Source: Idiomarina aquatica (GTDB lineage: Bacteria; Pseudomonadota; Gammaproteobacteria; Enterobacterales; Alteromonadaceae). From it: DNA of 64,000 nt. Below, piece by piece: positions 1-64,000 of this stretch (position 1 is its first letter; the number at the start of each line of letters is the position of its first letter). The position numbers and the translations under genes were made by a program. The DNA is taken from contig NZ_PIPS01000004.1 in assembly GCF_003987185.1 (NCBI RefSeq), positions 1-64,000 of the forward strand. Reading direction: 5' to 3'. Below the pieces are notes generated by a model. It saw only the letters and a list, made by a program, of their open reading frames with translations, searched no databases and was not told where the DNA came from.

Positions 1-16
1 TCAAACTCTTCAATTA
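1..16 (-). rRNA. rrs: 16S ribosomal RNA, 5' end only
   Basis: Read on the minus strand, the first 16 bases are TAATTGAAGAGTTTGA. This matches the conserved 5' end of bacterial 16S rRNA (AAATTGAAGAGTTTGA in E. coli), so the gene runs off the left edge. The boxA element and tandem promoters upstream, in the same orientation, support the call. Only the extreme 5' end is visible; the exact mature end is assumed from E. coli. Confidence 0.9.
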
Positions 17-163
17 AAAGTAGTTCAATCAACTCAATGAATTACGCGTTTTTGCTTAGCTTCAAATTTGAAACCTTGCTGAACACTCATTCAAAAGTTG
101 CAATACATAGTTCGTTTTGCTTAACTTCTGCAAGTGCCCACACAGTTTGCTTGGCTTGATATA

Positions 164-195
164 TTGTTAAAGAGCGTTTCTCAGCAGCGCTGCTG
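164..195 (-). promoter_or_regulatory. rrn leader antitermination signals (boxA and boxB-like hairpin)
   Basis: On the minus strand, GCTCTTTAACAA (positions 175 to 164) is the classical boxA of ribosomal RNA leaders, bound by NusB/S10 to form the antitermination complex. Just upstream, CAGCAGCGCTGCTG (195 to 182) is a perfect palindrome in the place where boxB sits. The order promoter, boxB-like hairpin, boxA, 16S is that of E. coli rrn operons. The leader from boxA to the 16S 5' end is about 150 nt. Confidence 0.88.
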
Positions 196-207
196 CGAGA
201 GGTGCGT

Positions 208-235
208 ATTCTACACACCTGAAGTTTTCCGTCAA
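208..235 (-). promoter_or_regulatory. rrn P2 promoter
   Basis: On the minus strand TTGACG (235-230) and TAGAAT (213-208) are separated by exactly 16 bp, the spacing typical of stable-RNA promoters. The -10 is followed by a GC-containing discriminator (ACGCACC). It is the promoter nearest the 16S gene. Its -35 region shares the 14-mer AAAAAGTGTTGACG with the tRNA-Gly promoter elsewhere in this window. Sigma-70 recognition and ppGpp sensitivity are inferred from promoter type. Confidence 0.85.
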
Positions 236-310
236 CACTTTTTTGAAAAAAGATTTTTTAGAAAACTTCTGTTTTCGGCGGCTTCGTTGCCTGCCTCGAA
301 CGTGGAGCGC

Positions 311-338
311 ATTTTAGAGATTTATCTCGCACCGTCAA
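311..338 (-). promoter_or_regulatory. rrn P1 promoter
   Basis: On the minus strand TTGACG (338-333) and TAAAAT (316-311) are 16 bp apart, followed by GCGCTCC, the GC-rich discriminator expected of a growth-rate-controlled rrn P1 promoter. An A/T-rich stretch (AAAATTGCAAAAAAGG) lies immediately upstream and could be an UP element. P1 and P2 are about 100 bp apart, as in E. coli rrn operons. Confidence 0.82.
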
Positions 339-512
339 GGCCTTTTTTGCAATTTTAACTGGTTTTATTGCCGTTTGATTACTTCATCAGCAAATGTGAT
401 CAAAATTAACATCATTCGCTGTTTTATTGCTCGTTTACGCCACTCGCAGCGGCCTTTTATATACCTTACAATAGACTGATATTAATTCGCTTTATCACAG
501 CAGGCAGGAATA
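339..512. other. Intergenic region between the rrn promoters and trmA
   Basis: This stretch must hold the UP element and any Fis sites for the leftward rrn P1 promoter, and the promoter of rightward trmA. A TACAAT hexamer at 467-472 is a plausible trmA -10, but I see no good -35 for it. No open reading frame or stable RNA is supported here. Confidence 0.4.
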
Positions 513-1616
513 ATGACGCATAAAGCCATTGGCGAGCTCGACTATCAGCAACAACTAAATGCTAAGCGCGACAGCATGCGCCAACAGTACCGCAAAGTCG
601 GGGTAACGGATTTTGAGGTGTTTCCATCCGCTCCCGTCCATTACCGTATGCGTGCCGAGTTTCGGCTTTGGCACGAAGGGGACGACCTCTACTACATTAT
701 GTTTAACCCAGAGACGCGTGAAAAAGTGCGTATGGATCAGTTCCTGCCGGGCAGTGAGCTCATTAATCGTTTGATGCAGGCCGTACGCGATTACGTCATC
801 GATAAACCATTACTCCGGCGCAAACTGTTTCAAGTCGACTTCTTAACCACGACCACTCAACAGGCTATTGTCTCTGTTCTCTATCACCGTCCTCTCGATG
901 ACGAGTGGCAAGCAGCCGCGGCAGGATTACACCAACACTTACAAAGCTATGCCGATGTTGTTCATCTGATTGGCAGAGCACGAAAGCAGAAAGTGGTATT
1001 CGGTGAGGAGTCCGTTACCGAACGCGTTACTGTGAATGGCAGAGATTACCAATCGATTCAAACCGAAAACAGCTTTACCCAACCGAATGCCGGTATCAAT
1101 CAGCAAATGATTGAGTGGGTAAGTCGGCATGCGGGTAACGCCCAACACGATTTATTAGAACTTTACTGCGGTAATGGCAACTTCACGTTGCCGTTAGCAC
1201 AGCAATTTCGGCAGGTACTGGCAACCGAAATCAGCAAGAGTTCTGTGCACGCGGCACGCGAGGGTGCAAGGCTTAATGAGATCGATAATGTTACGGTGGT
1301 AAGAATGTCGGCGGAAGACTTTAGCCAGGCCATGCAGGGAAAACTTGCGTCCAAACGCGCTGCCGACGCACAACTTGAGCGGTTTAATTGCCAGACCGTC
1401 TTAGTAGATCCCCCGCGCGCAGGGCTTGATCAGTTGGCCTTAGAGCTAGTCGCCCAGTATTCACGGATCATATACATATCGTGCAATCCGGAGACGTTAA
1501 TTGAAAACATCGAGGCGTTAGGTGAACAGTTTGAAGTAACCGCAGCAGCGATATTTGATCAGTTCCCGTACACTGACCATATTGAAGCTGGTGTCATTAT
1601 AGAGAAGAAGAGCTAA
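513..1616 (+). CDS. trmA: tRNA (uracil-5-)-methyltransferase TrmA
   Basis: TrmA uses S-adenosylmethionine to make 5-methyluridine at position 54 of the T-loop of tRNAs; the E. coli enzyme also acts on tmRNA. The protein is 367 residues, the usual family length. A SAM-binding segment DLLELYCGNGNF is followed by LVDPPRAGLD and by ISCNPETL, whose Cys324 is the catalytic nucleophile. Glu358 in DHIEAG is the general base. Both residue numbers coincide with those of E. coli TrmA. A Shine-Dalgarno-like AGGAA precedes the ATG. The gene is divergent from an rrn operon, a sensible setting for a tRNA modification gene. Its 3' end overlaps the convergent MerC-like gene by 20 bp. Confidence 0.96.
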   Translation: MTHKAIGELDYQQQLNAKRDSMRQQYRKVGVTDFEVFPSAPVHYRMRAEFRLWHEGDDLYYIMFNPETREKVRMDQFLPGSELINRLMQAVRDYVIDKPLLRRKLFQVDFLTTTTQQAIVSVLYHRPLDDEWQAAAAGLHQHLQSYADVVHLIGRARKQKVVFGEESVTERVTVNGRDYQSIQTENSFTQPNAGINQQMIEWVSRHAGNAQHDLLELYCGNGNFTLPLAQQFRQVLATEISKSSVHAAREGARLNEIDNVTVVRMSAEDFSQAMQGKLASKRAADAQLERFNCQTVLVDPPRAGLDQLALELVAQYSRIIYISCNPETLIENIEALGEQFEVTAAAIFDQFPYTDHIEAGVIIEKKS

Positions 1617-2019
1617 CTTCTGGCATCGCGCCGGTTGCGGCTGCGATGCGACTCTGCTTTCGCGAGCGTTGCAGGTTGCTCCAATGAGCGTAAATGATAA
1701 GACCTGCACCGAACAAAATAATGAAAGGTTCGCCGATATGGCCAAATACGTCCCGCTGGGAATAAATGACGGCTCCTGCCAGCAGTGGAATCAATAGGCG
1801 CCATTCACCATGTTGGCGAGCCCCTCCGACTAAAGACCACAAGCCAACCACAACGCTTAAACCCAGTATGGTGTTTTCCAACAGGTCTTCACCGATGAAT
1901 GCCATACCGGTCAGTGCCAACAAAGGCAAAATAAGAGGCAATAACAGACAGTGGATCGCGCAAAGTGTGGTGATCCACATCCCCGCCCTGTCCAACTTTT
2001 TCTGTTTTGATAGTGTCAT
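1597..2019 (-). CDS. MerC-family inner-membrane protein, probably Zur-regulated
   Basis: A 140-residue protein with about four hydrophobic segments (near residues 17-37, 48-68, 75-88 and 100-113) and the N-terminal motif CAIHC (Cys20, His23, Cys24) followed by LLLP, the signature of the MerC domain family. Classical MerC moves Hg(II), but many chromosomal MerC-domain proteins occur with no mercury operon, as here. The promoter contains a near-perfect Zur operator, so a role in zinc rather than mercury handling is more likely. This is inference; transport has not been shown. The C-terminal tail is polar and cytoplasmic-looking. The gene is monocistronic and overlaps the 3' end of trmA on the opposite strand. 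Confidence 0.72.
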   Translation of the reverse strand: MTLSKQKKLDRAGMWITTLCAIHCLLLPLILPLLALTGMAFIGEDLLENTILGLSVVVGLWSLVGGARQHGEWRLLIPLLAGAVIYSQRDVFGHIGEPFIILFGAGLIIYAHWSNLQRSRKQSRIAAATGAMPEVSSSSL

Positions 2020-2042
2020 AACCGCCTCGCTTTACTTAATGC

Positions 2043-2057
2043 TGTTATATTATAACA
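2043..2057 (-). promoter_or_regulatory. Zur operator over the -10 of the MerC-like gene
   Basis: TGTTATATTATAACA is a perfect 7-1-7 palindrome. It equals the core of the gammaproteobacterial Zur site as I recall it (TGTTATA-N-TATAACA within a 23-bp consensus). It lies 24 to 38 bp upstream of the MerC-like start codon. A TATAAT hexamer is embedded in it on the minus strand, with TTGGCA 15 bp further upstream as a possible -35. Bound Zur would therefore occlude the promoter, giving repression when zinc is sufficient. Assignment to Zur rests on sequence match only. Confidence 0.75.
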
Positions 2058-2115
2058 TACGCTTTCGACTGCCAAGAGGATCGGTTAAGTTTTTATCGAA
2101 GTGTTTGATCTGGCG

Positions 2116-3087
2116 CTAACAATTAGCAACAGAAAACGGCTGAACTTGAGCAATATGATCGGCACCGGTCGCAATCATCAACAACCGGTCAAAACCGAGG
2201 GCAACCCCAGCACACGTTGGCATGCCGTGTTCTAATGCCGCCAATAATCGTTCATCCGGTGCTTTCATCAATTTCGAATGCGCTTGCCTGAGCTCATTAT
2301 CCTGAGCAAAGCGTTGTGCCTGCACGGCGGAATCGATCAACTCATCATACCCATTAGCCAGCTCAATCCCCTGGTAATAGATTTCGAAGCGGAGCGCGAC
2401 TCGATCATCGGTTTCACTTAACCGAGCTAGTGCCGCCTGTGTCGCAGGAAAGTGAGTAATCGCAACCGGACGATCAGCGGGTAAGTTCGGTTCAACCCAT
2501 AAATAAAACGCAAGTTGCAACATGGTATCGGTGTCTGTTTCCGCCTGCATCCAGCTTGCCGTGTCATCGCGTTGTTTTAACCGCTGATGTAACGCATCTC
2601 GACCAGCGGCCGTCAGTGGATCACACTGTGTGTGTTCAAGAAACGCCTGTTGGTAGGTGATGATATCAGTCGCAGGCGCATTAATGCAGTCGGTTAATAG
2701 CTCGGCCACTTCAGCGATCAAATCATTCATCGAGAAACCGATGCGATACCACTCCAGCATCATAAATTCAGGGTTATGGTGTCGGCCAATTTCGTCATCC
2801 CGAAAAACATGACTTAATTGGTAAATGCTGGTTTTATACTGAGCTAAGAGACGCTTCATAGCGTACTCTGGCGATGTTTGTAAGAACAGCTCGAGCGCCT
2901 GGCCGGTTGCATCGGCAGAGAGGGTTGTCACGAGGTTTTCCAAATGACAGTCGGTTACTCCCCGTTGACTCAGCGCTGGCGTGTCAACTTCGAGCACCTT
3001 TCTGTCATAAAAAAACTGGCGAACTCGGCGCATCAGCTCTGCACGCTGTTGCAGAACCTCAATTGATGCCTGAGATCGCCAGTCCAT
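2116..3087 (-). CDS. epmA: EF-P--(R)-beta-lysine ligase EpmA (PoxA/GenX/YjeA)
   Basis: EpmA is a lysyl-tRNA-synthetase paralogue lacking the anticodon domain. It activates (R)-beta-lysine and attaches it to Lys34 of elongation factor P. The 323-residue protein shows class II synthetase motif 2 as FRDDEIGRHHNPEFM and motif 3 as ALGFDRLLM, with the expected length (325 in E. coli). The ATG start was chosen because the protein then aligns with E. coli EpmA; an in-frame TTG lies nine bases upstream, almost touching the efp stop. It sits 12 bases downstream of efp in the same direction, so target and modifier are probably co-transcribed, and epmB is divergent on the other side. Confidence 0.93.
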   Translation of the reverse strand: MDWRSQASIEVLQQRAELMRRVRQFFYDRKVLEVDTPALSQRGVTDCHLENLVTTLSADATGQALELFLQTSPEYAMKRLLAQYKTSIYQLSHVFRDDEIGRHHNPEFMMLEWYRIGFSMNDLIAEVAELLTDCINAPATDIITYQQAFLEHTQCDPLTAAGRDALHQRLKQRDDTASWMQAETDTDTMLQLAFYLWVEPNLPADRPVAITHFPATQAALARLSETDDRVALRFEIYYQGIELANGYDELIDSAVQAQRFAQDNELRQAHSKLMKAPDERLLAALEHGMPTCAGVALGFDRLLMIATGADHIAQVQPFSVANC

Positions 3088-3099
3088 TATCCGCAACGC

Positions 3100-3669
3100 T
3101 TATTTCTGTACACGCGAAACGTATTCACCTGAACGGGTATCAACTTTTATCACTTCACCAATTTGCACGAACAGCGGAACACGGACCACCGCACCTGTGC
3201 TCAAGGTTGCAGGTTTACCACCAGTACCCGCCGTATCACCTTTCAAACCAGGATCGGTTTCGGTCACTTCCAGTTCCACGAAGTTCGGCGGCTGGACATT
3301 AATTGGGTTACCTTCCCACAGCGTCAAAGTACATACGTCCTGTTCAACCAGCCACTTTTCTGCCTCACCAACCGCTTTGGCATCTGCAGCAACTTGTTCA
3401 AAGGTCTCATTATTCATGAAATGCCAAAACTCGCCGTCGTTGTACAGATACGCCAGTTCCAGCTCAATAACGTCCGCGCCTTCAACCGACTCACCGGATT
3501 TGAAGGTCTTCTCAACCACTTTGCCGCTAATCAACTTACGGATTTTTACGCGGTTAAATGCCTGACCTTTACCAGGTTTCACCATTTCATTCTCGATAAT
3601 GCTGCACGGCTCGCCGTCCTGCATGATCTTAAGACCACCTTTAAACTCGTTGGTACTATAATTTGCCAT
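3100..3669 (-). CDS. efp: Translation elongation factor P
   Basis: EF-P binds between the P and E sites of the ribosome and relieves stalling at consecutive prolines. The protein has the standard three-beta-barrel length (189 residues; 188 in E. coli). The loop KPGKGQAF places the modifiable Lys at residue 34, exactly where beta-lysylation occurs in E. coli. The start ATG follows an AGGAA ribosome-binding site. The presence of epmA immediately downstream and epmB divergent upstream says that this EF-P is of the lysine (not rhamnosyl-arginine) type. EpmC, which hydroxylates the modified lysine in E. coli, is not in the window. Confidence 0.97.
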
Positions 3670-3774
3670 GATATCGTTCCTTTAATCGATAACTCTGTTG
3701 GCGGCAATAATAAAACAATCAAGGAAAATTTTCAGGTAAAATAATGACCCAGTCGATCAAATAATGGGGGAATT

Positions 3775-4824
3775 TTGAATCAAGCTCGACTTTTGACTCG
3801 TCCGGACTGGCGTATGGAGCTGCAGCGGGCTTTCACTCGCCCTGACGAACTGTTACGCGCGGTCGCGTTAGATCCTGCCGATTTTTCCGCCGACGTTAAA
3901 GCTCGGCAACTGTTTCCGTTGCGTGTTCCACGCCCGTTCGTACACTTAATGGAAGCCGGCAACCCCCACGACCCACTGCTGCGTCAAGTGCTTCCGCTGC
4001 GGCAGGAATTTCATGCGCCAGCAGGCTATAGCACTGACCCGCTGCATGAGCAGTCTGCTGATACCGCTAAAGACGAAGCTAAAGGGCTGCTGCATAAATA
4101 TCGTTCTCGGGTTTTGATCATATTAAAGGGCGGCTGCGCGATTAACTGTCGTTACTGTTTTCGACGGCACTTCCCGTATGACGAGGTTCGTTTTGACCAG
4201 CATCAGTTAGAACAGACACTGGCTTACCTGTCTAACCACCCCGATGTCAACGAAGTCATCCTGAGCGGGGGCGATCCTTTGATGGCCAGCGACCACCAAT
4301 TACAACGAATCATTGCAGCGCTAGCCGACATACCAACGCTGAAGCGAGTCCGGATTCACAGTCGTCTGCCGGTCGTTATTCCAGCACGTATCACTCAGGA
4401 ACTGGTGGTCGCTTTAACCGCGACAAGATTAAAAGCATCGTTGGTGATTCATGCTAATCACGCGAACGAAATCTCGCCCTCACTGGGCGAATCGATGGCT
4501 GTACTCCGTCAGGCAGGCGTTCATTTGTTCAATCAGAGCGTCCTGTTAAAAGGCGTCAATGACACTCCGGACGCCTTGGTTAACCTGAGTGAACGTCTAT
4601 TTGATATTGATGTGTTACCCTATTACCTGCACCAACTGGACAAGGTAATCGGTGCTGCGCACTTTGAAGTTACGGATACTAAAGCGCAATATTTATGGCA
4701 ACAAATGAACATTCGTTTACCCGGCTTTTTGGTACCAAAACTTGTACGAGAGGTCGGTGGAGAACACAGTAAGACGCCCATCATGCCAGACGGCAACGTA
4801 ACTAAGTTATCAGCTTTTGAATAA
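3775..4824 (+). CDS. epmB: EF-P (R)-beta-lysine synthase, lysine 2,3-aminomutase EpmB (YjeK)
   Basis: EpmB is a radical-SAM, PLP-dependent aminomutase that turns L-lysine into (R)-beta-lysine, the substrate EpmA loads on EF-P. The 349-residue protein carries the radical-SAM cluster motif as GCAINCRYCFRRHF (CxxxCxxC) and the downstream SGGDPL motif. The length fits EpmB rather than the longer catabolic lysine 2,3-aminomutases. Translation appears to begin at a TTG preceded by GGGGGA; no ATG is available near the conserved N-terminus. The gene is divergent from efp-epmA across about 105 bp, completing the pathway. Confidence 0.93.
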   Translation: MNQARLLTRPDWRMELQRAFTRPDELLRAVALDPADFSADVKARQLFPLRVPRPFVHLMEAGNPHDPLLRQVLPLRQEFHAPAGYSTDPLHEQSADTAKDEAKGLLHKYRSRVLIILKGGCAINCRYCFRRHFPYDEVRFDQHQLEQTLAYLSNHPDVNEVILSGGDPLMASDHQLQRIIAALADIPTLKRVRIHSRLPVVIPARITQELVVALTATRLKASLVIHANHANEISPSLGESMAVLRQAGVHLFNQSVLLKGVNDTPDALVNLSERLFDIDVLPYYLHQLDKVIGAAHFEVTDTKAQYLWQQMNIRLPGFLVPKLVREVGGEHSKTPIMPDGNVTKLSAFE

Positions 4825-4837
4825 ATGAAGGAATGTT

Positions 4838-5158
4838 ATGAGCGAAGCAATGAATCAAGTCGAGCAAAAACTGCAGCAACATTTACAGGTTGTTTACCGC
4901 CAGACGGTGGACGCTGATGCCTATCTCGACGGACTGCGCCAGCAAGGTAAAGCGAAGTTTCAGGATGTTTTTGCTGAACAGAGTTGTTTCAAAACCAAAA
5001 GCAACCGGTTCCAGCCGTACCTTCAGGAAGTTACCGAGAACGTTGAGTTATGGCAACAACAGAAAAACGATGAAGAGCTGCTGCAAACAATCGTACAGCA
5101 GCTCCAGTTAATGACCGAGACGCTCGCCCGCCTTAAGCAGATTCGCCAGGCTGGTTAG
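4838..5158 (+). CDS. PriC-like protein, short form
   Basis: A 106-residue, strongly charged, predicted all-helical protein. Its middle part (AKFQDVF, then NRFQPYLQEV and LQTIVQQLQLMTETL) resembles the N-terminal half of the primosomal replication protein PriC, including the order of phenylalanines. PriC helps reload DnaB at stalled forks. The E. coli protein is about 175 residues, so this one lacks the C-terminal half and its function in restart is unproven. It follows epmB by 13 bp in the same direction and is probably co-transcribed. Its 3' end overlaps the convergent DUF3016 gene by 26 bp. Confidence 0.55.
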   Translation: MSEAMNQVEQKLQQHLQVVYRQTVDADAYLDGLRQQGKAKFQDVFAEQSCFKTKSNRFQPYLQEVTENVELWQQQKNDEELLQTIVQQLQLMTETLARLKQIRQAG

Positions 5159-5669
5159 TCTTTAGATGCTCAGAGAAGGTTTCATCAAACCAGCTTTTGA
5201 GCATTTTCTTCTCATAGTATAAGTCGTCGTTTTGCGAGCGTTTGGTTGCCATACTGCCAAAATCGAAACTCATGTCTTTTAATTTAACCTGATCTTCTTT
5301 TATGACAGCGCCATCTGCGCCATGCAACTGATAGTTAAAATGTAACACCGGGAAGTCGATCGAACGGACAACCCGGATGAAATTCGAGCCACCTTCGCCA
5401 AAAGTTGGCTCCAGACGTCCAGTCAAATCAATATCCGTTACCGTTACGTTTAGCACCTGATCTTTCGGTAGTTGCTGTGACAGCTCGTTAAAATACGCCG
5501 TTAATTCGTCCATTTGACGCTTTTGAAAACGTTCCTCAATACCACTGGCCGGCTCGAAGTCGGTATAATCTTCTACTTTTTCAAAACTTACTTTCGCTTC
5601 TCCCGCGATAGCTGTGGTCGACAGTAGTGCGAGCGCAGCGGTAGCGGCAATCATTGGAATTGTTCGCAT
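5133..5669 (-). CDS. Secreted DUF3016-family protein
   Basis: A 178-residue protein of unknown function with a clear signal peptide (MRTIPMIAATAALALL...AIAG), so it is exported to the periplasm or beyond. The start was chosen at the ATG preceded by AGGAGGTGA, a nearly ideal ribosome-binding site; a longer frame extends upstream but has none. The mature part has the features of the DUF3016 family as I recall it: an early SFEKVEDYTDF segment and a long beta-rich region ending in a charged helix. Nothing about its biochemical role is visible. The gene is downstream of, and in the same direction as, groEL but is separated from it by a strong terminator. Confidence 0.65.
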   Translation of the reverse strand: MRTIPMIAATAALALLSTTAIAGEAKVSFEKVEDYTDFEPASGIEERFQKRQMDELTAYFNELSQQLPKDQVLNVTVTDIDLTGRLEPTFGEGGSNFIRVVRSIDFPVLHFNYQLHGADGAVIKEDQVKLKDMSFDFGSMATKRSQNDDLYYEKKMLKSWFDETFSEHLKTNQPGESA

Positions 5670-5770
5670 AGTCACCTCCTGACTAAACTTGTTATCACTC
5701 CTAAGACAAAGAGATAGCATAAAAATTCCACAGCTCAAGGGAATTAACTGAAGATTTACGGTTGCCAATA

Positions 5771-5796
5771 AAAAAGGAGCCCGCAGGCTCCTTTTT
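5771..5796 (-). terminator. Rho-independent terminator of groES-groEL
   Basis: AAAAAGGAGCC, loop CGCA, GGCTCCTTTTT form a compact hairpin with a U-tract on both strands. It lies 25 bp past the groEL stop codon. The symmetry would let it act in either direction, but only groEL reads into it. Confidence 0.9.
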
Positions 5797-5820
5797 AGAG
5801 ATAAGGCCAGTAGGCCGGCA

Positions 5821-7488
<1,668 letters not shown>

Positions 7489-7531
7489 TTAACGATTGTG
7501 CGTGTAACTTGCTACGACCCAAGACAGCGGC

Positions 7532-7822
7532 TTACTCTTCTACCGCCAGAATGTCGCTTTCGCTCATGATTAAGTACTCTTCACCGTCGATTTTTTCAGT
7601 TTTCACACCGTAACCTTCGTTGAACAGTACTTTGTCGCCGACTTTTACGTCCAGCGCGCGCACTTCACCGTTATCCAGAATGCGGCCATTGCCTACTGCA
7701 ACAACTTCACCGCGAGTAGACTTTTCTGCCGCCGAACCGGTCAATACAATACCGCCCGCCGATTTTGCTTCGACTTCGATGCGTTTAATAATGACTCGAT
7801 CGTGTAAAGGACGAAGTTTCAT
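7532..7822 (-). CDS. groS: Co-chaperonin GroES
   Basis: A 96-residue GroES, the lid of the GroEL cage. The start [14 protein letters not shown] and the mobile loop [18 protein letters not shown], which contacts GroEL, are typical. Length equals that of E. coli GroES within one residue. It is the first gene of groES-groEL and lies about 75 bp downstream of the heat-shock promoter. The leader contains a small GC-rich hairpin (positions 7861-7874). Confidence 0.98.
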
Positions 7823-7895
7823 CGTTGATAACTCCTCAACCTGTTATGTTTGTGGTTAATACCCCTTCGGGGCGTTTAAAAATGAATGTGCACTA

Positions 7896-7924
7896 TAGAT
7901 GGGGTAAGAAATTGCGTTATCAAG
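7896..7924 (-). promoter_or_regulatory. Sigma-32 heat-shock promoter of groES-groEL
   Basis: On the minus strand CTTGATA (7924-7918), a 13-bp spacer and CCCCATCTA (7904-7896) match the RpoH consensus (CTTGAAA, 11-16 bp, CCCCATnT) with one mismatch in the -35. Transcription would begin near 7888, giving a leader of about 65 nt. Confidence 0.88.
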
Positions 7925-8040
7925 GTCTTGATGAAAATTTTTATAAAAAATTTGTGCCTGAGCACGAACCCCTTCTGTAACTGTGTTATTTTGACGGCGT
8001 GCGTTTTTGGCTATTGACCGGACTTGAGTAGAGGTAAACC

Positions 8041-8361
8041 ATGTCACATGCAACCCGAATGCTATTTTGCACATGTGCCGATAATGATGAAGCCGGCCGC
8101 TTGGCTCATCTGCTGGTTGAGCAGCGTGTTGCGGCCTGCGTGAACATTGTGCCGCACGTTCGTTCGGTTTACGAATGGCAGGGAAAAATCGAAGACGATA
8201 GCGAAGTCCTGCTGATCATCAAAACCTCGAAACTAAAACTTGAGGCGTTAAAAGAAGCGATTCAGACACATCACTCCTATGAGTCTCCTGAACTCATAAG
8301 CTTTGAAATTGACGATGGTTTACCGGCGTATTTGGATTGGGTTGAGGCACAGACAAAATGA
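8041..8361 (+). CDS. cutA: Divalent cation tolerance protein CutA
   Basis: CutA is a small trimeric cytoplasmic protein with a ferredoxin-like fold. It was named for copper tolerance in E. coli, but its molecular job is unsettled. The 106-residue protein shows the family pattern: an early CTCAD, then [20 protein letters not shown] and a C-terminal YLDWV. It overlaps the next gene, dsbD, by four bases (ATGA), so the two are translationally coupled. This cutA-dsbD order also occurs in E. coli, supporting both assignments. The gene is divergent from groES. Confidence 0.93.
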
Positions 8362-10091
8362 AGAAGTGGTTTTGGGTATTCGGAATTTGGCTCGTTTTAG
8401 GAGTCTGCTCTGCCGCACAGGCACAATCGGAGTTTTCACAGTCCAATAACCCGTTCCAGTCGGAGCCCGAATTTTTGCCCGTTGAAGAGGCTTTTTCACC
8501 AGAACTGCGTGAAGATAAGGGTGAGCTTACCGTAAGTTTCAACGTTCAACCCGGCTACTACTTGTATAAGCATCAATTCAAAGTAAAGCCAGCGGATGCG
8601 TTAGCTCAGCCCATTAATTTCCCGCCCTCGGAATCTCATGTCGATGAGTTTTTCGGCGAAAGTCAGATCTTTCGTGATTACCTTGAATTCCAGGTACAGC
8701 TGTCGTCAGACTACCAAGGCAGTAGGGTTGAACTACAATATCAGGGCTGTGCTGACGCCGGTTTATGTTATCCACCGACCACAATCACTCTGGCCGGGGC
8801 GGACCAACAACGTTCTGCAGCGGCACCGGCTGCCGCACCTGCAACCTCGTCTGGACCAGGCTTGTTTGGCCTTGAACAACAGTCGTTATTGCTATCGCTG
8901 GCATTGTTTTTCGCGCTCGGTATTGGTTTGGCCTTCACCCCTTGTGTGTTCCCGATGTATCCGATTTTGTCATCGGTGGTGATCGGCGACAAGCCGCGCA
9001 CCTTCAAAAACGCATTATGGCTTTCTTTTATTTACGTACAGGGCATGGCGATCACTTACTCATTATTGGGGTTACTGGTTGCGATGGCCGGAATGCAGTA
9101 TCAAGCCTACTTTCAACATCCCGCCGTGTTGATCGTTTTGAGCGTTGCGTTTGGTATCTTTGCACTTAGCATGCTGGGCTTATTTACCCTGCAGTTACCA
9201 AGTTCATGGCAGAGTAAATTACAGCAAATCAGTGGTCAGCAGCGCGGTGGTAACGTCGCCGGTGTCTTTGTCATCGGCATGATTTCCGGTCTGGTTGCCT
9301 CACCCTGCACAACGGCCCCATTATCCGGTGCGCTGCTCTATATTGCGCAGTCCGGCGATGTCATGTCCGGCGCTGCAATCTTATACGCACTGAGCCTGGG
9401 CATGGGCGTCCCACTGATGATCTTCGGGGTATCCGGCGGTAAGTTATTACCCAAAGCCGGTGCCTGGATGACCGCCATCAAGCACGCCTTTGGTTGGTTA
9501 CTACTGGCGGTGGTGGTGGTGCTGATAGAGCGACTGCTGTCCACACAACAAGCATTCTGGTTATGGATTGGTTATTTTGTCGCACTCGCCGTTTTTATGG
9601 GTCAGCATTTACAAACCCTGACTCATCGCGGCGCCCAAACCATACTGTTTGTGGTTTTGGTCAGTGGCACCGTCGGCGGTATTTTCTGGCAGGTTGATAA
9701 ACTCGAGCGCGCTGAACAGTCTCACGCCTTATTCACCGCCGTTAACTCATTAGGCGATATTGAACAGCAGCTTGCCAAGGCAACGGAAAATGGTCAGTGG
9801 GTGATGCTGGATCTCTATGCGGACTGGTGTGTCGCCTGTAAGGAGTTTGAACAATACACGTTCAGCAACGCCGAAGTACAAGCTGAGCTCAGCTCGATGC
9901 GACTACTCCAAGCCGACGTCACCAAAAACGACGCCGTCGATCAGCAAATCCTGACGCACTATCAGGTTATGGGTCTACCCACGGTGCTGTTCTTTAATCC
10001 ACAGGGAACTGAGTTAACCGGTTGGCGTGTCACAGGCTTTCAGGACGCCGAGCGATTTTTAGAGCACCTCGAAGCCATGAAAGCCGATTAA
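8358..10091 (+). CDS. dsbD: Thiol:disulfide interchange protein DsbD
   Basis: DsbD carries electrons from cytoplasmic thioredoxin across the inner membrane to periplasmic DsbC and related proteins. The 577-residue protein has all three parts. After a signal peptide (about residues 1-23) comes the periplasmic alpha domain with the Cys pair in [10 protein letters not shown]. The eight-helix beta domain follows, with its two key cysteines in [12 protein letters not shown] and [10 protein letters not shown]. The thioredoxin-like gamma domain holds WCVACKEFE. Every cysteine needed for electron relay is present. The alpha and beta domains are joined by a short Ala/Pro linker. It is coupled to cutA by a four-base overlap. 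Confidence 0.97.
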
Positions 10092-10113
10092 TAATCGGGA
10101 ACTTGCGGCTAAA

Positions 10114-10235
10114 AGCGGTGATAAGACCAGTATTTTACTGCAATCACCGCTCAGTGTTCTATAATGCGGAACATAGAAACTTTTTTTGTTTTGAATAGTC
10201 GACATGTTAACCATAGACTATTAAGTCGACACGTT
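10114..10235 (+). promoter_or_regulatory. Repeat-rich control region upstream of aroQ-accBC
   Basis: Four structures are visible in this intergenic stretch. A 9-bp inverted repeat AGCGGTGAT/ATCACCGCT spans 10114-10151. A TATAAT hexamer lies at 10160-10165. A 12-bp direct repeat AGTCGACAYGTT occurs at 10197 and 10224. An inverted pair AATAGTC/GACTATT (10194-10222) is interleaved with it. The TATAAT is a plausible promoter -10 for the operon. The repeats after it would lie in the 5' leader or act as an operator. I do not recognise the regulator. Confidence 0.45.
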
Positions 10236-10254
10236 CGCAACATTTGGCAGCAAA

Positions 10255-10713
10255 ATGAACCCAAAAACGTCTCAAAAAGCTAATATCCTGGTGCTTAACG
10301 GACCCAACTTAAATTTGCTGGGCACACGTGAGCCGGGCATTTATGGTGCCGAAACGCTGAGTGACATTCAGCAGCAACTGGAATTACTCGCACAACAGCA
10401 CTCGCTGACCCTCAGTTGCTTTCAGTCCAACAATGAAGCCGAACTGATAGACGCCGTTCATGCTGCGCGTGGCACTGTTGATTACATTATTATTAATGCG
10501 GCAGCCTACTCGCATACCAGTATTGCGTTGCGCGACGCCCTGACGGCGGTTGCCATCCCCTTTTATGAAGTACATATCTCTAATATTTACCGACGCGAAA
10601 GCTTTCGTCACCATTCGTATTTAGCCGATGCCGCAGAAGCCACGTTAAGTGGTTTTGGCAGCTACGGTTATTCGTTGGCGTTACTCGCGATCATCAAACA
10701 ATTACAATCCTAA
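10255..10713 (+). CDS. aroQ: 3-dehydroquinate dehydratase, type II
   Basis: AroQ catalyses the third step of the shikimate pathway, 3-dehydroquinate to 3-dehydroshikimate, by the type II (non-Schiff-base) mechanism. The 152-residue length and motifs are typical: NGPNLNLLG, the lid loop with the catalytic tyrosine in [25 protein letters not shown], and [10 protein letters not shown] with the catalytic histidine. It precedes accB by 18 bp, the aroQ-accB-accC order common in gammaproteobacteria, and is probably co-transcribed with it. Confidence 0.96.
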
Positions 10714-10731
10714 TTGAGGCAAACGGTTATC

Positions 10732-11187
10732 ATGGATATTCGTAAAATTAAAAAACTGATCGAACTTGTAGAAGAATCCGGTATCGCAGAGCTTGAAATC
10801 ACTGAGGGCGAAGAGTCGGTGCGCATCAACCGCTACAGCGCACAACCTGCACCTATGCAATATGCGGCACCACAACCAGCACCCGCAGCAGCTCCTGCGG
10901 CGGCACCGGCAAACCAGGACGCTGCAGCAGCTCCGGCAACGGAAGAACCAAGCGGTCATATCGTGCGCTCACCCATGGTTGGCACCTTCTACGAAGCTCC
11001 TTCTCCTGACGCCAGCCCGTTTGTCACTGTAGGTTCAAAAGTGAATGTCGGCGACACACTGTGTATCGTTGAAGCAATGAAAATGATGAACCAAATCGAA
11101 GCCGATAAAAGCGGCGTTGTTAAGCAGATTCTGGTCGAGAACGAAGAGCCGGTTGAGTTTGACCAGCCTCTGTTCGTCATCGAATAA
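10732..11187 (+). CDS. accB: Biotin carboxyl carrier protein of acetyl-CoA carboxylase
   Basis: AccB carries the biotin that shuttles carboxyl groups from biotin carboxylase to the carboxyltransferase in the first step of fatty-acid synthesis. The 151-residue protein has an N-terminal [12 protein letters not shown] segment, an Ala/Pro-rich flexible linker (about residues 40-75) and a biotinyl domain with VEAMKMMNQ, in which Lys117 is the biotinylation site. The ATG was chosen over an in-frame TTG six codons earlier because MDIRKIKK is the conserved family N-terminus. accC follows after 49 bp. Confidence 0.96.
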
Positions 11188-11236
11188 GCCAAGCAACATT
11201 AACCGCTAAACAACGACCAACGTTCAGGAATTTATC

Positions 11237-12586
11237 ATGTTAGATAAAGTGGTTATCGCCAACCGTGGCGAAATTGCCTTACGAATCTTGCGGGCGTGTA
11301 AGGAGCTAGGGATTAAAACCGTAGCCGTGCACTCGACCGTAGACAGAAATTTAAAGCACGTACTGCTGGCTGACGAGTCCATATGCATCGGTAAAGCACC
11401 GGCATCGGAAAGTTATTTGAACATTCCACGCATTATCAGTGCCGCCGAAATCACCGATGCGGCAGCCATCCACCCAGGTTACGGTTTCCTTGCAGAGAAC
11501 GCGGACTTTGCCGAGCAAGTTGAGAAATCCGGTTTCGTTTTTGTCGGACCGACCGCTGACGTCATTCGCTTGATGGGTGACAAAGTATCCGCCATTAAAG
11601 CCATGAAAAAGGCCGGTGTTCCTTGTGTACCTGGCTCAGACGGTCCTCTCGATGACGACGACGAGCGCAATATTAAGTTGGCCAAACGCATTGGTTATCC
11701 GATTATTATCAAAGCGGCCGGCGGCGGTGGTGGCCGTGGTATGCGTGTTGTGCGTCAGGAAAGTGAACTGTTGAGCGCGATCACCATGACCCAGAACGAG
11801 GCGCGGGCAGCGTTCGGTAACCCTGTGGTTTATATGGAGAAGTTCCTGGAAAACCCTCGTCACGTCGAAGTTCAGGTGTTAGCCGACGGCCAGGGCAACG
11901 CGATTCACTTGGGCGAACGTGACTGTTCTATGCAACGTAAGCACCAAAAAGTCGTGGAGGAAGCTCCAGCACCAGGTATCACGCCGGAAATGCGTAAATT
12001 TATTGGTGAACGCTGCGCGAAAGCCTGTATTGAAATTGGCTACCGGGGTGCCGGTACCTTCGAATTCCTGTATGAAAACGGCGAGTTCTACTTTATCGAA
12101 ATGAATACCCGAATTCAGGTAGAGCACCCGGTCACTGAGATGGTGACAGGTATCGATCTGATCAAAGAACAACTGCGCATCGCAGCCGGCCGTCAGTTGT
12201 CGATTAATCAGGAAGATGTGGTGATTCGTGGTCACGCGATTGAGTGCCGTATCAATGCTGAGGATCCCGATACGTTCATTCCTTCACCGGGCCAAATCAC
12301 TCGCTTCCACTCGCCAGGTGGATTTGGTGTACGCTGGGACTCTCACGTTTATGCCGACTACACCGTGCCGCCTAACTACGATTCAATGATCGGTAAGCTG
12401 ATCACATACGGAGAAAACCGTGATATCGCTATCGCTCGTATGCGTAACGCACTGAGCGAACTTATCATTGAAAACATTAAAACCAACGTGCCGTTACAGA
12501 AAGACATCATGGCCGATGAAAACTTCCAGCATGGTGGTACCAACATCCACTATCTTGAGAAAAAACTCGGTCTTGGAGGGCATTAG
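11237..12586 (+). CDS. accC: Biotin carboxylase of acetyl-CoA carboxylase
   Basis: AccC uses ATP and bicarbonate to carboxylate biotin on AccB. The 449-residue length equals that of E. coli AccC. The N-terminal domain starts [13 protein letters not shown]; the ATP-grasp domain has the glycine-rich loop [11 protein letters not shown] and [11 protein letters not shown]; the catalytic region includes [14 protein letters not shown]. It lies in the operon aroQ-accB-accC-prmA. The ribosome-binding site of prmA is inside its last codons, suggesting coupled translation. Confidence 0.98.
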
Positions 12587-12590
12587 GCCG

Positions 12591-13472
12591 GTGCCTTGGA
12601 TCCAACTTACCCTATCAAGTACTGAAGAGCATGCCCCGCAGGTCGGGGACATGCTCATGGCTAATGGTGCTCAGGCCGTCACGTATCGCGATGCGGCGGA
12701 TAATCCCATTTTCGAACCGCCGCTTGGCAAAGTGTTATTGTGGAAGCACAGTCTGGTTACCGGGCTGTTCGACGCCGCCGTCGATATGAAACCGGTTATC
12801 GCCAACCTCGAAAAGGCGAAAGTGCTACCCTCACCGCTACAATACAAACTCGACGGTCTGGAAGACAAAGACTGGGAACGAGAATGGATGGACAAGTTTC
12901 ACCCGATTCAGTTTGGTGAAAGGCTTTGGATTTGCCCCAGTTGGCGAGAGGTTCCTGAGCCGAGTGCCGTCAATATTTTGCTCGATCCCGGCATGGCTTT
13001 TGGTACCGGTACGCACCCCACTACGGCCATGTGCTTACGTTGGCTCGATGGAAACCCGCCAACGAACGCAAGTGTGGTCGATTTCGGGTGTGGCTCAGGC
13101 ATTTTGGGCATCGCTGCGTTGATGCTTGGCGCCAAGCACGCGATTGGCATTGATATTGACCGTCAGGCACTGATCGCAACCGTTGAAAATGCGGAACGTA
13201 ATGGCGTCGCTGATGCGTTTGATGTGTACCTACCGTCTGAACAACCGACCGCGAAAGCGGAGCTGGTGCTGGCAAACGTGCTGGCAGGGCCTCTGCGCGA
13301 GCTTGCTGCAGTCATCCTTGACTATGTAGCACCAAAGGGTCGCTTAGTGATGTCAGGCATCTTAGAACGCCAGGCTGACGATGTTATGGCGGCGTATCAG
13401 CATGCCATTGACTTTGACCCTGTGGTTGTCGATGGCGATTGGGTGATGTTATCGGGAGTACGCTCTCGCTAG
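12591..13472 (+). CDS. prmA: Ribosomal protein L11 methyltransferase PrmA
   Basis: PrmA trimethylates ribosomal protein L11 at several amino groups with S-adenosylmethionine. The 293-residue protein matches the E. coli length. It has an N-terminal substrate-recognition domain beginning PWIQLTL, and a Rossmann methyltransferase domain with LDPGMAFGTGTHPTT and VDFGCGSGILGIAAL. The start is a GTG preceded at ten bases by GGAGGG, which is within the 3' end of accC. The following intergenic region holds a terminator, so prmA is likely the last gene of the operon. Confidence 0.96.
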   Translation: MPWIQLTLSSTEEHAPQVGDMLMANGAQAVTYRDAADNPIFEPPLGKVLLWKHSLVTGLFDAAVDMKPVIANLEKAKVLPSPLQYKLDGLEDKDWEREWMDKFHPIQFGERLWICPSWREVPEPSAVNILLDPGMAFGTGTHPTTAMCLRWLDGNPPTNASVVDFGCGSGILGIAALMLGAKHAIGIDIDRQALIATVENAERNGVADAFDVYLPSEQPTAKAELVLANVLAGPLRELAAVILDYVAPKGRLVMSGILERQADDVMAAYQHAIDFDPVVVDGDWVMLSGVRSR

Positions 13473-13517
13473 GCGTTATGGCTTAGCCATCCTCTATTTT
13501 TGTCAATAGTAAAAACT

Positions 13518-13554
13518 TAAAAAAAGGCTAAATTTGCATACTTTTTAGCCTTTT
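13518..13554 (+). terminator. Hairpin terminator after prmA
   Basis: AAAAAAGGCTAAA and TTTTTAGCCTTTT form a long A/T-flanked stem with a GGCTAAA/TTTAGCC core, followed by a T-rich tail. It separates the acc operon from dusB-fis. It lies close to the start of dusB, so the dusB promoter must overlap it or follow it. Confidence 0.72.
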
Positions 13555-13612
13555 CTTTAGGCGTTAAATTCCATAAAATTCTTCACCCTTTTCGCTGCGT
13601 AGTTTTTGACCG

Positions 13613-14584
13613 ATGCGGATTGGCCAATACCAATTAATCAACAATGTGATCCTTGCTCCGATGGCCGGTGTGACTGACCAGCCGTTCCGGCAGTTATGCC
13701 ATGAACTGGGGGCTGGAATGACCGTTTCGGAAATGCTTTCCAGCAATCCGAAGGTTTGGCATACCGACAAATCGCGGCAACGCATGGATCATTCTGGTGA
13801 GCTAGGTATTCGAGCTGTTCAAATAGCGGGTTCTGAGCCGCATTTGATGGCCGAAGCTGCGCGCGTGAATGTCGCGATGGGCGCCCAAATTATTGATATC
13901 AATATGGGCTGTCCGGCGAAAAAAGTGAATAAAAAACTGGCAGGGTCTGCGTTAATGCAACATCCAGCGTTGGTTGAGAAGATTCTCACCGCGGTGGTCG
14001 AGGCAGTTGATGTTCCGGTGACCTTAAAAACCCGTACAGGGTGGGATCCAGAGCATAAGAACGGCATCGAAATCGCACAAATCGCAGAACGTTGTGGTAT
14101 TCAGTCACTTGCCATACATGGTCGCACACGCGCCTGTATGTACAAAGGGAACGCTGAATACGACACCATCCGGGCGATAAAACAAGCGGTTTCCATTCCG
14201 GTTGTTGCAAACGGAGATATTACCTGTCCGGAACAAGCAAAATCGGTATTAGATAATACCGGAGCAGATGCCATTATGATTGGTCGCGGAGCCCAGGGAA
14301 ACCCGTGGTTATTCCGTGAAATTGATCATTACCTCCGACACGGAGAGCACCATCCAAAGCCATCAAACGATGAGGTGGCTGAGACAGTGCTCAAACATGT
14401 CAAACGATTGCACCAGTTTTACGGTGATTATCAAGGGGTCCGTATTGCCCGTAAGCATGTGGGATGGTATCTGAATGAACGCCCTGGCGGTCGCGAAATG
14501 CGCCAACAGTTTAACCAAATCGAGCAGCCTAACGAGCAGCTCGATACGCTAGAACATTATTTTGTCACTGTAGAGAAGAGATAA
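13613..14584 (+). CDS. dusB: tRNA-dihydrouridine synthase B
   Basis: DusB is an FMN enzyme that reduces specific uridines in the tRNA D-loop (U17 in E. coli) to dihydrouridine. The 323-residue protein has the TIM-barrel signature [12 protein letters not shown], the [11 protein letters not shown] motif with the catalytic cysteine, and [11 protein letters not shown] near the phosphate-binding site. It is the first gene of the widespread dusB-fis operon, with fis 7 bp downstream. No strong ribosome-binding site precedes the ATG, which fits the weak dusB translation known in E. coli. Confidence 0.96.
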
Positions 14585-14591
14585 GCGCACT

Positions 14592-14885
14592 ATGTTTGAT
14601 CAAAATCCTAACCGTGAGAACACATCACCTTTAACTACCATTGGTAATAACTCACAGCCGAAGCCTTTACGCGATTCGGTAAAGCAAGCGCTCAACAGCT
14701 TTTTACGTCAACTTGACGGTCAAGACCCTGAAGAATTGTATGAGCTGGTGCTGTCTGAGGTAGAAGCTCCGTTGCTGGAAGAAGTGATGACTTACACTCG
14801 CGGCAATCAAACCCGCGCCGCTACTATGCTAGGCATTAACCGTGGTACGCTTCGCAAAAAGCTGAAGAAATACGGAATGAACTGA
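14592..14885 (+). CDS. fis: DNA-binding protein Fis
   Basis: Fis is a nucleoid protein that bends DNA, activates rrn and tRNA promoters, and peaks in early exponential growth. The 97-residue length and C-terminal helix-turn-helix ([19 protein letters not shown]) are nearly identical to E. coli Fis (98 residues). The N-terminal part, which contacts invertases in E. coli, is divergent. The gene follows dusB closely and ends in a strong terminator. Likely targets in this window are the rrn P1 and tRNA-Gly promoters, though no Fis site was assigned. Confidence 0.97.
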
Positions 14886-14896
14886 TCCCTGTGATT

Positions 14897-14924
14897 AAGA
14901 GCGCCTTTTGGCGCTCTTTTTTTT
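14897..14924 (+). terminator. Rho-independent terminator of dusB-fis
   Basis: AAGAGCGCC, loop TTTT, GGCGCTCTT followed by a run of T is a textbook intrinsic terminator 12 bp after the fis stop codon. Confidence 0.95.
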
Positions 14925-14965
14925 ATAATGTTTTTAATATTACGACAGAAAGTTAAGGTTAAGTG

Positions 14966-16528
14966 ATGCAAAGCCAACCGATTCAACGCGCTCTCATAAG
15001 TGTTTCTGACAAAACTGGTATCGTCGAATTCGCGACGCAACTGGCGGCAAAAGGCGTAGAAATCCTCTCAACCGGAGGTACTGCTAAACTTCTTCGTGAC
15101 GCCAACATCGATGTTAAAGATGTATCAGAACACACTGGCCAGGTAGAAATCATGGGGGGGCGTGTCAAAACACTGCACCCAAAAATTCACGGCGGTATCT
15201 TAGGGCGTCGTGACGTCGACCAGGATGTCATGAAAGAGCAGGGAATCGCTGCCATCGATTTGGTTGTGGTTAATTTGTATCCCTTTAAAAAAACCGTCGC
15301 TGCGCCTGACTGCACCTTAGCGGATGCCATTGAAAACATTGATATCGGTGGCCCAACCATGGTTCGCGCAGCGGCTAAAAACCATAAAGACGTCACCATC
15401 GTGGTTAACAGCGATGACTATCAACGCGTACTCGACGAAATGTCAGAGAACGCCAACGCGGTATCGGCGGAAACACGCTTCAAGCTGGCCGTTGCCGCGT
15501 TTGAGCACACCGCTCAATACGATGGCATGATCGCCAATTACCTAGGTGGTAAGTTAAGCGGTGAAGCTGATTTCCCCAACACTTATAATATGCAGTTTCA
15601 ACACAAACAAAGCCTTCGTTATGGTGAGAACAGCCACCAAAAAGCAGCTTTTTACACCGAAGCGGAGAGTCCATCGGGTACGGTTTCCAGCGCCAAGCAA
15701 TTGCAGGGTAAAGCGTTATCCTTTAATAACATCGCCGATACCGATGCCGCACTGGAATGCGTGAAAAGCTTTACGCAGCCGGCCTGTGTCATCGTTAAAC
15801 ACGCCAACCCATGCGGTGTAGCCATTGGCGAAAGCATTGCCGATGCCTATCAACGCGCATTTATGACCGACCCGACTTCGGCTTTTGGCGGTATTATCGC
15901 CTTCAACCGAGAACTTGATGCAGCCACCGCAAAAGCCATCATCGATAAACAATTTGTCGAAGTGATCATCGCGCCTAAAGTGACCGACGAAGCCGTTCGT
16001 ATCGTTGCCGAGAAGAAAAACGTGCGCTTACTGGAGTGTGGGCAGTGGCAACCAACTGACGCTCAGTGGGACTTTAAGCGGGTTAACGGTGGCTTATTGG
16101 TACAACAAGCCGATCTCGAAGACTTTAACCCGGACGAACTAAAAGTCGTCAGTAAGGTACAGCCGACCGAGACACAGCTGGCGGATCTTAAGTTCTGCTG
16201 GAAAGTCGCCAAGTTCGTCAAATCAAATGCGATTGTGTATGCCAAAGACGGCATGACCATCGGCGTTGGTGCCGGTCAGATGAGCCGTGTCTACAGTGCC
16301 AAGATTGCCGGCATCAAAGCCGCTGATGAAGGCTTACAAGTCGAAGGCTCCGTGATGGCTTCGGATGCGTTCTTCCCGTTCAGGGACGGTATTGATGCCG
16401 CCGCCGCAGCGGGTATCAAAGCCATCATCCAACCCGGTGGCTCAATTCGGGATGAAGAAATCATTGCCGCCGCGGATGAACATGGTATCGCGATGGTCTT
16501 TACCGGAATGCGCCATTTCCGTCATTAA
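14966..16528 (+). CDS. purH: Bifunctional AICAR transformylase/IMP cyclohydrolase PurH
   Basis: PurH catalyses the last two steps of purine synthesis: formylation of AICAR with 10-formyl-tetrahydrofolate, then ring closure to IMP. The protein is 520 residues counted from the ATG; a GTG directly before it is also possible. The N-terminal cyclohydrolase domain starts [12 protein letters not shown] and has [13 protein letters not shown]. The transformylase domain has [11 protein letters not shown] and [23 protein letters not shown]. purD lies in the same direction but is separated by a hairpin and one unrelated gene. No PurR box was recognised in the short upstream region. Confidence 0.97.
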
Positions 16529-16556
16529 TGCGTAGTGATAAGTGATGTTATTTGCC

Positions 16557-16574
16557 GCCCCGAACATTCGGGGC
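16557..16574 (+). terminator. Possible terminator hairpin after purH
   Basis: GCCCCGAA, loop CA, TTCGGGGC is a strong perfect stem 29 bp after purH, but it is followed only by TAATCTTA rather than a clean U-run. It may terminate weakly or protect the purH mRNA 3' end. Confidence 0.5.
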
Positions 16575-16614
16575 TAATCTTACCAACACTTATAACAACT
16601 AAAGAGGCAGTTAT

Positions 16615-17478
16615 ATGAAATATTCTGCAATCGCATTAACCATGACGTCATTGCTCGCTTTATCAGCCTGTGACTCGGCGCCACAATCTGCGGCGCCCGC
16701 CAGTACCGAACAGGGCGCCGCCATGACCATTGAACAGGCGGTCAGCCACAGTGACCGTACGCCGGCATTCGTTCAACGAGACGCTTTCCGGCATCCCGCT
16801 GAGACGCTCGCATTTTTTGAACTGGAACCCTCCATGACTGTGGTAGAAATTTGGCCCGGCGGTGGTTACTACAGTGAAATCCTGGCTCCTTACCTAGCCG
16901 AGGAAGGTACATTTTATGCGGCTCACTTCCCTGAAGAGAGCGACAGCAACTACTATCAGCGTTCACTCAGCAAGTTTAAAGAACGCCTTGCCAGCGAAGC
17001 GGTGTTTGGTAATGTGCAATTAACCCAGTTTTCACCGGTGACTCAGCTGAGCTCGGATATCGCACCGCCAAACAGTGCCGACCGTGTATTAACCTTCCGT
17101 AACCTGCACAATTGGTACATGAATGGTGGCGAAGAAGCGGTATTAAATGCCTTCCGTCAATTCCATCAGGCTCTGGTACCAGATGGCATGCTTGGTGTGG
17201 TTGACCATCGCTTACCGGAGTCAGCCGACGATGAGGCCATGGCAAACAGTGGTTACATCAAAGAGAGCTGGGTGATTGAACTGGCGCAACAGGCGGGCTT
17301 TGAGCTGGTCGAGCGCAGTGAAATTAACGCCAATCCGAAAGATACGGCAGACCACCCCAATGGGGTTTGGAACTTACCACCGACACTGAATGTGGAGGAA
17401 GGTGATGACGCAGAAATTTATAAGGCGATTGGTGAGAGTGATCGCTTCACATTAAAATTCAGAAAACCGATAGAATAA
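16615..17478 (+). CDS. Predicted lipoprotein with a methyltransferase-like fold
   Basis: A 287-residue protein with a lipoprotein signal peptide ending in LSAC (Cys19), so the mature protein should be anchored outside the cytoplasm. The rest resembles class I SAM methyltransferases: VVEIWPGGGYYSEIL at residues 77-90 is in the place of motif I, and DGMLGVVDHRLPES resembles the post-I region. It fits the group of predicted extracytoplasmic methyltransferases (COG4798, from memory). SAM is not expected in the periplasm, so the activity is doubtful and it may bind another ligand. It lies between purH and purD, 8 bp before purD, and is probably co-transcribed with it. Confidence 0.72.
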   Translation: MKYSAIALTMTSLLALSACDSAPQSAAPASTEQGAAMTIEQAVSHSDRTPAFVQRDAFRHPAETLAFFELEPSMTVVEIWPGGGYYSEILAPYLAEEGTFYAAHFPEESDSNYYQRSLSKFKERLASEAVFGNVQLTQFSPVTQLSSDIAPPNSADRVLTFRNLHNWYMNGGEEAVLNAFRQFHQALVPDGMLGVVDHRLPESADDEAMANSGYIKESWVIELAQQAGFELVERSEINANPKDTADHPNGVWNLPPTLNVEEGDDAEIYKAIGESDRFTLKFRKPIE

Positions 17479-17486
17479 GGATACCC

Positions 17487-18767
17487 ATGAAAGTTTTGGT
17501 TGTCGGCGGTGGTGGCCGCGAGCACGCCCTGGCGTGGAAAGCGGCGCAGTCGCCAAAAGTGGATGAAGTCTTTGTTGCTCCCGGCAATGCAGGTACCGCA
17601 ACAGAGCAAGGCTTGCAAAATATTGACATTAACGCAGAAGATGTCGATGGGTTACTGGCATTTGCACAACAGCAGGCGGTTGATCTGACCATCGTCGGTC
17701 CTGAGGCGCCGCTTGTCGCCGGTATTGTTGATCGCTTTACCGAAGCGGGCCTTGCGATTTTCGGGCCGACTGCAGCAGCGGCTCAGCTTGAAGGCTCAAA
17801 AGCGTTCAGTAAAGACTTCCTGCAGCGTCATAACATTCCAACCGCCGCCTACCAGAACTTTACCGACCGTGATGCTGCTAAGGCTTATGTTCGTCAACAA
17901 CCGTTACCGATCGTCATTAAAGCCGACGGTTTGGCTGCGGGTAAAGGCGTCATCATAGCCGAAACGCTTGAACAAGCCGATTCCGCCATTGACGATATGT
18001 TGGCCGGTAACCGTTTCGGCGAAGCCGGTCACCGTGTGGTTATTGAAGAATTTCTACAGGGTGAAGAAGCATCGTTTATTGTCATGGTTGACGGTAAAGA
18101 CGCCGTTGCTTTTGCCTCCAGTCAAGATCACAAAGCACGTGACAACGGCGACAAGGGTCCCAACACAGGTGGTATGGGCGCTTACTCTCCTGCCCCTGTC
18201 GTTACCCCGACGGTACACGATTGGGTGATGCAACACGTGATTAAGCCAACCGTTGATGGTATGGCAGCGGAAGGTCATCCCTATACTGGCTTTCTGTACG
18301 CTGGCTTGATGATTGCCGAAGATGGCAGTGCCAAAGTGCTTGAATACAACTGCCGTTTCGGAGACCCGGAAACTCAGCCAATCATGATGCGCCTGCAGTC
18401 CGACCTGGTTGAACTGTGTCAACTGGCGATTAACGGTGAGCTTAAGCAAACACCAGTTGCGTTTGATAACCGCGCCGCGGTTGGTGTGGTCATGGCCGCA
18501 GGAGGCTATCCAGAGAGCTACAACAAAGGCGATGTGATAACCGGTATTCCGGCCGCTACCGAAGACAGCAAAGTATTCCATGCCGGCACGGCCATCAAAG
18601 ACGGTCAGGTCGTTACCAGCGGCGGACGTGTTTTATGTTGTACCGCACTTGGTGATAACGTAACCCAGGCGCAACAGCGTGCTTATCAACTGGTGCAACA
18701 GATCCAGTGGGATAACGTCTACTTCCGCACCGACATTGCCCATCGTGCCATTGCCCGCGAACAATAA
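17487..18767 (+). CDS. purD: Phosphoribosylamine--glycine ligase PurD
   Basis: PurD (GAR synthetase) joins glycine to phosphoribosylamine with ATP, the second step of purine synthesis. The 426-residue length is typical. The N-terminal domain starts KVLVVGGGGREHALAWK and includes APGNAGT. The ATP-grasp domain has IKADGLAAGKGV, GEEASFIVMVDG and EYNCRFGDPETQ. It is preceded by the lipoprotein methyltransferase-like gene at 8 bp and shares the direction of purH, though not its immediate neighbourhood. Confidence 0.97.
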   Translation: MKVLVVGGGGREHALAWKAAQSPKVDEVFVAPGNAGTATEQGLQNIDINAEDVDGLLAFAQQQAVDLTIVGPEAPLVAGIVDRFTEAGLAIFGPTAAAAQLEGSKAFSKDFLQRHNIPTAAYQNFTDRDAAKAYVRQQPLPIVIKADGLAAGKGVIIAETLEQADSAIDDMLAGNRFGEAGHRVVIEEFLQGEEASFIVMVDGKDAVAFASSQDHKARDNGDKGPNTGGMGAYSPAPVVTPTVHDWVMQHVIKPTVDGMAAEGHPYTGFLYAGLMIAEDGSAKVLEYNCRFGDPETQPIMMRLQSDLVELCQLAINGELKQTPVAFDNRAAVGVVMAAGGYPESYNKGDVITGIPAATEDSKVFHAGTAIKDGQVVTSGGRVLCCTALGDNVTQAQQRAYQLVQQIQWDNVYFRTDIAHRAIAREQ

Positions 18768-18776
18768 TCAACACCT

Positions 18777-18803
18777 CCGGCACAGCCTTTGCTGCTGTGC
18801 CGG
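18777..18803 (+). terminator. Hairpin after purD
   Basis: CCGGCACAGC and GCTGTGCCGG form a perfect 10-bp stem with a short loop, 9 bp after the purD stop. The tail is CCTCGCCTTT rather than a U-run, so termination may be inefficient or Rho-assisted. Confidence 0.55.
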
Positions 18804-18892
18804 CCTCGCCTTTACCTTTAGCTGTAACAGCTCTGTCACAGAAATTAAGTAAACTGCCCTCTGCCATTAAATTAACAAACCGCCTGAGGGTT

Positions 18893-20620
18893 ATGAATTC
18901 TGCGCGCGAACTGCTCAAACTTATTGAATCCAAACAGCTGTTTCCGCTGTTCCAGCCAATAATCGATACCGCAGAAGAACACATTATTGGTTATGAAGCA
19001 CTGATTCGTGGTCCGCAGGGTCATCCCCTCGAATTTCCTGATGCGCTGTTCAGTGCCGCGCAACAGCATGATTTACTGTCAGAGCTGGAGCTGGCCTGCC
19101 GCGAAGCCGCAATAAGGGAATTCTTACTGTTAGATACCGACGCGCGCTTATTTCTGAACGTAAATCCTAATGTCTTACAGGATAGTGATCATCCTCACGG
19201 TACCACGCTGAGGCTCTCCCAGCAGCTGGGGATTGACCCTCGCCGTATTGTCATTGAATTATCTGAACGCTACCCAATACAGCAGCCTGAGCTGCTAAAG
19301 GAGGCGGTACTCCATTACCAACAATTAGGTTTTTTAGTCGCCATTGACGACTTAGGCGCGGGCTATTCGGGCCTTAAACTGTGGTCGGAAATTAAACCTG
19401 ATTTTGTCAAAATCGACCGCTACTTCATCAGTGACTTAAACAACCAGCCGACCAAGCGTGAATTTGTACAGTCGATTACCTCTTTAGCCCGCAAGGTAAA
19501 TGCGAAAGTCATTGCTGAAGGTATTGAAACCATCGAAGAGTTTCACCAACTGCACCACCTTAATCTTTTCCTTTGTCAGGGTTTTTTGTTTGCCAGACCC
19601 ACCAAAAATCCACCACAAACATTGCCCGTTGAGCACTTATTGCCGCAAGCCCGTAACACCATTGCGCCCAACCCGGATACCATTGCCAGCGTTACTCGCG
19701 ATGCCATTACGTTATCGCCTTTTGACAAAGCCCATAATGCGTTGGAGTTGTTCAGTAACCGTAGGACCTTGTGTTCAATTCCGATCGTTGACAATGGCAA
19801 AGCGGTCGGCATGTTACGTCGGGAGTCATTAATGGAGCTGTTTTCAGGCTCCTATGGGCGGGCGCTTTATGCGAACAAGGAGGTTTCAAGGGTGATGGAC
19901 AGCAACCCGGTTGTCGTTGACTGTAACACCCCCATTGATACCGTATCGACCATTATCACCGATGACGATGACGTCGATATATTCCGCGAGTTTATCGTTA
20001 CTCAAAAGCAACAGTTTTTAGGCGTTGCATCCGTTCGGGATCTGTTAAAGCGCATTACTGAACTGCGCATACAGAACGCGCGTTACGCTAATCCACTGAC
20101 GTTACTGCCGGGTAACGTTCCCATTCATCAGCACCTGGATGAACTGCTGGCCGCTCGCCAATCGTTTGCCATCGCTTACTTTGATATTAATCACTTTAAG
20201 CCTTTCAACGACAATTATGGCTATGCCAAAGGTGACGAAGTCATTCGTCAACTCGGCCAACTACTGGTTCAGTATGCGGACAGCCCGTATACCTTTATTG
20301 GCCATATCGGGGGTGATGATTTTGTGGTGATTTTCCGTAAAACAGAGGTCGCCGAAGTCATATGCAAACAGGTCATCGACGCCTTTGAACAACACATTAC
20401 GACCTTTTATTCAACGCAGGATAAGCAACGAGGGTATGTGTTGGCGACCGGCCGTAACGGTCAACAGCAGAGTTTTCCGCTAACGTCATTGGCGGTTGGG
20501 TTGGTGATTGTCAGTGCTGACACGATTCAATCGCATCATCAGGTAGCGGCTCTGGCCAGCGAGGCCAAAAAGCAGGCAAAACAGGAAAGCGGCAGTTACT
20601 GTTACGTTGACTGCCGCTGA
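18893..20620 (+). CDS. EAL-CBS-GGDEF c-di-GMP signalling protein
   Basis: A 575-residue cytoplasmic protein with no membrane segment. It has an N-terminal EAL phosphodiesterase domain (about 1-250), a CBS-pair-like region (about 265-390) and a C-terminal GGDEF domain. The EAL domain keeps the catalytic set: EALIRG (Glu35), FLNVNP, ELSER, IDDLGAGYSG, VKIDR, AEGIET and CQGF. It therefore probably degrades c-di-GMP. The GGDEF site reads GGDDF (residues 473-477), with Asp for the usual catalytic Glu, so cyclase activity is doubtful and the domain may bind GTP as a regulator. The ATG was chosen for its GAGGG ribosome-binding site and because the family N-terminus begins here. The gene follows purD and converges on maoP. 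Confidence 0.88.
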   Translation: MNSARELLKLIESKQLFPLFQPIIDTAEEHIIGYEALIRGPQGHPLEFPDALFSAAQQHDLLSELELACREAAIREFLLLDTDARLFLNVNPNVLQDSDHPHGTTLRLSQQLGIDPRRIVIELSERYPIQQPELLKEAVLHYQQLGFLVAIDDLGAGYSGLKLWSEIKPDFVKIDRYFISDLNNQPTKREFVQSITSLARKVNAKVIAEGIETIEEFHQLHHLNLFLCQGFLFARPTKNPPQTLPVEHLLPQARNTIAPNPDTIASVTRDAITLSPFDKAHNALELFSNRRTLCSIPIVDNGKAVGMLRRESLMELFSGSYGRALYANKEVSRVMDSNPVVVDCNTPIDTVSTIITDDDDVDIFREFIVTQKQQFLGVASVRDLLKRITELRIQNARYANPLTLLPGNVPIHQHLDELLAARQSFAIAYFDINHFKPFNDNYGYAKGDEVIRQLGQLLVQYADSPYTFIGHIGGDDFVVIFRKTEVAEVICKQVIDAFEQHITTFYSTQDKQRGYVLATGRNGQQQSFPLTSLAVGLVIVSADTIQSHHQVAALASEAKKQAKQESGSYCYVDCR

Positions 20621-20626
20621 CCTCAA

Positions 20627-20998
20627 TTAATCTTCAACGATCAAATCGTCTTCACTGTCCTCAGCGGAACCCGAACCAAAACTCTCATCGGCAAACTTAC
20701 CCCGGCCATACATGCTGGCCACTTTGGGGCGATGAATGCGCGCCTGATATTTGGCCCACGCTTTTTCAACCAATGTCTGTGGCGCCTGTTCACCGCGAGC
20801 CGAAGCCAATAAAGCCTCATCCTCTTGGTTCTGAGGCTGGTAATCACCGTTCAGTAATGCCGTAATCAGACAGCCGTATTGGGTCAAAGCATCACTTTCG
20901 CGAATAGAGAAATCACCGGAGCGAGAAAAGCCGTAAGGATAATTACGAAAGTCATTAAATGATCTCTTTAACAGAGACTCACGAGTCATAGTGGTCAT
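20627..20998 (-). CDS. maoP: Macrodomain Ori organization protein MaoP (DUF413, YifE)
   Basis: A 123-residue protein of the MaoP/DUF413 family. The block YPYGFSRSGDFSIRESDAL matches the YPRGFSRHGDFTIKEAQLL of E. coli YifE, and WAKYQARIHRPK matches WSKYMTRIKRPK. In E. coli, MaoP acts with the DNA site maoS to keep the Ori macrodomain constrained. The acidic C-terminal tail (EDSEDDLIVED) is also shared. Whether a maoS-like site is nearby could not be judged. The start follows a GGAAGGG ribosome-binding site. It stands alone, convergent with the EAL-CBS-GGDEF gene. Confidence 0.88.
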   Translation of the reverse strand: MTTMTRESLLKRSFNDFRNYPYGFSRSGDFSIRESDALTQYGCLITALLNGDYQPQNQEDEALLASARGEQAPQTLVEKAWAKYQARIHRPKVASMYGRGKFADESFGSGSAEDSEDDLIVED

Positions 20999-21107
20999 GG
21001 CAAGCCCTTCCTACAGACTAAAACCGAACAAAAAGTCTGTCGCTCAGAAACGACAAAGACGATATAGAGCGATATTCAGACTTTGTCAATTAAAATATGT
21101 GAAGGAC

Positions 21108-22322
21108 CTAAAAAAAAGCCGCCATCAGGCTCTTACCACTGAGTAGCAGTGACACCAACATGATAACGCCAGCCAATAGATTCTGCCGGGTATTGTTGCG
21201 GTAACTGCCCAAATGTGGCTTATTGCATAACCACCAGATGAAGCCGGCCATTACTGGCAGCAAAATGCCGTTAGCTACCTGCGCCAGCCAAATCACGCTG
21301 ACAGGCTTGATGCCTGCGCTACTGATAACAATCCCGATCAGTAAGATAATACTCCAGGTGGCCCGGAACGAACGGCTTTTTAAGTGACCTGACCAACCCA
21401 TAATACCGCTGAGGGCGTAGGCCGATGCCAACGGCGCCGTGGTAGCAGAGGAGATCCCAGCCGCAAACAGCCCTATCGCCATCAGATACTGAGCTCCGAC
21501 GCCAAACAGCGGTTCCAACGATTGCGCCAGATCAGCGGCGCTGTCGATGGTGCTCTCGCGACCAAAGAAAGCCGATGCCGCAGTCGCCAACACCGCCATC
21601 GAAATTAACCCGCCCAACGGAATCGACAGCAGACTGTCTTGTTGTGCCTGTTTCAGCTGTGACGCTGTTTGCCACTTTTTAGCGGCACTGGATGCGTGCA
21701 GAAAAAGGTTGTAAGGCACCACTGTGGTACCAATCAACGCCACTACCGTGAGCGTTGCGCCGCTTGGCATTGACGGGATAAAAAGTCCTTTCAACAGCCC
21801 CATCACGTCAGGCTGGGTTAATACGAAGGTGCCAATAAAAGCCAGACTCATTAGCAGTACTAAACCAATAAGTGCTTTCTCAATGAGCCTCGCACTACCA
21901 CTCCACAGCACCGCGAACGCTACCGCACCTACCGCCACTGGCCATGCATTTTCAAGCCCTAACGACGTTAAGCTGAAATCCCCCAACAGTCCGGCCAGGC
22001 CCAGGCTGGCGCCCGATAAGTTACCGCCCTGATAGACGCTGTTACCAACGACAACGGCCGCAAAAACCAAGGCGATGAAAAAACCGCGACTGGCGGGATG
22101 CGTTAAATTTTCCCGAATATTCTCACCCAGCCCTTTTTGCGTAATCACACCAACACGTAACGCCATCTCTTGCAGGATCAGACAGGCGAGCACGGAAAAC
22201 AGCAAAGCCCATAGTAGCGCGTAGCCGAAATTGGCGCCCGCCAACGACGCCGTTACTACCGTTCCCGGACCAATGAAGGCTGCCGCTACCAGCGCGCCCG
22301 GACCAAACTGCGACAGTTTCAT
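21108..22322 (-). CDS. Divergent Nramp-family divalent metal transporter
   Basis: A 404-residue membrane protein with about eleven transmembrane segments and the Nramp fold (LeuT-like). In classical MntH the metal is bound by DPGN in helix 1 and MPHN in helix 6. Here these read GPGT (residues 18-21) and VPYN (202-205), so the metal-binding Asp, the helix-1 Asn and the soft Met ligand are all lost. The substrate is therefore unlikely to be a standard Mn2+/Fe2+ bound in the usual way; Nramp-related Mg2+ transporters also lose such ligands. Its ATG overlaps the stop codon of the upstream TPR-GGDEF gene by four bases, so the two are translationally coupled. Substrate is unknown. Confidence 0.8.
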   Translation of the reverse strand: MKLSQFGPGALVAAAFIGPGTVVTASLAGANFGYALLWALLFSVLACLILQEMALRVGVITQKGLGENIRENLTHPASRGFFIALVFAAVVVGNSVYQGGNLSGASLGLAGLLGDFSLTSLGLENAWPVAVGAVAFAVLWSGSARLIEKALIGLVLLMSLAFIGTFVLTQPDVMGLLKGLFIPSMPSGATLTVVALIGTTVVPYNLFLHASSAAKKWQTASQLKQAQQDSLLSIPLGGLISMAVLATAASAFFGRESTIDSAADLAQSLEPLFGVGAQYLMAIGLFAAGISSATTAPLASAYALSGIMGWSGHLKSRSFRATWSIILLIGIVISSAGIKPVSVIWLAQVANGILLPVMAGFIWWLCNKPHLGSYRNNTRQNLLAGVIMLVSLLLSGKSLMAAFF

Positions 22323-24409
22323 TGTTGTGGCCCTTCGATCACCGTCAGCGTGATCCAGTTGTTGTTCATGGCTTCATTTAAGTCGTGTTCGAGTGCATTG
22401 CACGCCGTATCATAATCAACCAGCAACTCGGTAACGCCACACGCTCGATTACGGCCTCTTGCCTTGCAGGTGTAGAGCGCCATATCGGCAATCTGTAGTG
22501 CGCGTTCCCAGTCCACTTGCTGTTCGCTGAGATCAGCAAACGGCAGTTCAATAAACCCTATGCTGGTGGTGATACTGATCAACTCATCATTTATTTTAAT
22601 TGGGTTCTCGGCAACCGTACGCAAAATACGTTCGGCCAGTTGGAGCAGGCTACTCTGTTTAATGCCTTTCACATAAAACAGAAATTCCTCTCCACCCCAG
22701 CGCACCAGAATGTCTGAATCGCGGCAGATGTTTTGTAACCGCTTGCTTAATTCGGTGAGAACCTTGTCACCACCGGCGTGGCCATGCCGATCATTAATCT
22801 GCTTAAAACGATCAATATCAAGCAACAGTAAGCCATCCTGACTCTTGTCTAGGGAACGAGCGCGGTCGAGCATGCGCTCTTGCAGCGCTCGTCGGTTCCA
22901 AAGACCGGTCAACGGATCCTTCAATGATTGATCGGCCAGTTGCTCATTAGCGCGATTTAACTGTTGATTGGCACGCTTCGATTTGCGGTACAACAAAAAT
23001 ACCAGCACCAGACAAACGGCAGAAAATGCGGTAAACAAGATCCATACAATGCGTTGTTGTTCACTATTTTTAATGATTTGCTCTTTTAATTCATTCTGCT
23101 GTTCCAACAGCTCAATCTGCTGTGCATCGTCGCGTGATTTGTAGACGGCTTGCAACTCCGTCATTTTTTCTAATTGCGCGTCCTTCAGAATGCGCTCTTT
23201 CAACTTGATACGCTCACGCAAAATCTCAGCCTCGGCTGCATAGTCACCTATCAATGCATAGGCCTGAGCTAATTCACCGAGCACCATCTCGAGTTCCGAT
23301 TGCGACAAGCTGTCACGAAAGATCTGGGTCGCTTCTTCCATCTGCTTGATGCCCAGACTGTCTCCCTGTTTCACTGCAATGAAACCAAGATTAAAATCGA
23401 TGGTACTGAGCATTTCATCAAATCCCAGTGCTTCCGCCTTATCACGAGCTTCCAGCAAATGCTCACGCGCCTGCTCAAACCGATCCAGCCGGAGATAAGT
23501 ATCACCGAAGTTATTGAGAATGATGACTTCCTGGTAATCAGCTTCCAGTTCCTGCGCCAGCTGGTAAGCCCGTCTTAATGACTGCAGTGCCCGCTCGTAA
23601 TCGCCAATCGAAATTTCGGCATAATATTTCGAAAACCACAAATCATAAGCGAGGCCCTGATAGCCTTTTTCCACGGCTTCTGGCACGGTTTCCTCAACCG
23701 TTAAAATAGCAGCATCCCACTGTTCCAATGAGATTTGAATGTTGGCAATGCGACTGAGCAAATACAGCCGCCGGCCCTCATTCAGCGATGAATCCATTTC
23801 TCCCAACGCCTGCTGCGCCTGCAGTAAGTGCTGAAGCGCTGAATCAAAACGCTCCCAGTCAACATAGATAGAGGACAGCAAGTTATGGCCGTAATAGCGA
23901 ATCCGTGGCGTGCGTGTCTCGTCCAGCAGTCGTTCCAACCTGGGCACCAGTAAAAAAGCATCGCCGCGTTTACCCTCCATCACCAGGAAGTCTATGCGTG
24001 AGGCCAGTATTTCGGCTTGAGCATCTGCCAACCCAACTTGATTAGCCGCCTGTCGGAGGTCATCCAACAGCGCATAGGCCTGTTCAAAACGCTCTTCATA
24101 AGCCAGTTCGCTCGCTTGATAAGCTATCGCTCTTACGCGCGTAATCAGCGGCGTATCCGTAGAAACCTGCGCCACAATGTCTGCCAGTAAAGCTTTCGCC
24201 TGCGCTTCAGACTCGCCTGCCACGGCAAGATAGTTATCCAGCTTATCTTCCAGACGTGCATCAAGAAATTGCTCGTGTACGACTTTTTGGGCATAGCCAT
24301 ACATACTGAACAGGAGTATAAAAATGTAGAGTAATGACTGCGTGACTGGACGCAGCCGTGAGCCGTGCAAAGGGGGCTGGTGGAGCCTGTTTATTGTTTT
24401 TATTGTCAT
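22319..24409 (-). CDS. TPR-containing membrane diguanylate cyclase
   Basis: A 696-residue sensor cyclase. It has a signal sequence near the N-terminus (SLLYIFILLFSMYGYAQ), a long periplasmic region of helical TPR-type repeats (about residues 60-420), a coiled coil, one transmembrane helix (about 454-474) and a cytoplasmic GGDEF domain. The active site is GGEEF at 572-576, with LLDIDRFKQIND and LTGLWNRRAL upstream, so it should make c-di-GMP. No RxxD inhibitory site was identified with certainty. The periplasmic TPR domain probably senses a peptide or envelope protein. It overlaps the downstream Nramp-type gene by four bases. Confidence 0.88.
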   Translation of the reverse strand: MTIKTINRLHQPPLHGSRLRPVTQSLLYIFILLFSMYGYAQKVVHEQFLDARLEDKLDNYLAVAGESEAQAKALLADIVAQVSTDTPLITRVRAIAYQASELAYEERFEQAYALLDDLRQAANQVGLADAQAEILASRIDFLVMEGKRGDAFLLVPRLERLLDETRTPRIRYYGHNLLSSIYVDWERFDSALQHLLQAQQALGEMDSSLNEGRRLYLLSRIANIQISLEQWDAAILTVEETVPEAVEKGYQGLAYDLWFSKYYAEISIGDYERALQSLRRAYQLAQELEADYQEVIILNNFGDTYLRLDRFEQAREHLLEARDKAEALGFDEMLSTIDFNLGFIAVKQGDSLGIKQMEEATQIFRDSLSQSELEMVLGELAQAYALIGDYAAEAEILRERIKLKERILKDAQLEKMTELQAVYKSRDDAQQIELLEQQNELKEQIIKNSEQQRIVWILFTAFSAVCLVLVFLLYRKSKRANQQLNRANEQLADQSLKDPLTGLWNRRALQERMLDRARSLDKSQDGLLLLDIDRFKQINDRHGHAGGDKVLTELSKRLQNICRDSDILVRWGGEEFLFYVKGIKQSSLLQLAERILRTVAENPIKINDELISITTSIGFIELPFADLSEQQVDWERALQIADMALYTCKARGRNRACGVTELLVDYDTACNALEHDLNEAMNNNWITLTVIEGPQQ

Positions 24410-24515
24410 TGGCTCTTCTCGAGTGGCATTTGCGCTTTGATTAAAGTATCAGCAAATAATAACCGATTTTTAACATCATCACCAAGTACTCTAAACAGAA
24501 TACTCTGAGGCTTAT

Positions 24516-26360
24516 ATGGCAGACAAGAAGCTCGATTGGTCAAAAATACTGAAGTCCGGACAGCGCATCTTTATTGGTTCCCATGCCGGCGTACCGACAG
24601 CGCTCATTAAAGACCTGATTGCCCACTCGAAAAACTTGCATGATATCGAAATCGTCCAGCTAATGACGTTGTCCGATAACGAATGGGCCAAGCCAGAACA
24701 TCAACAGTTGTTCAAGGTAAATACGTTTTTTATTGGTGGTGAAACAGTTAGAACCGCGGTTAATGAAGGGCGCGCTGATTACACACCCTGTTTTATCTCC
24801 GATATTCCTAACTTGTTCGAGAATGGCATTTTGCCCCTCGATGCGGCATTGATCATGGTCAGCCCGGCCGATCAATACGGCTATCACTCGATGGGCGTTT
24901 CCGTGGATGTGGTTTCAGCAGCGGCCAAATTCGCCAATACGGTTATCGCGCAGGTCAATCCGCAGATGCCAGTCACTTACGGCCAGTCCTTTCTGCACAA
25001 ACGTCAAATTGATTACTTTTGGGAACATGAAGAGCCATTACCCACGCTTGAACCACCGGCGACGGAAGACAGCAAGATCATCGAGCGTATCGGACAATAT
25101 ATTGCCCTACTGGTGCGTGATGGCTGCACCTTGCAAATTGGTGTCGGGCGCGTCTGTGCAGCGGCATTAAGATACCTCAGTAACCATAAAGATTTGGGTG
25201 TACACAGCGAACTGATTACCGACGACATCATGGAACTGATGCTAAAAGGGGTCATCAATAACCGCAAGAAGACATTTCACCCCAACAAAATCGTCACCAG
25301 TTTTTGCATGGGCACAAAAAAGCTCTATGATTTCGTACATCAAAACCCACATGTCGGCTTTTACCCGAGCGAATACGTTAATTCACCCACCAATGTTGCT
25401 CGAAATGACAATCTCATTGCCATCAACAGTGCCATTGAAGTGGACTTAACTGGGCAGGTCGTGTCCGACTCCATCGGTCACCAATTTTACAGTGGTATCG
25501 GCGGACAAGTTGACTTTAGCCGTGGTGCGTCACTGAGTAAAGGTGGAAAGCCTGTGGTTGCGCTACCTTCTACAACGGCGGATGGTAAAGTGTCTCGTAT
25601 CGTTGCACACATCAAGGAAGGTGCCGGTGTGGTTACGTCACGCGGCCACGTTCATTATGTGGTAACCGAGTTCGGCGTCGCCTCACTGCGCGGCAAAAGC
25701 ATCCGCGAGCGGGCGTTGGAGCTTATTCGTGTTGCCCATCCGAAGTTCCGCCAACAGTTGCTGCAACAGGTACGCCAACATTACTGGGTACCTCATTATC
25801 AGCAACAGACACCGGTCGACGTGCCTGAACTGGGCGCAATAGGTTTTAAAAAGATCCAGTTTAAAGGGGAAGAATTTGATCTGCGACCACTGTACCCGTC
25901 GGATGAACGACGCTTGCAGGAGTTTTTCTATTCGCACACCAAGGAAACCCTGCAGCTCAGGTACAACGCCGTACCAACCAGCATGAGCCGGGAGAAGTCC
26001 TGCACCCTGGTCAGCATCGATCAGTCAAAGGATCTCGCCCTCTGCATTGTGCGCCAAAAAGGCTCGGCCGCCAAAATTATGGCCGTTGGTCGCTATTACT
26101 TCATCGAATCACAAAACAGCTGTGAGGTAGCCTTCGTAACCCGTGAGCATTACCAGGGACAAGGTATGGCCAGCATGTTACTGCATGAGATGATACGTAT
26201 CGCCAAATCTCGCGGCCTGCAGAGTATGCAGGCAGTCGTACTGGCAAATAATACGCCCATGCTTAACGTCTTTGAGAAAGCCGGGTTTAAACGTTTACCG
26301 GCTGATGAGCCCGGCGAAGTTTTGCTGAAACTGTCGTTGCATGATGACAAGGAAGAGTAA
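24516..26360 (+). CDS. Acetyl-CoA hydrolase/transferase fused to a GNAT acetyltransferase domain
   Basis: A 614-residue two-domain protein. Residues 1 to about 440 are a family I CoA-transferase/acetyl-CoA hydrolase: catalytic Glu308 lies in NSAIEVDLTG, followed by the oxyanion loop SGIGGQVDF (GIGG at 327-330). Residues from about 455 to 610 are a GNAT fold with the acetyl-CoA loop REHYQGQGMASML. The first half could move CoA between acetate and other acyl groups or hydrolyse acetyl-CoA; the second could acetylate an amine, possibly a protein lysine. Such fusions are annotated in marine gammaproteobacteria, but their substrates are not known to me. Its stop codon overlaps the start of a deacetylase gene (TAATG), so the two are coupled. 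Confidence 0.86.
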   Translation: MADKKLDWSKILKSGQRIFIGSHAGVPTALIKDLIAHSKNLHDIEIVQLMTLSDNEWAKPEHQQLFKVNTFFIGGETVRTAVNEGRADYTPCFISDIPNLFENGILPLDAALIMVSPADQYGYHSMGVSVDVVSAAAKFANTVIAQVNPQMPVTYGQSFLHKRQIDYFWEHEEPLPTLEPPATEDSKIIERIGQYIALLVRDGCTLQIGVGRVCAAALRYLSNHKDLGVHSELITDDIMELMLKGVINNRKKTFHPNKIVTSFCMGTKKLYDFVHQNPHVGFYPSEYVNSPTNVARNDNLIAINSAIEVDLTGQVVSDSIGHQFYSGIGGQVDFSRGASLSKGGKPVVALPSTTADGKVSRIVAHIKEGAGVVTSRGHVHYVVTEFGVASLRGKSIRERALELIRVAHPKFRQQLLQQVRQHYWVPHYQQQTPVDVPELGAIGFKKIQFKGEEFDLRPLYPSDERRLQEFFYSHTKETLQLRYNAVPTSMSREKSCTLVSIDQSKDLALCIVRQKGSAAKIMAVGRYYFIESQNSCEVAFVTREHYQGQGMASMLLHEMIRIAKSRGLQSMQAVVLANNTPMLNVFEKAGFKRLPADEPGEVLLKLSLHDDKEE

Positions 26361-27292
26361 TGTCAATTACGTTGTTTTCTCATAAAGATTGTGCGCTGCA
26401 TAATCCTGACCCACACCATCCGGAATGTCCCGCTCGACTGGATGCCATTAACGATCAAATCATTCGTTCTGGCCTTGATTTTGTTATCGTCCGCGAACAA
26501 GCAACCGCCTCCGGTTTGGCGCCCATCTATCAGGTACATGATCGTGCTTATGTTGATGGCCTATTCGCTAAAGTTCCTGCCGACGGCCACATCTGGCTCG
26601 ATCCAGATACACCAATGACGTCCCAAACCCTGACGTCGGCATTGATGGCGGTCGGCGCCAACATCAATGCGGTTGACCATGTCATGTCGCATACAAATCA
26701 TCAGGCATTTTGCGCCGTCCGTCCACCAGGTCACCATGCCACGCGTAATCAGGCCATGGGCTTTTGTGTTTTTAACAACATCGCCATTGCCGCTCGTTAT
26801 GCCATCGATCATTACGGCCTTGAGCGGGTGGCTATTGTTGATTTTGACGTACACCACGGTAACGGCACCGAAGATATTTTTGAACACGATCCGCGGGTCT
26901 TATTCTGTTCCTCGTTTCAGCAACAACTTTACCCATTTGTGGATGAAAATCACAACAACGAGCACATTCTTAGTATTGGTTTACCACCAAGCTGTAAAAA
27001 CTATGAATGGCGGGAAGCGGTTTACCAACGCTGGTTCCCCAAAATTGATGCGTTCAAACCGCAACTTATTCTGATCTCGGCCGGTTTTGACGGCCACATT
27101 GAAGACGAGATGTCCCAATTCTTGTTGAAAGAAGACGATTACTATTGGGTCACCGAACAACTCAAACGGCTCGCTGATAAACACTGCCAGGGGCGGATCG
27201 TTTCAACGCTGGAAGGCGGTTATGCGCTCAGTGCGTTAGGACGTAGTGTCGTCGCTCATCTCAAGGGGATGTTGGGTAGTGATGCGTATTAG
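26360..27292 (+). CDS. Class II histone-deacetylase-family amidohydrolase
   Basis: A 310-residue zinc deacetylase of the HDAC/acetoin-utilisation/acetylpolyamine superfamily. The catalytic His pair is RPPGHH (125-126). Zinc ligands are Asp163 and His165 in DFDVHHGNGT and Asp244 in SAGFDGH; the transition-state tyrosine is Tyr287 in LEGGY. All catalytic residues are present, so it should be active. Bacterial members remove acetyl or other acyl groups from lysines, polyamines or small amines. It starts within the stop codon of the CoA-transferase/GNAT gene, which suggests a linked role in acyl transfer and removal. It may instead belong to a polyamine or acetoin-type pathway; no other genes for these are beside it. 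Confidence 0.9.
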   Translation: MSITLFSHKDCALHNPDPHHPECPARLDAINDQIIRSGLDFVIVREQATASGLAPIYQVHDRAYVDGLFAKVPADGHIWLDPDTPMTSQTLTSALMAVGANINAVDHVMSHTNHQAFCAVRPPGHHATRNQAMGFCVFNNIAIAARYAIDHYGLERVAIVDFDVHHGNGTEDIFEHDPRVLFCSSFQQQLYPFVDENHNNEHILSIGLPPSCKNYEWREAVYQRWFPKIDAFKPQLILISAGFDGHIEDEMSQFLLKEDDYYWVTEQLKRLADKHCQGRIVSTLEGGYALSALGRSVVAHLKGMLGSDAY

Positions 27293-27296
27293 AAAT

Positions 27297-27372
27297 TGGA
27301 GCGGGAAACGAGATTCGAACTCGCGACCCCAACCTTGGCAAGGTTGTGCTCTACCAGCTGAGCTATTCCCGC
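27297..27372 (-). tRNA. glyT: tRNA-Gly (GCC anticodon), copy 2 in transcription order
   Basis: On the minus strand this is a 76-nt cloverleaf including an encoded CCA end. It has a GCGGGAA/TTCCCGC acceptor stem, a D-loop AGCTCAGCTGGTAGAGC, an anticodon stem CAACC/GGTTG around TTGCCAA (anticodon GCC), and the T-arm GGTTCGAATC variant GAGTTCGAATCTC. It is identical to the upstream copy and separated from it by 38 bp. The gene symbol is not certain. Confidence 0.96.
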
Positions 27373-27410
27373 GTCTTTACTAGGTATTGCTATTCGTTGG
27401 AGGACTGACT

Positions 27411-27486
27411 TGGAGCGGGAAACGAGATTCGAACTCGCGACCCCAACCTTGGCAAGGTTGTGCTCTACCAGCTGAGCTATTCCCGC
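27411..27486 (-). tRNA. glyT: tRNA-Gly (GCC anticodon), copy 1 in transcription order
   Basis: A 76-nt tRNA-Gly on the minus strand, identical in sequence to the second copy, with encoded CCA. It is the first of the tandem pair and lies just downstream of a stable-RNA promoter. Tandem GCC glycine tRNAs suit a codon preference for GGC and GGT. The gene symbol is not certain. Confidence 0.96.
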
Positions 27487-27504
27487 TTCGTCAGTGCGGC
27501 GTGT

Positions 27505-27532
27505 ATTCTACCCATTACGCCGCATTCGTCAA
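27505..27532 (-). promoter_or_regulatory. Stable-RNA promoter of the tandem tRNA-Gly genes
   Basis: On the minus strand TTGACG (27532-27527) and TAGAAT (27510-27505) are 16 bp apart, followed by ACACGCC, a GC-rich discriminator. The -35 context AAAAAGTGTTGACG and the -10 context GTAGAATAC are shared with rrn P2 at the left edge of the window. This suggests common growth-rate control. Confidence 0.85.
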
Positions 27533-27569
27533 CACTTTTTCTGCAAAATTAACGCCACTTGGCGAACAT

Positions 27570-28136
27570 TTAGTCAGACGGTTGCGCAAGCTTTAAAAAG
27601 TTATCGCGATAATGACGAAGTTCAGCGATGGATTCGCGGATATCTTCCAGTGCCTCATGAACACCCTTCTTCTTGAAACTGTTCAACACCTCCGGGTTCC
27701 AACGTTTTGCCAGCTCTTTTAAACTGCTTACGTCGAGGTTGCGATAGTGAAAATACGCTTCCAGTTCCGGCATATGCCTGGCGAGAAAACGCCGATCCTG
27801 GCAAATGCTGTTACCACACATCGGGCTGGTATTCGGCTCAACCCATTCCTGCAAAAACGCAATCGTTGCTTGTACCGCATGTTGTTCGCTGTATTCACTG
27901 GCCTTGATGCGATCCACCAAGCCCGAGCCGGTATGTGTTTTGACGTTCCAGTCATCCATCCGATCAAGGTACTCCTGCGGCTGGTTAATCGCAATGACAG
28001 GCCCTTGCGCCAACTCATTCAGGTTGTGGTCCGTTACGATGGTCGCTATCTCGATAATATGGTTTTGCTCAGGATCCAACCCGGTCATTTCCAAATCGAT
28101 CCAAATTAAGCGTTGGCTTTTCTCATTCTCACTCAT
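27570..28136 (-). CDS. orn: Oligoribonuclease
   Basis: Orn is a DEDDh 3'-5' exonuclease that degrades 2-5-nt RNAs, and above all pGpG, the product of c-di-GMP breakdown. The 188-residue protein begins with [13 protein letters not shown], giving the first two catalytic acids, and has the later [11 protein letters not shown] segment and the [10 protein letters not shown] end carrying the last acidic residue and its histidine. It is divergent from rsgA, as in E. coli. The tRNA-Gly promoter lies just beyond its 3' end. Its presence complements the three c-di-GMP genes in the window. Confidence 0.97.
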
Positions 28137-28208
28137 AATCCCACTCTAAACTTATGTTATTTTCAGGTATGATAGCGTCAATTTAGAAACAACAACAGGT
28201 CGCAACGA

Positions 28209-29252
28209 TTGGCTAAAAAACGTCGCCTCAATAAAGGTCAGCAACGACGCGTCAAGCTGAACCAGCGCAAACGGCTCGAACAGCCCGATGTCGACTGGGA
28301 CAACGACCAACTCGGTCCCTCGCAGGAAGGCCGGGTTATCAGTCGTTATGGCCAACACGCGGACATCATGGACAACAGCGGGGACGTTGTTCGCTGTCAT
28401 ATTCGGCGTGCCGTGGATAGCTTGGTCTGTGGTGATAGAGTGCAGTGGCGCCGCGCCACTTCCTCTACGGATGGTATGCAAGGTGTGGTCGAAGCGGTTC
28501 ATGATCGCGACTCACTGCTATCTCGGCCGGATTTTTACGACGGGTTAAAGCCAGTGGCTGCCAATATCGACCAAATTTTAGTGATTTCCAGTGTGCTTCC
28601 CGCGTTCAGCTCACAAATTATCGATCGCTACCTTGTCGCCTGTGAAGATATTGGCATCGAACCCATTCTTGTTTTAAACAAAACCGATCTCCTGGCGACA
28701 CTGGATAGCGAATTACAGCAGGAGATCGAAACCTGCCTAAGTTATTACGCCAGTATGGGTTACCAGGTCTTGCGCGTCAGCAGCGCCACAACCGACGGCC
28801 TGAGCGAGTTAATCGCACAATTACCCGGACACACATCCATTGTCGTAGGCCAGTCGGGCGTTGGTAAATCCTCATTGGTGAACAACATACTGCCCGATGT
28901 CGATACGATCACTAACGACGTTTCGGACAACTCCGGACTGGGTCAGCACACCACCACCGTGGCCACCTGGTACGAATTGCCAGAAGGCGGCGCACTGATT
29001 GATTCTCCGGGAATTCGTGAGTTTTCCTTGTGGCATTTGGAGAAAGAGCGGGTGGCCTGGGGCTTTAAAGATTTTCGTGACGTCTTAGGTGGGTGTAAAT
29101 TCCGCGACTGCAAACATCAAAACGATCCCGGTTGCGCCTTGCAGGAAGCCGTGGAAGCTGGAAAAATCGCGAGCTGGCGATTACAGAACTATCATCGAAT
29201 TATTGAGTCTATGAACTCACAAAAGCCCAATCGGGCCATGCAACGAGGTTAA
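28209..29252 (+). CDS. rsgA: Ribosome small subunit biogenesis GTPase RsgA
   Basis: RsgA is a circularly permuted GTPase that checks late 30S assembly and removes RbfA. The 347-residue protein starts with the basic [12 protein letters not shown] segment, then an OB fold. The permuted GTPase follows, with LNKTDLL (G4) before [10 protein letters not shown] (G1) and DSPGIREF (G3). The C-terminal zinc-binding region has CKFRDCKH and a further Cys in DPGCAL. Translation appears to start at TTG, because the conserved N-terminus begins there and no ATG is near. The order orn (divergent), rsgA, psd is as in E. coli. Confidence 0.96.
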
Positions 29253-29257
29253 ATCAC

Positions 29258-30136
29258 GTGTCATCCATCGACAAAATCAAGATTGCGGCACAGTACGCAA
29301 TGCCAAAACATCTCCTGTCCCGCTTAGTCGGGTCATTTGCGGCCGCCAAAGCCGGTGTTTTTACGCAATTGTTTATTCGCTGGTTTATTAAACAGTATGG
29401 TATCGACATGAGCGAGGCGATCGAAGAACAGCCATCGGCTTATAAAACCTTCAATAGCTTTTTTACCCGCCGCCTCAAGCCTGAGCTGCGCCCTTTAACG
29501 GCAACCCATGGTCAGCTCGCTCATCCTGTCGATGGAACCGTCAGTCAACTTGGCGCGATTCACAGCGATCGTATCTTCCAGGCTAAGGGTCACGATTACT
29601 CATTACAGGCTCTGCTAGGCGGTCAGCAGCAAGATGCTGAGCCATTTATGGACGGTGATTTTGCGACCATTTATCTGGCGCCGAAAGACTACCACCGCAT
29701 TCATATGCCGTGTGACGGAACGCTGAAGAAAATGATCTACGTGCCGGGTGACTTATTTTCCGTGAATCCACTGACTGCTGCCAATGTACCGAACCTGTTT
29801 GCCCGTAACGAGCGGGTTGTGGCTATTTTTGACACTGAGGTTGGGCCAATGGCGATGGTGTTGGTGGGCGCAACCATCGTAGCCAGTATTGGCACCGTAT
29901 GGTCGGGCACCGTTACACCACCGACCGCTAAGCGCGTACATTCCTGGTCTTACCCCAGCTCCGGGCCGGAAGCGATTGAGCTCAAAAAGGGGGAAGAAAT
30001 GGGTCACTTTAAATTAGGCTCAACCGTGGTTATGACCTTTGCCAAAGACAGTATTCGGTTTGACGAGTCACTCGAAGCTGGCTCTGTCACCCGCATGGGT
30101 CAGGTTATGGCGTCCATCAACGGCAGCAGTGACTAA
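29258..30136 (+). CDS. psd: Phosphatidylserine decarboxylase proenzyme
   Basis: Psd converts phosphatidylserine to phosphatidylethanolamine on the inner face of the inner membrane. The proenzyme cleaves itself to form a pyruvoyl cofactor. In this 292-residue protein the cleavage motif is LGST, with Ser255 becoming the pyruvoyl group; upstream [12 protein letters not shown] contains the conserved histidines. The start is a GTG, 6 bp after the rsgA stop. A GDPD gene begins directly after its stop codon (TAAATG). The phospholipid theme of psd and GDPD suggests a shared operon. Confidence 0.96.
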
Positions 30137-30868
30137 ATGAAAATCTGGGCGCACCGTGGTGCCAGCGCGGAGGCGCCGGAGAACACTCTGGCGGCCTTTT
30201 CACGCGCGATGGACGCGCAGGTTCACGGTATTGAACTGGACGTCTATGCCATTGACGGCGAGCGCTTCGTGTTCCACGACCGTTACCTTGAACGCCTTAC
30301 AGCAACCCCGGGCCGTCTGAAAGACCTTAGCCAACAACAGATCCGCGAATTGCGGGTGTTTGGGCAACAAGCCATTCCGACGCTGCGCGAAGCGCTCATG
30401 CACATCAACGGTCGGTGTCACGTCAATATCGAGCTTAAAGGGGATGTCCCCAGCCCGGAATTGCTGTCTGATATCGACTACGCCCTTGCCAACACGCAAT
30501 TTGAATTAACACAGATACTGGTTTCTTCGTTTAATCATCATTGGTTACAGCGCTTAAAACACCGCCGTCCTGAGGTGAACATTGGCGCACTCACTACCTG
30601 CTGCCCATTGGATTACTGCGCGTTCGCCAGCCGTCTGAGCGCCGTTGCCGCCCACATCGACGTTGATTTTGTGACTCAGGAGCTGGTCGATGACGGCCAT
30701 CGCCGTAATCTTGAAGTGTATGTCTTTACCGTTGACGAACAGCACGACATTGAGGAGCTTCACGCCATGGGCGTTGACGGCATCTTTACCAATAATCCTG
30801 TATTTGCCCAGAATATATTAAAGGGGCTGTCACCGCGCGGTAACGAGCCCCTTTATCACTATCGCTAA
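30137..30868 (+). CDS. Glycerophosphodiester phosphodiesterase
   Basis: A 243-residue cytoplasmic GDPD enzyme (no signal peptide), similar in size to E. coli UgpQ. It hydrolyses deacylated phospholipids to glycerol-3-phosphate and an alcohol. The catalytic motif WAHRGASAEAPENT is complete, followed by GIELDVY and VFHDRYLERLT, giving the metal-binding Glu/Asp and the second histidine, and NIELKGD. It starts immediately after the psd stop codon. The last codons contain a large hairpin that looks like the operon terminator. Confidence 0.92.
   Translation: MKIWAHRGASAEAPENTLAAFSRAMDAQVHGIELDVYAIDGERFVFHDRYLERLTATPGRLKDLSQQQIRELRVFGQQAIPTLREALMHINGRCHVNIELKGDVPSPELLSDIDYALANTQFELTQILVSSFNHHWLQRLKHRRPEVNIGALTTCCPLDYCAFASRLSAVAAHIDVDFVTQELVDDGHRRNLEVYVFTVDEQHDIEELHAMGVDGIFTNNPVFAQNILKGLSPRGNEPLYHYR
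30820..30854 (+). terminator. Terminator embedded in the 3' end of the GDPD gene
   Basis: AAAGGGGCT and AGCCCCTTT form a 9-bp stem; the loop contains ACCGCGCGGT, itself a palindrome. The T-run is short (CTTTATC). The hairpin lies within the last 16 codons of the GDPD gene and just before the convergent RND permease gene, so it may serve both strands. Confidence 0.6.
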
Positions 30869-30885
30869 TCTCGCTCAGCGACGCG

Positions 30886-33800
30886 TTAATGGCGATGATC
30901 CGGATAATCTTCCTGCATGGATTCAAGCTGGCGTGTCAGCGCCAATGGCGAGGTTGTGCGTTTTGCCATTAATAAATACAGAGCCGGAATCACAAACAGC
31001 GTTAAGAAGGCTGACACCGCGACGCCCGAGAAGATAACAATACCAATCACCATGCGGCTTTCGTGACCGGGTCCCGAGCCCAGAATCAGCGGTAACGCAC
31101 TCATTAACGTGGTAAAAGCGGTCATGACAATGGGTCGTAGCCGTTGTTGCGATGCGCGCAGCACCGACTCTTTAAAATCCAATCCGGTGTCACGCAGCTG
31201 GTTAGCAAACTCGACGATCAAAATGCCATTCTTAGCCGCCAGCCCGATGAGCATGACAATACCTATCTGAGAGTAGATATTGATGGTCTGCCCGGTGACA
31301 TAAAGGCCAATAAAGGCACCGACAATCGCCATTGGTACCGCCAGCATAATCACTAACGGATGCACGAAGCTTTCAAACTGCGCTGCCAGGACCAAGAAGG
31401 TAATGACTAATGCCAGGCCAAACACAAAGATGATCGAACTGCCACTTTCCTGATAAAGCTGGGATTCACCTTTGTAATCAATTGAAACGTCATCCGGTAA
31501 TTTGTCATCGACAACCCCTTCCAGAAACGCTAACGCTTCACCCAGTGAATAGCCTTCTGCCAAATTCGCTTCGATGGTAACGCTGCGCATGCGGTTATAG
31601 CGGTTCAGTTGTCCGGACGTCGCCCGCTCACTCACATTGACCACATTCGACAGTGGGATCAATTCGCCACTACGGCTCGACCGTACGTAAATGTTATCAA
31701 TCGCTGCAGGGCTACGATAATCCGCTTTTTCCCCTTCCAGCATCACGTAATACTCTTCACCTCGGTCAAGATACGTGGTGACGCGTCGTTGTCCCAGAAT
31801 CGATTGCAAGGTGATGCCGATATCCTGTACGGAAACGCCCAGATCAGCGGCACGAGCTTCATCCACTTCAACCAACAGCTGCGGTAGCGTTTCTTTATAA
31901 TCGCTATCGACCTCCTGCAGGCCTGGGTTCTTCATGGCTTCTTCTATCACCACATCGCGGTATTCAGCCAATTGTTCATAGGTATTCCCCTGTAACACAA
32001 ACTGCACCGGCCGGCCGCCGCCACCGCTGATACCGCTGCGCATAAAGGCAAATGCCTGTACACCGACAACTTGGTTTAACTTGGTGCGCATTTCCTCCAT
32101 CAACTCAAAGGTTGACCACTCACGCTGTTCAAATGGAATGGCACCGACAATCGCGATACCCGCTGAGCCACCCCAGCCCGGCGCTCTTACAATCACCCGA
32201 TCAATTTTATTTTGATCGATGTAAGGCAATAGGATCTGCTCGATTTCATCCATATGCCGCGAGTTGGATTCAAAACTGGCACCTTCAGCTCCACGGATAC
32301 TGATATAAAAGGTTCCCCGGTCCTCCGGCGGCGCAAATTCTTGGGGGATAAGTTTTAACGCACCAAAACTGACAACACCGGCGAGGATCACCAATATCAA
32401 CGCAAACACCGGGCGAGCGACGCTGGCTTCCAGCAGTTTTCGGTAACCATTTTCCAGCCAGGCGAAAACGGCATCAAACGCTTTACCAAACTTACTGGTT
32501 CGCTCTTTATGCGAAAGCACCTTAGAGCTTAACATCGGCGTCAGGGTAAGCGCGGCAATACTGGAGAATGCGACCGCAGCGGCAATCGCCAGCGCAAACT
32601 CGGTAAACAGTTTACCGATATTGCCTTCCAGAAAAGCCAAGGGGACAAACACCGAGATCAATACCAGAGTGGTTGCGACGACCGCAAAACCAACCTCTCG
32701 CGCACCGCGGTAGGCAGCCAATAACGGCGGTTCACCGGATTCAATACGACGATAAATGTTTTCCAACACCACGATCGAATCATCAACCACTAAGCCAATC
32801 GCTAGCACCAACGCCAACAAGGTCAGCAAGTTAATTGAAAAGCCTAGGGCAAACAGCACGATATACGAGGCTATGATCGCAACCGGTACCGTTAACGCCG
32901 GGATGATGGTTGCGCGGACATTACCGAGGAACAGGTAAATCACCACCACCACCAGACACATGGCCACTAACAAGGTGTTGTAAACTTCGTCTATCGAGCC
33001 TTGTATAAATACCGATGAGTCGTAACTGGTAGCCAGATACATGGTTTCCGGCAAGGTTTTTTCCAGCCGCTCCATCTCCGCGCGTACGTTTTCGACCACC
33101 GCCAGCGTATTCGCCTTCGACTGTTTGATGATGCCGATACCGACCATGTTTACGCCGTTACCGCGGAAGTCGGTTTTATCGTTTTCTGCACCCAGCTCAA
33201 CCCGTGCGACCTCACCTAACCGCACCAAATAACCGTCATCGCCGCGACGAATCACGAGGTTTTGGAAGTCTTCCTCAGACAAGTACGAACGTGCCATACG
33301 TACGGAGAACTCGCGCTCGGTTGACTCGACTTCTCCGGCAGGTAACTCGATGTTCTCTTCCCGTAACCGGTTAACAATGTCGGTTACCGTAACTTCTCTG
33401 GCCGCCATCGCATCGCGATCCAGCCAAACCCGCATCGCGTAGCGGCGATCACCACCGATACGAACCCGCGCAACACCGTCGACAACGGCCAGACGGTCGA
33501 CAATATAGCGTTCCGCATAGTCAGTGAGCTCCAGAATCGACATGCTTTCACTACGCAAATTGTACCAAACTACGGTCGTTTCATCGGACGACGCCTTGGA
33601 TACCTCAGGTGGATCGGATTCTTCCGGTAAGTTATCCAATGCTCGGGATACACGCTCCCGCACGTCGTTTGATGCGGCATCAATATCACGGGTCAGATTG
33701 AATTCGATGCTGATGTTGGAATAGCCCGGGCGACTGCTTGAGCTGATGTTTTTTATCCCCTCAATGCCGCTGATACGTTCTTCAATAAGCTGAGTAATTT

Positions 33801-33984
33801 GCGTTTCCACGACTTCCGCGGAAGCGCCGGGATAATCCGTACTGACGCTGACGACCGGCGCATCGATATCGGGGAATTCGCGTAACGGCAACATGGTAAA
33901 CGCAACGATACCGAAAATGAGTAATAGGACATTAATGACCGTGGCAAAAACCGGTCGTTTTACCGATACATCTGATAAAAACAC
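30886..33984 (-). CDS. RND multidrug efflux transporter (HAE1 family)
   Basis: A 1032-residue inner-membrane proton-driven pump of the AcrB/MexF superfamily: twelve transmembrane segments and two large periplasmic loops. The N-terminus reads MFLSDVSVKRPVFA. The proton-relay Asp pair is in IGLVVDDSIVVLENI and the matching Lys in GLAAKNGILIVEFA, so it should be functional. The long EVSKASSDETTVVWYNL region and overall length fit the HAE1 rather than the heavy-metal branch. Substrates cannot be told from sequence. The adaptor gene lies directly upstream (3-bp gap). No outer-membrane channel gene accompanies them, so the pump probably uses a TolC encoded elsewhere. Confidence 0.93.
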   Translation of the reverse strand: MFLSDVSVKRPVFATVINVLLLIFGIVAFTMLPLREFPDIDAPVVSVSTDYPGASAEVVETQITQLIEERISGIEGIKNISSSSRPGYSNISIEFNLTRDIDAASNDVRERVSRALDNLPEESDPPEVSKASSDETTVVWYNLRSESMSILELTDYAERYIVDRLAVVDGVARVRIGGDRRYAMRVWLDRDAMAAREVTVTDIVNRLREENIELPAGEVESTEREFSVRMARSYLSEEDFQNLVIRRGDDGYLVRLGEVARVELGAENDKTDFRGNGVNMVGIGIIKQSKANTLAVVENVRAEMERLEKTLPETMYLATSYDSSVFIQGSIDEVYNTLLVAMCLVVVVIYLFLGNVRATIIPALTVPVAIIASYIVLFALGFSINLLTLLALVLAIGLVVDDSIVVLENIYRRIESGEPPLLAAYRGAREVGFAVVATTLVLISVFVPLAFLEGNIGKLFTEFALAIAAAVAFSSIAALTLTPMLSSKVLSHKERTSKFGKAFDAVFAWLENGYRKLLEASVARPVFALILVILAGVVSFGALKLIPQEFAPPEDRGTFYISIRGAEGASFESNSRHMDEIEQILLPYIDQNKIDRVIVRAPGWGGSAGIAIVGAIPFEQREWSTFELMEEMRTKLNQVVGVQAFAFMRSGISGGGGRPVQFVLQGNTYEQLAEYRDVVIEEAMKNPGLQEVDSDYKETLPQLLVEVDEARAADLGVSVQDIGITLQSILGQRRVTTYLDRGEEYYVMLEGEKADYRSPAAIDNIYVRSSRSGELIPLSNVVNVSERATSGQLNRYNRMRSVTIEANLAEGYSLGEALAFLEGVVDDKLPDDVSIDYKGESQLYQESGSSIIFVFGLALVITFLVLAAQFESFVHPLVIMLAVPMAIVGAFIGLYVTGQTINIYSQIGIVMLIGLAAKNGILIVEFANQLRDTGLDFKESVLRASQQRLRPIVMTAFTTLMSALPLILGSGPGHESRMVIGIVIFSGVAVSAFLTLFVIPALYLLMAKRTTSPLALTRQLESMQEDYPDHRH

Positions 33985-33987
33985 GCG

Positions 33988-35043
33988 TTAGTCCTCCTGC
34001 ACGTCTACGGGAACACCATCGCGCAGGCGCACTAGCCCCTCTACGATCACTTGATCACCCGGTTTTACCCCGTCGGTAATTTCAACAATACCTGGTTTAC
34101 GTCGTCCAATGGTTACTTCAACACGCTGTGCCCGGCCATCCGGTGTTAATTTAAACACGTACTGCCGGCTTTGAATCGGCATCACCGCTTTTTCTGGGAG
34201 CAACAAGGTTTCATCGATGCTCCGCAGCAGTGTGATTTCCAGTAGCATACCAGGGCGTAATAAGTCACCGTCATTCGGCAGTTGTGCCCGAACCCGGACC
34301 GAGCGAGTAACCGGGTCGACACGCGAGTCAATACTGCTGATACGACCAATAAATTGCTGTCCAGGGTAGGCACTGTTTCGTGCAATCACTTCCTGATTCA
34401 CGGCCAGGCTGGCAAAGTAACGCTCCGGCACACTAAAATCGACTTTAATCGGACTGATGTCGTCCAGTGTTGTAAATACATCACCCGGAGCCACTAATGC
34501 GCCCGGACTGACTTCCCGAATACCGACTCGACCGGAAAACGGTGCATAAATCTTCATTTCAGCCAAGGTAGCTTCAGCTACCTCGAGCTCCGCCTGTAGC
34601 CCATTCACAGCAACCTGCTGCTCTTCCAACTGCTGTTGAGACGCCGCATTGCCTCGGCGCAACTCGGTAAGACGATCCAACTGACGTTGCGCTTCTCCTA
34701 AACTGAATTTCAATTGCTGTACCCGGGCGACCTCTTTGCGCGCGTTCAGCTCTGCCATCAACTGACCTTGCTCAACGAAGTCACCGCTTTCAAAATAAAT
34801 CTTCTCAACCACGTCCTGGGTTTGTGCGGTGATGGCGACCGTTTCGTTGGCTTGTGCTGTGCCCAGTGCCTGAATCACATCGCGAAACTCACTGAGTTCA
34901 GCAACCTGCACACGTACTGGCACACTCGGCTGTTGCCGCTCTTGCTCTTGCTGTTGTGGTGGAAATCCAAAAAAGTAAATCGCTAACGCAATAAGAACGA
35001 GAACGATAACGGTCAGTGGGTTGATCCAGGAACGTCGGGCCAT
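33988..35043 (-). CDS. RND efflux periplasmic adaptor (membrane fusion protein)
   Basis: A 351-residue adaptor linking the RND pump to an outer-membrane channel. It has an N-terminal membrane anchor (residues about 8-28, no lipobox), a barrel-sandwich/lipoyl domain split around a helical hairpin rich in Gln and Glu (about 95-165), and a beta-barrel with GRISSIDSRVDPVTRSVRV, a typical adaptor signature. It is the first gene of a two-gene operon with the RND pump. No transcriptional regulator is adjacent, so its control is not visible. Confidence 0.92.
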   Translation of the reverse strand: MARRSWINPLTVIVLVLIALAIYFFGFPPQQQEQERQQPSVPVRVQVAELSEFRDVIQALGTAQANETVAITAQTQDVVEKIYFESGDFVEQGQLMAELNARKEVARVQQLKFSLGEAQRQLDRLTELRRGNAASQQQLEEQQVAVNGLQAELEVAEATLAEMKIYAPFSGRVGIREVSPGALVAPGDVFTTLDDISPIKVDFSVPERYFASLAVNQEVIARNSAYPGQQFIGRISSIDSRVDPVTRSVRVRAQLPNDGDLLRPGMLLEITLLRSIDETLLLPEKAVMPIQSRQYVFKLTPDGRAQRVEVTIGRRKPGIVEITDGVKPGDQVIVEGLVRLRDGVPVDVQED

Positions 35044-35090
35044 GTTTACCTCTTGGCATCAGGAGACAATTAAAACATAGCCCATTGTAC

Positions 35091-35115
35091 GGAAAACACC
35101 GCCACGGGGGCGGTG
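35091..35115 (-). terminator. Rho-independent terminator after hemE
   Basis: On the minus strand CACCGCC, a 4-nt GC-rich loop and GGCGGTG form a strong stem followed by TTTTCC. It lies about 56 bp past the hemE stop and insulates the downstream RND operon, which then needs its own promoter in the remaining 47 bp or so. Confidence 0.75.
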
Positions 35116-35170
35116 CATCTAACGAGGATAAGTGGGTATTAATCGCAAAAGTAAGTGTGCGTCAGACCCT

Positions 35171-36247
35171 TTAGTCCTGCTCATGGTAGCGCGGGCTATG
35201 CTTATGTATCGCTTCAATAAAGGCGCCGGCATGTTCCGGATCGACTTCCGGATGAATACCGTGACCAAGGTTGAACACGTGGCCAGTACCCTGACCATAA
35301 CTGGCCAAAATGGTCTGCACTTCTTCCTCAATGCGGGTCGGGCTGGCGTAGAGCACACTCGGATCCATATTGCCTTGCAAGGCTACTTTACTACCGACAC
35401 GTGCACGAGCGTCGCCCAAGTCGGTTGTCCAGTCAACGCCTAACCCATCGGCTCCGGTCGCTGCCATGGCTTCAAGCCACTGACCACCGTTCTTGGTAAA
35501 CAAGGTGACCGGCACCTTGCGTCCCTCGGAGGTCTTGGTCAGGCCTGCAACAATCTTTTCCATATACGCCAGCGAGAACAATTTGTAGTCTCGTGGTGAC
35601 AGTACCCCGCCCCAAGTATCAAACACCATGACGGCTTGTGCGCCGGCGTCAATTTGCGCGTTCAGGTAATCAATAACCGAGTCTGCTAACACCGTCAGTA
35701 ACTTGTGCATTGCTTCTGGTTCGGCAAACATCAGACGCTTAACCTTGGAGAAATTCTTGGTGCTGCCGCCCTCAACCATGTATGTCGCCAGCGTCCAAGG
35801 ACTGCCCGAAAAGCCAATCAGTGGCACCTTACCCTGCAACTCCTGACGAATTAAGCTAACCGCATCGGTCACGTATTTTAAGTCGCTGCCCATATCCGGC
35901 ACACTTAAGCGCTCAATTTGCTCAATCGTTGTTACCGGTTTCGCAAACTTTGGACCTTCTCCGGTTTCAAAATACAATTCCAATCCCATAGCATCAGGAA
36001 TGGTGAGGATGTCGCTAAACAGAATCGCCGCATCCAGATCGTAACGACGTAAGGGTTGTAAAGTAACTTCACATGCCAGTTCGGTATTGCGGCACAGCGA
36101 CATAAAATCACCGGCTTGCGATCGCGTGGCTTTATACTCTGGTAAATACCGGCCTGCCTGACGCATCATCCACACGGGAGTGCGATCAACAGGTTGCTTT
36201 AGCAGGGCTCTTAAGTAACGATCGTTTTGTAACGCCGGTTTTTGCAT
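35171..36247 (-). CDS. hemE: Uroporphyrinogen decarboxylase
   Basis: HemE removes four carboxyl groups from uroporphyrinogen III to give coproporphyrinogen III in haem synthesis. The 358-residue protein fits the family length. The N-terminus has [13 protein letters not shown], with the conserved Arg that binds substrate; then [27 protein letters not shown] and, near the C-terminus, [15 protein letters not shown]. The start was set at the ATG before [11 protein letters not shown], since upstream residues do not match the family. It follows nudC by 44 bp, the same nudC-hemE order as in E. coli. Confidence 0.96.
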
Positions 36248-36291
36248 GTGATTGATTCCATTAGCACAACAATAAAGCGGTGATTTTACCA

Positions 36292-37098
36292 CTATTGCGA
36301 ATCTTTGCCGATAGCCTTTTCTATTAAGGTTCGTGCGATCGTACCATGCGGGGGAATGGTTGGCAGTTGATCAAACGCAAACCAGTCACCGGTAACCAGT
36401 TCGTGCGGATCAATATGCAGATCGCCGGCCGCCCATTCGGCGGTGAAGCCCATCATTAGCGAATGGGGAAACGGCCATGGCTGGCTTAACTGATACTGGA
36501 TATTTTTTACGGTAATACCAGCCTCTTCATGAACTTCCCGTTCAAGTGCCTGTTCAAGCGACTCACCCGCTTCTACGAAGCCCGCCAGAATGGAGTACAT
36601 ACCTTCTTTGTGACGTTTCCCTTGTGCCAACAATATACGGTCACCACGGGTAATCGCAACAATGACACAGGGCGACACGCGCGGATAACAGCGATGCTGA
36701 CACTGATGACAATGCATCGCTAATTCCCAGTCGACGGCTTGCATGCGTGTGCCACAGCGGCCACAAAACCGATGGGTGCTCAGAAAATCACTAAACTGAC
36801 GAGCGCGTCCCGCCAACGCGAACTTCTCCAGATCCTGAGTGTCGAGCAACGCTCGCAACGATTGGAAGCTACCATCCGCAAAGCTGTCATCAAGATAATC
36901 CGCTACCACCAGGTAACATGAACGCTCACGCAGTTCGCCAATAAACACGGTGGTGTAGTCGTTTAAATCAGGAAATGACATATCCTGTAGACAGCCAAAG
37001 GGTAAATCATTATCTTCAGTAACTAAGATCTGATCCGAACTGACCACGCACCACCAAGCCGGTTCGTCGTCAGCAGGTCGTGAATAAGGCTTTACCAT
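36292..37098 (-). CDS. nudC: NAD(H) pyrophosphatase / NAD-RNA decapping hydrolase NudC
   Basis: NudC hydrolyses NADH and removes NAD caps from bacterial RNA 5' ends. The 268-residue protein has an N-terminal NudC domain, a four-cysteine zinc ribbon (CGRCGTRM and CHQCQHRC) and a complete Nudix box beginning [23 protein letters not shown]-type (key residues [10 protein letters not shown]). The following [11 protein letters not shown] motif is specific to NudC. hemE lies downstream in the same direction. It is divergent from rsd, an arrangement also found in E. coli. Confidence 0.95.
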
Positions 37099-37191
37099 TG
37101 GACTCTCCTATGATGAGATAAGAGCGATGACGACTTTTTACGTCATGTGAGAGTAGTGATTGTGACAGATAACGGATGTTCGGAGAAGCAC

Positions 37192-37668
37192 ATGTTAAGG
37201 AAAGGCGAACAAGCCCAGCGAAAATGGGGTGGAGCCAACGACAGTATTGACCAGTGGTTGACTGAACGTCAGGATCTGTTGGTCAATTACTTTAAACTTG
37301 CGGCGCTGCCGCCCTACGAAACCGTACGTAACGGCCTACCGGATATTTCCGACATCCGCGAATTTTGTGGCCAATTGGTGGATTACGTTTCCAGTGGCCA
37401 TTTCGAGATATACGGCCAGTTAATCAAAGCCGGTAACGATAAACACATCAAGCTCGATGATTTGATGGATGACTTGTTTCCGCTTATTTCTGATACGACG
37501 GACATTGCCCTCGATTTTAATGACCATTATGGCGAGATCGATAACACCACCGAGCTGAACAAATTTGATCGCGACCTCTCAGCACTGGGGGAAGCACTTG
37601 AACTACGGATGGAATTTGAAGATCAGCTGCTCAATCATCTGCACGAGCATGAACTGATTAAAAGTTAA
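37192..37668 (+). CDS. rsd: Regulator of sigma D (Rsd/AlgQ family)
   Basis: Rsd binds region 4 of sigma-70 and, in stationary phase, favours alternative sigma factors; in E. coli it also stimulates SpoT hydrolase activity. The ATG chosen gives 158 residues, the exact length of E. coli Rsd, and is preceded by GGAGAA at five bases; a GTG further upstream is less likely. Matching blocks include WLTERQDLLVNYFKLA, FCGQLVDYVSSGHFEIYGQL and LSALGEALELRMEFEDQLL. It is divergent from nudC and convergent with fkpA across a bidirectional terminator. Confidence 0.93.
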   Translation: MLRKGEQAQRKWGGANDSIDQWLTERQDLLVNYFKLAALPPYETVRNGLPDISDIREFCGQLVDYVSSGHFEIYGQLIKAGNDKHIKLDDLMDDLFPLISDTTDIALDFNDHYGEIDNTTELNKFDRDLSALGEALELRMEFEDQLLNHLHEHELIKS

Positions 37669-37679
37669 AAGCACGTATT

Positions 37680-37706
37680 AAAAAGCCGGCTCGAAGCCGG
37701 CTTTTT
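37680..37706. terminator. Bidirectional terminator between rsd and fkpA
   Basis: AAAAAGCCGGC, loop TCGAA, GCCGGCTTTTT is a symmetrical hairpin with A- and T-tracts on its two sides. It lies 12 bp after rsd and 17 bp after the convergent fkpA, so it ends both transcripts. Confidence 0.93.
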
Positions 37707-37722
37707 AGTGATTTAAGCACCA

Positions 37723-38487
37723 TTAGTTATTTTGCTCGGTGCCGTCCGCATTCTCTGCTTCGTCGTTTTTCACATCAAGCAGCTCAACGGTAAAAATCAA
37801 CGTTGAATTAGGTGGAATTTGACCGCCACCCACTTCACGGTCACCGTAAGCCAATTCAGCCGGTATCACGAAGCGATACTTCGCGCCTTCTTTCATTAGC
37901 TGCAGGCCTTCGGTCCAGCCTGGGATCACTCGGTTTAATGGGAACACGGTCGGTTCGCCACGCTCATAAGAGCTGTCAAATACTTCACCGTTAACCAAGG
38001 TACCTTCATAGTGAACTTCGACGGTATCGTCCGCCGCAGGGCTGACACCCGAGCCTTCTTCCAGCACTTCATACTGAAGTCCTGATTCCGTTACGGTTAC
38101 GCCATCTTTCTTCGCATTTTCCTGCTGATAAGCCGTACCTTGCTCTGCCGCCTTGGTACCCAATACATTTTGACGTTGCTCCATAACCGTCGAACGGAGG
38201 TCATTCAGCAATTTCTCTGCTTCTTCCTCATTCAACTTCACTTCACCTTTCACCGCGTCAACAAAACCTGCAATCACCATGTTACGATCCAGCATAACTT
38301 CGGCTTCTTCTTGCTGGTCGAGGTTACGGCCAACAAAACGACCCACGGATGAGCCGAGCGCGTAGGCTTGTTTTTGTTCTTCGGTTTTTAGCTCTTCCTG
38401 ACTGACTGGGTATTGCTCTTGCTGTGAGCAGGCCGCCAGCGCTAACGTCAGAGCAGACAGCGCTAAAGGCTTTATCACTCGATTCAT
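37723..38487 (-). CDS. fkpA: FKBP-type peptidyl-prolyl isomerase lipoprotein (FkpA-like)
   Basis: A 254-residue extracytoplasmic folding helper. The signal peptide ends in a lipobox, LAAC (Cys20), so unlike soluble E. coli FkpA it should be lipid-anchored. An N-terminal helical dimerisation domain (about residues 30-130) precedes a C-terminal FKBP domain with VEVHYEGTLVNGEVFDSSYERG, VIPGWTEGLQLM and FVIPAELAYGDRE, the expected active-site residues. The acidic tail (ENADGTEQNN) is unusual. The ATG was chosen for its GGAG ribosome-binding site. It stands alone, bounded by a terminator. Confidence 0.9.
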   Translation of the reverse strand: MNRVIKPLALSALTLALAACSQQEQYPVSQEELKTEEQKQAYALGSSVGRFVGRNLDQQEEAEVMLDRNMVIAGFVDAVKGEVKLNEEEAEKLLNDLRSTVMEQRQNVLGTKAAEQGTAYQQENAKKDGVTVTESGLQYEVLEEGSGVSPAADDTVEVHYEGTLVNGEVFDSSYERGEPTVFPLNRVIPGWTEGLQLMKEGAKYRFVIPAELAYGDREVGGGQIPPNSTLIFTVELLDVKNDEAENADGTEQNN

Positions 38488-38581
38488 GTTTTTCTCCAAT
38501 TTGGTCCCGTATTGCTACGGACTATGCCATAATTCCTAAATGAGGTCAGCACCATACTACACAACCACAGGAAGCTTGCCC

Positions 38582-39571
38582 ATGACTTTTCGCGACAAAC
38601 TCTACCTTGTGGCCCTGGCTTTAGTTGTGACAGGCTGCAGCCCGGCACCGGATAAAGTGCATCAAAAAATTCATGCACAACAGGGAACCTATGTCGCTGA
38701 TATAGCAGATGATGGCTCCTTCAGTGTCGTGTCGACCAATGAGAATGGTATCTTACTTTGGCCACGCTATGCGAATGATGCCAAATTTCAATGGCAACAT
38801 GATGACCAGACCTCCCAAATTATCGCGGTAGACGCAAGCTTTGATGGCAGTGTTGTCGCCACCTCGACCCGGGTGGAGTTCGCGTTGTGGGACGCAAAAA
38901 GTGGCGAGAACCTTGGCTTTTGGAAAATCGGCAGTGGTGGTATTCAGGACGTTGCAGTAAGTAACGGCGGTTCAACCATCGTTTTAGCAAAGCGGGATGG
39001 TACGCAAATCGCCTTTAATCCGAGCTCAGGTCGGCGTATCGAATTTTACGGTCATACCGAGCGCGTCAATGTCGTGGATATCTCTGCAAATGGTTTTTAC
39101 GTACTCAGCGGCAGTAATGACGCATCGGCCATTTTGTGGGATACCCGCAGCGGCCAAATTGTCCACAAGTGGGAACATAAAAACCGCGTAACTCAGGTAG
39201 CTCTTCACCCTAACGCAAAGTATGTATTCACTTCCGGAAGTACCGATAACGCCAAAATCTGGCAGTTGCCCGACGGCAGTGAGTACAGCCGGCTGCAATT
39301 TATTGATCGACAAAAAATCTTCAGCAGCGCGCGCTTTAATCAAGATGGCAGCGTGCTGATAACAGGTGCACCTTCACGCCGAATCACACTGTGGGACACC
39401 CAAACCGGCAAGTCACTGAAACACTGGAATGTGGGTTTGGTCGAAGAACGTAACCCCAATAGCGCCGTCGTATTGGCGGTACATTTTTATGACAATGAAA
39501 ACATCGTTCTGAGCGAGAGCTCAGCCGGGCTGGCCGAATGGTGGCAACTTGAATCAAATTGGAATGAGTAA
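38582..39571 (+). CDS. WD40-repeat lipoprotein
   Basis: A 329-residue protein with a lipoprotein signal (VTGC, Cys19) and a single beta-propeller built of about seven WD40-type blades, recognisable by repeated endings such as LLWPRY, FALWDAKSG, AILWDTRSG, AKIWQLPDG and ITLWDTQTG. It is predicted to face the periplasm and to serve as a protein-binding scaffold. Its partner is unknown. Such proteins are uncommon in bacteria but recur in this group of marine gammaproteobacteria. The ATG follows AGGAAG. slyX begins 3 bp after its stop, so they are probably co-transcribed. Confidence 0.85.
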   Translation: MTFRDKLYLVALALVVTGCSPAPDKVHQKIHAQQGTYVADIADDGSFSVVSTNENGILLWPRYANDAKFQWQHDDQTSQIIAVDASFDGSVVATSTRVEFALWDAKSGENLGFWKIGSGGIQDVAVSNGGSTIVLAKRDGTQIAFNPSSGRRIEFYGHTERVNVVDISANGFYVLSGSNDASAILWDTRSGQIVHKWEHKNRVTQVALHPNAKYVFTSGSTDNAKIWQLPDGSEYSRLQFIDRQKIFSSARFNQDGSVLITGAPSRRITLWDTQTGKSLKHWNVGLVEERNPNSAVVLAVHFYDNENIVLSESSAGLAEWWQLESNWNE

Positions 39572-39574
39572 GTA

Positions 39575-39805
39575 ATGACCGATATCCACGAACTTCTCTC
39601 ACGTCTAGAGAGTTTAGAAACGCAGCTAGCTTTTCAGGAAGATACCATCGAATCCTTAAACCAGTTGGTAACTAAACAAAATAATGAATTGAAGACAATG
39701 AGCGAGCGCATGCGCTGGCTCGGCCGTAAACTGAATCAGTTGCAAAATAATGAGTCAGGGCCTGATGCCGACCCAAGTCAGGAACCGCCTCCACCGCATT
39801 ATTGA
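39575..39805 (+). CDS. slyX: SlyX family protein
   Basis: A 76-residue SlyX: a heptad-patterned coiled coil (LLSRLESLETQLAFQEDTIE, then LNQLVTKQNNELK) ending in the hallmark PPPPHY. Function is unknown, although E. coli slyX lies near slyD and rplL-independent FKBP genes; here an FKBP lipoprotein gene is also close (across a divergent WD40 gene). It follows the WD40 lipoprotein by 3 bp. Confidence 0.93.
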   Translation: MTDIHELLSRLESLETQLAFQEDTIESLNQLVTKQNNELKTMSERMRWLGRKLNQLQNNESGPDADPSQEPPPPHY

Positions 39806-39859
39806 AACAACGACGTCTGTCATGTATAACAGATGTTCACTTTTTGTTAATGGAACATT

Positions 39860-40759
39860 ATGTCTGCAAAGCACCCCATTATTGCGGTGACCGGTTCTTC
39901 CGGCGCCGGCACAACCACGACCGGACAGGCAGTTCGCCACATCTTCCGGTCGCTGGAGATTGCCGCCGCCTTCGTTGAAGGCGATAGCTTTCACCGATAC
40001 TCGCGCCCCGAGATGGAGCTCGAGATCCGTAAAGCGCAGGAACAGGGTAAGCACATCAGTTATTTCGGTCAGGAGGCCAACGACTTCGAGCGTTTGCAGG
40101 AGCTGTTTCGTTGCTATGGCAAATCTGGGCAAGGGCAAATCCGCCGATACTTGCACACCTTCGACGATGCCGTGCCCTACAACCAAATGCCGGGTACTTT
40201 TACCCCTTGGGAAGATTTACCCAGCGATACCGACGTGTTGTTTTATGAAGGCTTGCATGGCGGTGTTTCCGGTGAAGGTTATGATGTTGCACAGCACGTC
40301 GATTTGTTGATTGGCATGGTTCCCATTGTAAACCTGGAATGGATTCAGAAACTCATCCGCGATACTCAGGATCGGGGCCACTCACGTGAAGCCGTCACCA
40401 CCAGTATTGTGCGCAGTATGGAAGATTACATTCACCATATCGTGCCGCAGTTCTCCAGAACACACATCAACTTTCAACGGGTACCGACGGTAGATACGTC
40501 CAACCCATTCAGTGCCAAAGACATTCCCTCACTTGATGAAAGCTTCGTCGTGATCCGCTTTCGCGGTATCAAAAACGTTGACTTCCCCTATTACCTGCAA
40601 ATGATTGAGGGCTCTTTTATGTCGCGCACGAATACCTTGGTGGTGCCCGGCGGTAAAATGGCGCTGGCCATGGAGCTCATTCTAACGCCATTGATCGAAC
40701 AGATTATGGAGCGGAAACTCAAAGCCAGAACCCAGCTTGACTGGATCAGCTCCAAATAA
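39860..40759 (+). CDS. prkB: PrkB-type phosphoribulokinase-family protein
   Basis: A 299-residue P-loop kinase of the phosphoribulokinase/uridine kinase superfamily, the PrkB type found in gammaproteobacteria without a Calvin cycle. The P-loop is GSSGAGTTT, followed by VEGDSFHRYSRPE, YFGQEANDF and FYEGLHGG. No ribulose bisphosphate carboxylase is near, so the substrate is unknown. In E. coli prkB is next to yheU and the crp-yhfA region; here yhfA lies about 0.9 kb away, which retains that neighbourhood. It converges on rlmJ. Confidence 0.9.
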   Translation: MSAKHPIIAVTGSSGAGTTTTGQAVRHIFRSLEIAAAFVEGDSFHRYSRPEMELEIRKAQEQGKHISYFGQEANDFERLQELFRCYGKSGQGQIRRYLHTFDDAVPYNQMPGTFTPWEDLPSDTDVLFYEGLHGGVSGEGYDVAQHVDLLIGMVPIVNLEWIQKLIRDTQDRGHSREAVTTSIVRSMEDYIHHIVPQFSRTHINFQRVPTVDTSNPFSAKDIPSLDESFVVIRFRGIKNVDFPYYLQMIEGSFMSRTNTLVVPGGKMALAMELILTPLIEQIMERKLKARTQLDWISSK

Positions 40760-40771
40760 GCTCCAATGCCG

Positions 40772-41632
40772 TCAGGATTCTGCGACCAGCCACCGATAAT
40801 CGCTGCTGGCACCGTCACTCTGAGCCAGTAGCCGCGTCAGATAAGGCAGGATTTCGTTGAGTTCGTTAACCATGCCAAAGGGTGGGTTAATCCAGACAAA
40901 ACCGCAGCCACTTAGGCCTTTCGCTTCATCCGCTGAACGAATCATCAGTTCTATCGCTAATGTTTTCGGCACATCCGGTATGGCAGCGACCGCATCATAG
41001 AAAGCGGCGATTTTGACCGGATCTTTGATGGGAAACCACACCGCATAACTGCCGGTCTGCCAACGCTTTAAACCTTGCTCAAGCGCCGTAGTTACCTGAT
41101 CGAACTCATCGACTTGTTCAAACGGCGGATCAATCAACACCAGTCCGCGTTTCTCATTCGGCGGTAGCTTTGCACTCAGCGCTTGGTAGCCATTTTGGGG
41201 CGCCAGAATTTGTAATTTCTTACTATCACCCAAGGTCACTAAGTTTTTGCGCAGGGTGACCGCATCCTGCTGATGCAGTTCACACACCACAAGCCGATCT
41301 TGAGTTCGCATCAATGCATGAGCAAGCCAGGGTGAGCCCGGATAATGAGCGGGGTCTGCCGAGCCATTATTCAGCGCATTCACGCAAGCAACGTAGTCGT
41401 CTGTAAATGCCGGGCGATGGTCGTCAGCGAGCAAGCGACCGATGCCGTCGCGGTATTCATTGGTTTTTTGCGCTTCTTCCGTGGCAAAATCATAACGGCC
41501 AATACCACCATGAGTGTCCAGCACCAGGTAAGGCTTGGCTTTCTGATTTAAATAGCTAATTGCGCGGGTTAGCAACAGATGTTTGAAAACGTCGGCAAAG
41601 TTACCGGCATGATAAATATGGCGATAATTCAT
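40772..41632 (-). CDS. rlmJ: 23S rRNA (adenine(2030)-N6)-methyltransferase RlmJ
   Basis: RlmJ methylates A2030 of 23S rRNA. The 286-residue protein begins with the highly conserved MNYRHIYHAGNFADVFKH and has the SAM-related block YPGSPWLAHALMRTQDRL and the catalytic LVLIDPPFEQ (a D/NPPF motif). The ATG chosen lies inside the end of yhfA, overlapping its TGA by four bases, so translation is coupled. It is the last gene of the leftward run that starts with astC. Confidence 0.94.
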   Translation of the reverse strand: MNYRHIYHAGNFADVFKHLLLTRAISYLNQKAKPYLVLDTHGGIGRYDFATEEAQKTNEYRDGIGRLLADDHRPAFTDDYVACVNALNNGSADPAHYPGSPWLAHALMRTQDRLVVCELHQQDAVTLRKNLVTLGDSKKLQILAPQNGYQALSAKLPPNEKRGLVLIDPPFEQVDEFDQVTTALEQGLKRWQTGSYAVWFPIKDPVKIAAFYDAVAAIPDVPKTLAIELMIRSADEAKGLSGCGFVWINPPFGMVNELNEILPYLTRLLAQSDGASSDYRWLVAES

Positions 41633-42048
41633 GCGGCACGAATGACATAACTGTGTGTCATTGCAACACTTGCTTCTAGCATTTTGGCGACGGAACAATA
41701 CTTATCGGCTGACAGCGCAACCGCGCGTTCAACGTGCTTTTCTGCGACATCGTGTCCGGTCACTATAAATTCCAGGTGTATCGCTTTAAACACATTCGGT
41801 GTTGCACCAACACGCTCACCTGTAACGGTGCATTCACAGCGCACCACCTTTTGGCGGGCTTTTTCAAGGATACTGACCACGTCAACCGAGGCGCAACTGC
41901 CCGCTGCCATCAGTATCATTTCCATTGGGCTGGGCGCTGTTCCCGGACTGTTGCCGTCCAACACCGTTTGGTGTCCGCTGCCGGATTCGGCGACGAAGGT
42001 AAGCCCATCAACCCACTTTACCGAGGCTGTTAAACGATTGTCTGCCAT
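41629..42048 (-). CDS. yhfA: OsmC-family protein YhfA
   Basis: A 139-residue member of the OsmC/Ohr superfamily, closest to E. coli YhfA: KWVDGLTFVAESGSGHQ and APSPMEMILMAAGSCASVDVVSIL match it almost word for word. Both peroxidatic/resolving cysteine positions are kept (GSCASVD and KYCSVAK). Family members reduce organic peroxides with lipoylated or other thiols, but YhfA itself is poorly studied. The gene lies 7 bp downstream of DUF3802 and overlaps rlmJ by four bases. Confidence 0.93.
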   Translation of the reverse strand: MADNRLTASVKWVDGLTFVAESGSGHQTVLDGNSPGTAPSPMEMILMAAGSCASVDVVSILEKARQKVVRCECTVTGERVGATPNVFKAIHLEFIVTGHDVAEKHVERAVALSADKYCSVAKMLEASVAMTHSYVIRAA

Positions 42049-42055
42049 GGGAACC

Positions 42056-42397
42056 CTAACTGTTTAATTTCTGATCAAAAAGATTTTTCACGAGTCCGAC
42101 GAATTCAACCACAAATTCCTCTTGCTCGGTGGTGGGATGATTGTTGAGGACACTCGACAGGACTTCCTCTAAATCATACATGATGGCATCTGCCTCACGA
42201 ACGATATCAAGCCGTGTTTCCTGCTCCAACTGGTTCTGCTCAAACACCGTGATCATGCTTTCGCCCAGCTTTTCTTCAAGCAGTTCGCGCAGGGTATAAT
42301 CCGCGGTAGACGTAGTACCGGTATTCTGCGCAAACAGCGGTAGCTGGCCCGTTAAATACTGGACCAGCTCAATATACCCGTCGGTGTCAACAATCAT
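42056..42397 (-). CDS. DUF3802-family protein
   Basis: A 113-residue, acidic, largely helical cytoplasmic protein beginning MIVDTDGYIELVQYL, which I recognise as the DUF3802 family of gammaproteobacteria; the assignment is from memory. No motif suggests an enzyme. It lies 12 bp downstream of astD in the same direction and 7 bp before yhfA. Linkage of DUF3802 with astD is seen elsewhere in Vibrio/Shewanella-type genomes, so it may aid arginine catabolism or its control. Function unknown. Confidence 0.65.
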   Translation of the reverse strand: MIVDTDGYIELVQYLTGQLPLFAQNTGTTSTADYTLRELLEEKLGESMITVFEQNQLEQETRLDIVREADAIMYDLEEVLSSVLNNHPTTEQEEFVVEFVGLVKNLFDQKLNS

Positions 42398-42409
42398 AAA
42401 AGGCCTTGA

Positions 42410-43879
42410 TTAAAATTTTAATCCCGGCGCCAGGCTCTCGGGCATTGTCATGCTCGATGCTTCAACGGATGCGACCGGATACGAGCAGTAGTCAGCCGCG
42501 TAATAGGCACTGGCGCGGTGGTTACCACTCGCTCCGATACCACCAAACGGGGCAGCACTGCTGGCTCCTGTAATCGGTTTATTCCAGTTCACAATACCTG
42601 CCCGGATGTGCTTGAAGAAGTAACGATAGGTTGCCTCATCATCACACAAAATGCCTGCAGATAAGCCATAGCGCGTGTTATTTGCTTCTTTAATCGCCTC
42701 ATCCAGTGATGAAAAGCGATAAACTTTTAGCAATGGTCCAAAATATTCTTCATCCGGAATATTTTCAACACCCGTAACGTCAACGATACCTGGTGTGACA
42801 AATCCAGTTTGCGGATCCCGGTGCGTCAACTTAACCAATGACTTACCGCCTAACCGCAACAACTCACTTTGTGCATCGGCCATTCCAGCAGCAGCTTTAG
42901 CTGAAATCATGGCACCCATAAAGGGTTGTGGATCAGCCTCGTAGTCATCAACCACAATATTCTTGGTGACTTCCACCAAACGATCGAGTACCGCCTGACC
43001 TTTTTCGCCGGCTTCGATAAACAGACGGCGCGCACAGGTACAACGCTGACCTGAGGTAATATACGCAGATTGCACGATATTGTGTACCGCGGCATCGACA
43101 TCCGACACATTGGTTACGATGAGTGGGTTATTACCGCCCATTTCCAACGCCAGAATTTTGTCCGGGCGGCCGCCAAACTGTTTATGCAACAAATGCCCGG
43201 TATTGGACGAGCCGGTAAAGTACAGCCCATCAATTTGCGGGTGCACGGACAATGCCTTACCGGTTTCAACTTCACCCTGCACCAAGTTTAAAACGCCAGC
43301 AGGAATACCCGCTTTTTCCCAGAGTTTAACGCTGAATTCAGCCACTTTTGGGGTCAGCTCTGACGGCTTAAATACCACGGTATTACCGGCGATCAGTGCT
43401 GGCACAATGTGTCCGTTGGGTAAGTGACCAGGGAAGTTGTAAGGACCATACACTGCAACGACACCGTGTGGCTTATGACGAATAAAGGCTTTCGCACCAG
43501 GCATATCATTCTCAACCGTGCCGGTGCGTTCATGATACGCTTTTTCAGAAATTGCGACTTTGCCGATCATAGCGCCCACTTCGGTGCGTGTTTCCCAAAT
43601 CGGTTTGCCCGTCTCTTCTGCCATCGTGCGCGCGAGAGCTTCCTTGTTTTCGCCAAGTAGCTCTGAAAAGCGTTTACAAATCGCCAGGCGTTCGTCAAAA
43701 CTGCGCTGTGACCATTCAGGGAACGCTTTGCGCGCCGCCATAACCGCAGCGTCCACTTGGCTCTCGTCAGCCGCCTCGCCAGACCAAACGACTTCGTTAC
43801 GAGCCGGGTCAATCGATTTAAACAATTTGCCTTTACCGGCAGCCCAGCTGCCGTCAATAAACTGTACACTGGAACTCAT
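42410..43879 (-). CDS. astD: N-succinylglutamate 5-semialdehyde dehydrogenase
   Basis: AstD oxidises N-succinylglutamate semialdehyde with NAD+ in the fourth step of the arginine succinyltransferase pathway. The 489-residue aldehyde dehydrogenase has the catalytic cysteine in [11 protein letters not shown] and the general base in [13 protein letters not shown]. An N-terminal [13 protein letters not shown] and the EETGKPIWE motif are characteristic of AstD. It is the third gene of astC-astA-astD, 15 bp after astA. astB and astE are not in the window. Confidence 0.95.
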
Positions 43880-43894
43880 AAAATGAATCTCCTG

Positions 43895-44917
43895 TTACAT
43901 GGCCACGATGCGTGCATCGTCGCCTTGTTCTAATTGTAAATGCTGTGCCTGTTCTGCGGTAACTTGTAGCGTTTCAGCGCCGGGCTGACACATAAGCTGC
44001 GCCGCACGGAAGTGTTCAAGCTGTGTATTACAGACAATATGCGGCTCTAAACCTTGCTCGGGTAGCCGCGCGACAATTTCAACCGGTACCAGCCTGCTAT
44101 TGCGCACACTTTTTAGGTTACACACTTCAGCTTCTACCGTAGGTCCGGCGTCAAAAATGTCGACAAAACCTCGGAAACGTAATCCTTCCGCCTCCAGTAA
44201 CCGCAGTGCCGGACGTGTATTGTCATGCACCTTACCAATAACCGCACGTGCCTCATCCGACAGCAACGCCGTATAAATCGGAAAACGTGGCATCAACTCG
44301 GCAATAAAGGTCTTGTCGCCGACACCACTGAGGTAATCAGCTTTTGGAAAGTCCATCGAAAAGAAGTGCTGCTCCAACCACTGCCAAAACGGCGAGTCAC
44401 CATTTTCGTCAGAAACACCGCGCATTTCAGCAATAACCCAATCACTGAAACGTTGTTTAAACTGCGCCAGGAACAACATCCGAAAACGCGATAACGTACG
44501 CCCATTCATACTATGACGATAGGGTTCGCGTAAAAACAGCGTGCATAATTCCGATACGCCAGTGTAGTCATTACACAACGTCAACGTTTCTAAGGAATTA
44601 TAAATATTCAGCTTTTCCGAGTGGTGAACGGCTTTACCCAATCGATAATGCCAAAACGCTTCGGTTAGGCCGACTGCTGCTTCGATCCCACTCACGCCCG
44701 CAATTTCACCGGACTCGGTGTCTTCCATCACAAATAAGTAACTTTCATCGCCCGGTGTTACCACGTCTTTTTTGGTAAACGCCTGCTTGGCTCGAGCGAT
44801 TCTTCGCTCGAGCAAGGCTTGATCTACCGGCAGCGAGGTAAAGCCATGGCCTGATTCTACGGCGCAGCTGTATAGCGCCTCATAATCAGCTGACTCAATC
44901 GGTCGGATCAGCAACAT
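43895..44917 (-). CDS. astA: Arginine N-succinyltransferase
   Basis: AstA transfers succinyl from succinyl-CoA to arginine, committing it to catabolism. The 340-residue protein matches the usual length. It begins LLIRPIESADYEALY (GNAT-like) and has ETLTLCNDYTGVSELCTLFL and SDWVIAEMRGVSDENG, all typical. A single AstA is encoded; no AruF/AruG paralogue pair is seen. It follows astC by 12 bp and precedes astD. Confidence 0.96.
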   Translation of the reverse strand: MLLIRPIESADYEALYSCAVESGHGFTSLPVDQALLERRIARAKQAFTKKDVVTPGDESYLFVMEDTESGEIAGVSGIEAAVGLTEAFWHYRLGKAVHHSEKLNIYNSLETLTLCNDYTGVSELCTLFLREPYRHSMNGRTLSRFRMLFLAQFKQRFSDWVIAEMRGVSDENGDSPFWQWLEQHFFSMDFPKADYLSGVGDKTFIAELMPRFPIYTALLSDEARAVIGKVHDNTRPALRLLEAEGLRFRGFVDIFDAGPTVEAEVCNLKSVRNSRLVPVEIVARLPEQGLEPHIVCNTQLEHFRAAQLMCQPGAETLQVTAEQAQHLQLEQGDDARIVAM

Positions 44918-44929
44918 AGCTCAGCTCCT

Positions 44930-46159
<1,230 letters not shown>

Positions 46160-46324
46160 TCACTTCCTTATCGCTTGTGCGAATTAATTGATAAGAGTCA
46201 TGGATTAATAGAGTAGCCCGTAATTATGCCAAATTTTAATCAGTTTGTCTGTTTTAATTAGGCGCTGACGCCAGACTATGCGCGGCCTCGGGCGTTTTTT
46301 CAAAAGAACGGAATAACTATTCAG

Positions 46325-46346
46325 CCATGCGCCATTACGGCGCATG
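46325..46346 (-). terminator. Possible terminator hairpin after the HDOD gene
   Basis: CATGCGCC, loop ATTAC, GGCGCATG is a perfect 8-bp stem 24 bp past the HDOD gene stop. No clear U-run follows on the minus strand (GGCTGAATAG), so it may instead be a pause or a mRNA-stabilising element ahead of the ast promoter. Confidence 0.45.
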
Positions 46347-46369
46347 ATTAGTCATAAACAGAAGGGAAC

Positions 46370-47545
46370 TTATTCAGGAACAATCACTTTGGGACGTTTT
46401 AAATTAACATTATTCAGCGTTTTGACGCGCTCGGCACCAATGTCGTGTTTCTTCAGTAAGATCAAACCTTCTTCAACCGAAGCAAGATCAACCTCGCGTA
46501 ATAAACGAAACTCACAAAACGCGTTAGCCTGACCCAACACACGGGCATAATCGGTGTAATCGTCCTGCGTCTTCGCCTGGGTGAAACTCAACAGGTGCTG
46601 GCTTATCGGAACTCGTTGTAAGCCCCAGCCCTCAGCCACCAAGTAGCTCACTTTCTTATCTTGCTCGAGCATTAAATTACGTAAAAAACGTTCATCCGGT
46701 TTCAACTCGACCAGGGCATTGTGTTTATCAGGCGTACTGTCCTTGATTGACTTCATCGCCATTTCGCGTTGAGTGTCATCAAATACCCGCAAATACAATT
46801 TGGTGAGTGCAATTTTACCCAGTTCATGGAACATCCCCAGGGTGTACGCCAGTACCGGATCTTTCAGGCCGTCTTGAGTCGCAATTTCATGCGCAAGAAT
46901 GGCTGTGCCTAAACTGTGATCCCAGATCTTCCGGCGGAATAACGTAAACGGGTGGGTTGATGGCGGCAACCAATATTGCATCACGTACGCGGGCGTTAGA
47001 ATTCTTAGATTCTCCGGCCCCATAAAGCTCATTGCGGTGCGCAAATTTTCTACTTTAACTTGCTTTTGTTTACGCCGTTTGTCGATAAAAGGCGGTTGGT
47101 TAACCGTTTTTAAAACGCCGTTATGGAACCAGTCGAGTCCCTGTACGACGTTTTCGATGCGCCGCATTGACGCCGCCTTAGTGCTGAGAATATCCAGTAA
47201 TTCGGGCAGTTGTTCAGGAAGCGGAATTAACCGTTCACGCACGTAAGTGGCGTCCTCAATACGCTCCAATATACGGTGGTAAATGGCTTCATGAAGCTCG
47301 TCGGAAACGCGATCGGCGTAACGTTGGCGTGCCTGCTTAAGACGTTCCCGTTCATCATGATTAATCTGCTCAACCTGCAACAAGCGTCGCCGCTGTTCCT
47401 GCTTTTCCTCTTCCTTGCCGTCCGCTTTATCGCGGCCTTTGCGGGCAAAAGGCAGACTGATCAGATAGTTGATGAAGCGTTTTTCAAGCCGGATGGCAGG
47501 ATCTTTGCTGCCCCCTTCTGTTGATACTGCAAAAAAATCGTACAT
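46370..47545 (-). CDS. HDOD domain protein
   Basis: A 391-residue cytoplasmic protein. It has a basic, coiled-coil-like N-terminal region (about 25-100, rich in KEEEKQEQRRR) and a C-terminal HDOD domain (about 150-370). The domain keeps GMFHELGKIAL, but it lacks the full metal-binding HD set, as is usual for HDOD proteins, so enzyme activity is not expected. HDOD proteins often act as adaptors in c-di-GMP or stress signalling. It lies between pabA and the ast cluster, all leftward, 18 bp downstream of pabA, so may share the rpe-trpS-pabA transcript. Confidence 0.82.
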   Translation of the reverse strand: MYDFFAVSTEGGSKDPAIRLEKRFINYLISLPFARKGRDKADGKEEEKQEQRRRLLQVEQINHDERERLKQARQRYADRVSDELHEAIYHRILERIEDATYVRERLIPLPEQLPELLDILSTKAASMRRIENVVQGLDWFHNGVLKTVNQPPFIDKRRKQKQVKVENLRTAMSFMGPENLRILTPAYVMQYWLPPSTHPFTLFRRKIWDHSLGTAILAHEIATQDGLKDPVLAYTLGMFHELGKIALTKLYLRVFDDTQREMAMKSIKDSTPDKHNALVELKPDERFLRNLMLEQDKKVSYLVAEGWGLQRVPISQHLLSFTQAKTQDDYTDYARVLGQANAFCEFRLLREVDLASVEEGLILLKKHDIGAERVKTLNNVNLKRPKVIVPE

Positions 47546-47563
47546 TTACGCGTGACGCTCCCG

Positions 47564-48145
47564 CTAATTCCGTGTTTCGAGAAAATTTTGCAACAATTGA
47601 TGCCCTGCCTCTGTCATGACTGATTCGGGATGAAACTGCACACCGTATAACGGCAACTCGGTATGACGAATTGCCATGATTTCCCGACCGAACTGCATGC
47701 TATCAACCCAAGCATCGACGCTAAAACAGCTAGGCAGTGACGATGGTTCAACCACCAGCGAATGATAGCGCGTGACCGTCAGCGGCGCCGGCAAATTGTT
47801 AAATAGTCCTTTAGATGTATGCGTTACCCGTGATGTTTTACCATGCATCACACGCTTTGCTCTAACAACCTCGGCACCAAATACTTGTGCCAGAGCCTGA
47901 TGACCGAGACACACGCCTAAAATTGGCAGCTTCCCGGCAAAAGCTTCGATAGCCGCCAATGAAACGCCCGAATCGTTGGGCGTGCAGGGACCCGGCGATA
48001 TCACCAACGCGGTCATAGCCAGATTCTGCAACTGCGACACCGTCACTTGGTCATTACGATACACCACAACCTGCTCACCGAGTTCTCTAAAGTAGCGAGC
48101 CAGGTTGTGTGAAAACGAATCGTAATTATCAATTAACACCAACAT
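47564..48145 (-). CDS. pabA: Aminodeoxychorismate synthase glutamine amidotransferase component
   Basis: A 193-residue class I glutamine amidotransferase. The catalytic triad is in GVCLGHQAL (Cys), and FHPES (His and Glu). It provides ammonia to PabB for 4-aminobenzoate and folate synthesis. TrpG, the anthranilate synthase subunit, is almost indistinguishable; some bacteria use one protein for both. Absence of trpE or pabB beside it leaves that open. Placement next to astC (argD) is as in E. coli for pabA, so I favour pabA. It follows trpS by 6 bp. Confidence 0.85.
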
Positions 48146-48151
48146 GGTGTA

Positions 48152-49159
48152 TTAGCCCGGGTAGGGGACAAAGCCTACGGCTTTATAGACCTCTGCCAAC
48201 GTTGTGGCCGCTTTGGCACGTGCTTTATCCGCACCTTGCTTCATCACTTGTTGCAGAAACGCCGGATCGTTACGCATCTCCTGATAGCGCTGCTGGATAG
48301 GTTCAAGCATCGCCACAACAGCGTCCGCAACATCCGTCTTCAAGTGGCCGTACATTTTATCTTCGTACTCCGGCACAAGCTCGTCAATTGCTCGTCCACT
48401 CGCCGCCGACAAGATACTCAACAGGTTGGAGACTCCTGCTTTTTCCGCAGGATCAAAATAAATTCTAGCCTGTTCATCAGAGTCAGTTACCGCACGCTTT
48501 ATCTTCTTCGCGATCTTTTTCGGATCTTCCAGCAGACCTACATAGTTATTAGGGTTATCGTCCGATTTCGACATTTTTTTAGTGGGATCCTGCAACGACA
48601 TCACCCGCGCGCCGACTTTCGGAATCATTGGCTCAGGTACGGTAAATACCTCGCCGTATAAATTGTTAAACCGCTCTGCAACATTACGCGCTAGCTCCAG
48701 GTGCTGCTTCTGATCATCACCAACCGGAACTTCGTTCGCCTGATAAATCAGAATGTCCGCCGCCATCAGCGCAGGGTAGGTAAACAGACCTGCATTGATG
48801 TTGCCCGAATGACGCTGGGATTTGTCTTTAAACTGCGTCATCCGGTTCAGCTCACCCATTTGCGTGTAGCAGTTGAGTACCCAGGCGAGTTCAGCGTGCT
48901 CGGGTACGTGCGACTGAATGAACAAGGTGCTTTTATCCGGGTCAAGTCCGCAAGCCAGGTACAAGGCAAGGCCATCCAGAGTGGCTTCAGTCAGCTTTTG
49001 TGGTTCCTGGCGCACCGTTATGGCGTGTAAATCAACCAACATGAATTTGCAGTCGTGCGTATCCTGCATTTTCACCCAGTTACTGATTGCACCAATATAG
49101 TTACCGATTGAAAGCTGCCCTGAGGGCTGACATCCACTGAGTACTACGGGTTTTGACAT
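48152..49159 (-). CDS. trpS: Tryptophanyl-tRNA synthetase
   Basis: A 335-residue class I aminoacyl-tRNA synthetase that charges tRNA-Trp. The HIGH-type motif is [16 protein letters not shown] and the KMSKS loop is [13 protein letters not shown]. Length matches E. coli TrpS (334). It starts 1 bp after the rpe stop codon and precedes pabA, so rpe-trpS-pabA is one transcript. The gph gene that separates rpe and trpS in E. coli is absent here. Confidence 0.97.
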
Positions 49160-49160
49160 C

Positions 49161-49838
49161 TTAGTTTCCTGAACTTGACTGAGAAATTTTTTGACGCATT
49201 TGTTGAATCACGTCAGCATAATTCGGTTGATTAAAAATTGCGGAGCCCGCCACAAACATGTCGGCACCCGCTGCAGCAATTTCGCCGATGTTATTGACGT
49301 TAACCCCACCATCGACTTCCAGACGAATATCGCGGCCACTGGCATCAATACGTTGACGCACCTGACGGAGCTTATCCAGCGTTGACGGAATGAACGACTG
49401 CCCGCCAAAGCCCGGGTTCACCGACATCAGCAGGATCACATCCAGCTTATCCATCACATGATCGAGATAGTGCAAGGGTGTCGCTGGGTTGAACACCAAC
49501 CCTGCCTGACATCCGTGCTCGCGGATCGTTTGCAAGGTTCTGTCGATGTGCTCTGACGCTTCCGGATGAAACGTAATAATGGACGCCCCGGCATCGGCAA
49601 AGTCAGGGATGATACGATCCACCGGTTTTACCATTAAATGTACGTCTATGGGCGCCGTGATGCCGTAATCCCGAAGCGCTTTACACACCATCGGGCCGAT
49701 GGTTAAATTTGGCACGTAGTGATTATCCATCACATCAAAGTGAATAACGTCAGCCCCGGCATCTAACACCGCGCTTACTTCTTCACCTAAACGGGCGAAG
49801 TCGGCGGATAAAATTGATGGCGCAATCCATGGTTGCAT
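49161..49838 (-). CDS. rpe: Ribulose-phosphate 3-epimerase
   Basis: Rpe interconverts ribulose-5-phosphate and xylulose-5-phosphate in the pentose phosphate pathway. The 225-residue TIM barrel has [15 protein letters not shown] at the N-terminus, the metal-binding [32 protein letters not shown] and DGGVN, all typical. The ATG was chosen because AGAGG lies 7 bases upstream; an ATG two codons earlier is only one base from it. It is the first gene of rpe-trpS-pabA. A TATAAT followed by a GC-rich discriminator (positions 49885-49880) is a probable promoter -10. Confidence 0.95.
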
Positions 49839-49879
49839 GCTCATGCCTCTTCGGTAACCTTCCTAAAAATTGTGCGCGG

Positions 49880-49885
49880 ATTATA
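49880..49885 (-). promoter_or_regulatory. Probable -10 element of the rpe-trpS-pabA operon
   Basis: On the minus strand TATAAT is followed by CCGCGC, a GC-rich discriminator. The best -35 at 17 bp is only TTTTTT, so recognition may depend on the extended context TGCTATAAT. It lies about 42 bp upstream of the rpe start. Confidence 0.6.
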
Positions 49886-49983
49886 GCAGGTAAACTGCGA
49901 CAAAAAAATTTCTCTTAAATTGCTAGTAATTGTAACAAATCGCTGATAAATTAATCAGCACTAGACACAGGAGAAAGATAGCG

Positions 49984-50310
49984 ATGTCTACTACGATAAA
50001 AACCATAACAATCACGAGCGCCGCGCTAAGCCTTGCTGCAGCCGGATTTTTGTTGTGGGCGCCAGCTTCTCCAGTGACCTCCGTCAGTAATTCTACACAG
50101 CAATGTGAGAAGTTATTGTCATCCTCTGAAACGCAACATACCGCGGCACAATGCCAAGCGCCATCAAACCAGGTGACTTGGAGTAATTGGGCTAAGGGTG
50201 AAAGTCGTTCTGCACAATTTCACTTTATTGATTTGTTTGAGTTGCTGTTCAGCAGTTCAGACTCTGCCAAAAAATCGACCGAACGTTTTAATCAACAATC
50301 GTCTCTGTGA
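49984..50310 (+). CDS. Small hypothetical protein with N-terminal membrane/signal segment
   Basis: A 108-residue protein that I do not recognise. The first 30 residues (TITSAALSLAAAGFLLWAPA) form a signal peptide or anchor. The rest is Ser/Gln-rich with two cysteines and a short hydrophobic patch (IDLFELLFSSS). A good ribosome-binding site (AGGAGAAAG) makes it a likely real gene. Its TGA overlaps the ATG of a DUF2970 gene (TGATG), so the two are coupled. A perfect inverted repeat GCTGAT/ATCAGC (49942-49959) lies in its upstream region. Confidence 0.6.
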   Translation: MSTTIKTITITSAALSLAAAGFLLWAPASPVTSVSNSTQQCEKLLSSSETQHTAAQCQAPSNQVTWSNWAKGESRSAQFHFIDLFELLFSSSDSAKKSTERFNQQSSL

Positions 50311-50522
50311 TGTCTGAGCGGAAGTCACGCCCCGGGATCATCAGCGCAATATTGAGTGTTATTGCCGCCTTTTTTGGGGTGCAGAGTGAGTCCAATCGCC
50401 AACGCGACTTTCAGCATGGAAACCCACTGATCTACATCGTTATTGGCGTGGTTCTGGCCGTTATTATGGTGTTGGGACTGGTCGGCATCGTCAATTGGGT
50501 GCTTGCCGCCAGCCCCAGTTAG
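50310..50522 (+). CDS. DUF2970-family small membrane protein
   Basis: A 70-residue protein with SAILSVIAAFFGVQSESNRQRDF, the DUF2970 signature, followed by one transmembrane helix (about residues 41-66). Probably an inner-membrane protein with a short cytoplasmic N-terminus. No function is known to me. The ATG overlaps the stop codon of the upstream small hypothetical gene. It converges on prlC. Confidence 0.8.
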   Translation: MSERKSRPGIISAILSVIAAFFGVQSESNRQRDFQHGNPLIYIVIGVVLAVIMVLGLVGIVNWVLAASPS

Positions 50523-50531
50523 GATCAAGGC

Positions 50532-52577
50532 TTATGCCGCGATACCGCTGTGTCGGAGTAATGGCGTTACTTCCGGCTCGCGGCCACGGAATTCGACAAA
50601 TAAGTCAGCAGCACTGCGACTGCCACCGCGTTCGAGAATACACGTTAGGAAATCACGTCCGGTTGCAGCACTAAAGATACCTTCTTCCTCAAACCGAGAA
50701 AAAGCATCTGCGGAGAGCACTTCAGCCCACTTGTAACTGTAATACCCTGCGGCATAACCACCGGCAAAAATGTGTCCAAAACTGTGCTGAAAACGGTTGT
50801 AAGACGGTGGCATGCGTACGGCAACTTGCTCTCTGACTTGTTGCAGTACGTCATTAATACGTGCTCCCTGCTGTTCGTCGTATTCGCAATGCAGGCGCAT
50901 ATCAAACAGCGAAAACTCAAGTTGTCGAACCATTTGCATGGCCGACTGGAAGTTTTTTGCAGCCAGCATTTTCTCCAGCAGTTCTTCTGGCAACGGTTCA
51001 CCGGTTTCGTAATGCCCGGAGATATAAGCCAGCGCCTCGGGCTCCCAACACCAATTTTCTAAAAACTGGCTTGGCAACTCGACGGCATCCCATTCCACGC
51101 CATTAATCCCAGAAACGCCCGCGGTATCAATTTGCGTGAGCATATGATGCAACCCATGGCCAAATTCGTGGAATAATGTCACCACCTCATCGTGAGTGAA
51201 TAGCGCCGGTTTACCGCCCACGGGCTTATTGAAGTTACAGGTTAAAAAGGCAACCGGGTTTTGTAGTTCGCCATCCGGCTTTTTACGACGGCCAACGCAG
51301 TCGGCCATCCACGCCCCGCCACGTTTGCCGGCGCGTGCGTATAAGTCAAGATAGAAGCTACCGCGCAGTCTGCCATCGGCATCATGAATGCGGAAAAAGC
51401 GCACGTGCTGATGCCACTTATTAACGTCTTTTTGTTCGCTGACCGTCATACCGAACAGCCGCTTAACCACCTCAAACAACCCATTTAAAACTTGTTGCTC
51501 AGGAAAGTAAGGCCGCAACACTTCATCAGAAATGGCATAACGTTGCTGTTTTAGTTGCTCACTGTAATAGGGCACATCCCAGGCTTCTAGTTCTGTCACC
51601 CCTTGCTCAGCAGCGTACTGTTCAACTTCAGCGTATTCTTGTTTCGCCTGCGGTAATGATTTGTCGGCGAGGTCGTTTAGGAACGCCAGCACCTGTTCAG
51701 GACTGTCTGCCATTTTCGTGTGCAGCGACATCTCGGCATAGTCATTAAAACCCAGTAACTTGGCTAACTCATGCCGCAATGCCAGTGTTTCGTTCATGAT
51801 CTCTGTATTATCGAACTGTCCACCGTTTGGTCCGGTCTCGGATGCCCGGGTTGTGAACGCGTAATACATTTCCCGCCGTAATTCCCGATCCTCGGCATAC
51901 AGCATCACCGGTAGATAACTTGGAATGTCCAAGGTGAATAACCACCCACCCTGCTCCCCGGCGGCTTCTGCAGCAGCTTCTTTGATGCTGTCCGGGAGAC
52001 CGGCTAGGCGTTCCTCATCGGTAATGTGACAGGTCCAGGCATGGGTCGCATCGAGCAGATGATTACTGAACTGCGATGACAACTCCGACAGCCGGCTGGT
52101 GATTTGTGCATAACGTTGCTTATCAGCGTCGTCGAGATCAACGCCCGACAAATGAAAATCACGCAGGGTATCGGTAATCAGCTTTTGTTGCGCCTCGCTC
52201 AGCGTTTCAAACTCATCACTGTGACGCAACGACTGATACGCATCGAATAGGCCCCGATGCTGACCGACAAAAGTGCTGTAGTCCGATAGTAGCGGTAAAC
52301 AGGCATCATGAGCCTCGCGCAGCTCTGCCGTACTTACCACGGCATTAAGGTGCGATACAGGCGCCCACACTTTTTCAATAGCTTCGTCGGCATCGGTCAA
52401 TGGTTCCACTAACCCGTTCCAGCTAAAGTCACCGGCCGCCAGCACATCGTCAATCGTACCTCTGGCCTCTGCCAAGCGTTGCTTAACCGCTGGCACGATA
52501 TGTTCCGGTTTAATGGCTTCAAAATCCGGCAGGCTCTCGCCGCTTTCGTGCACCGCTAACAGTGGGTTATCGCTCAT
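50532..52577 (-). CDS. prlC: Oligopeptidase A (M3 metallopeptidase)
   Basis: PrlC/OpdA is a cytoplasmic zinc endopeptidase that degrades short peptides, including cleaved signal peptides. The 681-residue protein has the M3 zinc motif LFHEFGHGLHHML (HExxH, here HEFGH), the downstream Glu in GVEWDAVELPSQF and a Tyr/His-rich C-terminal GHIFAGGYAAGYYSYKWAE. Length matches E. coli OpdA (680). It is monocistronic and divergent from the DPP-IV-like gene. Confidence 0.97.
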   Translation of the reverse strand: MSDNPLLAVHESGESLPDFEAIKPEHIVPAVKQRLAEARGTIDDVLAAGDFSWNGLVEPLTDADEAIEKVWAPVSHLNAVVSTAELREAHDACLPLLSDYSTFVGQHRGLFDAYQSLRHSDEFETLSEAQQKLITDTLRDFHLSGVDLDDADKQRYAQITSRLSELSSQFSNHLLDATHAWTCHITDEERLAGLPDSIKEAAAEAAGEQGGWLFTLDIPSYLPVMLYAEDRELRREMYYAFTTRASETGPNGGQFDNTEIMNETLALRHELAKLLGFNDYAEMSLHTKMADSPEQVLAFLNDLADKSLPQAKQEYAEVEQYAAEQGVTELEAWDVPYYSEQLKQQRYAISDEVLRPYFPEQQVLNGLFEVVKRLFGMTVSEQKDVNKWHQHVRFFRIHDADGRLRGSFYLDLYARAGKRGGAWMADCVGRRKKPDGELQNPVAFLTCNFNKPVGGKPALFTHDEVVTLFHEFGHGLHHMLTQIDTAGVSGINGVEWDAVELPSQFLENWCWEPEALAYISGHYETGEPLPEELLEKMLAAKNFQSAMQMVRQLEFSLFDMRLHCEYDEQQGARINDVLQQVREQVAVRMPPSYNRFQHSFGHIFAGGYAAGYYSYKWAEVLSADAFSRFEEEGIFSAATGRDFLTCILERGGSRSAADLFVEFRGREPEVTPLLRHSGIAA

Positions 52578-52662
52578 CTTTGCCTCATCAATTTATCTAA
52601 CGTAATAATCTACGGATTAACTCTGGATATTGGGCTATTTGTCTCATCTTCAAGTCAAGCCT

Positions 52663-52691
52663 CTGACTTTCGCGTTCGGTTAAGCTATCAT
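52663..52691 (+). promoter_or_regulatory. Probable promoter of the DPP-IV-like gene
   Basis: CTGACT and TATCAT are 17 bp apart, four of six matches each to the sigma-70 hexamers, giving a leader of about 60 nt. Within it GGCACA and TGTGCC form an inverted repeat (52696-52723) that could fold in the 5' UTR or bind a regulator. Confidence 0.5.
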
Positions 52692-52757
52692 CATAGGCAC
52701 AAAAATTTCGACACCCATGTGCCAACTATCGTTTTCTAATAATAAAAAGGCTTACCA

Positions 52758-55046
52758 ATGTCCGTTTGTAAACCATTTATTCTTCCTTTGCTGGCCGGTG
52801 CTTTTACGGTTATCTCGCTGAGCGGCTGCAGTAGTACCGATACGGTGCCAGTCACTGAGATCGCTCAGACTGACCGCCAGCCCCTGAACATTGAGTCCAT
52901 TTATGCCAGTGATACTTTCCGCTTAGAGTATCCGGCGCCCACTCGCTGGTTGGAAGATGGCTCAGGCTATACCACTCTCGAAGCGTCAGACTCTGCTAAC
53001 GGTCGGGATATTGTTCGTTACCATCCGGAAACCAACCAACGCGATGTTCTGGTCAGTGCCGAACAACTGACACCTAAAGAGGCTGAACGAGCCCTTGATA
53101 TCGCCGATTATCAGTGGTCTGCCGACGGTAGCAAAGTATTAATTTTTACCAACACCAAGCGTTCATGGCGTACTCATACACTGGGTGACTACTGGGTTCT
53201 TGATCGCAACAGCAACGAGCTCCGGCAGTTAGGTGGTAACGCACCCGAATCAACGCTACAGTTTGCTAAATTTAATCCGCAGGGTGATAAAGTCGCCTAC
53301 GTGATGCAGAACAACATTTACGTACAGGACCTGACTGACTTTAACATTACGCCGATAACCGCGGATGGCGATGAGTTTATCGTGAATGGCACATTTGATT
53401 GGGTGAACGAAGAAGAGTTTTTCCTTCGTGATGGTTTCCGCTGGAGTCCCGACGGTGAGCATATTGCCTATTGGCAGTTGAATACCGAAGGCACTCCGTT
53501 ATTCACCATGATCAACAATACCGATGAGCTCTATCCGACGCTCAAGCAGTTTCCTTATCCGAAAGTGGGTGAGGTCAATGCATCAATGCGCATCGGCGTC
53601 GTTGACGCCAATGGCGGTGATACCACCTGGATGCAAACGCCCGGTGACCCACGCCAACACTATTTAGTTCGTATGCAGTGGGCGGGCAACAATCAGCAAC
53701 TCCTGATTCAACAGCTAACCCGGAAACAACACATTAATCGCGTATTTCTTAGCGACATTAACAACGGCAAAACCCAGGAACTGATCCGCGAAACCACAGA
53801 ATCATGGGCAGAGTATGTCGATGACGTTAAATTTATGGACAACGGTGAGCGTTTCACCTGGCTGTCCGAACGCTCGGGTTACCGCCACCTCTACGTGGTC
53901 AATAAATCTTCGGGCGCAATGACGGCGGTAACCCAGGGCAAATGGGATGTGGTTGAAGTCCTGCGAATCAATGAGTCCAGTGGCTGGGTTTATTTTATCG
54001 CGTCACCGGAGAACCCTCTTGAGCGCTACTTATTCCGGGCGACCTTAGACGGCAGCGGAGTGCTACAGCGGTTAACTCCGGATCAGGCTGGCACCCATGC
54101 GTACAGCATTTCTCAGGACGGTCGCTATGCCGAGCACACGTTCAGTGCCGTTGACCAGGTACCGCAAACCCATATGGTTCGACTGCCTGAACACGACGTC
54201 ATTCGTCCGGTTGTTGTTAACCAGGACGTACAGCAAGCTGTCGATAACATCCAGCGTCAGCCACTCGAGTTTTTCCGCGTCGAAGCGCGCGATGGCGTTG
54301 CGCTGGACGGCTATATTATGCGTCCGGCAGATTTTGATCCCAGCAAAAAATACCCCATTTTGTTTTATGTTTACGGCGAGCCCTGGGGTCAAACCGTCGC
54401 CAATAAATGGGGAGGATCAACCTACCTGTGGCACACCATGCTCACGCAACAGGGCTATATTGTTGCCTCCATAGACAACCGCGGTACTAAGTCTCCACGC
54501 GGCTTTGAATGGCGCCGTTCCATTTACAAAAATCTTGGTGTTATCACCGTACGTGATCAGTACGACGCCTTGCAGGCAATGGCCGAGCGCTGGGAATTTA
54601 TCGATACTGACCGAGTCGGTATTTGGGGTCATAGCGGTGGCGGTTCACAAACCCTCAATGCGCTATTCCGTTATCCCGACACCTATCACATGGGCATGGC
54701 GCTGGCTCCGGTACCGGATTTAACGCTTTATGACACCATTTATCAGGAACGCTATTCCGGCTTGCTACCGGAATCGGCCGAACGCTATAAAGAAACCTCG
54801 GCGATCACGCATGCCGAACATTTACAGGGCGACTTGTTACTGGTACATGGCACGGGGGACGATAACGTGCACTTTCAGGGTTCTGAACGACTGGTCAACG
54901 AGCTCATAAAACACGGTAAGCAATTTGAGTTTTTTGCGTATCCAAATCGTTCACATGGTATTTACGAGGGTGAGGGAACCGTCCCCCATTTACGCACCAT
55001 GATGACCGAGTTTGTGCAGGAGCATTTGCCTGCCGGCGGCCGTTAA
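52758..55046 (+). CDS. Dipeptidyl-peptidase IV-like S9 serine peptidase (lipoprotein)
   Basis: A 762-residue exported prolyl dipeptidase. The signal peptide ends in LSGC (Cys24), so it is probably lipid-anchored. The N-terminal beta-propeller has the DPP-IV DWVNEEEFF double-Glu motif that binds the peptide N-terminus. The C-terminal alpha/beta-hydrolase domain gives the triad Ser626 in WGHSGGGSQ, Asp701 in GTGDDNVHF and His733 in RSHGIYE. It should release X-Pro (and X-Ala) dipeptides from peptides entering the periplasm. With prlC and the M16 protease nearby, this suggests a protein-degrading lifestyle. Confidence 0.94.
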   Translation: MSVCKPFILPLLAGAFTVISLSGCSSTDTVPVTEIAQTDRQPLNIESIYASDTFRLEYPAPTRWLEDGSGYTTLEASDSANGRDIVRYHPETNQRDVLVSAEQLTPKEAERALDIADYQWSADGSKVLIFTNTKRSWRTHTLGDYWVLDRNSNELRQLGGNAPESTLQFAKFNPQGDKVAYVMQNNIYVQDLTDFNITPITADGDEFIVNGTFDWVNEEEFFLRDGFRWSPDGEHIAYWQLNTEGTPLFTMINNTDELYPTLKQFPYPKVGEVNASMRIGVVDANGGDTTWMQTPGDPRQHYLVRMQWAGNNQQLLIQQLTRKQHINRVFLSDINNGKTQELIRETTESWAEYVDDVKFMDNGERFTWLSERSGYRHLYVVNKSSGAMTAVTQGKWDVVEVLRINESSGWVYFIASPENPLERYLFRATLDGSGVLQRLTPDQAGTHAYSISQDGRYAEHTFSAVDQVPQTHMVRLPEHDVIRPVVVNQDVQQAVDNIQRQPLEFFRVEARDGVALDGYIMRPADFDPSKKYPILFYVYGEPWGQTVANKWGGSTYLWHTMLTQQGYIVASIDNRGTKSPRGFEWRRSIYKNLGVITVRDQYDALQAMAERWEFIDTDRVGIWGHSGGGSQTLNALFRYPDTYHMGMALAPVPDLTLYDTIYQERYSGLLPESAERYKETSAITHAEHLQGDLLLVHGTGDDNVHFQGSERLVNELIKHGKQFEFFAYPNRSHGIYEGEGTVPHLRTMMTEFVQEHLPAGGR

Positions 55047-55092
55047 CCGCTGATCTTTCGATAACCGCAATCGGTATTAACACATAACATCA

Positions 55093-55125
55093 CCCCGTAT
55101 CTGCATTGCATGATGCGGGGTTTTT
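55093..55125 (+). terminator. Terminator after the DPP-IV-like gene
   Basis: ACCCCGTATCTGCA and TGCATGATGCGGGGT form a long, slightly imperfect stem followed by TTTTTCTT. It lies 46 bp past the peptidase stop and separates it from gor. Confidence 0.82.
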
Positions 55126-55171
55126 CTTCAAGATAAGCGCATTTATAGGTTTTTTACAGGAGTTAAGCAGT

Positions 55172-56524
55172 ATGAGCAGACATTATGACTACCTTGCAAT
55201 TGGTGCCGGCAGCGGCGGCATTGCATCAGCCAACCGCGCCGCTATTCGTGGTGCTAAAGCGGCGGTTATCGAAGCCAAAGCGGTTGGCGGCACATGCGTT
55301 AACGTAGGGTGTGTTCCCAAGAAAGTCATGTGGTATGGCGCTCATGTTGCAGAAGCTCTGAAATACTCACCAGCCTATGGTTTCGACGTCGAGCAGAAAG
55401 GATTCGACTGGGCCACCATGGTGAAAAATCGTGAAGCCTACATCGAACGAATCCATGGTGGTTATCATCGTGGCTTTCAGGGTAACGGGGTTGAGTTTAT
55501 CGAAGGCTTCGCAAAATTTGTCGATCATCGTACCGTAGAAGTGAATGGCGAGCACATCACCGCCGATCACATTACCATCGCAACCGGTGGCCGTCCTCTG
55601 ATTCCTGAGATCCCTGGTGCGGAATACGGCATCGACTCAGATGGCTTCTTTGCTCTCACAGAACAGCCCAAGAAAGCCGCTGTCGTAGGCGCGGGCTATA
55701 TCGCCGTGGAAATCGCCGGCGTGTTTCACGCGTTAGGTACTGACACGCATTTACTGGTACGTCGTGATCGCCCGCTACGGAATTTTGACAAATACATCAC
55801 CGATGGCCTGCTCGAACGGATGAAACAAGACGGTCCCGAGTTGCATACCGAAACCACGGTCAAAGAGGTGGTGAAAGAAGCCGATGGAACACTGACACTG
55901 CACTATGAAAATGGACAGTCACTGCAAGGCGTTGATTGTCTGGTTTGGGCCATCGGCCGAGTTCCGGCAACCGACAGTATTAATATCGAGTGTACGGGTG
56001 TAGAACTGGATGCCGACGGCTTTATTCAGGTTGATAAGTACCAGAATACCAACGTCCAGGGTATTTATGCCGTTGGTGATAATACCGGAGCTGCCGCGCT
56101 GACCCCGGTCGCAATCAAAGCTGGCCGGCAATTGGCTGAGCGACTGTTCAATGACATGCCGGATGCGCACATGGATTACGACAATATTCCAACCGTCGTT
56201 TTCAGTCACCCCACCATTGGTACGGTAGGACTGAGCGAAGAAGATGCTATCGTTAAATACGGCGCCAGCAATATCAAAGTGTATACGTCATCGTTCGCCG
56301 CCATGTACAACGCGGTCACACCTCACCGTGCACTCAGTTATTTCAAGTTGGTGTGCTACGGTCCGGAAGAAAAAGTGGTTGGCATTCATGGTATCGGCGA
56401 AGGTATGGATGAAATCTTACAGGGCTTCGCCGTAGCGGTGAAAATGGGCGCCCGCAAATCCGATCTGGATGCTACGGTTGCCTTGCACCCGACCTCTGCC
56501 GAAGAGTTCGTAACGCTGCGCTAA
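55172..56524 (+). CDS. gor: Glutathione reductase (NADPH)
   Basis: Gor keeps glutathione reduced with NADPH and FAD. The 450-residue length equals that of E. coli Gor. The FAD motif is [15 protein letters not shown], the redox disulfide is in [16 protein letters not shown], the NADPH motif is [13 protein letters not shown] with the following LVRRDRPLR arginines, and the C-terminal catalytic histidine is in [12 protein letters not shown]. The ATG before [10 protein letters not shown] was chosen since the AGGAG ribosome-binding site lies upstream and the E. coli N-terminus matches; a longer frame has no support. It is followed by a terminator and is monocistronic. Confidence 0.97.
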
Positions 56525-56544
56525 GCCGCACTCCTCGTTGTCAC

Positions 56545-56570
56545 AAGCCGGCTATAATGCCGGCTTTTTA
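56545..56570 (+). terminator. Rho-independent terminator of gor
   Basis: AAGCCGGC, loop TATAAT, GCCGGCTT followed by TTTATT is an intrinsic terminator about 20 bp after gor. Confidence 0.92.
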
Positions 56571-56693
56571 TTGCCCGTAAGGCGTTGTTAAAACTCTGTT
56601 ACAAAGTTTCTGCCAGAAGCACTGCGATTGTCTAAGCCTTAATGCTAGAGTCATACTAACCACTATGACCCCATGTATTGAGAAACCATCATC

Positions 56694-59579
56694 ATGAAAA
56701 AACTAGTACTTGCTACTGCCATTAGCAGCGCATTGTTAGCCGCTGGTTGTGCACCCACCGATAGTACAACCGCACAAAACGCATTAACCACCGCTCCAGA
56801 GGCTGTCGAGAGCGTCATTAAAAGCCCGAATGACCAACGCGAATACCGCACCATCACATTAGATAACGAGCTACAAATCCTGTTGGTGTCTGACCCCTCG
56901 ACCGAAAAATCAGCCGCCTCGCTGAGTGTCGATGTCGGTTTGTTACACGACCCCATGACCCAGCAAGGTATGGCGCACTATCTCGAACATATGTTGTTCC
57001 TGGGCACCGAAAAATACCCGGATACCAACGGTTACAGCGAGTTCATGAGCAGTAACGGCGGTAGCCAGAACGCGTACACATGGTTGGATATTACCAACTA
57101 CATGTTTAAGGTGAACAACAACGCCTATGACGAAGGTCTTGATCGTTTCTCCGACTTTTTTAAAGCACCGATGCTTTACCCGGAATATGTTGATAAAGAG
57201 CGTAATGCCGTTAACGCTGAGTGGTCAATGCGCCGCGAAATGGACTTCTTCGGTCAGTTTAAACTGGGCCGCGCACTACTGGGCGATCATCCCGCTAACC
57301 GGTTCCTGATCGGAAACCTGGAAACGTTAAGCGACAAAGAAGACAGTAAGCTACACGAAGAAACGGTAAAATTTTACAACCAGTATTATTCCGCCAATAT
57401 CATGACAGTTGCCATGCTGAGCAACCGTTCGTTGGATGAAATGGAAGCACTGGCTCGTAAACATTTTGCCAGCATTGAAAATGATGACATCGAAAACCCT
57501 GAAGTAACCGATGCCATCGACTTTACCGAAGTGGGTTCAAAACGCATTCACTATGTGCCAAACGAAGACGTCAAACAGCTTAAACTGGAATTTATTATTG
57601 GTAACAACCAAGATCAGTTTGCGGTTAAGCCCAACCGATACGTCACTTACTTGCTCGGCTCTGAAATGCCTGGCACACCGGCTGCAACACTGAAGCAGGC
57701 AGGCCTGATTTCCAGCCTCAATGCGTCGGCAGCACCAGATTATTATGAAAATTACGGCGTGCTCTCGATTGATTTTGAACTGACCGATGCCGGTATGCAG
57801 CAACGTGAAGAGATTATTCGCGTGATGATGAACTACATCGAGCAAGTTAAAGAAAACGGCGTTGACGAAAAATACTTCAAAGAAATTCGTACCAGCTTAC
57901 AAAACCGCTTCCGCTTTCTCGAGAAAGGTGATGAGTTCAGCTACGTTTCATCCCTTGCCGAAGCCATGCAGAATTATCCGGCGGAATACGTGATCAGCGC
58001 ACCGTTCGAATTCCAGCGCTTTAACCCGAACGCCATCAATGATGTGCTGGATCAACTCACCCCTGAACGGCTGCGTATCTGGTATATCAGCCAACAGGAG
58101 CCGCATGACAGCGAACTGAAGTTCTATGATGGTAAGTACAAGGTCGTCAACCTTGATAACGAACAGTTGAAACAATATCAACAGCCCGCGAAGATTGCGG
58201 TCACGCTGCCGAAAGTCAATGAGCTGCTGCCGGAAAGTTTCGCTCTGCGTGATAACGAAGCTTTTGATAAACCAGAGGTTGTCATCGACGAAGACGGTTT
58301 CACGGTCTGGCAGTATCCGAGTCAGGAGTTTGCTGACCAGCCGCGCGGCATTTTTACCGTTAACTTAAATAATCCGGCCACCATAACGGATATTGATAAG
58401 CATGTACTTGCTGCAATCTGGCGCGACCTCTACAGCTTAAACACCAGCGCACTTGATACCGAAGCTGGTATTGCTGGTATGAACCTGAGCCTGGCAAACG
58501 GCGTTGGCATGACGCTAACGGTATCGGGCTTTACCGATAAGCAACCCGAACTGCTTAGCCGCGCACTCGAACAATTGACCTTCGAGGTGGACGAAAGAGC
58601 CTTCAAACAGGCCGTTGATCGCTATGTCCGGGGCTTAAAAAACCGGGGGCAACAGTTCCCGCTGTACCAATCGTTTGATGCTTATGGCAGTGTTATTCGC
58701 GAAGGCAGTTTTGCGGAGGATGCGCTGATCGACACCGCCCAGTCATTGGCCGCCGACGATCTGGAACAATTTATGTCAGAATTACTGTCGTCCAACAACG
58801 TTCGAGCCTTTGCCTTCGGTAACTATAACCAGCAAGACGTTGATCGCGCCGTTGCACGTATCCGCGCTCAACTGCCGGCGGATCGCACCATCAGCGATTA
58901 CCGCTATGCTCGTTTTTACGAGCCCCAGGCTAATACCTCCGTGGTATTACGTAAAGACTTGGAAGTGGCTGACGTCGGTATCGTCGATGTACACATGCAC
59001 CCTGAGCCGGGTTTTGCCACTCAAGCCGCCGGTACCGTGCTGCAGAACCATTTCCGGACCGCTGCGTTCGATACGCTGCGAACCGAAGAACAATTGGCTT
59101 ATGCCGTCGGTGCCTTCGCGCCGTCACTGGATACGTACAGTGGTTTTGGCCTCTATATTCAGACACCGGTGAAAAATGTGGCCGATATGCAGGCTCGTTT
59201 CGACGAGTTTAAGCAAGAATACTGGACTCAGCTCAGCGAGTTATCGACAGAAAAATTCGAGCAGCTCAAAGCCAGTACCTTGGTAACCCTGAATGAGCCT
59301 CCGAAAAACCTTAATGAAGAGGTAGCACCATTACTGTCGGACTGGAGTATGCAACGTTTCGATTTTAACAGTAAGCAACAGCTTATCGATGCGGTCGAAA
59401 CACTTACACTGGACGATGCAAAGGCGTTCTACCAGGCCACGTTACTGGATCCAAATGCGGCGCGCATTTCTGTACAACTGCGCGGTGAAAAGTTTGCCGA
59501 TCAGCCGTTTGCCGACATTCCAAATATGGAGGTCATTGAACAGTTATCGGATTTCCATGCGGAGATGCCGAAACAATAA
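56694..59579 (+). CDS. M16 insulinase-family metalloprotease (pitrilysin-like lipoprotein)
   Basis: A 961-residue zinc protease of the pitrilysin/insulysin group. The signal peptide ends in AAGC (Cys19), so it is a lipoprotein, unlike soluble E. coli protease III. The inverted zinc motif is HYLEH (His95, Glu98, His99) in MAHYLEHMLFLGTEKY, with SSNGGSQNAYT and a downstream Glu in ERNAVNAEWSM. All three or four homologous domains are present by length. It would degrade periplasmic oligopeptides. A ribosome-binding site is not strong, but the start matches the signal peptide. Confidence 0.95.
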   Translation: MKKLVLATAISSALLAAGCAPTDSTTAQNALTTAPEAVESVIKSPNDQREYRTITLDNELQILLVSDPSTEKSAASLSVDVGLLHDPMTQQGMAHYLEHMLFLGTEKYPDTNGYSEFMSSNGGSQNAYTWLDITNYMFKVNNNAYDEGLDRFSDFFKAPMLYPEYVDKERNAVNAEWSMRREMDFFGQFKLGRALLGDHPANRFLIGNLETLSDKEDSKLHEETVKFYNQYYSANIMTVAMLSNRSLDEMEALARKHFASIENDDIENPEVTDAIDFTEVGSKRIHYVPNEDVKQLKLEFIIGNNQDQFAVKPNRYVTYLLGSEMPGTPAATLKQAGLISSLNASAAPDYYENYGVLSIDFELTDAGMQQREEIIRVMMNYIEQVKENGVDEKYFKEIRTSLQNRFRFLEKGDEFSYVSSLAEAMQNYPAEYVISAPFEFQRFNPNAINDVLDQLTPERLRIWYISQQEPHDSELKFYDGKYKVVNLDNEQLKQYQQPAKIAVTLPKVNELLPESFALRDNEAFDKPEVVIDEDGFTVWQYPSQEFADQPRGIFTVNLNNPATITDIDKHVLAAIWRDLYSLNTSALDTEAGIAGMNLSLANGVGMTLTVSGFTDKQPELLSRALEQLTFEVDERAFKQAVDRYVRGLKNRGQQFPLYQSFDAYGSVIREGSFAEDALIDTAQSLAADDLEQFMSELLSSNNVRAFAFGNYNQQDVDRAVARIRAQLPADRTISDYRYARFYEPQANTSVVLRKDLEVADVGIVDVHMHPEPGFATQAAGTVLQNHFRTAAFDTLRTEEQLAYAVGAFAPSLDTYSGFGLYIQTPVKNVADMQARFDEFKQEYWTQLSELSTEKFEQLKASTLVTLNEPPKNLNEEVAPLLSDWSMQRFDFNSKQQLIDAVETLTLDDAKAFYQATLLDPNAARISVQLRGEKFADQPFADIPNMEVIEQLSDFHAEMPKQ

Positions 59580-59596
59580 ACGTTTCGGAACAACAG

Positions 59597-59628
59597 AAAA
59601 AGGCAGCCCTTCAGTGGCTGCCTTTTTA
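59597..59628 (+). terminator. Terminator of the M16 protease gene (bidirectional)
   Basis: AAAAAGGCAGCC, loop CTTCAGT, GGCTGCCTTTTT is a strong hairpin with A- and T-tracts on either side. It ends the protease transcript and can also end the convergent small secreted-protein gene. Confidence 0.93.
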
Positions 59629-59639
59629 TTGATAAGCGC

Positions 59640-59960
59640 TCATTTCTGCGATGCACCATTAACTAACTTACCGCCGGCGCCCTGCGGTGTAGCGGCGACC
59701 CGGAACTGCTGTTCAGCTCGTGCGCCGACGGCCATGATCTCGGCAGCGGTTAATGCCCGATTACTTTGCCACAGTTGCAACGCAATTTCCTGTTGCGCGA
59801 GCTGCACAGATCCGCGCAAACCAGTAGCGCTTGCGTAACTTTGCGGACTGACCTTAAAGGTCTGTTCCACTTTGTGAGATGGCTCTCGTACTTCACCTGC
59901 CAACGCAGAACCACAAACCAAAGAGACAGCTAATACCAAACTTCCAATACCTGCTTTCAT
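59640..59960 (-). CDS. Small secreted protein of unknown function
   Basis: A 106-residue protein with a clear signal peptide (SLVLAVSLVCGSALA, cleavage near residue 22) and a mature part of about 85 residues rich in Ala and Gln. I recognise no family. The start follows GAGGTG at a good spacing, so it is likely translated. It lies alone between the M16 protease terminator and a GGDEF-EAL gene, and its mature region has no cysteine, no obvious repeat and no motif. Confidence 0.6.
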   Translation of the reverse strand: MKAGIGSLVLAVSLVCGSALAGEVREPSHKVEQTFKVSPQSYASATGLRGSVQLAQQEIALQLWQSNRALTAAEIMAVGARAEQQFRVAATPQGAGGKLVNGASQK

Positions 59961-60205
59961 ATGACACCTCGTGACGGCCTCTAACGGTATACATTAAGTC
60001 GTTGTCATGACCCAAAAGGTTGTATTGAACTGCAAATAATTACCAACCTGACGTTAGACTAGTCCATACGAAAAGAATTGCTGTTTAACAACGTAATAAA
60101 CTGTAACCAGGTGCGTCTTGTTAAAATTGGTTTACATCACCTGCTAGCGCGCTAATATGGGGGTTTACGACACTGTCCAACTGCTGACCACGCCAAGGAG
60201 TCCGG

Positions 60206-62887
60206 GTGCTAAAGCAATTAACGGAGAACGTTGCCTCCTCACTCGTTACACTCATAGCGATTAGCTGTGTAATGCTTGGGATGGCCGGCTTTAGCAACCT
60301 TGTTGTCAGCGATAACGCGGACATTATGCCGATCATGACGCCGCTACTGTCACTCACCACGTTAATAACCGGTGTGGCAATTGTGAGTTATCAGTTGCAA
60401 CAATGGCTCATCACGCGGTTGTTGGGACTGATTCTGATAGTCCTTGGCGTTTATGCAGCAGGCTGGCTGACCCTGCAAATCTCGTTATGGTTGCCCACCA
60501 CATCTATGGTCGTTGGTTTGGTACTGCTGGCGTCGTCAAACCGTGCGCTATCCGCACAAATTTGCCGCTGGAGCGGACTGCTTTTGTTACTCTTCGCAAC
60601 CGGATTGTTTGTATCGCTTTGGTTGCGCGGTTACACCACCTCCTGGGCCACTAACCCTATTGCTGTAACGGCTGCGATGGTGATCATACTGTTAGTCGGA
60701 GGCGCTTTTCTATTACTGCCCAAAGCATTGGAGCAACCAACAAAACGCAATTTTTCCGGTATTCTTGTTGCGGCCACTATCGTAATCGCTACGGTAGTCA
60801 TTTGGGGCATACTCTCCAATGAACACATCGATAACATTAAAAGCCGCGGCGCACTGAACCTGCAAAAATCCAGTGAAGCCATAAGCTCACGGTTGGATAT
60901 ACAAAATAAGGCATTGGTGCGGCTGGTCAGTCGCTGGAATCATGTCGCCGAGGACAGTTGGGAACAGTTGATTGAAGTCGACACCACAACCTACCTCAAT
61001 GATTTTGAGTTAATCCAGGCCATGATGCTCTACCAACAACAGGAGTTCGACAATCCGCTGTTGACCAAGGCAACCGCTCCGGCCGAATTGTTAATCGCGG
61101 ATATCGATAGCATCAAAACCTGGCGCCAACAGCAGTTCAAGCAACAGGGTGCCGTTGTCGTTGAAGACTCTCTGGCCACCAACGAACCCCGCTTTATTCT
61201 GGTTTTTCCGATCAATAATCCGCATTATCCTGCACGCCAATTGCTGGTGGTATTGAATCTGAAAAAGTTGCTGTCCGTCAGCAAAATCAGCTACCTCGAT
61301 TATTTTGACACCTATTTAAAGCTCTCCGACGATTACTTTTTACCGATAAACAGTCAAGCGTTTGCTCCGTTATCTAAACATGAGCTAGCGAAGAAACATT
61401 TTTTCCAATTATCGACATCACTGCCCGTATTTGGCGAGCAACCGATGACGTTTCATGCGGTCCTCAATGAACCTGGAATTTTCTGGCAAAATGCGGCGAT
61501 TAACCAAGCCGTGCTATTGGTGGGATTACTGCTTGCAGCGTTATTCCTGGCAACCTTTGACATCAACCGTCGGTTAAACCGGGAACGCAAAAAACTGTTT
61601 ACCGTCGCACAGTTTGACAGTGTTACTCAACTGATCCGAAGAGACGTGCTTGAGCAACGCATGACCGAATACTTGCAAAAAAGCCCGCATCTCAGTTGTT
61701 GCGTTTTGTTCATCGATCTTGATGGCTTTAAAGCGATCAACGACAACCTCGGGCTACGCATAGGCAATAAACTCCTGCACAGTGTCGCCAGACGCTTACA
61801 GCAAAACCAGCAGGATAATTTGCAAATCGCTCGCTTTAGCGGTGATGAGTTCATCGTCTTTGCCCCCGATACGGATCTGCAGAAAGGTCGGGAGCTGGCA
61901 AAAACGTTTTTGCGTCAGATCAGAGAGAAGTTCGACTTTTATGAACTCGATTTGTATTTAACCGCCAGTATTGGTCTGTCGGTTTCTAAATTCCACAGCA
62001 CCGATGCAGAACTGTTAATTCAAAATGCCGACGTCGCCATGAGTCACGCGAAACGCAGTGGTGGTAATACGTTCGAGGTGTTCGCGGACAAAATGGCAAT
62101 ACAATACGAACACGAACTGCATTTACGTAATAAACTGCAAAAGGCCATCGAACAGCGAGAGTTTGAAGTTTACTACCAGCCCTACGTATCCGCCAGAGGG
62201 CAGCGTATTATTGGTGCAGAGGCATTGGTACGCTGGCCGCAACCGGATGGCAGCTTTATTTCTCCGGCGGAATTCATCCCCATTGCGGAGCAAACCGGAC
62301 AAATCGTTCCACTGTCTAAATTGATCATGCGGGCTGCCATCGCCGACCTCGCTAAATGGCAAGTTGGTAAAAACTTTACGTTATCGATTAATCTATCGGT
62401 CAAGCAGTTTCAGCGCGAGAACATTATTGGAACCGTTTCCGAACTCGCCCAAGAATATCAGGTGCCACTGCAACAGTTGCAGTTTGAGTTAACCGAGAGC
62501 GTTATGGTCGAGGATGCGCAAAAGGTATTCCGGGAGCTGGCTGAACTCAGAACCATCGGTTGCCGGGTGGCGATTGATGACTTCGGTACCGGATTCTCCT
62601 CGCTCTCATACTTAAGCCGGCTACCCATTGATACACTAAAAATTGACCGTGAGTTCAGCCAATCGATATTTACCGATCCAGCCAGCCCTACAATTTGTAA
62701 AGCCATTACTGATATGGCTCATGGCCTTAACAAGATGGTTATCGTAGAAGGTATCGAGACACCGGAACAGGCCGATTTCTTTATGCGTCAGGGCTGCATG
62801 GGTCTACAGGGGTTTCTGTTCTATAAACCCATGCCTTTTGACGAATTCGATAAAACGCTGGCGGCGGAGACTACTCAACACGAGTAA
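60206..62887 (+). CDS. Membrane-anchored GGDEF-EAL protein, probable c-di-GMP phosphodiesterase
   Basis: An 893-residue protein: about six transmembrane helices (residues 10-200), a periplasmic loop with a long helical part (about 205-430), another transmembrane helix (about 432-450), then GGDEF and EAL domains. The GGDEF site is SGDEF in ARFSGDEFIVF, so the first Gly is lost; cyclase activity is unlikely. The EAL domain keeps GAEALVRW, INLSV, ELTESVM, IDDFGTGFSS, TLKIDREF and VEGIET, so it should be active. The start is GTG, preceded by AAGGAG at five bases. It overlaps the convergent secreted-protein gene by 17 bp. Confidence 0.92.
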   Translation: MLKQLTENVASSLVTLIAISCVMLGMAGFSNLVVSDNADIMPIMTPLLSLTTLITGVAIVSYQLQQWLITRLLGLILIVLGVYAAGWLTLQISLWLPTTSMVVGLVLLASSNRALSAQICRWSGLLLLLFATGLFVSLWLRGYTTSWATNPIAVTAAMVIILLVGGAFLLLPKALEQPTKRNFSGILVAATIVIATVVIWGILSNEHIDNIKSRGALNLQKSSEAISSRLDIQNKALVRLVSRWNHVAEDSWEQLIEVDTTTYLNDFELIQAMMLYQQQEFDNPLLTKATAPAELLIADIDSIKTWRQQQFKQQGAVVVEDSLATNEPRFILVFPINNPHYPARQLLVVLNLKKLLSVSKISYLDYFDTYLKLSDDYFLPINSQAFAPLSKHELAKKHFFQLSTSLPVFGEQPMTFHAVLNEPGIFWQNAAINQAVLLVGLLLAALFLATFDINRRLNRERKKLFTVAQFDSVTQLIRRDVLEQRMTEYLQKSPHLSCCVLFIDLDGFKAINDNLGLRIGNKLLHSVARRLQQNQQDNLQIARFSGDEFIVFAPDTDLQKGRELAKTFLRQIREKFDFYELDLYLTASIGLSVSKFHSTDAELLIQNADVAMSHAKRSGGNTFEVFADKMAIQYEHELHLRNKLQKAIEQREFEVYYQPYVSARGQRIIGAEALVRWPQPDGSFISPAEFIPIAEQTGQIVPLSKLIMRAAIADLAKWQVGKNFTLSINLSVKQFQRENIIGTVSELAQEYQVPLQQLQFELTESVMVEDAQKVFRELAELRTIGCRVAIDDFGTGFSSLSYLSRLPIDTLKIDREFSQSIFTDPASPTICKAITDMAHGLNKMVIVEGIETPEQADFFMRQGCMGLQGFLFYKPMPFDEFDKTLAAETTQHE

Positions 62888-63362
62888 CGCGGAAGCGGCG
62901 ATTAGCGCCTTCCCGTCCAAAAAAGAAAGAGTTCAAGGCACCACGTTCAATGTAGTAAGTGTCCTCTTCATCCCAACTGAAATACCCGACACTTTCAGTT
63001 TGTTTCCAAACTTGTCCGTTGGCCAGCGTAATAATCCAGTTGCCATAAGGATCTTGTCTGCGGCTGGCAATCTCGACGGTCAGTTTGTCGATGCTCTCCA
63101 TGTCCTTGGCATTTTTATGCTCAATACCAAAGCGTGCGGCAGCATCGCGATGAGTTTGCTGACGCTCGGCTTTTACGGCCTTTTGCGGTTGTTCTTGGGG
63201 CGGGTTATCACTGTATTTTTCCGCCAACTTGTCAAAACAGACAAGACGCTGCAATGAATCTTCAATGGTGGCACAGCGTTGCAATTCATCCTGCTGCGCG
63301 CTCACCGGCATCGATGCCGTTACCGCCGCAAGTGCTAAAACCAAACTTACACGAGAAAACAT
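62871..63362 (-). CDS. Secreted protein of unknown function
   Basis: A 163-residue protein with a signal peptide (residues 1-22, SMPVSAQ). The mature part starts with a small Cys pair (RCATIEDSLQRLVCFDKLA) of the kind seen in type-VI-associated and other small periplasmic proteins, then a Gln-rich linker and a beta-rich C-terminal part (YGNWIITLANGQVWKQTES) that resembles a small SH3-like fold. I do not assign a family. It lies downstream of, and in line with, the protease gene that follows (33-bp gap), and overlaps the convergent GGDEF-EAL gene by 17 bp. Confidence 0.65.
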   Translation of the reverse strand: MFSRVSLVLALAAVTASMPVSAQQDELQRCATIEDSLQRLVCFDKLAEKYSDNPPQEQPQKAVKAERQQTHRDAAARFGIEHKNAKDMESIDKLTVEIASRRQDPYGNWIITLANGQVWKQTESVGYFSWDEEDTYYIERGALNSFFFGREGANRRFRVTRVE

Positions 63363-63395
63363 GTTGCTACCTCTTATTCAATACGAAACTCTGCA

Positions 63396-63899
63396 CTAGT
63401 ACCGTATCGTTAACGTATCGCCCTTCTGTGTCAACTCAAACTGTTTCAGTGCGCTCATCCCCAACAAAATAATGTCGCCATCCATGCCGGGGGTGATTGA
63501 GGCCTGCACATCGTCTAACACGATGTCACCCAGTTGCAATTGATCAATCACGGTACGGTAGGTGATGACTCGGCCATTGGCGGTTTGTGACATCCCCTGA
63601 CGGCCTTTTTTTAGCCCCAGCCGCTGAGCCAATGGCTCGGGAATAGCCACTAAGGTTGCACCGGTATCCAGCAAAAAGGTGACTGGCTGACCATTAACCC
63701 GACCTTTCGCAACATAATGACCCATGCGGTTTTGCTCGAGTTGAACGACCAATTGATTGCCCAACTGTTGTGTCGAAACCTGTTGATTAGGATTGAACTG
63801 TTGCTGTAGTTTGTCTTCGAAAAACCATACCAGTAATGCCAGAGCCAGGCCCCAGGCGATAAACATAAAGGGTTTACCGAAGCCGGAGCGACTAGACAT
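63396..63899 (-). CDS. Membrane-anchored retropepsin-like aspartic protease
   Basis: A 167-residue single-domain aspartic protease of clan AA. An N-terminal transmembrane helix (about residues 11-27) precedes a retropepsin-like domain with the active-site motif FLLDTGATLVAIP and the second-half IILLGMSALKQFEL. Such proteins act as homodimers with one Asp each. The domain faces the periplasm. The start ATG overlaps the stop of the upstream OsmC-family gene (ATGTCTAG), so the two are co-translated. Substrate unknown. Confidence 0.88.
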   Translation of the reverse strand: MSSRSGFGKPFMFIAWGLALALLVWFFEDKLQQQFNPNQQVSTQQLGNQLVVQLEQNRMGHYVAKGRVNGQPVTFLLDTGATLVAIPEPLAQRLGLKKGRQGMSQTANGRVITYRTVIDQLQLGDIVLDDVQASITPGMDGDIILLGMSALKQFELTQKGDTLTIRY

Positions 63900-63999
63900 C
63901 CTTCACCTTGGTGTTATTGCTGTCATAAACTTTTACATCAACGTCGATGCCATTGCGGACACTCTGCGTGACCACACAAAAATCTTCAAACTTCTCCAG
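63892..63999 (-). CDS. OsmC-family protein, 3' end only
   Basis: The last 35 codons of a gene entering from the right edge. The frame reads LEKFEDFCVVTQSVRNGIDV and on to a C-terminus ending KVKDV, followed by TAG. The DFCVVTQSVRNGI segment matches the C-terminal catalytic-cysteine region of OsmC/Ohr-type proteins. Its stop codon overlaps the start of the downstream aspartic protease gene by eight bases. The 5' part is outside the window, so the subfamily cannot be fixed. Confidence 0.72.
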   Translation of the reverse strand: MEKFEDFCVVTQSVRNGIDVDVKVYDSNNTKVKDV

Positions 64000-64000
64000 C

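Follow-up and report, generated by a model that had tools for sequence, protein, structure and literature searches.

A CoA-transferase-GNAT fusion beside an HDAC-family deacetylase as a probable reversible lysine-acylation switch in Idiomarina-type bacteria

RESULTS

Two adjacent genes in a 64,000-nucleotide stretch of the Idiomarina aquatica genome (contig NZ_PIPS01000004.1, positions 1 to 64,000; hereafter the window) are, judging from comparison with known proteins and genomes, reasonably likely to encode a reversible lysine-acylation switch, with AMP-forming acyl-CoA synthetases, Acs among them, as its probable targets. In Idiomarina-type marine bacteria, this two-gene unit would probably add small acyl marks to metabolic enzymes and remove them. 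A sequence-only reading had earlier proposed the pair as an acyl writer-eraser unit, and this proposal was strengthened by the conservation of the pair (79/80 and 80/80, detailed below), by the Pat type of the GNAT domain and by HDAC relatives that partner Pat.

A two-gene unit bordered by tRNA-Gly genes

The locus comprised the following features.

24516..26360, plus strand: 614-residue fusion of a predicted CoA-transferase and a predicted Pat-type GNAT (ORF listing, Pfam, PDB matches, Foldseek, active-site alignment)
Fusion residues ~10-425: CoA-transferase domain, with predicted nucleophile Glu232 and GxGG loop 327-330
Fusion residues ~450-592: Pat-type GNAT domain, with predicted catalytic Glu537 and CoA loop 547-552
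26358..26362, plus strand: TAATG stop/start overlap from fusion to HDAC (sequence)
26360..27292, plus strand: 310-residue HDAC-family zinc deacetylase (ORF listing, PF00850, nearest solved structure 5ji5)
27297..27372, minus strand: tRNA-Gly(gcc), bordering the gene pair on its right side
27411..27486, minus strand: second tRNA-Gly(gcc)

Both open reading frames were present where the sequence-only reading had placed them, and the two domains that it had read in one protein were recovered by Pfam in the 614-residue product (PF13336, E = 6.9e-67; PF02550, E = 1.1e-24; GNAT model, E = 6.1e-11). The overlap that it had reported between the two genes was equally found, the TAA of the fusion (26358-26360) and the ATG of the HDAC sharing one base at 26360, and translational coupling of the two genes is likely from this TAATG arrangement. 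Overlap was seen in 42 of 80 named loci, with spacing ranging from -10 to +27 nucleotides when the HDAC start was placed where Met1 of the window HDAC aligns. The nearest neighbors of the pair were Nramp, TPR-GGDEF, the two tRNA-Gly genes, oligoribonuclease and RsgA; no acuB and no divergent acsA was found among the neighbor genes of the window locus. Acs lies at a distance from the pair (on G000:C1, the pair being on G000:C4). At locus L203, from which the pair is absent, the empty site was bordered by a tRNA-Gly(gcc) pair. Counts in a promoter/terminator scan of the locus were the same as in shuffled sequence. A plasmid origin of the fusion was considered and rejected, as none of 17 matching plasmid records covered 80% of it.

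The CoA-transferase half is predicted to retain its active site

The N-terminal half is assigned by sequence to the 4-hydroxybutyrate/butyrate type of CoA-transferase. Solved 4-hydroxybutyrate CoA-transferases matched the whole fusion with E = 7.7e-125 and the CoA-transferase part alone with E = 4.1e-125, and residues ~10-425, including the nucleophile and the GxGG loop, could be aligned to 9vag, 2oas, 3eh7, 3d3u and 3gk7. The cut-offs of the NCBIfam equivalog models were not reached by this half; the butyryl-CoA:acetate equivalog gave 264.6 bits for the fusion, far under its cut-off of 674.8. Because the half is of the 4-hydroxybutyrate/butyrate type, the earlier suggestion that the protein sets the acetyl-CoA/acetate balance becomes only one guess, and replacement of the synthetase domain of Pat is the more likely role.

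Glu308, which had been named as the catalytic residue, must be given up as the nucleophile, because the same position is Gln in a stand-alone CoA-transferase encoded elsewhere in the same genome (46% identity) and in PDB 3gk7 and 2oas. Glu232, in the motif HSEL, aligned with position 238 of 3gk7, which we take to be the active-site Glu (Macieira et al. 2009). Of 109 distinct fusions, 106 had Glu at residue 232 and the other 3 had Asp, and Q207, G209, G211, G327, G329 and G330 were invariant in 118/118 fusion loci. In a literature search on the active site of 4-hydroxybutyrate CoA-transferase, no mention of Glu238 was found; a printed parallel for a CoA-transferase active-site Glu is Glu294 of AarC (PMC4876117). 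Since nucleophile and glycine loop are kept, this half probably still passes CoA between acyl-CoA and carboxylates. Of note, the predicted active center of butyrate CoA-transferases has been put at a GGQxDF stretch (PMC8360832), and this stretch adjoins the GxGG loop of the fusion.

The GNAT half resembles Pat protein acetyltransferases

By sequence and predicted fold, the C-terminal half is assigned to the Pat protein-acetyltransferase type. The intact acetyl-CoA loop of the earlier reading stood (Gln547-x-x-Gly550-x-Ala552, with Gly550 invariant in 118/118 full-length fusion loci). The top PDB sequence matches were Pat structures (E = 2.5e-16), namely PatZ of Escherichia coli (9it0 and 9isq), Pat of Streptomyces lividans (4nxy and 4u5y) and Pat of Mycobacterium smegmatis (4orf and 4oll); one of the matched S. 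lividans structures is a complex with acetyl-CoA synthetase. The AF2 model of the whole fusion was poor (pLDDT 64, pTM 0.48, residues 304-396 below 50), so that domain contacts could not be read from it, and it was kept out of the fold search. With a GNAT-only predicted model (pLDDT 77.6) as the Foldseek query, ranks 1 to 8 were all Pat. Glu537 aligned to position 241 of the 4orf chain, and we infer that this position is E234 of MsPat, provided that the construct carries a 7-residue tag. E234 of MsPat has been described as a residue that could serve as catalytic base (PMC8556138).

The fusion occupies the place held by canonical Pat elsewhere

Pat (E <= 1e-60) was present in 8/147 family genomes; all eight encoded the HDAC and none of them the fusion. 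Of the 13 family genomes with the HDAC and without the fusion, 5 showed no Pat at 1e-60. In a draw of 398 genomes across the phylum, full-length Pat was found in 1/44 genomes with the fusion versus 112/354 others, the Fisher tests on these family and phylum co-occurrence counts ignoring shared ancestry. The two proteins are thus nearly exclusive of each other; the exclusion is not absolute, since one genome (G142) carries both. Outside the family, close relatives of the HDAC occur beside Pat: in this draw the two lay within 1 kb of each other in 13 of the 68 genomes that had a listed HDAC together with full Pat, 11 of these pairs being divergent, 1 co-directional and 1 convergent. A Pfam search found none of the Pat synthetase-domain models PF13380, PF13607 and PF13549 in the fusion; all were found in 3/3 control Pats.

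In the mechanism that we propose, the GNAT half would acylate, and so inactivate, AMP-forming acyl-CoA synthetases, Acs first, and the co-translated HDAC-family enzyme would take the mark off. The CoA-transferase half would stand in for the inactive, regulatory NDP-forming synthetase domain of Pat, and would bind acyl-CoA and so tie the switch to the acyl-CoA/organic-acid state. As the working domain of Pat is here carried on a CoA-transferase, the switch may respond to another metabolic signal than Pat does. Acs is encoded in the same genome, with a PKTRSG motif. Its presence or absence is uninformative as a partner test, because Acs was found (at 1e-200) in 28/31 genomes, including two that lack the pair (G012 and G014).

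Two other roles for the CoA-transferase half were weighed. It could, besides sensing, feed the GNAT domain directly, by loading CoA onto whichever acid is plentiful (propionate, butyrate or a hydroxy acid); the GNAT domain would put that acyl group on acyl-CoA synthetases, the kind of mark would record the acid pool, and the HDAC would erase it. We think this unlikely; if true, bacterial protein acyltransferases would gain a sixth architecture, a self-supplying one. The protein could also be a self-regulating enzyme whose main job, the turnover of organic acids or acyl-CoA, is done by the CoA-transferase; the GNAT domain would acylate this half or its partner pathway, and the HDAC would undo the acylation. 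The strong constraint on the CoA-transferase residues given above is as expected for an active enzyme and speaks for such a role, as does the stand-alone CoA-transferase in the same genome. However, the GNAT domain is specifically Pat-like and Pat is well known to target AMP-forming synthetases (PMC6640162), and the HDAC pairs with canonical Pat where the CoA-transferase fusion is absent, which together leave self-regulation with rather little probability.

The deacetylase belongs to the HDAC family and groups with Pat-associated relatives

PF00850 was found in the 310-residue protein with E = 1.9e-83. Its catalytic set was H125, H126, D161, D163, H165, D244 and Y288, and all seven residues were invariant in 99/99 loci, corresponding to 90 distinct sequences with the window copy included; the HH dyad, the Asp-His-Asp zinc site and the catalytic Tyr were thus present in 90/90 distinct sequences. 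The residues read earlier were therefore correct for His125, His126, Asp163, His165 and Asp244 and off by one for the Tyr, residue 287 being Gly. In the HDAC tree, 28 chosen fusion-linked HDACs formed one group (support 93/92), and the next well-supported set (37 rows; 97/95) added eight HDACs from Pat genomes and that of G214, a genome that also encodes Pat. For G470 and G528, the Pat-adjacent HDACs fell outside this set nearest to the fusion-linked HDACs.

A different substrate class would follow if the GNAT domain acetylated an amine, such as a polyamine, and the HDAC-family enzyme were an amidohydrolase acting on the same product. The HDAC family does take in such enzymes, and weaker structure matches of the window HDAC included acetylpolyamine amidohydrolases and the polyamine deacetylase HDAC10. 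However, the nearest solved relatives were 5ji5 (E = 9.6e-102) and HDAC6, with acetylpolyamine amidohydrolase 9gkz far lower (E = 3.1e-30); the polyamine acetyltransferase SpeG appeared in the fold search of the GNAT half only from rank 26; and bacterial polyamine deacetylases have been suggested to be restricted to cluster 4 of a published clustering (PMC11532494), the window HDAC being placed by similarity ranks alone. We hold small-molecule acylation to be very unlikely, and AMP-forming acyl-CoA synthetases, rather than polyamines, to be the more likely shared target.

A sirtuin is also encoded in the same genome and could be the Acs deacetylase instead of the HDAC. Sirtuins were found in 36/80 fusion genomes and in 45/67 other family genomes; as an alternative eraser the sirtuin was set aside, its distribution over the 147 family genomes neither replacing nor cleanly tracking the HDAC.

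Fusion and HDAC genes behave as one unit within the family

Among the 147 family members, the HDAC was present in 79 of the 80 genomes with the fusion (three of the 80 fusion matches, in G485, G524 and G550, being partial). In all 79 genomes with both genes, spanning 27 genera, the two were adjacent and on the same strand, with the HDAC directly downstream, so that the linkage is above chance; fusion and HDAC were likewise adjacent in 80/80 named loci. In a sample of 19 genomes of the genus, 17 had both genes and two (G012 and G014) had neither, and in G014, an Idiomarina, the flanking gene order was kept with the pair missing.

Conservation of the pair, the check that the sequence-only reading had named, thus held inside the family, where the genes were never found apart, and did not extend to the fusion loci inspected outside it. 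No HDAC was found beside the fusion at any of 20 such loci (in L032 and L046 the contig ends less than 340 bases downstream) or in G030, and in the 34 out-of-family fusion genomes of the phylum draw no HDAC matched the window query better than 3.8e-32. The writer can therefore exist without this eraser. That the two genes share an operon by chance and act on different substrates is in line with these fusions in other families and with the 65 of 133 out-of-family genomes with a listed HDAC that show no full Pat, but is highly improbable in view of the 79/79 linkage across 27 genera, the joint absence with intact flanks and the placement of the HDAC beside Pat in several orientations in other families.

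DISCUSSION

The proposed switch shares parts with several known systems. Like type I Pat (NDP-ACS-GNAT), the fusion has a C-terminal Pat-type GNAT domain (~200 residues) behind a large acyl-CoA-handling domain, with the catalytic Glu aligned, and a related HDAC accompanies Pat in the 8/8 Pat genomes of the family. It differs in that its N-terminal domain is a predicted CoA-transferase with the nucleophile kept, whereas the synthetase domain of Pat has been described as inactive (PMC8556138). The 4-hydroxybutyrate/butyryl-CoA:acetate CoA-transferases (PF02550 and PF13336) have the catalytic Glu and the GxGG loop in common with the fusion, which differs from them in bearing a GNAT domain and in scoring far under the equivalog cut-off. 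In type III GNATs (a cAMP-, ACT- or NADP-binding domain with GNAT), likewise, an N-terminal domain that reads a small molecule is joined to a GNAT that acetylates proteins; the N-terminal domain of the fusion, by contrast, appears to be a complete CoA-chemistry enzyme.

As in acuABC of Bacillus subtilis, a GNAT protein acetyltransferase and a zinc deacetylase are encoded together, the window genes being adjacent and co-directional; unlike acuABC, the window pair has no adjoining AcuB-like gene or acs. To our knowledge, AcuA carries no CoA-transferase. AcuA and AcuC act on AcsA (PMC11910552, PMC8556138). RpPat and LdaA of Rhodopseudomonas palustris, again a Pat writer with an HDAC-family eraser, act on many acyl-CoA synthetases (PMC6640162, Table 1), RpPat differing from the fusion as a single-domain GNAT (PMC8556138).

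Bacterial protein acetyltransferases have been grouped into five types according to which domains accompany GNAT (PMC8556138, PMC11254643), and a CoA-transferase as partner figures in neither five-type scheme as set out in the passages of these two sources that we drew on. A search of titles and abstracts (open-licence PMC text) found no description of a CoA-transferase-GNAT fusion. Automatic genome annotation presumably already has a bifunctional product name for it, "acetyl-CoA hydrolase/transferase / GNAT," so the architecture has probably been met by pipelines though unstudied.

If the proposed switch is real, this would be a domain swap made by nature, in which the eraser is related and the target probably unchanged, so that the contribution of the regulatory domain could be probed directly. 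It would also supply a writer, an eraser and a target, all open to testing, in a group of marine bacteria that seldom carry Pat (8/147 genomes). With only two genes, the unit lends itself to assays of the purified proteins and to deletion of both genes together.

Organization of the gene pair

Two open reading frames of the window constitute the pair:

24516-26360, + strand: fusion gene (CoA-transferase plus Pat-type GNAT), 614 aa
26360-27292, + strand: HDAC gene, 310 aa

The TAA stop of the fusion gene and the ATG start of the HDAC gene share one base, bearing out the overlap proposed in the sequence-only reading. Pfam models AcetylCoA_hydro (E = 1.1e-24), AcetylCoA_hyd_C (E = 6.9e-67) and GNAT (best E = 6.1e-11) matched the 614-aa protein, and Hist_deacetyl (1.9e-83) matched the 310-aa protein. 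The nearest named relative, I. aquatica (93% identity across the GNAT region, in a list from which the own record may be missing), places the genome in Idiomarina. The genome (2.97 Mb) also encodes a sirtuin and a second, distant HDAC-family protein (L002, G000:C5:97265-98059; 27% identity over the aligned part), and its acetyl-CoA synthetase (Acs) gene sits elsewhere, away from the pair. A divergent TPR-GGDEF gene (22319-24409) adjoins the unit; this neighbor is variable (57% identity in genome G001 and 45% in G014), and no orthologue-level match was found in G004 and G012.

The fusion and the HDAC are one unit within the family

Conservation of the pair, which the sequence-only reading had put forward as a check, was found within the family. 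In the family draw, the fusion (E <= 1e-130) was present in 80/147 genomes, the HDAC (E <= 1e-50) in 92/147, and both in 79/147, and in all 79 they adjoin on one contig and strand. The 80 include partial matches in G485 and G524 (contig starts) and in G550, where the match spans residues 5-348 only and may reflect gene disruption or misassembly. G445 (assembly 81% complete) is the sole family fusion genome without the HDAC; there, the next gene after the fusion is unrelated and on the opposite strand. Among the named loci, of which 337 were confirmed and the best 80 kept, the HDAC lies downstream on the same strand in all 80, at a spacing of -10 to +27 nt and with overlap in 42, when the HDAC start is set where Met1 of the window's protein aligns. 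At the genus level (19 genomes, counting this one), 17 carry both genes, adjoining, and neither the fusion nor a close HDAC was found in G012 and G014. The flanks in G014 (TPR-GGDEF, two tRNA-Gly, oligoribonuclease, RsgA, phosphatidylserine decarboxylase and RND pump) are in intact order without the pair, a site that may have lost the two genes or never had them:

L203 (G014:C5), 10292-13261: empty site in Idiomarina; TPR-GGDEF, two tRNA-Gly and orn adjoin, two-gene unit absent

Outside the family, no such HDAC was found beside the fusion in 20/20 loci (L032 to L051; ~1.4 to 1.5 kb downstream covered, with contig ends after 137 bases in L032 and 334 bases in L046). The strongest HDAC in the 34 fusion genomes outside the family in the phylum draw, among the matches listed, scored 3.8e-32 (G094), and in G030 none was found in the 11 kb examined or in the HDAC search. 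Hence, the putative writer need not be accompanied by this eraser.

The GNAT half is of the Pat type

The best PDB sequence matches of the GNAT half, which is of Pat type, were Escherichia coli PatZ, Streptomyces lividans Pat and Mycobacterium smegmatis Pat. With the predicted GNAT model (pLDDT 77.6), Foldseek ranks 1 to 8 were all Pat structures, including the S. lividans Pat GNAT domain bound to the acetyl-CoA synthetase C-terminal domain, and the polyamine acetyltransferase SpeG did not appear before rank 26. Glu537 (Glu in 106/109 and Asp in 3/109 distinct fusions) aligns to position 241 of M. smegmatis Pat chain 4orf, which would be E234 provided that the construct has a 7-residue tag. 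According to the portion of PMC8556138 consulted, E234 could be the catalytic base; the title of an E234A structure was among the fold-search matches.

Judged from gene content, the fusion appears to stand in for Pat. A search with the last 525 residues of a Pat (E <= 1e-60) found canonical Pat in 8/147 family genomes, all eight with the HDAC and none with the fusion; these account for 8 of the 13 family genomes with the HDAC but no fusion, and five (G433, G473, G504, G531 and G482) are unexplained. In the phylum draw, full-length Pat (E <= 1e-100 and a match reaching the GNAT) was found in 113/398 genomes, namely, 1/44 with the fusion versus 112/354 without, the one being the fragmented assembly G142. 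Fisher P values for these co-occurrences disregard ancestry and are not taken as a measure of strength. Pat and HDAC are divergent neighbors in G470 and G528 of the family. Outside it, among the matches listed, at least 133 phylum-draw genomes carry an HDAC, 68 of these with full Pat, and 13 of the latter have the two genes no more than 1 kb apart (11 divergent, 1 co-directional and 1 convergent); a shorter Pat (822 aa) adjoins the HDAC in G171.

In an HDAC tree, 28 rows chosen from 99 fusion-linked loci formed one group (support 93/92) among 32 other HDACs. The smallest well-supported larger set (97/95, 37 rows) adds eight Pat-genome HDACs and that of G214, a genome which, too, encodes Pat. 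HDACs from G470 and G528 fall outside this set, as do those from genomes in the tree that have the HDAC alone (G433, G473 and G482).

Active-site residues

Fusion residues ~10 to 425 align with solved 4-hydroxybutyrate CoA-transferases. Counted along this alignment, Glu232 is position 238 of 3gk7, which we take to be the active-site glutamate of Macieira et al. 2009. The 118 full-length fusion loci, some genomes being represented twice, gave 109 distinct sequences (the window's own among them), with Glu at residue 232 in 106 and Asp in 3; Gly327, Gly329 and Gly330 are unchanged in 118/118 loci. The Asp-232 fusions are the three Alkalimonas fusions seen (L081, L082 and L083). In AarC, the parallel glutamate is Glu294, as given in the part of PMC4876117 consulted. 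Glu308, which the sequence-only reading had given for this domain, cannot be the nucleophile of the family because Gln occupies its place in 3gk7, in 2oas and in the separate, unfused CoA-transferase that this genome also encodes. The window encodes GVGRVCAAA (25140-25166) where CoA-transferases usually have G-x-G-x-I-P-x-A, possibly an altered acyl pocket; fusions of other genera and families, unlike this one, retain G-x-G-x-IP.

H125, H126, D161, D163, H165, D244 and Y288 of the HDAC are invariant in 99/99 loci (90 distinct sequences); the catalytic residues first assigned thus held (HH 125-126, Asp163, His165 and Asp244), except that the tyrosine is 288, not 287.

A possible writer-eraser mechanism

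In the simplest reading of these sequences, the fusion would be a Pat in which a CoA-transferase serves as the sensing domain, its targets would be acyl-CoA synthetases such as Acs with a PKTRSG motif, as the Acs of this genome has, and the HDAC would reverse the mark. The consulted parts of two papers describe AcuA writing and AcuC erasing on AcsA in Bacillus subtilis (PMC11910552) and RpPat writing and LdaA erasing on many acyl-CoA synthetases in Rhodopseudomonas palustris (PMC6640162). PMC8556138 and PMC11254643 classify bacterial protein acetyltransferases into five types by their GNAT-associated domains, and no CoA-transferase was seen in either scheme. Our literature search, which covered open-licence PMC text, found no paper on a CoA-transferase-GNAT fusion. 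The CoA-transferase half may serve only as a sensor, or it may in addition turn over acyl-CoA and thereby select the acyl group. Retained chemistry is favored because the nucleophile is strongly conserved; the Asp in Alkalimonas argues mildly against it there and is perhaps a step to a pure sensor domain.

A second fusion type

A distant CoA-transferase-GNAT fusion, type B (41 to 44% identity to the window's fusion), was fetched at six loci. The 49 GNAT domains placed in an unrooted tree comprised 25 type A rows (the window's type), 6 type B fusions and 18 canonical Pats; each class split off as one side of a branch, where the program warns of long branches meeting. At three of the six loci, the type B gene and the gene immediately upstream, which encodes an NDP-forming acyl-CoA synthetase without a GNAT, overlap by 4 bases:

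L183 (G063), 3-3838: type B fusion and upstream synthetase
L184 (G098), 1-3848: type B fusion and upstream synthetase
L187 (G032), 2291-6330: type B fusion and upstream synthetase

No such synthetase was found within ~2 kb upstream at L185, L186 and L188. Where it is present, both Pat halves are encoded, but the GNAT is carried by the CoA-transferase; judged by coordinates, G122 has the same arrangement.
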